From Odontesthes bonariensis (lineage: Eukaryota; Chordata; Actinopteri; Atheriniformes; Atherinopsidae): a stretch of DNA of 64,000 bases. A program made the position numbers and the translations under genes. Within the stretch, counting starts at the first letter, position 1, and the number at the start of each line of letters is the position of its first letter. The notes under the pieces are model-generated. The model did not search any database and had not been told where the DNA came from. It worked only from the letters and a program-made list of their open reading frames with translations. Shown piece by piece: positions 1 to 64,000 of this stretch. The stretch covers positions 379,501 to 443,500 of the forward strand of contig NC_134507.1 of NCBI RefSeq assembly GCF_027942865.1. The letters are read 5' to 3'.

Positions 1-165
1 ACGCGTTGTGATGAGACTCAGCAGATCGTAGAGTCCCGTCCTTTATTAAAGACTTGGACTCGTTGTGATGAGACTCGGAGGAACTGAGTCCCGTCCTTTA
101 GTAAAGACTCGGACTTGTTGTGATGAGACTCAGTTCCTGAGTCCCGTCCTTTAGTTCTTCTTCAG
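1..165. repeat. Short tandem repeat, about 60-bp unit, 2.7 copies
   Basis: The segment TTGTGATGAGACTC followed by AGTCCCGTCCTTTA recurs about every 57-62 bases from the window edge. It may be the end of a longer array that starts outside the window. No coding potential was recognised. Confidence 0.7.
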
Positions 166-508
166 CCAGCCTCACCAGAGGAATGCAGTGACTCATGCTC
201 CCAGCCGCCTGCACACTCTCAGGCATTAAACGGCCACCTGTTGCCTTCCTTTCTCACACACACTCCCCTCATTCTTCTCTTTCTGGAGCTGAAATAAAAG
301 CGTGAGCGCTCTGGTATGCCGGCCGGCTGTAATCCTGGCGTGTCGGGTCTTGTCTGAGCCCAGCTTCCTCGCTGTAATCTCTGGAAAATGATCCCGCTCC
401 GAGTTTCCCGCCTGACTGTCGATGCGTGGGCGGAGCCGGAGGTCCGTCTCCACGGCAACGGGCCGAACCAAGCACCAGCTGGAAGGGGAGGAGCTGAGGA
501 AGAGCTGG
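166..508. other. Unique sequence upstream of dlk2
   Basis: Non-repetitive, moderately CpG-rich sequence containing GGGCGGAGC near 427 (GC-box-like) and GTCTCCACGGCAAC near 447, which resembles an RFX X-box with one mismatch. It could be part of the dlk2 promoter, but no transcription start can be fixed from sequence alone. Confidence 0.3.
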
Positions 509-1066
509 GGGGGTTCTGGTCTGCTGGTGGTTCTGGTCTGCTGGTGGTTCTGGTCTGCTGGTGGTTCTGGTCTGTTGGTGGTTCTGGTCTGCTGGTGGTT
601 CTGGTCTGATGGGGGTTCTGGTCTGCTGGTGGTTCTGGTCTGCTGGTGGTTCTGGTCTGTTGGTGGTTCTGGTCTGTTGGTGGTTCTGGTCTGCTGGTGG
701 TTCTGGTCTGATGGGGGTTCTGGTCTGCTGGTGGTTCTGGTCTGCTGGTGGTTCTGGTCTGATGGGGGTTCTGGTCTGCTGGTGGTTCTGGTCTGCTGGT
801 GGTTCTGGTCTGTTGGTGGTTCTGGTCTGTTGGTGGTTCTGGTCTGCTGGGGTTTCTGGTCTGCTGGTGGTTCTGGTCTGCTGGTGGTTCTGGTCTGTTG
901 GTGGTTCTGGTCTGCTGGTGGTTCTGGTCTGTTGGTGGTTCTGGTCTGATGGGGGTTCTGGTCTGCTGGTGGTTCTGGTCTGTTGGTGGTTCTGGTCTGA
1001 TGGGGGTTCTGGTCTGTTGGTGGTTCTGGTCTGTTGGTGGTTCTGGTCTGATGAGGGTTCTGGTCC
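509..1066. repeat. 17-bp minisatellite upstream of dlk2
   Basis: About 33 copies of GGTTCTGGTCTGCTGGT, with the C/T/A at position 13 as the main variant. Because 17 is not a multiple of three, several frames stay open on both strands and give spurious peptides (GGSGLLVVLVCWWFWSA-type). It is not a gene. Confidence 0.95.
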
Positions 1067-1219
1067 CCTCATCATAGGAACACCTCTGATCCCACCTGGT
1101 CCAGACGAGCCTGAGACGCGGTGCTGAAGGGAGCCTGCGTCCCGATCTCAGCTTTCATTCAGCGCCGTATGTTTCTGTAAACCGGGTCAGCGCCTCACCT
1201 CCTGCGTCTTCTGTTTCAG

Positions 1220-1718
1220 GCCGCCATCCAGGCCGCCGTGCAGGCCGCCGTCCAGGCGCCCTCCAGGCCGCCCTCCAGGACGCCGTGCAGGCCGCCGTCC
1301 AGGCGCCCTCCAGGCCGCCCTCCAGGCCGCCCTCCAGGACGCCGTCCAGGCCGCCGTCCAGGCGCCCTCCAGGCCGCCCTCCAGGCCGCCCTCCAGGACG
1401 CTGTCCAGGCCGCCGTCCAGGCCGCCCTCCAGGACGCCGTCCAGGCCGCCGTCCAGGCCGCCGTTCAGGCCGCTGTCCAGGCCGCCCTCCAGGCCGCCCT
1501 CCAGGACGCCGTCCAGGCGCCCTCCAGGCCGCCCTCCAGGACGCCGTCCAGGCCGCTGTCCAGGCCGCCCTCCAGGACGCCGTCCAGGCCGCCGTCCAGG
1601 CCGCCGTCCAGGCCGCTGTCCAGGCCGCCATCCAGGACGCCATCTAGGACGCCATCCAGGCAGTCATCCAGGCCGCCATCCAGGCCGCCATCCAGGCAGT
1701 CATCCAGGCCGCCGTCCA
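1220..1718. repeat. GCC-rich 12/11-bp minisatellite abutting the dlk2 start codon
   Basis: Roughly 40 units of GCCGCCGTCCAG with GCGCCCTCCAG and GACGCCGTGCAG variants. The array is preceded by a good splice acceptor (CTTCTGTTTCAG ending at 1219) and runs to within 2 bases of the dlk2 ATG. It would therefore be 5' UTR if that acceptor is used. The open frames through it are by-products of the repeat. Confidence 0.9.
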
Positions 1719-1719
1719 C

Positions 1720-4700
1720 ATGCCGGCGCGCAGAGCTGCGGCCGCCCTGCTGCTGCTGACCTGCGGCCTCGGCCTCGTGGCCCCGCCCTGCACCGCTGAA
1801 GGTAGGTCACATGATCACCGACCCGAACACATTCAACCTGCTCTCAGGGAAACGCTGCTGGGAACGGATCAACCATCTTTATCTGGTCACATGACCCAAG
1901 TCCAACCAGGTCGGTGGTGACAGACGGAACCAGAACTTTCTGTCAAATATTCACAGACGCACTGACTGGTTAAAATGTGAAGAAGGTTCAGCAGGTACTG
2001 ACGGTTCTGATGACCCAGAACCTAGGGTCATCAGAACCCAGGGTCACAATTTCTCTGGACCTTCAGTCCGGCTCCTGAAAGCTGTGGCCTAATGTTACTC
2101 TTTGGGGCGTTCGGGTGTCAGCAGTCAGGACGCGCCTCAGGTCAGCGGTGGGTCATCGGGCCCCGGGCCAGGCGGCGTTCGGCACGCGACCTCGGCGTGG
2201 CGTTTGGCGTGTGGCGTCGCTGTTTGTTGTTCCAGCAGCGATGGCTGCTGAAATCCAGAGGAGGATTCTTCAGTTTCAGTTTCCTTTGAAAACATTCCAG
2301 CCGACACTCGATCCCCCGCAGCCTCAGATCACTCCGAGGTCAGAGGTCAGAGGTCAGGGTCTGTGTTCCCAAACACGTGCCAGATATTCCTGCTAAAACA
2401 CTTCCTGTCTGTCTGAAGAGAAAGAGGAAATCTGTCCTGTAAACTGCAGGAGAAACTGAGCTTTTCCACAGAACTGAGCTTCAGTTTGAACAAAGAGAGT
2501 CACCGAAATCTCTTTAAAGATATTTAAAGTCCACTCCTTTAAATAAGCAGACTGGACTCTGAGTTGTTGGGCGTACAGGGTTCTGGACAGCTGGGCCCAA
2601 AACAAGTCAAACCTTAAATTTCACAGCAGTTCAGGAGCAACTTCTGCTCCGGTCTCATTTCTGTTACTCTGATGTCACAAACAGAACAAACTGGTTCCTG
2701 GATGGATGATGATAAACCTCCTGTCAGCCTCAGTCTCTGATGCGTTGTCTCCTTCTTTTTCCTGCAGAAAGCGACTGCAGCTGCAGCCTCACCAACAGCC
2801 GCTGTGACGAGTATGGAGTCTGCAGGTGTGACATCATCAATCAGTCATTCAGTGATCAATACATTCCTCTGCTCAGTGTCTCTGTTGGAGTACGGAAAGC
2901 AGGATGGGTCAAATTCAACTGCTCGATTAAGAAAATATTCTGAGATTCTGTTTGATCCCAAAGTTTCATTCATCTTTCCTTGTTTCCTGCTTTTAGCTTC
3001 CAGCTCATTTCCTCTGCGTCTCCTCCTTGTTTCCAGGTGTGACCCCGGCTGGGATGGCGAACGCTGCGACCGCTGCGTGCCGATGCCCGGCTGCGTGCAC
3101 GGTTCCTGCCTGCAGCCGTGGCAGTGCAGCTGTGAGCCGGGCTGGGGAGGCCGGTTCTGTGACAAAGGTGAGACGTCACCTGTCCCACGAGGTCTTCATT
3201 CCTGAGGACGCATTAAACCCAATGAGGTCACTTCCTGAAAGCCAATGAGGTCACTTCCTGAGGACGCATTAAACCCAATGAGGTCACTTCCTGAAGATGC
3301 ATTAAACCCAATGAGGTCACTTCCTGAGGACGCATTAAACCCAATGAGGTCACTTCCTGAAGATGCATTAAACCAAATGAGATCACTTCCTGAAACCCAA
3401 TGAGGTCACTTCCTGAAACCCAATGAGGTCACTTCCTGAGGACGCATTAAACCCAATGAGGTCACTTCCTGAAACCCTATGAGGTCACTTCCTGAGGACG
3501 CATTAAACCCAATGAGGTCACTTCCTGAAACCCAATGAGGTCACTTCCTGAGGATGCATTAAACCCAATGAGGTCACTTCCTGAAACCCAATGAGGTCAC
3601 TTCCTGAGGACGCATTAAACCCAATGAGGTCACTTCCTGAAACCCAATGAGGTCACTTCCTGAGGACGCATTAAACCCAATGAGGTCACTTCCTGAAGAT
3701 GCATTAAACCAAATGAGATCACTTCCTGAAACCCAATGAGGTCACTTCCTGAAACCCAATGAGGTCACTTCCTGAGGACGCATTAAACCCAATGAGGTCA
3801 CTTCCTGAAACCCTATGAGGTCACTTCCTGAGGACGCATTAAACCCAATGAGGTCACTTCCTGAAACCCAATGAGGTCACTTCCTGAGGATGCATTAAAC
3901 CCAATGAGGTCACTTCCTGAAACCCAATGAGGTCACTTCCTGAGGATGCATTAAACCCAATGAGGTCACTTCCTGAAACCCTATGAGGTCACTTCCTGAG
4001 GACGCATTAAACCCAATGAGGTCACTTCCTGAAACCCTATGAGGTCACTTCCTGAGGACGCATTAAACCCAATGAGGTCACTTCCTGAAACCCAATGAGG
4101 TCACTTCCTGAGGATGCATTAAACCCAATGAGGTCACTTCCTGAAACCCAATGAGGTCACTTCCTGAAGATGCATTAAACCCAATGAGGTCACTTCCTGA
4201 GGACGCATTAAACCCAATGAGGTCACTTCCTGAAGATGCATTAAACCAAATGAGATCACTTCCTGAAACCCAATGAGGTCACTTCCTGAAACCCAATGAG
4301 GTCACTTCCTGAGGACGCATTAAACCCAATGAGGTCACTTCCTGAAACCCAATGAGGTCACTTCCTGAGGACGCATTAAACCCAATAAGGTCACTTCCTG
4401 AGGATGCATTAAACCCAATGAGGTCACTTCCTGAAGATGCATTAAACCCAATGAGGTCACTTCCTGAGGACGCATTAAACCCAATGAGGTCACTTCCTGA
4501 AGATGCATTAAACCAAATGAGATCACTTCCTGAAACCCAATGAGGTCACTTCCTGAAACCCAATGAGGTCACTTCCTGAGGACGCATTAAACCCAATGAG
4601 GTCACTTCCTGAAACCCAATGAGGTCACTTCCTGAGGACACATTAAACCCAATAAGGTCACTTCCTGAGGATGCATTAAACCCAATGAGGTCACTTCCTG

Positions 4701-7700
4701 AAGATGCATTAAACCAAATGAGATCACTTCCTGAAACCCAATGAGGTCACTTCCTGAGGACGCATTAAACCCAATAAGGTCACTTCCTGAAACCCAATGA
4801 AGTCACTTCCTGAAACCCAATGAGGTCACTTCCTGAAACCCAATGAGGTCACTTCCTGAAACCCAATGAGGTCACTTCCTGAGGACGCATTAAACCCAAT
4901 AAGGTCACTTCCTGAAGATGCATTAAACCAAATGAGATCACTTCCTGAAACCCAATGAGGTCACTTCCTGAGGACGCATTAAACCCAATAAGGTCACTTC
5001 CTGAAACCCAATGAAGTCACTTCCTGAAACCCAATGAGGTCACTTCCTGAAACCCAATGAGGTCACTTCCTGAAACCCAATGAGGTCACTTCCTGAGGAC
5101 GCATTAAACCCAATGAGGTCACTTCCTGAAACCCAATGAGGTCACTTCCTGAGGATGCATTAAACCCAATGAGGTCACTTCCTGAGGATGCATTAAACCC
5201 AATGAGGTCACTTCCTGAGGATGCATTAAACCCAATGAGGTCACTTCCTGAAACCCAATGAGGTCACTTCTTGAGGATGCATTAAACCCAATGAGGTCAC
5301 TTCCTGAAACCCAATGAGGTCACTTCCTGAAACCCAATGAGGTCACTTCCTGAGGACGCATTAAATCCAATGAGGTCACTTCCTGAGGATGCATTAAACC
5401 CAATGAGGTCACTTCCTGAGGATGCATTAAACCCAATGAGGTCACTTCCTGAAACCCAATGAGGTCACTTCCTGAAACCCAGTGAGGTCACTTCCTGAGG
5501 ACGCATTAAACCCAGCGAGGTCACTTCCTGAGGACGCATTAAACCCAATGAGGTCACTTCCTGAGGACGCATTAAACCCAATGAGGTCACTTCCTGAAAC
5601 CCAGCGAGGTCACTTCCTGAGGACGCATTAAACCCAGCGAGGTCACTTCCTGAGGACGCATTAAACCCAATGTGGTCACTTCCTGAGGATGCATTAAACC
5701 CATTGAGGTCACTTCCTGAGGATGCATTAAACCCAATGAGGTCACTTCCTGAAACCCAATGAGGTCACTTCCTGAAACCCAGTGAGGTCACTTCCTGAGG
5801 ACGCATTAAACCCAGCGAGGTCACTTCCTGAGGACGCATTAAACCCAATGAGGTCACTTCCTGAGGATGTATTAAACCCAATGTGGTCACTTCCTGAGGA
5901 TGCATTAAACCCATTGAGGTCACTTCCTGAGGATGCATTAATCCCAATGAGGTCACTTCCTGAAACCCAGTGAGGTCACTTCCTGAGGATGCATTAAACC
6001 CAATGAGGTCACTTCCTGAGGATGCATTAATCCCAATGAGGTCACTTCCTGAAACCCAATGAGGTCACTTCCTGAGGATGCATTAAACCCTATGAGGTCA
6101 CTTTCTGAGGATGCATTAAACCCAATGAGGTCACTTCCTGAGGACCCATTAAACCCAATGAGGTCACTTCCTGAAACCCAATGAGGTCACTTCCTGAGGA
6201 TGCATTAAACCCAATGAGGTCACTTCCTGAAACCCAATGAGGTCACTTCCTGAGGACGCATTAAACCCAATGAGGTCACTTCCTGAAACTCAATAAAGTC
6301 ACTTCCTGAGGACGCATTAAACTCAATGAGGTCACTTCCTGAAACCCAATGAGGTCACTTCCTGAGGATACATTAAACCCAATGAGGTCACTTCCTGAAA
6401 CCCAATGAGGTCACTTCCTGAGGACGCATTAAACCCAATGAGGTCACTTCCGAGGATGCATTAAACCCAATGAGGTCACTTCCTGAAACCCAATGAGGTC
6501 ACTTCCTGAAATAGAATGAGGTCACTTCCCGAAACCCAATGAGGTCACTTCCTGAGGATCCATTAAACCCAATGAGGTCACTTCCTGAAACCCAATGAGG
6601 TCATATCCTGAAACCCAATGAGGTCACTTCCTGAAACCCAATGAGATCACTTCCTGAAACCCAATGAGGTCACTTCCTGAAACCCAACGAGGTCCCTTCC
6701 TGAGGACGTATTAAACCCAATGAGGTCACTTCCTGAGGACGCATTAAACCCAATGAGGTCACTTCCTGAAATAGAATGAGGTCACTTCCTGACTACGTAT
6801 TAAACCCAATGAGGTCACTTCCTGAGAACGTATTAAACCCAATGAGGTCACTTCCTGAAACCCAATGAGGTCCCTTCCTGAGGACGCATTAAACTCAATG
6901 AGGTCACTTCCTGAAACCCAATAAGGTCACTTCCTGAGGACGCATTAAACCCAATGAGGTCACTTCCTGAAACCCAATGAGGTCACTTCCTGAGGACGCA
7001 TTAAACTCAATGAGGTCACTTCCTGAGGACGCATTAAACTCAATGAGATCACTTCCTGAAACCCAATGAGGTCACTTCCTGAGGACGTATTAAACCCAAT
7101 GAGGTATCGAATCGAATCAAATCGAATCAAATCAAATCAAATCGAATCGTTTCGAATCATATCGAATCGTTTCGAATCGAATCAAATCGAATCAAATCGA
7201 ATCATTTCGCATCGAATTGAATCAAATCGAATCGTATCGTATCATATCGTTTCGAATCGCATCGTTTCGTATTGAATCGTATTGTACCGTATTGTATCGA
7301 ATAGTATCGTTTTGAATCGTATCGTATCGCATCGCATCGTATCACATCGTATTGCATCGTATCGTATCGTATCGTATCAAATGTTATCTTATTGTATCGA
7401 ATAGTATCGTTTCGAATCGCATTGCATTGTATCGAATCGAATCGTATCGTATCATATCGTATCGTTTCGTATCGTATCGTATCAAATCGCATCGCATCGC
7501 ATCATATCGAATCGTATCGCATCGTATCGCATCGTATCTAACGTATCGTTTCGAATCTTATCGTATTGTATCGTATCGAATCGTATCGTCTCGTATTGAA
7601 TCGCAACGCATCGCATCGAATCGTATCGTATCTAATAGTATCGTTTCGAATCGTATCGTATTGTATCGAATCGAATCGTATCGAATCGAATCATATCGAA

Positions 7701-9972
7701 TAGTTTCGTATAGATTCGAATCGTATTGAATATTTCAGGTTCCTTCAGGTTTCGCTCTCTCATTGGACCTTTCTTTTTTGCTCTTTGTTTCCGTTGGCGA
7801 TCTTCTCTTTGAGAAGGCCCTTCTCCGTGCTGATGTGTGGCTTCTGGTTACAGATCTGAGCGTTTGCTCGCGGCAGCCGTGTCAGAACGGCGCCACCTGC
7901 GTGATGGAGGACAGCGGAGACTTCGCCTGTCTGTGTCCTGAAGGCTTCCACGGCCCGAGCTGCCAGCGGAGGACCGGACCGTGTCACCAGAGGAGGTGCG
8001 TGTTCCCGTCGCTGCCGACTCCAACTCGGAGATGTTTCCAAGCTCCGAGGGAGTTTAAAGACCATCTGAGGGAGTTTAAGGACTGTCTGAGGGGTTTAAA
8101 GACTATCTGAGGGAGTTTAAGGAGTATCTGAGGGGTTTAAAGACTATCTGAGGGAGTTTAAAGACTATCTTAGGGGTTTAAAGACTGTCTGAGGGGTTTT
8201 AAAGACCATCTGAGGGAGTTTAAGGAGTATCTGAGGGGTTTAAAGACTATCTGAGGGGTCTAAAGACTATCTGAGGGAGTTTAAGGACTATCTGAGGGGT
8301 TTAAAGACCGTCTGAGGGGGTATAAAGACCATTGGCGGGGTATAAAGACCGTCTGAGGGGGTTAAAGATCGTCTAACGTGGTATAAAGACCATTGAGGGG
8401 GTTTAAAGACAGTCTGAGGGGGTTAAAGATTGTCTAACAGGCTATAAAGACCATTGAAGGGGTTTAAAGACCGTCTGAGGGGGTATAAAGATCGTCTAAT
8501 GGGCTATAAAGACCATTGGCGGGGTATAAAGACCGTCTAACGGGGTATAAAGATCGTCTAATGGGCTACAAAGACCATTGAGGGGGTTTAAAGACCGTCT
8601 GAGGGGGTTAAAGATCATCTAACGTGGTATAAAGAACATTGAGGGGGTTTAAAGACCGTCTGAGGGGGTTAAAGACCGTCTGAGGGGGTTAAAGACCGTC
8701 TGAGGGGGTTAAAGATCGTCTAACGGGGTATAAAGACCGTCTGAGGTGGTTAAAGACCGTCTGAGGGGGTTAAAGACCGTCTGAGGGGGTTAAAGACAGT
8801 CTGAGGTGGTTATAAGACCATCTGAGGGGGTATAAAGACCATTGGCGGGGTATAAAGACCATTGAGGAGGTTTAAATGTCATCTAACGGGGTATAAAAAC
8901 CATTGAGGGGGTTTAAAGACCGTCTGAGGGGGTTAAAGATCATCTAACGGGGTATAAAGACCGTCTGAGGTGGTTAAAGACCGTCTGAGGGGGTTAAAGA
9001 CCGTCTGAGGGAGTTAAAGACAGTCTGAGGTGGTTATAAGACCGTCTGAGGGGGTTAAAGACCATTGGCGGGGGTTTAGATTGTCTAACGGGGTATAAAG
9101 ATTGCCCACAGACCACTTCAGCTGACAGTTGCTGCTTAAACACATGACGAAGCGCATTTGAGGGGTTTCAACCCTTCTTCTCGTCTCTCGGCTGCAGGTC
9201 TCCGTGTAGAAACGGCGGTCTGTGTGACGACGCTGATGGTTTCGCAGCAGAGCTGACGTGTAGCTGCCTCGCCGGCTTCACGGGCCCACGTTGCGAGCAC
9301 GATGTGGACGACTGTCTGATGATGCCGTGCGCCAGCGGCGCCACCTGCCTGGACGGCATCAACCGCTTCTCGTGCCTGTGCCCCGCCGGCTTCACCGGGC
9401 GCTTCTGCTCCATCAACCTGGACGACTGCGAGGGCCGGCCCTGCCTGCACGGCGGCCGCTGCCTGGACCGCGCCGGAGGCTTCCGCTGCGTGTGCCGGCC
9501 CAGCTTCACCGGAGCCACCTGTGAGACGCCGCTGAGGCGCCACAACGCCAGCTGGACCACGCTCGGGTGGGAAGGGGGGGGCCCGAGAAGCAGCGGTGGG
9601 AACAGCAGTCGTCATGGCGACAGGTCGGTGAAGGTGACGGTGAGTGAGCGCAGCGGCGCCGGCCTCTCCGGCGTGCAGTTCATCGTCGTGCTGGTGCTGG
9701 CCGGGACGACGCTGGGCGTGGTGGCGCTGACCGCCGCCCTCCTCCTGCAGAGTCACTGCCAGGACTGTGGCCACGCCCCTTGCTGGTCGTCCCCGCCATC
9801 ATCACAGGGAGGAGAGCCCAGCGGCCGGGGAGAGCCCAGCGGCCGGGGAGAGCCCAGCGGCCGGGGAGAGCCCAGCGGCCGGGGAGCGCCGCGTGGCGAG
9901 CAGGAGTGCCGCATCAGCTTCCTGAACGCAGCAGAACCACAGAAGAAGAAGCTCAACACGGAGGTCATTTAG
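1720..9972 (+). CDS. dlk2: Delta-like non-canonical Notch ligand 2 (dlk2), five coding exons
   Basis: Exons 1720-1801, 2768-2825, 3037-3167, 7854-7995 and 9198-9972 join in frame (1188 nt, 395 residues), all with GT-AG introns. Exon 1 encodes a signal peptide with a LLLL core ending near CTAE. Six EGF-like repeats follow (about residues 31-250), with the typical CxxGWxGxxC and GFTGxxC ends. One membrane segment lies near 296-321 and a tail of about 74 residues follows. There is no DSL domain, as in the DLK family. The string [12 protein letters not shown] in EGF5 and VDDCLM just before it match DLK2 as I remember the human protein, which is 383 residues. The family acts at the cell surface as an inhibitory Notch ligand. 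The tail holds four copies of an SGRGEP repeat and ends TEVI. DLK1 is the alternative, but EGF5 and the lrrc73 neighbour favour dlk2. Confidence 0.93.
3191..7105. repeat. 33/23-bp minisatellite in dlk2 intron 3
   Basis: About 140 units begin AATGAGGTCACTTCCTGA. They come in two lengths: 33 bases (with GGACGCATTAAACCC) and 23 bases (with AACCC only). The first, degenerate unit (3191-3215) starts 23 bases after the exon 3 donor. Every unit holds AGGTCA (nuclear-receptor half-site core) overlapping CACTTCCTG (ETS core on the other strand). The short open frames read [11 protein letters not shown]-type peptides and are not genes. Confidence 0.97.
7106..7735. repeat. ATCGN pentamer microsatellite in dlk2 intron 3
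   Basis: About 125 pentamers of ATCGA, ATCGT, ATCAA, ATCGC and ATCAT. The array directly follows the 33/23-bp array and ends about 120 bases before the exon 4 acceptor. Open frames on both strands (RIVSYRI or DTIRYDT peptides) are artefacts of the pentamer. Confidence 0.95.
8047..9110. repeat. 20-bp minisatellite in dlk2 intron 4
   Basis: About 52 units of GTTTAAAGACCGTCTGAGGG with ACTATC, TATAAAGACC and AACGGGG variants. The array begins about 50 bases after the exon 4 donor (7996) and ends about 90 bases before the exon 5 acceptor. Units containing TATAAAG look like TATA boxes, but nothing else suggests promoter function. Confidence 0.93.
9812..9883 (+). repeat. 18-bp coding repeat in the dlk2 cytoplasmic tail, four copies
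   Basis: Four perfect 18-base units (GAGAGCCCAGCGGCCGGG) keep the dlk2 frame and encode four copies of an SGRGEP hexapeptide. Low-complexity inserts in a cytoplasmic tail are usually tolerated, so copy number is probably polymorphic. Confidence 0.9.
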
Positions 9973-10324
9973 ACTGATGGGCGTGCGAGAAGAACACAGA
10001 GAAGGAGAGAAAGAGCCGGTCAGAGGTCGTGGTACCAGCTGGTGCAGCTCTGAACTGGGATCTCCCAGCATGCACCTGAACTGTGACGTCATCACAGCGC
10101 CGTCAGCTCATGGATGTATTATATTAACTAGATACCGGACCGCAAAATGGCCGCCGCCGATTTCAATGGAGTTGCTCCAAGGGCGTAATAATGGTGTTGA
10201 CATTGGTGGGCACAGAATTTGCCACTCCACCACCACCTAAGGTTGGGGGCACCTCATTTGTGTGGGGGTCCCGGGGGTCCTCCCCCAGAAACTTTTGTAT
10301 TTCTTAGATGCAATTTCCTGCATT
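9973..10324 (+). other. dlk2 3' UTR and an unclassified dispersed repeat-like segment
   Basis: The dlk2 3' UTR follows the TAG at 9970-9972. No AATAAA is visible before about 10470. From about 10118 the sequence changes character and contains a G/C palindromic stretch, GGGGTCCCGGGGGTCCTCCC. That looks like a dispersed transposon fragment, but I cannot name the family. Confidence 0.35.
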
Positions 10325-10328
10325 TTAA

Positions 10329-10710
10329 CCCCTTAACGCCTATTGTCGCACATATGCTACAAACCGTTTGACTCAATCAACCAGCTGAGCATCTTTATTC
10401 CTCCAATGCCGGTTAGTCCATATTCACTACGACCGCAAAGTGACGGACTTATTTCCTGTTGCAGATTTATATAAATAAATATGTAAAAAAAAAAAAGGGT
10501 GAATAAAAAAACATTGTGTTTTCACTGTTATATTACTGTGTTGTTGTTATCTTATTATTGACCATTATGCCTGTTGTCGCAAATTTGCAACATACCAAAA
10601 TTTCTATTTATTTTTTGTGCAAAAGTGAAATTAATAATCTCAGCATTATTTGCCAAACACACACAAAACATTTTTTTATATACAGCTATATAAATTCAGG
10701 CGTTAAGGGG
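10329..10710. mobile_element. Non-autonomous piggyBac-like MITE with TTAA target sites
   Basis: The ends are perfect 13-bp inverted repeats: CCCCTTAACGCCT at 10329-10341 and its complement at 10698-10710. They are flanked by TTAA at 10325-10328 and 10711-10714. TTAA target duplication with C-rich ends is the piggyBac hallmark. The 382-bp body has no transposase frame. A related internal motif, TTGTCGCA, occurs near the left end and again near 10574. Confidence 0.8.
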
Positions 10711-10775
10711 TTAACCAATTCTGGGGTGAATAATGTCGAATCCCATCTGATTCACAGCCCTCTGATTTTTTTTAA

Positions 10776-11404
10776 CCCTTTGTGCGATCTTAACATTGTG
10801 TTTACTCCCTTTGTCCTACGGGTCAGAAATGCCCCGCCCTACCAAAGCCCCAAAATAAAGCAACTCAATTTAATTTAAAATACAAAATCTATTTTGTATG
10901 ATGAAACCACCTGTTATTGATCTATTCAACTCAATTCAATTGTATTTTTTGTTACACAGTACAAAAAGACAATCACCAGTTTTCAGGATTACACTTTTTT
11001 TTTTAATTTTTTTTTTTTTTACCACAGACCAACTGTCAGTTGGACCAACAGTTTTCTTGTTTTCTCAGTTTTCTTTTACATAATAAAGGTTTATTATTGC
11101 TATTATATATATAAATGCGAAGTAATTACTTCTGAATTAATTATATTGAAAGGGAAATAAAAACTTCTTTCTGGTGTTTAAATGTTTTTATAATTTACGG
11201 GTCAAAAATGAGCCATAAGACAATCTTTGTACCCTAGTGGTGTACAGCCCACATGGAAACATAAACAAAAATAAAGTGTGACTTTTTCTAATGATGGGGT
11301 CCCTTTAGGAAAAGGCATAACATTTCAAGTTGGAAAAAGATAGTTTAAGGTGTTTTTTCTACAGCTAAACATGGTCGTGGGTCACTTTTGAGACAACAGG
11401 AGGG
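10776..11404. mobile_element. Probable second TTAA-flanked piggyBac-like element
   Basis: TTAA at 10772-10775 is followed by CCCTTTGTGCG. At the other end AACAGGAGGG precedes TTAA at 11405-11408. Internal ACGGGTCAGAAATG, ACGGGTCAAAAATGAG and CGTGGGTCACTTTTGAG motifs sit near the ends, as in fish TTAA elements beginning CCCTCCTGTTG. The terminal repeats are poor, so the boundaries are less certain than for the neighbouring element. Its short open frames have no recognisable product. Confidence 0.5.
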
Positions 11405-11408
11405 TTAA

Positions 11409-12378
11409 ATTAAACCATAATGGCAAGATTGAGAATTGATTTTTTTATGCAAGTTTCTGGTGACTTCAACATTATCACAGGCCCAGGCAGACATTGCCAC
11501 AGTGAGATGTTTTATTATTACATGTGTTTCTGAAAGTTCAGGATCTGTAAGTTGATGAGTTTGGGTGCATTTTGTATAAAATATTAACTGATGAAGTTTT
11601 GAAAGTGCACACTGCAAAGATAAAGTGTGAAAAGTGTGAACAATAAAAGTGGAAATGTAAAATTTTGGAAAAATGTAGACGGATGACTACTTACCAACGA
11701 GCATTTATTAGCTCTGCACAGTTCCCACAAAAATAAAACACCAGCAGTCAAAAGATTAAGGTCCAGCAAACATTTATTAAAAATAAAGACATAAACTGTC
11801 ACATGAAAAACACTTTTCCACGGCTCACTTTTTCCTGAAAAACTATTAAGTTTGTAGCTTTGAGCCTATTAACTAGCCAAATCTTGTATGAATGAGCCAA
11901 ATGCAAGGCGCCGCCGGTCATTTACGCAGACAAACTGCTGGCATATTTGTTTTATGTTAATGCTATCCAACCTGTCCTGGTGGTTTTCTTTTCCTGCCCG
12001 AGTCAGACATGATGACTCCGAAGCCAGCGAACAAAAGACCGGTCACCTCGTCAGCTGTTTTCCCGCTATCACCGCTTAGCAACCAACCTAGCAACAACAA
12101 GCCAGGCATAGCGCTACAGAAGGTGAGCCAATCACAGATAGCAAGGCTGTCCCCACCAATGACACGCCGTCTTTGAGAGAAGGAACTGCGGAAGGGGAAA
12201 ATTAACCCTTTGTTTCCCGATTGCTGTGCAATTTCCCATTCAAAATTGGTATGGACATTTTAAACGTATCCATATATTGGTATGGACACGTCCACAGCGT
12301 CCATACACAATTTTATGCCCGTGAGTTGCTCGCCTGGCGCATACGCAGAAAAAGTTCGAGACTTCCGGGTTTACTTCC
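11409..12378. other. Intergenic sequence, no gene recognised
   Basis: AT-rich then mixed sequence. At 12202 a further TTAACCCTTTG looks like another piggyBac-type end. A small inverted repeat (GTATGGAC and GTCCATAC) lies at about 12280-12305. I see no coding exon. Confidence 0.4.
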
Positions 12379-12440
12379 TGGAGACACGCCTCCTGAAGAC
12401 ACGCCTCTTTAAGACACGCCTCCTGAAGACACGCCTATTT
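12379..12440. repeat. Small block of the 15-bp minisatellite
   Basis: Four units of AGACACGCCTCCTGA, the same unit as the large array at 13466-14525. The two blocks are separated by the TIR element at 12441-13470, which suggests insertion into an existing array. Confidence 0.85.
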
Positions 12441-13470
12441 AGAGGGACATTATGTAATTTCTTCCCCCATCTAGTGGTGCAATTTTATTTTGCAAAGTTG
12501 AATGAATTTGCTCTCTAGCGCCTCACGTTTTCAAATGTGCGCTGCAACTTCTTGAACTACGGCAAGCGGAATGTGTCAAGATTCAAGAAGCTATAGCTTC
12601 AGACTCAAGGTCCATACAAACAAAAAGAAATCAAGACACACAGTACAAAGGATTACATAACACACATACAACAACACTATGAATACAGATGACAGATAAC
12701 ATGTCAGATAACATAACATCTCCTTTGGTGTGCAAGCAATGCAATTAGTCATATTCCGGGAGTTACCGGAAGTGACGTCGACGCAGCATTAGCATTAGCC
12801 TGCGTTAGCAATAGGAGCATTAGCAGCGGTAAATAAACTCCCGGTAAACTTACAAACTTTCTAATGCCTCGTTTTGTGAGTTAAGAGCCTATGTGTACTA
12901 CGGCAGAAGTTTGGTAACAATCAATGCATTATTAGTGGGATAATTTACGAGATAAAATCTATTTAGCATTTATTTTTTTTTTTAAACTTTATTAGTAAAT
13001 CAACAAAATAACAGTTTACAAATGTGAGCATAACGCCAAAAAGAAGATAGCCAGGGGGTGCATAGGAATAATAATAAAAAGAAGAAGATGATGCACTTAC
13101 AAAAAGAAAGCTAATGAACACAAAGACATATGTGCCAAGGAATAAAATCTATTTAGCATTAGCGGCTGTAATAAGCCATTTGGCGGAAATGACATCACAA
13201 TGACGTCATTTCCGCTTGTAGGCCTTGTGGGGAAATCGCGATTCGAAGTGCTTTATGTCCCTCTCGGCACTTCGTCGTTTTTCATAGACCGGAAGGACAT
13301 GGCAGCCTCCATAGAGCTTACCTGCTCTGTAGATACAGACAAGTTATTCTTCACTCAGGAGGATAAGTGAGATTTTTGACAGAGATCATTTTACACCAAT
13401 GAGGACTAATTTATGAATGAACATGTTGATTTGAGCTAATAAATGACTTAATTTATTACATAGTGTCTCT
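12441..13470. mobile_element. Non-autonomous TIR DNA element, hAT-like, family uncertain
   Basis: The left end AGAGGGACATTATGTAAT (12441-12458) and the complement of the right end (about 13453-13470) match at 15 of 18 positions. The body lacks a transposase frame and contains CRE and ETS-like sequence (GGAAGTGACGTC, TGACGTCATTTCC). Both sides are 15-bp minisatellite. The target duplication is unclear (TTTA at most), so the hAT label is only a guess. A retro-insert is nested inside. Confidence 0.55.
12971..13141 (-). mobile_element. LINE-mobilised retro-insert with a 19-bp target duplication
   Basis: ATAAAATCTATTTAGCATT occurs at 12952-12970 and again at 13142-13160, flanking 171 bp. Read on the minus strand the insert ends with AATAAAG followed by poly-A, so it is a 5'-truncated LINE 3' end or a retrocopy. 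It sits inside the TIR element and is therefore younger than it. Confidence 0.85.
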
Positions 13471-14525
13471 TTAAGACACGCCTCCTGAAGACACGCCTCC
13501 TGCAGACACACTTTCTGGAGACACGCCTCCCGAAGACACGTCTCCTGAAGACACGCCTCCTGAAGACACGCCTCCTGAAGACACGCCTCCTGGAGACACG
13601 CCTCTTTAAGACGCGTCTCCTGAAGACACGCCTCCTGGAGACACGCCTCCTTAAGACACGCCTCCTGGAGACACGCCCTCTGAAGTAACGCCTCCTGAAG
13701 ACACGCCTCTTTAAGACACGCCTCTTTAAGACACGCCTCCTGGAGACACGCCCTCTGAAGTAACGCCTCCTGAAAACATGCCTCTTTAAGACACGCCTCC
13801 TGAAGACATGCCTCTTTAAGACACGCCTCCTTAAGACACGCCTCCTAGAGACACACCTCCTGGAGACACGCTCTCTGAAGTAACGCCTCCTGGAGACACG
13901 CCTCCTGAAGACACGCCTCCTGAAGACACGCCTCCTGGAGACACGCCTCTTTAAGACGCGTCTCCTGAAGACACGCCTCCTGGAGACACGCCTCCTTAAG
14001 ACACGCCTCCTGAAGACACGCCTCTTTAAGACACGCCTCTTTAAGACACGCCTCCTGGAGACACGCCCTCTGAAGTAACGCCTCCTGAAAACATGCCTCT
14101 TTAAGACACGCCTCCTGAAGACATGCCTCTTTAAGACACGCCTCCTTAAGACACGCCTCCTAGAGACACACCTCCTGGAGACACGCTCTCTGAAGTAACG
14201 CCTCCTGGAGACACGCCTCCTTAAGACACGCCTCCTAGAGACACACCTCCTGGAGACACGCCCTCTGAAGTAACGCCTCCTGAAGACACGCCTCCTGAAG
14301 ACACGCCTCTTTAAGACACGCCTCCTGGAGACAAGCCCTCTGAAGTAACGCCTCCTGAAGACACGCCTCTTTAAGACACGCCTCTTTAAGACACGCCTCC
14401 TGGAGACAAGCCCTCTGAAGTAACGCCTCCTGAAGACACGCCTCTTTAAGACACGCCTCCTGGAGACACGCCCTCTGAAGTAACGCCTCTTTAAGACACG
14501 CCTCCTGGAGACACGCCTCCTTTAT
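13466..14525. repeat. 15-bp minisatellite
   Basis: About 70 units of AGACACGCCTCCTGA with CTTTA, CTGGA, CTTA and AAGTAACGCCTC variants. Longer blocks recur: the 13600-13880 pattern repeats at 13940-14200, which shows segmental duplication. The minus-strand open frame (ACLQEACLKEA) is an artefact. Confidence 0.95.
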
Positions 14526-15924
14526 GTGAGCTCGGAGAACAAACAGGCATTTAGAGGTCGGCGTGGGGGACACAGTCGGCTGAACCCCGCGGCAAGCGCA
14601 GAGCGGGTCGTTTGGGTTTGTTTGTGTTGTTATGAAAGGACCAATCAGAGCCTTCGGTTCGTACGAAGCTGTAAACAGTTTTATTGTTGTGACATCATAG
14701 CAGCAGAACAAATCAACAGAGCCGAAGGTATATTCATCAGAAAAAAAGACACACCTGTCTGCAAGCCCCTCCCCTTTCTGAGTACAGGTGTGACATCATC
14801 ATACCATGCAGAGCTTGTGATTGGCTACAAGCAATCGAGTGAAGAGCAGAGAAACAAACATTCAAACCAGGAAGTCACGACAGTCTGACAAGAAGTGAGT
14901 GTGCTGGTGGGAGGAGTCACAGCTCAGTCTCAGCCAATAAGCTCTCACCTAGCCCTGACGTCAGCAGGACCATCTGGGGCCCGGAGTCTGTGGGGTCAAA
15001 GAAGGACACATTTAGGCCACATTCTGGGTCCGGACCACCTTCAGACCCCCTTTACTCTGCAACTCGTTCGTTTTGGATCAGACAGAAAGCAGAAAGGAAC
15101 AGTTCGCTGTGCTTTTTACCCAGAAACAGCATCGCTACGCTAGGCTAGGCTAGCTGTTTCCCTCCATTTCCAGTCTTTATGCTAAGCTAAGCTAAGCTAA
15201 CCGTGTGTCAGGGCTGCAGACCTGGAGCTGTTGCTTTCAGCTGTGCCTCCTCCTCCACCCTGAAGCCTTGATCAAACTGAATAAATACTACAAAGATGGA
15301 GTTCTCAGATCATCGGAGGCCTTTCAGACCACAGGAACCTTTGTTCTTATAAAGGGAAGAAGTTCCCTCTTTCTTTGTGTCGACAGCAGAAGGGCTGCAG
15401 GTGGCTTCAGGGTCTTTTTTCCACAGGATTTCCTTTCCATGACGGAGGGATTTCAGAGTAAAACAGTCAGTGTTCCTGTCTCAGGACATCTGACGTCCTT
15501 CAGGGAACCGGGAGGTTCTCTTAAAAGGAGTTTTTATCTTTTCTTCATCAGCTGATAACCTGAAAAATGATTTTAATGGATGAATTCGACTTTGTGCTTT
15601 AGGCCAGTTTCTTTTTGTAACTCACTCTGGGTTAGGTTCAGCAGACGCTAACTGCTCGGTTCAGCAGACGCTAACCGAGCGGTTAGCTTCAGCATACTAT
15701 AACTGCTCGGTTAGCTTCAGCAGACGCTAAATTATTCAACACTTTCTCTTTCTTAAATTAAAAAAAGGTTTCACAGATTTAACATATTAATACTGGTAAC
15801 ATTGAAGTTAACAATACTTATTTGATGTAAATAATCCACCAACCACAGAGGAACCTCAGAGGAAAGGATATTAATTGATATTGATCAAATTTGAGATATT
15901 ATTAACAGCTTTGCTCTTTGTTAA
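14526..15924. other. Intergenic sequence, no gene recognised
   Basis: Mostly unique sequence. GCTAGGCTAG and GCTAAGCTAAGCTAA runs lie near 15140-15200, and a 3-copy GGTTAGCTTCAGCAGACGCT-type repeat near 15640-15730. A 116-codon frame at 15205-15555 resembles nothing I recognise and has no splice or codon support. Confidence 0.4.
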
Positions 15925-16565
15925 CTGGGGCTAGTTAACTATGGGACTAGTTAACTATGGGACTAGTTAACCGTGGGGCTAGTTAACTATGGAACTAGTT
16001 AACTATGGGCCTAGTTAACTGTGGGGATAGTTAACTATTGAACTAGTTAACTATGGAACTAGTTAACTGTGGGGCTACTTAACTGTGGGATGAGTTAACT
16101 ATGGGACTAGTTAACCGTGGAACCAGTTAACTATGGGACTAGTTAACTATGGAACTAGTTAACTGTGGGGCTAGTTAACTGTGGGATGAGTTAACTATGA
16201 GACTCGGTAACTATGGGACTCGGTAACTGTGGGGCTAGTTAACTATGGAACTAGTTAACTATGGGACTAGTTAACTGTGGGGCTAGTTAACTGTGGGATT
16301 AGTTAACTATGGGGCTAGGTAAATGTGGGACTAGTTAATTATGGGACTAGTTAACTGTGGGGCTAGTTAACTGTGGGATGAGTTAACTATGGGGCTAGGT
16401 AAATGTGGGACTAGTTAACTATGGGACAAGTTAACTATGGGACTAGTTAACTATGGGACTAGTTAACTGTGGTGCTAGTTAACCATGGAACTAGTTAACT
16501 ATGGGAATAGTTAACTGTGGGGCTAGTTAACTATGGGGCTAGTTAACTATGGGACTAGTTAACTA
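15925..16565. repeat. 16-bp minisatellite rich in palindromes
   Basis: About 40 units of GGGACTAGTTAACTAT. Each unit contains the palindromes ACTAGT and GTTAAC. Variants include GGGGCTAG, GGAACTAG and GGGATGAG. It lies 3' of lrrc73. Confidence 0.95.
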
Positions 16566-16824
16566 CCAGCTTCACCAGTTTCACACACTTATTCAGAACA
16601 CAAACCTCCTACAGTTACTGTGGACACCTAAACACCAAACAGGACAGGACCGGCTCTGAACCGGGTCCAGAGAAACCAGATGGTTAAACACGGGCAACAG
16701 AACCAGAACTGGAGGACTAAACGTCCGTTCTACCAGTCGTGTGTTGGACAGGTATCAGGGTACACCTGGGCGGGGGGGGGGGCACAGTTTGGAGGGGGAG
16801 AGTCTTCGGGGGAGACGGGACAGT

Positions 16825-19127
16825 TCAACCCTTACTGCTGTGGGGGAGCCAGGTGGGGGGCTGGTGCTTGTCTCTGATTGGCTGAAGGGCGCTGCTGGGG
16901 GCGGGGCCTCGCAGCAGGGGCGGGGCCTCTCTGTCGTCGTCGTCCTCGCCCTCGGACAGGAGGTCGCCGATCTGCTGCTGCAGCTCCGGGCTGATGTCGT
17001 TCTCCGCCAGAACCAGAACCCGCAGGCTGGTCGGGAAGTTCTCCACCATGTCCAGGAACACCTGCACAAAGATGGCCGCCAGTACTCCTAAAACTTTATT
17101 TATTCTCACAGCAAAGACAGATACGATGGTTAGAGCCGATGTCTCCCCCTGCTGGACAACCTGCTGAACTACAGTCCAGAGTTCAGAACCACAGATTGTG
17201 TCTGGTTTACCTTTCCTTTAGTTTTTCCTTCATTTAACCAGGCGGGTTAAAACGTCCCGCTGTGATGTAATCAATGACATCATGACTCACTCTGGTTGGT
17301 CGGCTGGGATAAATATCCAGTCGAACCGTGCATTTCACACCTCAAACATACATCTAGATCCCAAAGTTATGTTTACTAACTAACCAACAGCACTGGGCTG
17401 GTTACCTGCAGGTTACCTGCTTTAACTAACCAACAGCACCAGGCTGGTTACCTGCTTTAACTAACCAACAACACCAGGCTGGTTATCTCTTTAAACAAAC
17501 TTTACACAACCCGGTGATGACGAAGAGGAAGAACTGAGTGCTGACCTGTGCTGACTGGTTGGTGAGTCCAGTTCCTTCCAGATCCAGAACCTCCAGAGTT
17601 CTACTGGACGCCACGGCAACCGCCAGCATCCCCGCGATCCGATCACCTTGGAGACAGAACCAGAATCAGACCCGACCGTCAGAGCCGGACCCGTACACAG
17701 ACCCTGGTCCACAGACCCTGGTCCACAGACCCTGGTCCACCTGAGCTCTTACCCAGCGGGTTGTAGTCCAGGTTCAGAACCCGGAGCTGCGAGCTGTGAG
17801 CGGCGGCGATGGCGAGCCGAGCCCAGCCTTTGGAGCTGATTCCTGGGTTAGCGCTCAGTGTCAGCTCCCTCAGACCTGCTCACACACACAGACATCTGTT
17901 ACGTTTTTTTTTTTAATAAACTTTATTTATCTTCACAATATCACAGTAACAGCAGTCATGAAAGAAATAGTGTACAGTAATGAACAAAGGACATAAATTG
18001 AAATAAGAACATAGTTAAAAAAATACAACGATAGAAAACTGTTAGAACAGAAGAGAGAAAAAAAAAGGAAAAATAAATAAATAAATTAAAAATAAAATTA
18101 CACAAGTAAATGCGATTTACAAAAATAAGTTATAGTCTTTCCAAATACTTATTGTTTTTATAGCCTTTTTGTTAATTGAATTCGAGATTGAGTCAAGATA
18201 CAATTTTACATCTATTACGAAGAGGTCAAAAAGTGGTTTCCTGTGCATTATTTTACTTTTATGAATATGCAATTTAGAACCGGTGGGGTTCCATCGGTCG
18301 CCCTGGTGATGTCAACGAGGGGTTAGACCTCCCAGAATGCTTTGCAGGTGATGACCTTACTCTGCCTGAGGCTGAAGTAACAGAGCCTCTGCTGAGCCTC
18401 TTTATTAATTAATTCACTTAATCAGATCCTGAACAACAGGTGCAGGTCTCAGGTGACACCTGAGACCTGCACCTGTTGTTCAGCCGTTTGTTCTGATGAG
18501 AAACACCTGAGAACTACAGACCTGTGGAGGTCACACAGACCCAGAACCTGCTCCCACAGACCCAGAACAGACCCAGAACCTTCTCCCACAGACCCAGAAC
18601 AGAACCAGAACCCCCTCACCTGACTTGGCCCCGTCCGGCGGCAGCAGGCCACAGATCAGGGCCAGCGCCTCGTCCCCCAGCATGCAGTCCCCCAGGTCCA
18701 GGCAGACCAGGGCCGGGTGGGTGGCCAGGGCCGGGTTCAGGGCCACCAGGCCGGCGTCCAGCAGCGGGCTGCCATGGAGACTGGAGGGGGCGGGGACAAA
18801 GAGTCACATGATGCTGTCACCGGGCGGATCGGCCAATCGGGGGCCGGCTACTCACAACAGGGTCTGCAGGGAGCGGTTGGTCCTCAGGGCGTCGGCCAGG
18901 TGGCGCGTGCGTCCGATGCCGGAGACCACGCCCAGGTTCAGGTTCAGCTGGGCCAGCGAGCGCGACTCGGCCACGCCGCCGCAGACGCGCCCGAAGTCGC
19001 GGTCGGACAGCTGGCAGCCGCGGACCGACAGCAGCCGCACGCCGTCCTCCTTCAGACTCTCACAGATGTCCTGGACCTCCGCCGCCGACAGCAGCTCCCC
19101 CGTGATCTGGATGGAGGCCGGCAGCAT
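16825..19127 (-). CDS. lrrc73: Leucine-rich repeat containing 73 (lrrc73), five coding exons
   Basis: Minus-strand exons 19127-18856, 18780-18620, 17875-17753, 17646-17546 and 17061-16825 join in frame (894 nt, 297 residues) with GT-AG introns. The protein starts [11 protein letters not shown]. It carries NOD/RNH-type leucine-rich repeats such as [34 protein letters not shown] and [18 protein letters not shown], then an acidic EGEDDDD stretch. Near-identity over these segments to human LRRC73 as I remember it (316 residues) makes the call firm. Its function is not established in any species I know. The C-terminal about 40 residues after the acidic run differ from human, so an alternative last exon is possible. 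Introns 2 and 3 have small repeats starting 7-8 bases after the donor. A GC-rich minisatellite abuts the ATG. Confidence 0.95.
17372..17490. repeat. Three-copy repeat, about 37 bp, in lrrc73 intron 4
   Basis: AACTAACCAACAGCAC followed by GGCTGGTTACCTGC occurs three times between lrrc73 exons 4 and 5. Confidence 0.8.
17685..17742. repeat. 14-bp repeat next to the lrrc73 exon 3 donor
   Basis: About four units of ACAGACCCTGGTCC. On the coding strand the repeat begins about 8 bases downstream of the exon 3 donor and fills about half of the 106-bp intron 3. Confidence 0.85.
17904..18275 (-). mobile_element. Retroelement 3' end in lrrc73 intron 2 (minus orientation)
   Basis: The segment opens with poly-T and TTTATT on the plus strand, that is AATAAA plus poly-A on the minus strand. 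AT-rich 3'-UTR-like sequence of the same style as the LINE tails at 12971 and 61754 follows. The right boundary is not marked by a clear target duplication. Confidence 0.5.
18429..18483. repeat. 55-bp near-perfect palindrome in lrrc73 intron 2
   Basis: Arms 18429-18455 and 18457-18483 are perfect complements over 27 bases, with a single A (18456) between them. The arms contain CAGGTG twice and CACCTG twice (E-boxes). The palindrome could extrude as a cruciform or fold as an intronic RNA hairpin. Confidence 0.97.
18530..18612. repeat. Short CCCACAGACCCAGAAC repeat next to the lrrc73 exon 2 donor
   Basis: Imperfect repeats of CCCACAGACCCAGAAC and AGAACCAGAACC. On the coding strand they begin about 7 bases after the exon 2 donor (18619). 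Confidence 0.75.
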
Positions 19128-19130
19128 CTG

Positions 19131-19567
19131 GACCGGACCGGGGGGACCGGGGGGACCGGGAGAACCTGCAAGAACAAGGTCAGCATGAGAACCAGGAGGA
19201 CCGGGGGGACCTGGAGAACCGGGAGAACCGGGAGGACTGGGAGAACCGGGGGGACCGGGGGGACCGGGGGGACCGGGGGGACCGGGGGGACCGGGGGGTG
19301 CGGGAGGACCGGGAGAACCTGCAAGAACAAGGTCAGCATGAGAACCAGGAGGACCGGGGGGACCTGGAGAACCGGGAGAACCGGGAGGACTGGGAGAACC
19401 GGGGGAACCTGGAGGACCGGGAGGACTGGGAGAACCGGGGGAACCGGGAGGACCGGGGGTACCTGGAGGACCGGGAGAAGCGGGAGGACTGGGAGAACCG
19501 GGGGAACTGGGAGAACCGGGAGGACCGGGAGGACTGGGAGAACCGGGGGAACCGGGGGGACCGAGAG
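19131..19567. repeat. GGACCGGGG minisatellite abutting the lrrc73 start codon
   Basis: Imperfect 9-bp units (GGACCGGGG, GAACCGGGA) on the plus strand read as collagen-like Gly-X-Y triplets on the minus strand, in frame with lrrc73. A segment containing a good splice acceptor (TTGTTCTTGCAG on the minus strand) occurs twice, with AG ending at 19166 and at 19319. The first probably defines the 5' edge of lrrc73 coding exon 1 (19165). About 23 more bases of the same repeat appear at 30547-30569. Confidence 0.9.
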
Positions 19568-22500
19568 GGTCTGTGTCGAAGCCACGTAGGCTCACCACTG
19601 GGGTTCCCCAAGGTTCGGTCCTGGGTCCTCTTCTTTTCTCCCTCTACACATCATCTCTTGGTTCCATCATCCACTCCCATAACTTTTCCTACCACTGCTA
19701 TGCAGATGACACCCAGCTGATTCTGTCTTTTCCCCCTTCTGACACCCCAGTGGAGGCATTGCTGCGTGCCTGGCAGACATCTCGGGGTGGATGTGGATGC
19801 ACCATCTTAAGCTCAACCTGAGACTGAGCTGGTGTTTCTCCCGGGGGAAGGGCTGCCCGTTCAGAGATCTGGTGCTGGCCTACAGGGCAGTGGAAGGAGC
19901 AGCTCCTTCATACCTCCAGGCTGTGGTCCAGTTTCAGACTCTGGTGCTGGCCTACAGGGCAGTGGAAGGAGCAGCTCCTTCATACCTCCAGGCTGAGGTC
20001 CAGTTTCAGACCCTGGTGCTGGTCTACAGGGCAGTGGAAGGAACAGCTCCTTCATAACTCCAGGCTGAGGTCCAGTTTCAGACTCTGGTGCTGGCCTACA
20101 GTGGAAGGAGCAGCTCCTTCATACCTCCAGGCTGAGGTCCAGTTTCAGGCTCTGGTGCTGGCCTACAGTGGAAGGAGCAGCTCCTTCATACCTCCAGGCT
20201 GAGGTCCAGTTTCAGGCTCTGGTGCTGGCCTACAGGGCAGTGGAAGGAGCAGCTCCTTCATGCCTCCAGGCTGAGGTCCAGTTTCAGACTCTGGTGCTGG
20301 CCTACAGGGCAGTGGAAGGAGCAGCTCCTTCATGCCTCCAGGCTGAGGTCCAGTTTCAGACTCTGGTGCTGGCCTACAGGGCAGTGGAAGGAGAAGCTCC
20401 TTCATACCTCCAGGCTGAGGTCCAGTTTCAGACTCTGATGCTGGCCTACAGGGCAGTGGAAGGAGCAGCTCCTTCATACCTCCAGGCTGTGGTCCAGTTT
20501 CAGACTCTGGTGCTGGCCTACCGTGGAAGGAGCAGCTCCTTCATACCTCCAGGCTGTGGTCCAGTTTCAGACTCTGGTGCTGGCCTACAGGGCAGTGGAA
20601 GGAGCAGCTCCTTCATACCTCCAGGCTGAGGTCCAGTTTCAGACTCTGGTGCTGGCCTACAGGGCAGTGGAAGGAGCAGCTCCTTCATACCTCCAGGCTG
20701 GGGTCCAGTTTCAGACTCTGGTGCTGGCCTACAGGGCAGTGGAAGGAGCAGCTCCTTCACACCTCCAGGCTGTGGTCCAGTTTCAGACTCTGGTGCTGGC
20801 CTACAGGGCAGTGGAAGGAGCAGCTCCTTCATGCCTCCAGGCTGTGGTCCAGTTTCAGACTCTGGTGCTGGCCTACAGGGCAGTGGAAGGAGCAGCTCCT
20901 TCATACCTCCAGGCTGTGGTCCAGTTTCAGACTCTGGTGCTGGCCTACAGGGCAGTGGAAGGAGCAGCTCCTTCATATCTCCAGGCTGTGGTCCAGTTTC
21001 AGACTCTGGTGCTGGCCTACAGGGCAGTGGAAGGAGCAGCTCCTTCATACCTCCAGGCTGTGGTCCAGTTTCAGACTCTGGTGCTGGCCTACAGGGCAGT
21101 GGAAGGAGCAGCTCCTTCATACCTCCAGGCTGAGGTCCAGTTTCAGACTCTGGTGCTGGCCTACAGGGCAGTGGAAGGAGCAGCTCCTTCATACCTCCAG
21201 GCTGAGGTCCAGTTTCAGACTCTGGTGCTGGCCTACAGGGCAGTGGAAGGAGCAGCTCCTTCATACCTCCAGGCTGTGGTCCAGTTTCAGACTCTGGTGC
21301 TGGCCTACAGGGCAGTGGAAGGAGCAGCTCCCTCATTACTCCAGGCTGAGGTCCAGTTTCAGACTCTGGTGCTGGCCTACAGTGGAAGGAGCAGCTCCTT
21401 CATAACTCCAGGCTGTGGTCCAGTTTCAGACTCTGGTGCTGGCCTACAGGGCAGTGGAAGGAGCAGCTCCTTCATACCTCCAGGCTGAGGTCCAGTTTCA
21501 GACCCTGGTGCTGGTCTACAGGGCAGTGGAAGGAACAGCTCCTTCATAACTCCAGGCTGAGGTCCAGTTTCAGGCTCTGGTGCTGGCCTACAGGGCAGTG
21601 GAAGGAGCAGCTCCTTCATGCCTCCAGGCTGAGGTCCAGTTTCAGACTCTGGTGCTGGCCTACAGGGCAGTGGAAGGAGAAGCTCCTTCATACCTCCAGG
21701 CTGAGGTCCAGTTTCAGACTCTGATGCTGGCCTACAGGGCAGTGGAAGGAGCAGCTCCTTCATACCTCCAGGCTGTGGTCCAGTTTCAGACTCTGGTGCT
21801 GGCCTACCGTGGAAGGAGCAGCTCCTTCATACCTCCAGGCTGTGGTCCAGTTTCAGACTCTGGTGCTGGCCTACAGGGCAGTGGAAGGAGCAGCTCCTTC
21901 ATACCTCCAGGCTGAGGTCCAGTTTCAGACTCTGGTGCTGGCCTACAGGGCAGTGGAAGGAGCAGCTCCTTCATGCCTCCAGGCTGTGGTCCAGTTTCAG
22001 ACTCTGGTGCTGGCCTACAGGGCAGTGGAAGGAGCAGCTCCTTCATACCTCCAGGCTGAGGTCCAGTTTCAGACTCTGGTGCTGGCCTACAGGGCAGTGG
22101 AAGGAGCAGCTCCTTCATACCTCCAGGCTGTGGTCCAGTTTCAGACTCTGGTGCTGGCCTACAGGGCAGTGGAAGGAGCAGCTCCTTCATATCTCCAGGC
22201 TGTGGTCCAGTTTCAGACTCTGGTGCTGGCCTACAGGGCAGTGGAAGGAGCAGCTCCTTCATACCTCCAGGCTGTGGTCCAGTTTCAGACTCTGGTGCTG
22301 GCCTACAGGGCAGTGGAAGGAGCAGCTCCTTCATACCTCCAGGCTGAGGTCCAGTTTCAGACTCTGGTGCTGGCCTACAGGGCAGTGGAAGGAACAGCTC
22401 CTTCATACCTCCAGGCTGTGGTCCAGTTTCAGACTCTGGTGCTGGCCTACAGGGCAGTGGAAGGAGCAGCTCCTTCATAACTCCAGGCTGTGGTCCAGTT

Positions 22501-23461
22501 TCAGACTCTGGTGCTGGCCTACAGGGCAGTGGAAGGAGCAGCTCCTTCATACCTCCAGGCTGAGGTCCAGTTTCAGACTCTGGTGCTGGCCTACAGGGCA
22601 GTGGAAGGAGCAGCTCCTTCATACCTCCAGGCTGTGGTCCAGTTTCAGACTCTGGTGCTGGCCTACAGTGGAAGGAGCAGCTCCTTCATACCTCCAGGCT
22701 GTGGTCCAGTTTCAGACTCTGGTGCTGGCCTACAGTGGAAGGAGCAGCTCCTTCATGCCTCCAGGCTGAGGTCCAGTTTCAGACTCTGGTGCTGGCCTAC
22801 AGTGGAAGGAGCAGCTCCTTCATACCTCCAGGCTGTGGTCCAGTTTCAGACTCTGGTGCTGGCCTACAGGGCAGTGGAAGGAGCAGCTCCCTCATACCTC
22901 CAGGCTGTGGTCCAGTTTCAGACTCTGGTGCTGGCCTACAGGGCAGTGGAAGGAGCAGCTCCTTCATACCTCCAGGCTGTGGTCCAGTTTCAGACTCTGG
23001 TGCTGGCCTACAGGGCAGTGGAAGGAGCAGCTCCCTCATACCTCCAGGCTGTGGTCCAGTTTCAGACTCTGGTGCTGGCCTACAGGGCAGTGGAAGGAGC
23101 AGCTCCTTCATACCTCCAGGCTGTGGTCCAGTTTCAGACTCTGGTGCTGGCCTACAGGGCAGTGGAAGGAGCAGCTCCTTCATACCTCCAGGCTGAGGTC
23201 CAGTTTCAGACTCTGGTGCTGGCCTACAGGGCAGTGGAAGGAGCAGCTCCTTCATAACTCCAGGCTGTGGTCCAGTTTAAGACTCTGGTGCTGGCCTACA
23301 GGGCAGAAGGAGCAGCTCCTTCATACCTCCAGGCTGTGGTCCAGTTTCAACTGCCCGACCCCTTGGCTCTTCGGCCTCCAGGCGGCCGGCTGCCCCCTCA
23401 CTCAGCGGTCCCTGCGCACCATCCACACGGTCACGGCTTTTCTCTGTTCTGGCCCCCCGAT
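19568..23461 (+). mobile_element. L2/CR1-type LINE fragment with internally amplified C-terminus
   Basis: The plus frame at 19573-19860 reads [18 protein letters not shown], then YADDTQL (the reverse-transcriptase catalytic YADD), then HLKLNL and GKGCPF. These are the fingers/palm and downstream part of an L2/CR1-like ORF2. The segment LVLAYRAVEGAAPSYLQA that should occur once near the C-terminus is then repeated about 48 times (19866-23345). After the array the tail resumes as VPAHHPHGHGF. The element lacks its endonuclease half and has frame changes, so it is dead. Confidence 0.8.
19866..23345 (+). repeat. 72-bp satellite derived from LINE coding sequence, about 48 copies
   Basis: The unit encodes 24 residues (LVLAYRAVEGAAPSYLQA then V/EVQFQT). 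Most units are 72 bases. A minority lack 5 bases (CTACAGTGGAAGG instead of CTACAGGGCAGTGGAAGG) and switch frame. Because 72 is a multiple of three and stops are absent, long open frames exist on both strands. Shared rare variants (GAGAAGCTCC, CTACCGTGG) recur exactly 1286 bases apart, showing a higher-order duplication. Confidence 0.95.
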
Positions 23462-23530
23462 GGTAATGTAATGAAATGCAAAGTAATGTAATGTAATGTA
23501 ATGTAATGTAATGTAATGCAATGTAATGTA
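23462..23530. repeat. AATGT pentamer array, first block
   Basis: About 14 pentamers lie directly between the end of the L2-like fragment and the start of the second LINE. This is the same family as the blocks at 25704-28494 and 29404-30546. Confidence 0.9.
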
Positions 23531-25202
23531 ACGCTCAGGCCTACAGCTCATCCAGGGCTGACCTGAAGAGGGGCATCAAGGAGGCCAAGCACAGCCACAA
23601 GCTTAGGATTGAGGAGCACTTCAAGAACAACTCCGACCCCCGACGCATGTGGCAGAGCATCCAGGCCATAACTGACTACAAAGCCACCAACACCATCCCA
23701 ACATCCGATGACGCCTCCTTCCCAGACGAGCTTAACAGCTTTTATGCTCGCTTTGAGAGGGACAACCAGGAGCCAGCCATCAAGGCTGTACTCATGACAG
23801 GACACCAACCCGTCACCCTCTCCTCCACCGACGTGTGCACCGCACTGAGCAGGACCAACGCACGTAAGGCTGCTGGCCCTGATGGCATCCCTGGACGCGT
23901 ACTTAGGGCCTGTGCTGGGCAGCTGGCTGAGGTCCTGACTGACATTTTCAACCTGTCTCTGGACCAAGCAGTTGTCCCCACATGCTTCAAAACCACCTCC
24001 ATCGTGCCGGTGCCAAAACATTCCAAAGCTGAGAGCCTCAACGACTTCCGCCCTGTCGCACTCACGCCCACCATTTTGAAGTGCTTCGAGAGGCTGGTCC
24101 TGGCTCACCTCAAAACCTGCCTACCTCCCACACTGGACCCCCTCCAATTCGCCTACCGCCAGAATAGGAGCACGGAGGATGCCATCACCACGGCACTACA
24201 CTCCGCCCTTTCTCACCTGGACAATAGCAACACCTACGTGAGAATGCTGTTCATAGATTTCAGTTCAGCATTCAACACCATCATCCCCTCAAAACTGATA
24301 ACCAAACTCAACGACCTAGGTATCAACGCTTCCCTCTGCAACTGGGTTCTGGACTTCCTAACCAACAGACCCCAGTCTGTTAGGCTAGAAAAGCACACCT
24401 CCTCTACCCTCACCCTGAACACCGGCGTCCCACAGGGCCCAGAGTCCTCTCCTCTACTCCCTCTTCACCTACGACTGCACACCTGTACATGGTTCCAACA
24501 CCATTATCAAGTTTGCTGACGACACAACGGTGGTGGGCCTCATCAGCAACAATGATGAGGTGGCGTACAGAGAAGAAGTTCAGCATCTGGCAGAGTGGTG
24601 CGCTGACAACAACCTGGCCCTCAACACCAAGAAGACCAAAGAGCTCATTGTGGACTTCAGGAAGAAGAGTGGCACACACACCCCCATCCTCATCAACGGG
24701 ACGGAGGTTGAGCGTGTCACCAGCTTCAAGTTCCTGGGTGTCCACATCTCTGAGGAGCTCTCTTGGTCTCTCAACACCTCAACTCTGGTTAAGAAGGCAC
24801 ACCAGCGTCTCTTCTTCCTGAGGAGACTCAAGAAGGCCCCATCTGTCTCCTCAGATCCTGGTGAACTTTTACCGCTGCACCATCGAGAGCATCCTCACCA
24901 ACTGCATCTCGGTGTGGTATGGTAGCTGCTCTGTCGCGGACCGGAGATCACTTCAGAGGGTGGTGAAAACCGCCCAACACATCACAGGTTCTCCACTCCC
25001 ATCCATCGAGGCTGTCCAGAGCAAGAGGTGTCTGCGGAAGGCGCGCAGCATCGTGCGGGACAGCTCTCACCCCAGCCACAGACTGTTTACCCTCCTCCCC
25101 TCCGGGAAGCGCTACAGGGTTCTCCGCTCCAGGACCAGCAGGTTCAGGAAAAGCTTCCTCCCTGCAGCGGTCACCCTGCTGAACTCTCAACCTCGGTGCC
25201 CC

Positions 25203-25233
<31 letters not shown>

Positions 25234-25703
25234 ACCCAGAGACTGTGGATTGCAACACAAACCCCCTCAGCCACTGAACCTTGCACTGAACTGAACTGTT
25301 AGTACTGCATTTTCCCACTATAGTGTATTCACTCGTATTGTATTTATCTTTTTCCATTTATTTTATTTAATCCATTTATTCCATAATACCTCACTGTGTA
25401 ACTCATTGTAATTATTCCAATCTACCTTTTCATCTACATTTGTATTTATTCACCACCTCACTTTACATGCACATTCTCTGCACTTTAACTGCTTGCATTT
25501 ATTTACTACTACACTTTACTTTACATATGCACATTCTCTGCACTTTAACTGCTTGCATTTATTCACTACTACACTTTACTTTACATGCACATTCTCTGCA
25601 CTTTAACTGCTTTTTTGCACTTCTGGTTAGATGCTAAACTGCATTTCGTTGTCTCAGAACCTGTACTCTGTGCAATGACAATAAAGTTGAATCTAATCTA
25701 ATC
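23531..25703 (+). mobile_element. 5'-truncated CR1/L2/Rex1-group LINE, frameshifted
   Basis: Begins inside ORF2 ([16 protein letters not shown]) and continues through reverse-transcriptase landmarks [50 protein letters not shown] and [10 protein letters not shown], then FLGVHISEELSW and the C-terminal CISVWYGSCS. Frameshifts lie near 24440 (just after VPQG) and near 24850, so the protein is broken. A C19 tract plus (CA)n sits at 25200-25235. The 3' end reads GACAATAAAGTTG followed by an AATCT pentamer tail, typical of this LINE group. It lies inside the AATGT satellite. The precise clade name is uncertain. Confidence 0.9.
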
Positions 25704-28494
25704 AATGTAATGTAATGTAATGTAAAGCAATGTAATGTAAAGCAATGTAATGTAATGTAATGTAAAGCAATGTAATGTAAAGCAATGTAATGTAATGTAA
25801 TGTAAAGTAATGTAATGTAAAGCAATGTAATGTAAAGCAATGTAATGTAATGTAAAGCAATGTAATGCAATGTAATGTAATGTAAAGCAATGTAATGTAA
25901 TGTAATGTAAAGCAATGTAATGTAATGTAATGTAAAGTAATGTAATGTAAAGCAATGTAATGTAAAGCAATGTAATGTAATGTAAAGCAATGTAATGCAA
26001 TGTAATGTAATGTAAAGTAATGTAATGTAAAGCAATGTAATGTAAAGCAATGTAATGTAATGTAATGTAAAGTAATGTAATGTAAAGCAATGTAATGTAA
26101 AGCAATGCAATGTAATGTAAAGCAATGTAATGTAAAGCAATGTAATGTAATGTAATGTAAAGCAATGTAATGTAATGTAATGTAATGTAAAGCAATGTAA
26201 TGTAAAGCAATGTAATGTAATGTAAAGCAATGTAATGTAAAGCAATGCAATGTAATGTAAAGCAATGTAATGTAAAGCAATGTAATGTAATGTAATGTAA
26301 TGTAAAGCAATGTAATGTAAAGCAATGTAATGTAATGTAAAGCAATGTAATGCAATGTAATGTAATGTAAAGCAATGTAATGTAAAGCAATGTAATGTAA
26401 TGTAATGTAAAGCAATGTAATGTAATGTAATGTAATGTAAAGCAATGTAATGTAAAGCAATGTAATGTAATGTAATGTAAAGCAATGTAATGTAATGTAA
26501 TGTAATGTAATGCAATGTAATGTAAAGCAATGTAATGTAATGTAATGTAATGTAAAGCAATGTAATGTAAAGCAATGTAATGTAATGTAATGTAAAGGAA
26601 TGTAATGTAATGTAATGTAAAGTAATGTAATGTAAAGCAATGTAATGTAAAGCAATGTAATGTAATGTAAAGCAATGTAATGTAAAGCAATTTAATGTAA
26701 AGCAATGTAATGTAATGTAATGTAATGTAAAGCAATGTAATGTAATGTAATGTAATGTAATGTAAAGCAATGTAATGTAAAGCAATGTAATGTAATGTAA
26801 TGTAAAGCAATGTAATGTAAAGCAATGTAATGTAATGTAATGTAATGCAATGTAATGTAAAGCAATGTAATGTAATGTAATGTAATGTAAAGCAATGTAA
26901 TGTAAAGCAATGTAATGTAATGTAATGTAATGTAAAGCAATGTAATGTAAAGCAATGTAATGTAATGTAAAGCAATGTAATGTAAAGCAATGTAATGTAA
27001 TGTAATGTAAAGCAATGTAATGTAAAGCAATGTAATGTAATGTAATGTAAAGCAATGTAATGTAAAGCAATGTAATGTAATGTAAAGCAATGTAATGTAA
27101 AGCAATGTAATGTAATGTAAAGCAATGTAATGTAAAGCAATGTAATGTAATGCAATGTAATGTAAAGCAATGTAATGTAAAGCAATGTAATGTAATGTAA
27201 TGTAATGTAATGTAAAGCAATGTAATGTAAAGCAATGTAATGTAATGTAATGTAAAGCAATGTAATGTAATGTAAAGCAATGCAATGTAATGTAAAGCAA
27301 TGTAATGTAAAGCAATGTAATGTAATGTAATGTAATGTAAAGCAATGTAATGTAAAGCAATGTAATGTAATGTAATGTAAAGCAATGTAATGTAAAGCAA
27401 TGTAATGTAAAGCAATGTAATGTAATGTAATGTAATGTAAAGCAATGTAATGTAATGCAATGTAATGTAAAGCAATGTAATGTAAAGCAATGTAATGTAA
27501 TGCAATGTAATGTAAAGCAATGTAATGTAAAGCAATGTAATGTAATGTAATGTAAAGCAATGTAATGTAATGCAATGTAATGTAAAGCAATGTAATGTAA
27601 AGCAATGTAATGTAATGCAATGTAATGTAAAGCAATGTAATGCAATGTAATGTAAAGCAATGTAATGTAATGTAATGTAATGTAATGTAATGTAAAGCAA
27701 TGTAATGTAATGTAATGTAAAGCAATGTAATGTAATGTAAAGCAATGTAATGTAATGTAAAGCAATGTAATGTAAAGCAATGTAATGTAATGTAATGTAA
27801 AGCAATGTAATGTAAAGCAATGTAATGTAAAGCAATGTAAAGCAATGTAATGTAATGTAATGTAATGTAATGTAAAGCAATGTAATGTAATGTAATGTAA
27901 AGCAATGTAATGTAATGTAATGTAAAGCAATGTAATGTAAAGCAATGTAATGTAAAGCAATGTAATGTAATGTAATGTAATGTAAAGCAATGTAATGTAA
28001 TGTAATGTAATGTAAAGCAATGTAATGTAAAGCAATGTAATGTAATGCAATGTAATGTAAAGCAATGTAATGTAAAGCAATGTAATGTAATGCAATGTAA
28101 TGTAATGTAATGTAAAGCAATGTAATGTAAAGCAATGTAATGTAATGTAATGTAATGTAATGTAATGTAATGTAATGTAATGTAAAGCAATGTAATGTAA
28201 AGCAATGTAATGTAATGCAATGTAATGTAAAGCAATGTAATGTAAAGCAATGTAATGTAATGTAATGTAAAGCAATGTAATGTAATGTAATGTAATGTAA
28301 TGTAATGCAATGTAATGTAATGTAATGTAAAGCAATGTAATGTAATGTAATGTAATGTAATGTAATGTAATGCAATGTAATGTAATGTAAAGCAATGCAA
28401 TGTAATGTAATGTAATGTAATGTAAAGCAATGTAATGTAATGTAATGTAATGTAATGTAATGTAATGCAATGTAATGTAATGTAAAGCAATGTA
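25704..28494. repeat. AATGT pentamer satellite, second block
   Basis: About 558 pentamers drawn almost entirely from TGTAA, AGCAA and TGCAA. The register shows essentially no insertion or deletion across 2.79 kb. This leaves minus-strand frames open for more than 900 codons (HYITLHCFTL peptides), which are not genes. Confidence 0.97.
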
Positions 28495-29403
28495 CCGTAA
28501 ATCCTCTAATATAGGCCGGGGCCTTTATTCACTCACGTGCATCTTGGTCCCGGCCATTATTGGAAGGAGGCCAGAATTAGAGACAGGCCTCTATTTCTAT
28601 TTGAGCAAAACGGACTACCAGTGGAATGAATAAAAACGAGATTTTGTGTCTATTTGAACTTATAAAATAAACAAATACCGGCAATTCGGGCTAAATTCCA
28701 GTGTAGTACCGGTAATATGGTAACAGAAACGTAGCAAACATACCGGTACCAGTAGACTGCGGTCAAGTGAGCCGCCACTCGTTCATGCGCGGCTCACTTG
28801 ACCGCAGTTACCAGTAGTGCATTGTCACTTAACCATGGTGATAATTAGGCTACCGGTATTTCATCTCCTCTTCATCTCTCCCCGTAATGTCCTCATCACT
28901 CGCGCCAGTCTCTACAACAAGTTCATTATAGTACAGTTCTTCTTCGTCCTCCTCATGTTCTGCTGCCTGTCTGTTCTCTTCCTCGCGCAGACGGGCAGCA
29001 GCGCAGGGCTGTAAAAAACCATATCGGTAGTTTGGCCGTTATTGCAAGTCACAGTGGACAGGCTCACTCACGATCGTGATCGCATTCGAATGCGATAGTG
29101 ATAGAAGTGAATGCTAATTTCAACATACCATAAATCCTACTTATTTATTTTTTATTTTACTTAGTTTTGCTTTAACTTTGTTGTTACCGGTAATCTGACT
29201 GTAAAGCGCATTGAGCTGCAAGTCTTGTATGTTACGATCACAAGTACCGGTATAATGTTGAGGCTGCCCAGAGAAATCGTTGGTTCTATAGACCCGGCCT
29301 GTATAAGAGTCCGGCCAGTATTTACCTCCTCCGACAGCGAGACCGGCCAATATTAGAATCCCGGCCAGTAATGGAATACAGGCCAATATTAGAGGATTTA
29401 CGG
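28495..29403. mobile_element. 909-bp TIR DNA transposon inserted at TA in the satellite
   Basis: The left end CCGTAAATCCTCTAATAT (28495-) and the complement of the right end agree over 22 of 23 bases. TA flanks both sides (28493-28494 and 29404-29405). Removing the element plus one TA exactly restores the pentamer register, so boundaries and duplication are secure. Subterminal CCGGCCA/GGCCGGG motifs are repeated at both ends and a 19-bp-stem hairpin lies inside. No transposase frame is present. The family is uncertain; a TA duplication fits Tc1/mariner- or ISL2EU-like groups. Confidence 0.9.
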
Positions 29404-30546
29404 TAATGTAAAGCAATGTAATGTAAAGCAATGTAATGTAATGTAATGTAAAGCAATGTAATGTAATGTAATGTAAAGCAATGTAATGTAATGTAAAGCA
29501 ATGTAATGTAATGTAATGTAAAGCAATGTAATGTAATGTAATGTAAAGCAATGTAATGTAATGTAATGTAAAGCAATGTAATGTAAAGCAATGTAATGTA
29601 AAGCAATGTAATGTAATGTAATGTAATGTAAAGAAATGTAATGTAAAGCAATGTAATGTAATGTAATGTAATGTAATGTAAAGCAATGTAATGTAATGTA
29701 ATGTAATGTAATGTAATGTAATGTAAAGCAATGTAATGTAATGTAATGTAATGTAATGTAATGTAATTTAAAGCAATGTAATGTAAAGCAGTGTAATGTA
29801 ATGTAATGTAATGTAATGTAAAGCAATGTAATGTAAAGCAATGTAATGTAAAGCAATGTAATGTAATGTAATGTAATGTAAAGCAATGTAATGTAAAGCA
29901 ATGTAATGTAATGTAATGTAATGTAATGTAAAGCAATGTAATGTAATGTAATGTAATGTAATGTAAAGAAATGTGATGTAATGTAATGTAATGTAATGTA
30001 AAGAAATGTGATGTAATGTAATGTAATGTAATGTAAAGAAATGTGATGTAATGTAATGTAATGTAATGTAAAGAAATGTGATGTAATGTAATGTAATGTA
30101 AAGAAATGTAATGTAATGTAATGTAATGTAATGTAATGTAAAGCAATGTAATGTAATGTAATGTAATGTAATGTAATGTAAAGAAATGTGATGTAATGTA
30201 ATGTAATGTAAAGAAATGTGATGTAATGTAATGTAATGTAAAGCAATGTAATGTAATGTAATGTAATGTAATGTAAAGCAATGTAATGTAATGTAAAGAA
30301 ATGTAATGTAATGTAATGTAATGTAATGTAAAGAAATGTGATGTAATGTAATGTAATGTAAAGAAATGTAATGTAATGTAATGTAATGTAAAGAAATGTG
30401 ATGTAATGTAATGTAATGTAAAGCAATGTAATGTAATGTAATGTAATGTAAAGAAATGTGATGTAATGTAATGTAATGTAATGTAATGTAAAGAAATGTG
30501 ATGTAATGTAATGTAATGTAAAGCAATGTAAAGAAATGTGATGTAA
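29404..30546. repeat. AATGT pentamer satellite, third block
   Basis: Continues the second block in register. From about 29960 a new variant, AAAGAAATGTGATGT, spreads at intervals of 30-45 bases, so this end has been homogenised separately. It ends directly at GGGACCGGGGGGACC, the minisatellite seen at 19131-19567. Confidence 0.95.
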
Positions 30547-30619
30547 TGGGACCGGGGGGACCGGGAGGAACAGTCAGACACTCAGTGCCTCCTATTGGCT
30601 GGTCTTCAGTCACCTGACA

Positions 30620-33143
30620 TCAATTAATCAGAACTTATTGATCAGTCTGCAGGTTTAATCAGAACTTATTGATCAGTCTGCAGCTTTAATCAGAACTTAT
30701 TGATCAGTCTGCATGTTTAATCAGAACTTATTGATCAGTCTGCATGTTTAATCAGAACTTATTGATCAGTCTGCAGGTTTAATCAGAACTTATTGATCAG
30801 TCTGCAGGTTTACTCAGAACTTATTGATTAATCTGCAGGTTTAATCAGAACTTATTGATCAGTCTGCAGGTTTACTCAGAACTTATTGATCAGTCTGCAT
30901 GTTTAATCAGAACTTATTGATCAGTCTGCAGGTTTACTCAGAACTTATTGATCAGTCTGCAGCTTTAATCAGAACTTATTGATCAGTCTGCAGGTTTAAT
31001 CAGAACTTATTGATCAGTCTGCAGGTTTACTCAGAACTTATTGATTAATCTGCAGGTTTAATCAGAACTTATTGATCAGTCTGCAGGTTTAATCAGAACT
31101 TATTGATCAGTCTGCATGTTTAATCAGAACTTATTGATCAGTCTGCAGCTTTAATCAGAACTTATTGATCAGTCTGCAGGTTTAATCAGAACTTATTGAT
31201 CAGTCTGCAGGTTGCAGGTTTAATCAGAACTTATTGATCAGTCTGCAGGTTTAATCAGAACTTATTGATCAGTCTGCAGCTTTAATCAGAACTTATTGAT
31301 CAGTCTGCAGGTTGCAGGTTTAATCAGAACTTATTGATCAGTCTGCATGTTTAATCAGAACTTATTGATCAGTCTGCAGGTTTAATCAGAACTTATTGAT
31401 CAGTCTGCAGGTTTAATCAGAACTTATTGATCAGTCTGCAGCTTTAATCAGAACTTATTGATCAGTCTGCATGTTTAATCAGAACTTATTGATCAGTCTG
31501 CAGCTTTAATCAGAACTTATTGATCAGTCTGCATGTTTAATCAGAACTTATTGATCAGTCTGCAGGTTTAATCAGAACTTATTGATCAGTCTGCAGGTTT
31601 AATCAGAACTTATTGATCAGTCTGCAGCTTTAATCAGAACTTATTGATCAGTCTGCATGTTTAATCAGAACTTATTGATCAGTCTGCAGGTTTAATCAGA
31701 ACTTATTGATCAGTCTGCATGTTTAATCAGAACTTATTGATCAGTCTGCATGTTTAATCAGAACTTATTGATCAGTCTGCAGGTTTAATCAGAACTTATT
31801 GATCAGTCTGCAGCTTTAATCAGAACTTATTGATCAGTCTGCAGCTTTAATCAGAACTTACTGATCAGTCTGCAGGTTTAATCAGAACTTATTGATCAGT
31901 CTGCAGGTTTAATCAGAACTGATCAATCTGCAGGTTTAATCAGAACTTATTGATCAGTCTGCAGGTTTAATCAGAACTTATTGATCAGTCTGCAGGTTGC
32001 AGGTTTAATCAGAACTTATTGATCAGTCTGCAGCTTTAATCAGAACTTATTGATCAGTCTGCATGTTTAATCAGAACTTATTGATCAGTCTGCATGTTTA
32101 ATCAGAACTTATTGATCAGTCTGCAGCTTTAATCAGAACTTATTGATCAGTCTGCAGGTTGCAGGTTTAATCAGAACTTATTGATCAGTCTGCATGTTTA
32201 ATCAGAACTTATTGATCAGTCTGCAGCTTTAATCAGAACTTATTGATCAGTCTGCAGGTTTAATCAGAACTTATTGATCAGTCTGCAGCTTTAATCAGAA
32301 CTTATTGATCAGTCTGCAGGTTTAATCAGAACTTATTGATCAGTCTGCAGGTTTAATCAGAACTTATTGATCAGTCTGCAGGTTTAATCAGAACTTATTG
32401 ATCAGTCTGCATGTTTAATCAGAACTTATTGATCAGTCTGCAGGTTTAATCAGAACTTATTGATCAGTCTGCAGGTTTAATCAGAACTTATTGATCAATC
32501 TGCAGGTTTAATCAGAACTTATTGATCAGTCTGCAGGTTTAATCAGAATTTATTGATCAATCTGCAGGTTTAATCAGAACGTATTGATCAGTCTGCATGT
32601 TTAATCAGAACGTATTGATCAGTCTGCAGGTTTAATCAGAACTTATTGATCAGTCTGCAGGTTTAATCAGAACTTATTGATCAGTCTGCAGGTTTAATCA
32701 GAACTTATTGATCAATCTGCAGGTTTAATCAGAACTTATTGATCAGTCTGCAGGTTTAATCAGAATTTATTGATCAATCTGCAGGTTTAATCAGAACGTA
32801 TTGATCAGTCTGCAGGTTTAATCAGAACTTATTGATCAGTCTGCAGGTTTAATCAGAACTTATTGATCAGTCTGCAGGTTTAATCAGAACTTATTGATCA
32901 ATCTGCAGGTTTAATCAGAACTTATTGATCATTCTGCAGGTTTAATCAGAACTTATTGATCAGTCTGCAGGTTTGATCAGAACTTATTGATGAAGCTGCA
33001 GGTTTGATCAGAACTTATTGATCAGAACTTATTGATCAGTCTGCAGGTTTGATCAGAACTTATTGATCAGAACTTATTGATGAAGCTGCAGGTTTGATCA
33101 GAACTTATTGATCAGTCTGCAGGTTTGATCAGAACTTATTGAT
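30620..33143. repeat. 31-bp minisatellite
   Basis: About 80 units, each beginning TTTAATCAGAACTTATTGAT and ending CAGTCTGCAGG, with ATG/CTT/GTT changes at the junction. Each holds the palindromes TGATCA and CTGCAG. The distal end (32980-33140) is more degenerate. No open frame. Confidence 0.97.
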
Positions 33144-33279
33144 AGAATAGTTTCAGTTAAACTGATCATGTTGGTCAGCTGATCAAACATGTTTCAGAGT
33201 TAATCAATAATCAGTGAATATCAAGTATTGATCTCCTAATCATGAGGTAACTAATTCACCTGATGAGTGATCGATCAGC

Positions 33280-33735
33280 TCACGCGGGGATAGTCGAGAC
33301 TGTCACGCGCTGATGTCATCATTGGCTGATCCCGCCGCAGGCCACGCGCCGGTTCTGATCCACAGCGGAGAACATCGGTGCCGATCGACCGGAGTATCGA
33401 TTGATCGGGTTTGTCTGTTGGAAGAGAGGCGGCTGGAGTGTCGCTGCCGCGCGGCCGAGCAGAGGGTCTGTCGGGCGGTGCGAGCTCGTGAGTCCCGGTG
33501 TGTTTCTGCAGGTGACCGTTACTATGAGACCCGGAGAGAGGAGCGGGAGGAGGGCTCACTCTGAGCCGAATCCAGGGACCCAGAGCCGCGGCACACTGCG
33601 GCTGCGCACCAACAGGAGCGATGACAGCAGACTGCGGCTGCGCACCAACAGGAGCGATAACAGCAGACTGCGGCTGCGCACCAACAGGAGCGAGAACAGC
33701 AGACTGCGGCTGCGCACCAACAGGAGCGAGAACAG
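33280..33735. promoter_or_regulatory. CpG-rich candidate promoter with 36-bp repeat
   Basis: CpG dinucleotides are dense here, unlike the surroundings. CATTGGCTGAT at 33331 is an inverted CCAAT box and GATGTCATC lies beside it. From about 33598 to 33733 a 36-bp unit (GACTGCGGCTGCGCACCAAC plus 16 more) occurs four times. It could be the missing upstream promoter/first exon of lrrc73, whose coding exon 1 appears to have an upstream splice acceptor. It could also belong to an unrecognised gene. Open frames here have no recognisable product. Confidence 0.4.
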
Positions 33736-33752
33736 AGATATCTGTCTGATCC

Positions 33753-34364
33753 GACTTGTAGAAAACTGTTATAATTGCAAAACAAATTTGGAAACAACAG
33801 AACACCTATTTTATGAATGTGAGACTGTCCAAAATTTGTGGAAATCTCTACATCACTTATTATCATCCAGTTCCATAAACACGGATTTTTGGTCTTTTCA
33901 AAACGTCCAAGTAGGCGTAATCCTCAAAGATAAAAAAAACAGAGTTCTTGATAAATAACCTCATCATCATCACTAAATTTTATATTCACAAGTGTCCATA
34001 TGCCAAATCCCACCTTCATGGCTCGCATTAAAATATAATATATCCTCGTTACAAAATTGTCTGAAACATAAATAATCCCCATGCAAATAAATTATACACA
34101 CTCATAGAAAATCTTAACCTGTCCTAACCTCTTGTAACTGTTTAGAAGTTTTTTTTTTAAATTTTTATTTATTATTATTTTTTTTTTAATTAATTAATTT
34201 ATTTTTGTTATTATTATTTATCATCCCCTTTTTTATCTTGTGTATTTAAGATCCTTCAAATTTTGTTTCTATATGTGGAGGTGTTAATATGTAAAGTTAA
34301 AAAACATTTTTTTTACTTCTGAGTATGTCATTGTTTTGTCTATGTGACATGTTTGAAAAAAAAA
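33753..34364 (+). mobile_element. 5'-truncated L1 insertion with 13-bp target duplication
   Basis: ATCTGTCTGATCC at 33740-33752 is repeated at 34365-34377. Between them lies the C-terminus of an L1-type ORF2 with the zinc-knuckle pattern CYNCKTNLETTEHLFYEC, then QNLWKSL, a stop, an AT-rich 3' UTR and a short poly-A. A nearly identical copy lies in ppp2r5d intron 1 in the opposite orientation, so the family was recently active. Confidence 0.93.
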
Positions 34365-34377
34365 ATCTGTCTGATCC

Positions 34378-34999
34378 TACCTCCATCAGAATCAGAATCA
34401 GAAATTATTAATACTTATAATAATTACTAATTAATTACTTTATTAATCCCTTGCGGGAAATTCCTTGTTTGCAGTGCCCTCGTTACAGAAAAAAAAAGAA
34501 AGATGAATAAGAATAAGATAAGGAAAATCTCAATATGTACAAAAATACAATAAACAGTCTTTACAATGCTACTCAGTACCTAATTATTATTATTATTATT
34601 GCACATGATCGGGTTATTACACATGGGGAAGTAATGAAATAAATTGGAATATTTGCTTAAAAGGTGAAAATAAAAACCTGAAATTGTCAGAGTGAAACAT
34701 CTTCCGCGTGATGACCTCTTCGCTTCTGACGTCACTTCCGGCTTGAGTTTCTAAATCCTCTCTGATTTTCGTCATCATGGTAAAAGAAAAGATCCAATTT
34801 TGTTTTAATGATTAAAGGCTCTGATGATCATTCAAAATAATGATCGATCATCTATAACCGATCGATCAGGTCCAGTTGGTCCTCACGAGACCGACATGTT
34901 CACAGAATTCATATAAACAGGTTTATATGGAGTTTATTCTGAAATTCAGGACCGGAAGTACCAAAAATACATTTTGTAAACAGGACCAACCGGACCGTC
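34378..34999. promoter_or_regulatory. Upstream region of mea1 with CRE and ETS motifs
   Basis: TGACGTCACTTCCGG at about 34728-34742 is a full CRE next to an ETS site, a housekeeping-promoter combination. An ATG followed by GTAAAAG lies at about 34778 and could be a tiny first exon of an unidentified transcript, but no further exon is visible. The rest is AT-rich and unremarkable. Confidence 0.4.
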
Positions 35000-35119
35000 T
35001 CAGTCGTACGTAAATTGTGACGTCGTGACGTACTCGGATGTGCCTGAGCAGCAGCTGCAGCTAGCAGCGGGAGCTAACAGCTAACGACATCAGCAACGGA
35101 CAGAAAGACGAACAGACAG
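35000..35119 (+). promoter_or_regulatory. mea1 proximal promoter and non-coding first exon
   Basis: GTGACGTCGTGACGTAC near 35017 holds two CRE-like TGACGT cores. Sequence ending AACAGACAG followed by GTAAGA (donor at 35120) fits a 5'-UTR exon spliced to the mea1 coding exon at 35773. The exon contains a short upstream ORF starting at the ATG near 35038 and ending in TAG about 24 bases later. Confidence 0.55.
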
Positions 35120-35400
35120 GTAAGACTCACCTGTGGAGGCGCGTTGCTCTCACACACGCGCACACACACATGCGCGCGCACACACAGAGAGAAAAACATC
35201 AAACAACCTGTCAGGGTGGAACAAACACAGCTGTTAGCCGCTCCAGCTGTTAGCCGCCACCATCACCACATCTGTGGGTCAGTCCGGCTCCCAGAACCGC
35301 AGCAGCGGGCAGAGCCGGAGCGGAACCAGCAGCCTGTTGGCGGAGCAACGAGCTGAGCTACAAGCGGAGCTAACGGCTAACAGCTAGCATCCAACGAGTA

Positions 35401-35771
35401 TCTCCCCCCTCAGTGCATCTCACCCCTTTCTCCCCTGTCTCCCCCCTCAGTGCATCTCACCCCTTTCTCCCCCCTCAGTGCATCTCACCCCTTTCTCCCC
35501 CCTCAGTGTATCTCACCCCTTTCTCCCCTGTCTCCCCCCTCAGTGCATCTCACCCCTTTCTCCCCCCTCAGTATATCTCCCCTTTCTCCCCCCTCAGTGT
35601 ATCTCACCCCTTTCTCCCCCCTCAGTATATCTCACCCCTTTCTCCCCCCTCAGTGCATCTCCCCCCTCAGTATCTCTCCCCCTCAGTATATCTCTCCCCC
35701 TCTCCCCCTCAGTGCATCTCACCCCCTCTCCCCCCTCAGTATATCTAACCCCCTCTCCCCCCTCTCCCCCA
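35401..35771 (+). repeat. 28-bp array of splice-acceptor-like units in mea1 intron 1
   Basis: About 13 imperfect units of CCCCTTTCTCCCCCCTCAG followed by TGCATCTCA. Each unit has a polypyrimidine run followed by CAG, that is, the form of a 3' splice site. The array ends at the real acceptor CTCTCCCCCAG (35771-35772 being the AG). Confidence 0.92.
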
Positions 35772-35810
35772 GGGCCTCCCTCTCTGTGGATGTCTCTCTG
35801 GACCTCAGCG

Positions 35811-37035
35811 ATGGGACCGGAGCGAGTCTTGCCGAGCTCTGAGGACGAGTTGGGGGAGGAGCAGCGTCCGGTGGAGGGGGGGCTGCTGCCGGGGGGGGCG
35901 GTGTGGAGCGGGGGTGAGGAGGGGGGGGAGATGGAGGAGGAGGAGGAGGAGGGGAGCGGCGGCGGCGGGTACTACTACCAGCCTCTGAACCAGGAGCCGG
36001 ACGGCCTGAACGGGGGGGAGCAGCCGGAGGAGGAGGAGGAGGACGGGGGGGAGGCGGAGGACGGGGGGGAGGCGGCCTCCCACACCGAGCAGGTGCAGCA
36101 GGTTCAGCAGAGGATAGAGGTGAGATCTGCCCGGCAACAGGTGAGCCACACTCCCTCCGTCACCCGTCTCACCTGTTCCTCCCTGCAGGTGTTGGGCCTC
36201 CACCTGCCAGAAGCTCCGCCTCCAGACAGCGACGAGGAGGAGGACCCCGAGGGGGCGGCGGCCATCAGGAGCCGGGCCTCCATCCCCATGGACGCAGGTG
36301 AGACGCCCACCTGTCCCGTGTTCAGCACCACTTCCTGTCTGCTTATATCACTTCCTGTCTGCCTACATCACTTCCTGTCTGCTTACACCACTTCCTGTCT
36401 GCTTACATCACTTCCTGTCTGCCGACACCACTTCCTGTCTGCTTACACCACTTCCTGTCTGCCTACATCACTTCCTGTCTGCCTACATCACTTCCTGTCT
36501 GCCGACATCACTTCCTGTCTCCCTACACCACTTCCTGTCTGGCTGACCACTTCCTGCCTGCTTACATCACTTCCTGTCTCCCTACATCTCTTCCTGCCTG
36601 TGTGCTGACACCACTTCTTGTCTCCCTACACCTCTTCCTGCTTGCTTACATCACTTCCTGTCTCCCTACATCACTTCCTGCCGACATCACTTCCTGTCTC
36701 CCTACACCTCTTCCTGCTTGCTTACATCACTTCCTGTCTCTCTACAGCTCTTCCTGCCTGTGTGCTGACACCACTTCCTGTCTCCCTACACCTCTTCCTG
36801 CTTGCTTACATCACTTCCTGTCTCCCTACACCTCTTCCTGCTTGCTTACATCACTTCCTGTCTCCATGCAGACCACGTGGAGCTGGTGAAGAGGACGATG
36901 GCGGCCGTGGCGCTGCCGTCTCTCGGCGTGCCGCCATGGGCCCAGGAGATCTCTGATGACCAGTGGAAGGACATGGTCCAGCACACGCTGCAGAGCCGGG
37001 AGAGCGCCGCCGCCGCCCTGAGCCTGCCGCCATAA
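35811..37035 (+). CDS. mea1: Male-enhanced antigen 1 (mea1), three coding exons
   Basis: Exons 35811-36119 (within an exon starting 35773), 36189-36297 and 36872-37035 join in frame (582 nt, 193 residues). The protein has an acidic Glu/Gly-rich N-terminal half, the conserved YQPLNQ motif, LGLHLP followed by an acidic run, [17 protein letters not shown], then [10 protein letters not shown] near the C-terminus. These match human MEA1 (about 185 residues), a small conserved protein of poorly defined role first described from testis. I chose the ATG at 35811 because its Kozak context is good (G at -3 and +4) and it matches the conserved MGPER. An in-frame ATG seven codons upstream (35790, MSLWTSA) is possible, as human also has a short extension. 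The gene is tail-to-tail with ppp2r5d. Confidence 0.95.
36327..36868 (+). repeat. CACTTCCTGTCTGCYTACAT minisatellite filling mea1 intron 3
   Basis: About 27 units of 19-20 bases, some reduced to CTCTTCCTGCCTG. The array starts about 30 bases after the donor at 36298 and its last unit becomes the real acceptor TGTCTCCATGCAG. Each unit carries an ETS core (CAGGAAGT on the other strand). Confidence 0.93.
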
Positions 37036-37056
37036 ACACCATAAACATAGACCCTG

Positions 37057-37062
37057 AATAAA
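37057..37062 (+). terminator. mea1 polyadenylation signal
   Basis: AATAAA lies 22 bases after the mea1 stop codon, giving a very short 3' UTR. Confidence 0.7.
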
Positions 37063-38214
37063 ACTACCACCTGGACTCTGAACACAACGACCAAATTCCC
37101 AACCTGACCCACACCAGCAGTCCCTGCAGCAGGGACGCAGCAGGAAGGCGGACCCACAGCTGCTCCTGGTTCTGGACTCGGTGTAAATGTAATATTTCAG
37201 CTGAGTCGGCAGGTGGACCAGAACACTGAAAAGGATTCCAGCTCATTAATAATCAATACATTTATGAATGTTATTAATAATTGTTTCAGTTTTTCTGTCC
37301 TGATCAATCGATCGATTATGTTTGGCTGCTGTAACAGGAAGTGATCAGTCTCCTGATCGATCAATGTTCTTTATAAAATGTCAGAAAAGACAGTTTCGTC
37401 TTCAGTTATTGTCACCAGTGTTTATTTGAAACATGAGAAACTAAATCAAGTTAAAATGTGATCATAAGCCTGCTCTGCTCTGATTGGTCGGCTCCTGCAG
37501 CCTGATCGCCAACATGTTGTCTGCTCCTCACTCAGTGGGGTCACATGGCTCTGAAAGGATCGGATTATTGGCTAAATTCCAATCAGACAGTTATTAAGTG
37601 CATGTAGACACCTTAATCTGACTAAGAATGGTTGTCGTCACACATAAACCTGCCCTCAGGTTTCTGGAGAACTCTGCAGCTGTTTCCATGGAAACAGAAA
37701 GGAACGAGGCTGATCAGGACAGTAAATCTGCTCCCAGCTGCTTCTGTTTGGACCGAACCGGAACCACAAATTCACTCTGAAAACAAGAAAAACAAAGAGG
37801 TGAAACGGGTCGACTGGATTCTTTTATTTGTTCTGTACAAAGTCAGACATGATGACAGGAAGCTGCGCTCAGGTTGTGGTGTCAGGTGACCACAGAACGC
37901 CAGCAGGTGTCCAACGTGTCCCAGACGGGTCAGCGAACCTGCGTCACACCTCAGGCGGCCATTTTGTCCAGCTGAGTGTGTGTGTGTCAGCAGGAAGAGC
38001 GTTGATGAACAAGAAGCCGACATGATGACAGAGCAGGTGTGGGTGGGTGTGGCCGACATGATGACAGAGCAGGTGGGCGTGGCCGACATGGTCACATGTC
38101 AGTTCATATCAACCACTTGATGATGTCATGACCTACCGGCTGTTTTCAGTCTGACTCGTAAACGGTGCTCCGCCGTTTCAGGAAGTTTGAGATGTTTCAC
38201 AGGTCATGTGACCT
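37063..38214. other. Space between mea1 and ppp2r5d, unique part
   Basis: No coding exon recognised. Minus-strand AATAAA signals occur at 37426-37421 and 37828-37823, which would fit an end of transcription arriving from the ppp2r5d side, but more than 4 kb of repeat lies between. A short ACATGATGACAGAGCAGGTG duplication lies at 38020-38090. Confidence 0.4.
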
Positions 38215-41200
38215 GGGGGTTAGGGCTATGGGGGCGGGGTTATGGGAGTTAGGGTTATGGAGGTGGGGCTAAGGGAGTTAGGGTTATGGAGGTGGGGCTA
38301 AGGGAGTTAGGGTTATGGAGGTGGGGCTATGGGAGTTAGGGTTATGGAGGTGGGGCTAAGGGAGTTAGGGTTATGGAGGTGGGGCTAAGGGAGTTAGGGT
38401 TATGGAGGTGGGGCTATGGGAGTTAGGGTTATGGAGGTGGGGCTAAGGGAGTTAGGATTATGAGGCGGGGTTATGGGAGTTAGGGTTGTGAGGCGGGGCT
38501 AAGGGAGTTAGGATTATGGAGGTGGGGCTAAGGGAGTTAGGATTATGAGGCGGGGTTATGGGAGTTAGGGTTATGGAGGCGGGGTTAAGGGAGTTAGGAT
38601 TATGAGGCGGGGTTATGGGAGTTAGGGTTATGAGGCGGGGTTATGGGGGTTAGGGTTATGAGGCGGGGTTATGGGGGTTAGGGTTATGAGGCGGGGCTAA
38701 GGGAGTTAGGATTATGGAGGTGGGGCTAAGGGAGTTAGGATTATGGAGGTGGGGCTAAGGGAGTTAGGATTATGAGGCGGGGTTATGGAGGCAGGGTTAT
38801 GGGAGTTAGGGTTATGAGGCGGGGCTATGGGAGTTAGGGTTATGAGGCGGGGCTAAGGGAGTTAGGATTATGAGGCGGGGTTATGGGAGTTAGGGTTATG
38901 AGGCGGGGCTATGGGAGTTAGGATTATGAGGCGGGGTTATGGGAGTTAGGGTTATGGGAGTTAGGGTTATGAGGCGGGGCTATGGGAGTTAGGGTTATGA
39001 GGCGGGGTTATGGGAGTTAGGGTTATGGGAGTTAGGGTTATGAGGCGGGGCTATGGGAGTTAGGGTTATGGAGGCGGGGTTATGGGAGTGAGGGTTATGG
39101 AGGCGGGGTTAAGGAGGCGGGGTTATGGGGGTTAGGGTTATGGAGGCAGGGTTATGGGAGTTAGGGTTATGGAGGCAGGGTTATGGGAGTTAGGGTTATG
39201 AGAGTTAGGGTTATGGAGGCGGGGTTATGGGAGTTAGGGTTATGGAGGCGGGGTTAAGGAGGCAGGGTTATGGGAGTTAGGGTTATGAGGCGGGGCTATG
39301 GGAGTTAGGGTTATGGGAGTTAGGGTTATGGAGGCAGGGTTATGGGAGTTAGGGTTATGGAGGCGGGGTTAAGGAGGCAGGGTTATGGGAGTTAGGGTTA
39401 TGAGGCGGGGTTAAGGAGGCAGGGTTATGGGAGTTAGGGTTATGGAGGCAGGGTTATGGGAGTTAGGGTTATGGGAGTTAGGGTTATGGAGGCAGGGTTA
39501 TGGGAGTTAGGGTTATGGAGGCGGGGTTAAGGAGGCAGGGTTATGGGAGTTAGGGTTATGAGGCGGGGCTATGGGGGTTAGGGTTATGAGGCGGGGCTAT
39601 GGGGGTTAGGGTTATGAGGCGGGGCTATGGGGGTTAGGGTTATGGAGGCGGGGTTATGGGGTTAGGGTTATGGGAGTTAGGGTTATGGAGGCGGGGTTAT
39701 GGGGGTTAGGGTTATGGAGGCGGGGTTAAGGAGGCAGGGTTATGGGAGTTAGGGTTATGGAGGCGGGGTTATGGAGGCAGGGTTATGAGGCGGGGTTATG
39801 GGAGTTAGGGTTATGAGGCGGGGCTATGGGAGTTAGGGTTATGGGAGTTAGGGTTATGGAGGCGGGGTTATGGAGGCGGGGTTATGGGAGTTAGGGTTAT
39901 GAGGCGGGGTTATGGGAGTTAGGGTTATGGAGGCGGGGTTATGGAGGCGGGGTTATGGGAGTTAGGGTTATGAGGCGGGGTTATGGAGGCAGGGTTATGG
40001 GAGTTAGGATTATGAGGCGGGGCTAAGGGAGTTAGGGTTATGAGGCGGGGTTATGGGAGTTAGGATTATGAGGCGGGGCTATGGGAGTTAGGGTTATGGA
40101 GGCGGAGTTAAGGAGGCAGGGCTATGGGAGTTAGGGTTATGAGGCGGGGTTATGGGAGTTGGGGTTATGGAGGCGGAGTTAAGGAGGCAGGGCTATGGGA
40201 GTTAGGGTTATGGAGGCGTGGCTATGGGAGTCAGGGTTATGGGGGCGGGGCTATGGGAGTTAGGGTTATGGAGGCGTGGCTATGGGAGTCAGGGTTATGG
40301 GGGCGGGGCTATGGGAGTTAGGGTTATGGAGGCGGGGCTATGGGGGTTAGTGTTATGGGGTTAGGGTTATGGAGGCGGGGCTATGGGGGTTAGTGTTATG
40401 GGGTTAGGGTTATGAGGCGGGGTTATGGAGGCGTGGCTATGGGAGTCAGGGTTATGGGGCGGGGTTATGGGGGTTAGGGTTATGGAGGCGGGGTTATGGG
40501 GGTTAGGGTTATGGGGGTTAGGGTTATGGAGGCGGGGCTATGGGAGTTAGGGTTATGGAGGTGGGGCTATGGGGGTTAGTGTTATGGGGTTAGGGTTATG
40601 AGGCGGGGCTATGGGAGTTAGGGTTATGGAGGCGTGGCTATGGGAGTCAGGGTTATGGGGGCGGGGCTATGGGAGTTAGGGTTATGGAGGCGTGGCTATG
40701 GGAGTCAGGGTTATGGGGGCGGGGCTATGGGAGTTAGGGTTATGGAGGCGTGGCTATGGGAGTCAGGGTTATGGGGGCGGGGCTATGGGAGTTAGGGTTA
40801 TGGAGGCGGGGCTATGGGGGTTAGGGTTATGGGGTTAGGGTTATGGAGGCGGGGTTATGGAGGCGGGGCTATGGGAGTCAGGGTTATGGAGGCGGTGTTA
40901 TGGAGGCGTGGCTATGGGAGTTAGGGCTATGGGGGTTAGGGTTATGGAGGCGGGGTTATGGGAGTTAGGGTTATGGCTATAGGGTTAGGGTTATGGAGGC
41001 GGGGCTATGGAGGCGGGGCTATGGGAGTTAGGGTTATGGAGGCGGGGCTATGGGAGTTAGGGTTATGGAGGCGGGGCTATGGGAGTTAGGGTTATGGAGG
41101 CGGGGCTATGGGAGTTAGGGTTATGGGGGTTAGGGTTATGGAGGCGGGGTTATGGGAGTTAGGGTTATGGCTATAGGGTTAGGGTTATGGAGGCGGGGCT

Positions 41201-41696
41201 ATGGAGGCGTGGCTATGGGGGTTAGGGTTATGGAGGCGGGGTTATGGGAGTTAGGGTTATGGGGGTTAGGGTTATGGAGGCGGGGTTATGGGAGTTAGGG
41301 TTATGGCTATAGGGTTAGGGTTATGGAGGCGGGGCTATGGGAGTTAGGGTTATGGAGGCGGGGCTATGGGAGTTAGGGTTATGGGGGTTAGGGTTATGGA
41401 GGCGGGGTTATGGGAGTTAGGGTTATGGCTATAGGGTTAGGGTTATGGAGGCGGGGCTATGGAGGCGTGGCTATGGGGGTTAGGGTTATGGAGGCGGGGT
41501 TATGGGAGTTAGGGTTATGGGGGTTAGGGTTATGGAGGCGGGGTTATGGGAGTTAGGGTTATGGCTATAGGGTTAGGGTTATGGAGGCGGGGCTATGGGG
41601 GTTAGGGTTATGGAGGCGGGGCTATGGGAGTTAGGGTTATGGAGGCGGGGCTATGGGAGTTAGGGTTATGGAGGCGGGGCTATGGGTTAGGGTTAG
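38215..41696. repeat. G-rich minisatellite with TTAGGG cores
   Basis: About 3.5 kb built from the modules GGGAGTTAGGGTTATG and GAGGCGGGGTTATG (or GGGGCTATG) in varying order. Most modules hold TTAGGGTTA, a telomere-like core, or GGCGGGG, a Sp1/KLF-like box. All G-runs are on the plus strand. It lies between the convergent 3' ends of mea1 and ppp2r5d. Confidence 0.95.
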
Positions 41697-41956
41697 CCTG
41701 TGATCAATAAAGACATTGATCAGGTCATCAGAATGTGTGACATCACAGTATGAGTCACCCGCCGTTGCTCTGAGCTGCACCTGATTGAAGTCGGACGCTA
41801 TCAGAAGACGGCACTTCCTGTTTGACAAAAACAAGGCGCTCACTCAGTGTCACACACCTGTGACAGGTAAACGAGAGAAATTACGTCATCAGGACAACCC
41901 GACGCATCAGAAGCATGCAGGTGGTCACGGATCGCAGCGAGTCGATGGGGTCCTCC

Positions 41957-42538
41957 AGTGGAACGCCAGCCAGCCGGCGGAACGCCAGCCTGTGGAACGG
42001 CAGCAGCCAGCCGGCGGAACGCCAGCCTGTGGAACGGCAGCAGCCAGTCGGTGGAACGGCAGCAGCCAGCCGGTGGAACGGCAGCAGCCAGCCGGCGGAA
42101 CGGCAGTCGGCGGAACGGCAGCAGCCAGCCGGTGGAACGGCAGCAGCCAGCCGGCGGAACGGCAGCCGGTGGAACGGCAGTCGGCGGAACGGCAGCAGCC
42201 AGCCGGTGGAACGGCAACAGCCAGCCGGGGGAACGGCAGCAGTCGGCGGAACGGCAGCCGGTGGAACGGCAACAGCCAGCCGGTGGAACGGCAGCAGCCA
42301 GCCGGTGGAACGGCAGCAGTCGGCGGAACGGCAGCAGCTGGTGGAACCTGCCGGTGGAACCTGCCGGTGGAACCTGCCGGTGGAACCTGCCGTTGGAACC
42401 TGCCGTTGGAACCTGCTGGAGGAACCTGCCAGTGGAAACTGCCGGAGGAACCTGCTGGAGGAACCTGCCAGTGGAAACTGCCGGAGGAACCTGCTGGAGG
42501 AACCTGCCAGTGGAAACTGCCGGAGGAACCTGCTGGAC
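41957..42538. repeat. GC-rich 22-bp then 13-bp arrays downstream of ppp2r5d
   Basis: 41957-42335 is built on AACGGCAGCAGCCAGCCGGTGG. From 42336 a shorter unit, AACCTGCCGGTGG, takes over, later forming 39-base triplets. It is open in all frames on both strands, which produces several overlapping spurious ORFs of 200-260 codons. It may be within the ppp2r5d 3' UTR or just beyond. Confidence 0.92.
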
Positions 42539-42828
42539 GGACCTGAATGAGCGTGATGGCGGCAGGCAGAGGCGTGTTGATGCAACATGAAACTGATGTC
42601 CAATCACAGTGGAGCGCTGACACACTAACGGCACGTGGACGGACGGCGCTTCTACAGAGTCCTACTTGTTGTCGGCCACCAGGGGGCAGAGCTGAGTTTC
42701 TCTTGTAATTTTTTTGTGGAACGCATCATCAGCTCTGTCCCCGCCCGATTCTCCACGACAGCGATAACTTCGCCGCTGGAAAGGGCGGCGGGGGGGCGGA
42801 GCAGAGAGCCGGTCAGAGAGGGTCCCGG

Positions 42829-62923
<20,095 letters not shown>

Positions 62924-63110
62924 CTTGTCCGCGTCGCAGGGTTTCTCCACGGAGGATCCGTGATGTTCCTCCCCGGGACTCAGACGCTGTCACTCGGTCT
63001 GTTTTAACTCCCTGCACCCGCTGCTCACACAGCGAATCCCATTGGCTGCCGGCGTGCAGACTGCCTAGTGACGCACAAAGGTATTTTTCTGATTGGCTGA
63101 GAGTGAGTTT
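62924..63110 (-). promoter_or_regulatory. ppp2r5d promoter with two CCAAT boxes
   Basis: Upstream of the ATG on the coding strand lie AGCCAATGGG (complement of 63041-63047) and AGCCAATCAG (complement of 63090-63097), about 50 bases apart in CpG-bearing sequence. Paired NF-Y sites are usual in TATA-less housekeeping promoters. The transcription start is probably between 62940 and 63030. Confidence 0.6.
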
Positions 63111-63479
63111 AACAACGAGGGTGAGGCTGCGGAGAGGTGAGGCAGGAGTCTGGAGTCTTCCCCAGCAACAAAACACCTCCAACCCGGTGATGAGGAGCAG
63201 AACCGGAGAACATCCCAAACACCTTATACTTATATATAAGTGTATAACTTATTATATATAAGTTATAATGGAGATTTTAAACTCATACAGAATGAATTTG
63301 TTCTGTAACTGTTTGATTAATTCTGCTTTATTAAATGTCTGAAAACAAATAAGCCTGATGATAACTGAATCTCTCACAATCTTTACCTGAAGCAACTTTA
63401 AGTTGAGAGTCGAACAGACTCAGAACAGTCAGAAGAATCACATAAAAACTTGGTTCAAAGTTCTCAGCTTCGGCCAACA

Positions 63480-63725
63480 AGTTCAGATGTTTGTTTGTTT
63501 TGTTTTGTTTATTTTATTAAACGGTGTCATACACCAAAAAGGTGCCCGGCCCCCATGGGCTTACAAGACACACCACAAGCAACAAAAAGCAATAGTCAAA
63601 AGAACATCTTCATAATTGATAAACCAGCGTACACAGTCCTCAGTAAACAACAACCCCACTCAAACATAAAGCGCTCTCCTGCGCTGTTGCTAAGCTTCCA
63701 ACACATATTGGGCTAAATAAAACAC
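63480..63725 (-). mobile_element. Retroelement 3' end, minus orientation
   Basis: Opens on the plus strand with a TTTGTTTTGTTT run and TTTATTAAACGGTG, then CACCAAAAAGGTGCCCGGCC and CCCATGGGCTTACAAGACAC. This is a sequence style I associate with fish LINE 3' UTRs. The family assignment is uncertain. Confidence 0.45.
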
Positions 63726-63799
63726 TCATCAGACATAGAAAATAAATCATGACATTCCAAGGTCAATTTAAAGAAGAGCTTAAGTCTAACTTCATGGTA

Positions 63800-64000
63800 A
63801 AATATATATATTTTATATATATTATATAGATATATATATATCTGAATATATATTCAGCTATATATATTTTTTTTAACAATTTTTATTTATTTGCTTTAGT
63901 TAACAATATTTACAATACAATGCAAGACAATCAACTCTGAATTGCGGAGTAGGAAAGAGAGAATAAACGCAAACAAACAAAAAAAAGAGAATCTAACTAA
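63800..64000 (-). mobile_element. AT-rich palindromic run and a LINE-like 3' end cut by the window edge
   Basis: 63800-63868 is a TATATA-rich stretch with palindromes such as GAATATATATTC. From about 63868, poly-T followed by AACAATTTTTATTTATT resembles the other minus-oriented LINE tails in the window. It continues beyond the edge. Confidence 0.4.

Follow-up and report, generated by a model that had tools for sequence, protein, structure and literature searches.

The 72-bp tandem array in the 64,000-nucleotide stretch of DNA analyzed here (the window; C2:379501-443500) was not the product of a one-off birth but the longest member of a series, in which 23 loci carried from 2 to 49 units, all at one place of the open reading frame (ORF) of an L2 LINE. 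The explanation that we favor, and hold to be probable, is that these arrays represent a minisatellite (VNTR) internal to a UnaL2-type L2 family, which was duplicated once or a few times, spread to 23 loci and grew or shrank there.

In the window, the array occupied positions 19860-23349 on the + strand, where TRF returned 49.1 copies of a 72-bp (24-codon) unit with 95% matches and a score of 6271, a value far above chance expectation; approximately 48 repeats had been counted in an earlier note on this DNA. Translation of the unit gave FQTLVLAYRAVEGAAPSYLQA(V/E)VQ. With regard to unit length, 39 of the 47 fully bounded units measured 72 bp and eight measured 67 bp; in addition, an in-frame stop was present in 4 of the 39 units of 72 bp, and no ORF among those listed for the window spanned the array. 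These shorter units and stops led us to reject an open coding array, and with it the previous statement that the frame stays open. Approximately 1 kb of the array, moreover, matched itself at 97% with an offset of 1.28 kb (contig positions 399500 and 400781), revealing an inner block duplication, and the variants T9C, C41A, G13A and A30C, which were private to this array, recurred in order; both features are signs of local growth. Matches of the array translation to unrelated Pfam families were set aside as repeat artefacts.

The sequences adjoining the array confirmed its L2-like origin, since an RVT_1 domain was found upstream and other L2 copies have the unit at the equivalent place, once or repeatedly. 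Both flanks, however, were less complete than had been described. On the upstream side, a 5'-truncated L2 reverse transcriptase (RT) segment (19563-19859, +) was recognized by Pfam RVT_1 (E 7.8e-9; window positions 19342-19821 scanned), encoded YADDTQL and was 91-96% identical to the L2 copies of loci L014, L015, L018, L022-L025 and L028. This L2 copy was truncated at about 19563, next to a 9-bp GAGGACCGG-type minisatellite outside L2 (19187-19568; TRF), and approximately 370 bp of L2 were absent between its RT segment and the repeats, with matches to reference positions 1-248 of 620 only; the LINE does not, as previously stated, read normally before the repeats. Nor does it properly resume after them: just about 112 bp of the L2 ORF (23350-23461, +), 89-97% identical to the equivalent segment in 18 of the 20 multi-unit loci that were fetched, preceded a cut-off, a short (TGTAA)n tract (23463-23531, +; TRF) repeating the pentamer seen in the 3' tails of other L2 copies, and then a different LINE (23532-25703, +). 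The latter, flanked by (TGTAA)n stretches, ending in ...aataaagttgaatctaatctaatc and presumably Rex1/Babar-like, had its own RVT_1 matches in 23527-24519 (E 8.9e-20) and 24419-24925 (E 4.5e-8), and was therefore rejected as the resumed parent. The flanks of the array are thus damaged, and the array sits in a dead L2 fragment.

Further downstream, two more (TGTAA)n arrays detected by TRF, of 2.8 kb (25704-28494, +) and 1.1 kb (29403-30548, +), were separated by an insert (28493-29404) that, as read in the sequence, bears terminal inverted repeats (TACCGTAAATCCTCTAATAT...), is edged by TA and resembles a DNA transposon or MITE. The tail pentamer was therefore expanded in the window, in tracts of 69 bp, 2.8 kb and 1.1 kb that all lie on one strand, the same as in the L2 tail. 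The whole region 23463-30548 looks like an L2 3' tail that grew to about 4 kb and then received two insertions, although the former unity of the tracts is something that we infer.

The typical member of the L2 family carries one unit. A genome-wide search for the unit's 3' boundary, as it stands in L2, gave 597 places (≤3 mismatches). From the first 100 zero-mismatch matches to this boundary, all on C1-C12, four multi-unit loci were subtracted, and 31 of the remaining 96 copies were read; the sampling pattern required RTG, so that this sample is uninformative on GAG in single-unit copies. In 27 of the 31, the two boundaries enclosed exactly one 72-bp unit, and the other four had no readable 5' boundary, either because the sampled stretch started too late (L051) or because the boundary was not intact (L052, L060 and L070). 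No unit junction at ≤3 mismatches occurred in the 96 other copies (among the matches listed, C1-C12). Single-unit copies mostly showed CATCCAG followed by TTT(A/C)AG at the 5' boundary and GGTC(A/C)AG followed by CCC at the 3' boundary, which indicates that short direct repeats (CATCCAG before the unit, GGTCMAG at its end) bound the unit. In many L2 copies, GCTGCAGCATCC replaced GCTGCTCGCATCC at the 5' boundary and was one base shorter; given that this form is shared, an L2 lineage with a frameshift has apparently spread. Close single-unit copies were also seen in two groups, L034-L036 (C17:0.4-0.6 Mb) and L037-L040 (C15:3.0-3.8 Mb), each at the end of one chromosome, a pattern suggestive of local duplication.

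The family appears to be a UnaL2-type L2 LINE, a clade name that we draw from an Rfam element and the TGTAA tail. The UnaL2 3' element RF00436 was detected at the gathering score in 7 of 19 loci. A TGTAA tail followed the stem-loop in each of the loci L009-L028, measuring 10-28 bp in 18 of them, 179 bp in L012 and 74 bp in L014; the published UnaL2 tail likewise consists of TGTAA repeats (PMC3747384). The RT ORF, the conserved 3' element and this tail are shared with UnaL2 and further stringent-type L2 LINEs of fish, from which the present family differs in that 23 copies hold 2-49 tandem 72-bp ORF units. The window copy also differs in having no 3' element: its 3' UTR is missing, and a search of window positions 18000-34000 gave no UnaL2 match at E values up to 1.

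The census of multi-unit loci covered the 945-Mb genome (187 contigs) and employed a junction probe, GGTCCAG joined to TTTCAG inside a 34-place pattern, with the reversed pattern as a control. Genome-wide, 193 unit junctions were recorded at ≤2 mismatches and 194 at ≤3, compared to 0 for the control. The window and the loci L009-L030, 23 loci altogether, contained 193 and 194 junctions, equal to the genome totals, and hence the list of loci is complete at ≤3 mismatches, while more diverged junctions could escape; a junction with 3 mismatches lies in L029. The longest arrays comprised 49 (window), 47 (L010), 19 (L009), 14 (L011), 13 (L012) and 10 units (L013), followed by arrays of seven (L014 and L015), six (L016 and L017), five (L018 and L019) and four units (L020), and finally of three (L021-L025) and two (L026-L029, and L030 with an insert in its first unit). 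In L030 (121-755), this insert splits the first of the two units, and GGCCTACAG is repeated on both of its sides, like a target-site duplication.

All 194 junctions belonged to loci with L2 sequence beside the array, and by these counts the units amounted to less than 20 kb in all; the term minisatellite or VNTR therefore fits better than satellite. Indeed, none of the 23 loci had the abundance and freedom from the parent element of a classical satellite array, and the units, arranged head to tail and homologous to a LINE segment, were those of a LINE-derived minisatellite. These data bear on the reading of the earlier note, i.e., a one-off birth of a satellite inside the single L2 copy of the window with both flanks of the parent attached. 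It is correct that an L2 coding segment is arrayed there, within an L2 fragment and with L2 on both sides, but the window cannot be taken as the birthplace, as the same junction and shared derived unit variants are found at 22 other loci; nor is such a junction a rare sight, as 23 loci in the genome have an equivalent one. Family members with many copies, which had been named as evidence that would speak against such a birth, exist to a degree, with 2-47 units in 22 other copies, whereas the sampled copies mostly had a single unit (27 of 31). A one-off birth is refuted as a full account, and we give it next to no credence; what can be local is no more than the final extension to 49 units. Smaller still, and practically negligible, is the chance that the window array is an artefact of assembly: long arrays are difficult to assemble, but graded arrays with 2, 3, 4, 5, 6, 7, 10 or a larger number of units, whose sites differ in their neighbors, together with the private variants of the window array, argue against it.

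With regard to chromosomal setting, none of the 23 multi-unit loci lay more than 4.6 Mb from a contig end. Within 5 Mb of an end, we found 23 of the 23 multi-unit loci compared to 34 of the 96 other copies (among the matches listed, C1-C12; Fisher 2e-9, or 5e-9 with 22 loci only). Array length and distance to the contig end were not correlated (Spearman -0.26, p 0.24). Tandem repeats with a period of at least 5 made up 5,056 of 16,000 bases in eight terminal stretches, sampled 1-1.5 Mb from contig starts, versus 52 of 16,000 in eight interior ones, with two of the terminal stretches supplying 3,993 of the 5,056 bases and three having none. Such repeats also accounted for 8,197 of 60,000 bases in the outer flanks of L009-L028 and for about 60% of the window (38,426 of 64,000 bases), which harbors about two dozen arrays, the longest of 8 kb (46824-54780, 21-bp period). 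Contig ends are putative telomeres only: among those inspected, the C2 start consisted of N and the C22 start of a minisatellite, the C4 start contained 22 CCCTAA in 1.2 kb, and no TTAGGG was found at the C2 end. This confinement of multi-unit copies to contig-end regions, the richness of terminal stretches in tandem repeats, the direct repeats that bound the unit in single-unit copies and the several L2 flank backgrounds in which arrays occur (see below) are in line with a recurrent process, in which the segment was duplicated independently from locus to locus under the influence of the direct repeats and of a terminal setting prone to tandem growth.

The derived marks common to the arrays nevertheless make recurrent duplication unlikely. 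The first of these marks, GAG (E) at codon 22 of 24, was present in 115 of 190 internal units compared to 3 of 20 last units (22 loci), and was detected in 21 of the 22 coded loci and in L030, i.e., in 22 of 23, being absent in L021. Directly before the L2 3' flank, GAG occurred three times genome-wide, in each case in a multi-unit locus (L012, L018 and L027), against 412 occurrences of RTG (both counts from exact 26-place patterns only). Furthermore, two changes separate GAG from ATG, the common codon, and one separates it from GTG. The second mark, the 67-bp unit, was found 51 times genome-wide at ≤1 mismatch, and was distributed over 10 of the 23 loci (9 of the 22 coded ones and L030) and one other place, C15:1972568. 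Units were only slightly more similar within loci (1.92 differences) than between loci (2.10), with 28 of 500 label shuffles as extreme; when L009, L010 and L012 were taken singly, their units were more alike within the locus than in comparison with other loci, which indicates that part of the growth was local.

Trees of the L2 flanks were not in line with simple descent of the duplicated form either. In the 3' flank tree, a single clade of multi-unit loci was rejected (AU p 8.2e-5), and 11 changes of unit label, at least 4 of them forced by starred branches, were counted; in an earlier flank tree, there were 8 changes, of which 2 were forced. The AU-tested tree included 20 multi-unit rows (L019 being without a 3' boundary and L026 dropped) and 45 rows labeled single, L031, L041, L043 and L045 having been dropped, and on both trees the two-unit locus L030 carried the label "single". 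The multi-unit label was more clustered than in shuffles on both trees (0 or 1 of 500 as low), which is what partial vertical descent would give. Nonetheless, as the flanks do not form one clade, one duplication followed by plain vertical copying is insufficient. Markers on the 5' and 3' sides were also mixed in combination, in single-unit and multi-unit copies alike. Since the GAG and 67-bp marks are shared and yet the flanks are not monophyletic, the duplicated form was probably passed between L2 copies, growing locally thereafter.

For 20 of the 23 loci (L009-L028), spread by copying of whole subtelomeric blocks was rejected. Comparison of the 500 bp beyond their tails yielded one 59-bp match in all, off the junction; their 3' neighbors thus differ, and these loci are separate insertions. 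A further scenario is a master L2 with a native long array that seeds copies by retrotransposition, short arrays being 5'-truncated or contracted products. Non-L2 sequence directly precedes an incomplete first unit in L009 and L010, the array of L013 has no L2 body before it, and the last units of L023, L024 and L027 have A7G in common, all of which would suit a master element. However, L2 sequence was kept before the array in 17 of the 20 fetched multi-unit loci, where arrays were consequently not shortened by 5' truncation; moreover, the order of units differs among loci, the flanks are not one clade and most of the family has one unit. We therefore consider a master element very unlikely.

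For the internal minisatellite that we favor, the place in the ORF, the junction, the counts, the shared derived unit variants, the separate insertion sites (20 loci) and the terminal location are shown directly, while we infer how the exchange came about and in which order the events took place. Ordinary L2 copies hold the 72-bp segment once, between the CATCCAG and GGTCMAG direct repeats, and exchange or slippage between these repeats would have produced an in-frame duplication of the segment. One or few such duplications may then have reached 23 L2 loci via retrotransposition of duplicated copies, via unequal exchange and gene conversion near chromosome ends, or via both, after which the arrays would have lengthened and shortened locally, like other minisatellites of terminal regions. 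A more far-reaching proposal, which we regard as tentative and rather doubtful, is a LINE subfamily whose RT ORF bears an in-frame 24-residue repeat of variable copy number; this repeat would pass between dispersed L2 copies at chromosome ends by ectopic exchange, the retrotransposon-derived VNTR evolving as one converting pool across non-homologous chromosomes.

LINE-ORF-derived satellites are already known, and what is distinctive here is the graded series of arrays and their terminal confinement. SVA elements are non-LTR retroposons with an internal variable tandem array (VNTR); compared to this type, the repeats described here lie in a LINE ORF and in a small minority of copies. One study lists as tandem repeats related to LINE ORFs HinfI (CR1, chicken), PROsat (LINE-1 ORF2, Phodopus) and Pvc 20 (LINE-1 ORF2, seal) (PMC9659126); against these, the L2 arrays have a short, purely coding 24-codon unit and graded intermediates inside L2 copies. 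A review presents for the MITE miDNA4 a model in which internal arrays of transposable elements grow between short direct repeats (PMC12628747). There too, a single monomer or a variable array is bounded by direct repeats of about 5 bp, but the MITE is thought to have captured its repeat, whereas here a LINE coding segment was duplicated; where a passage of that review speaks of LINEs as sources of satellites, it points to their untranslated regions and not to ORFs (PMC12628747). A minisatellite in the L2 ORF was not described in the literature searched by title, which does not prove its absence in print. While the route from a single transposon copy to a satellite is mostly inferred from end products, this one genome combines a parent with a single unit, direct repeats where the break occurs and stages of 2, 3, 4, 5, 6, 7, 10, 13, 14, 19, 47 and 49 units, and unit markers can separate birth, spread and growth of the arrays. 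As multi-unit copies are terminal and copies of the parent LINE occur all along the chromosomes, the chromosomal setting is pointed to as a driver, and its role is made testable.

Two other features of the window were recorded. A short, near-perfect hairpin at 18432-18480 matched unrelated miRNA families, below their cut-offs. In addition, by-eye reading of translations revealed EGF-like segments at 2741-3205 and 9148-9972 that seem to belong to a Delta-like/Notch-ligand gene and are split by minisatellites.
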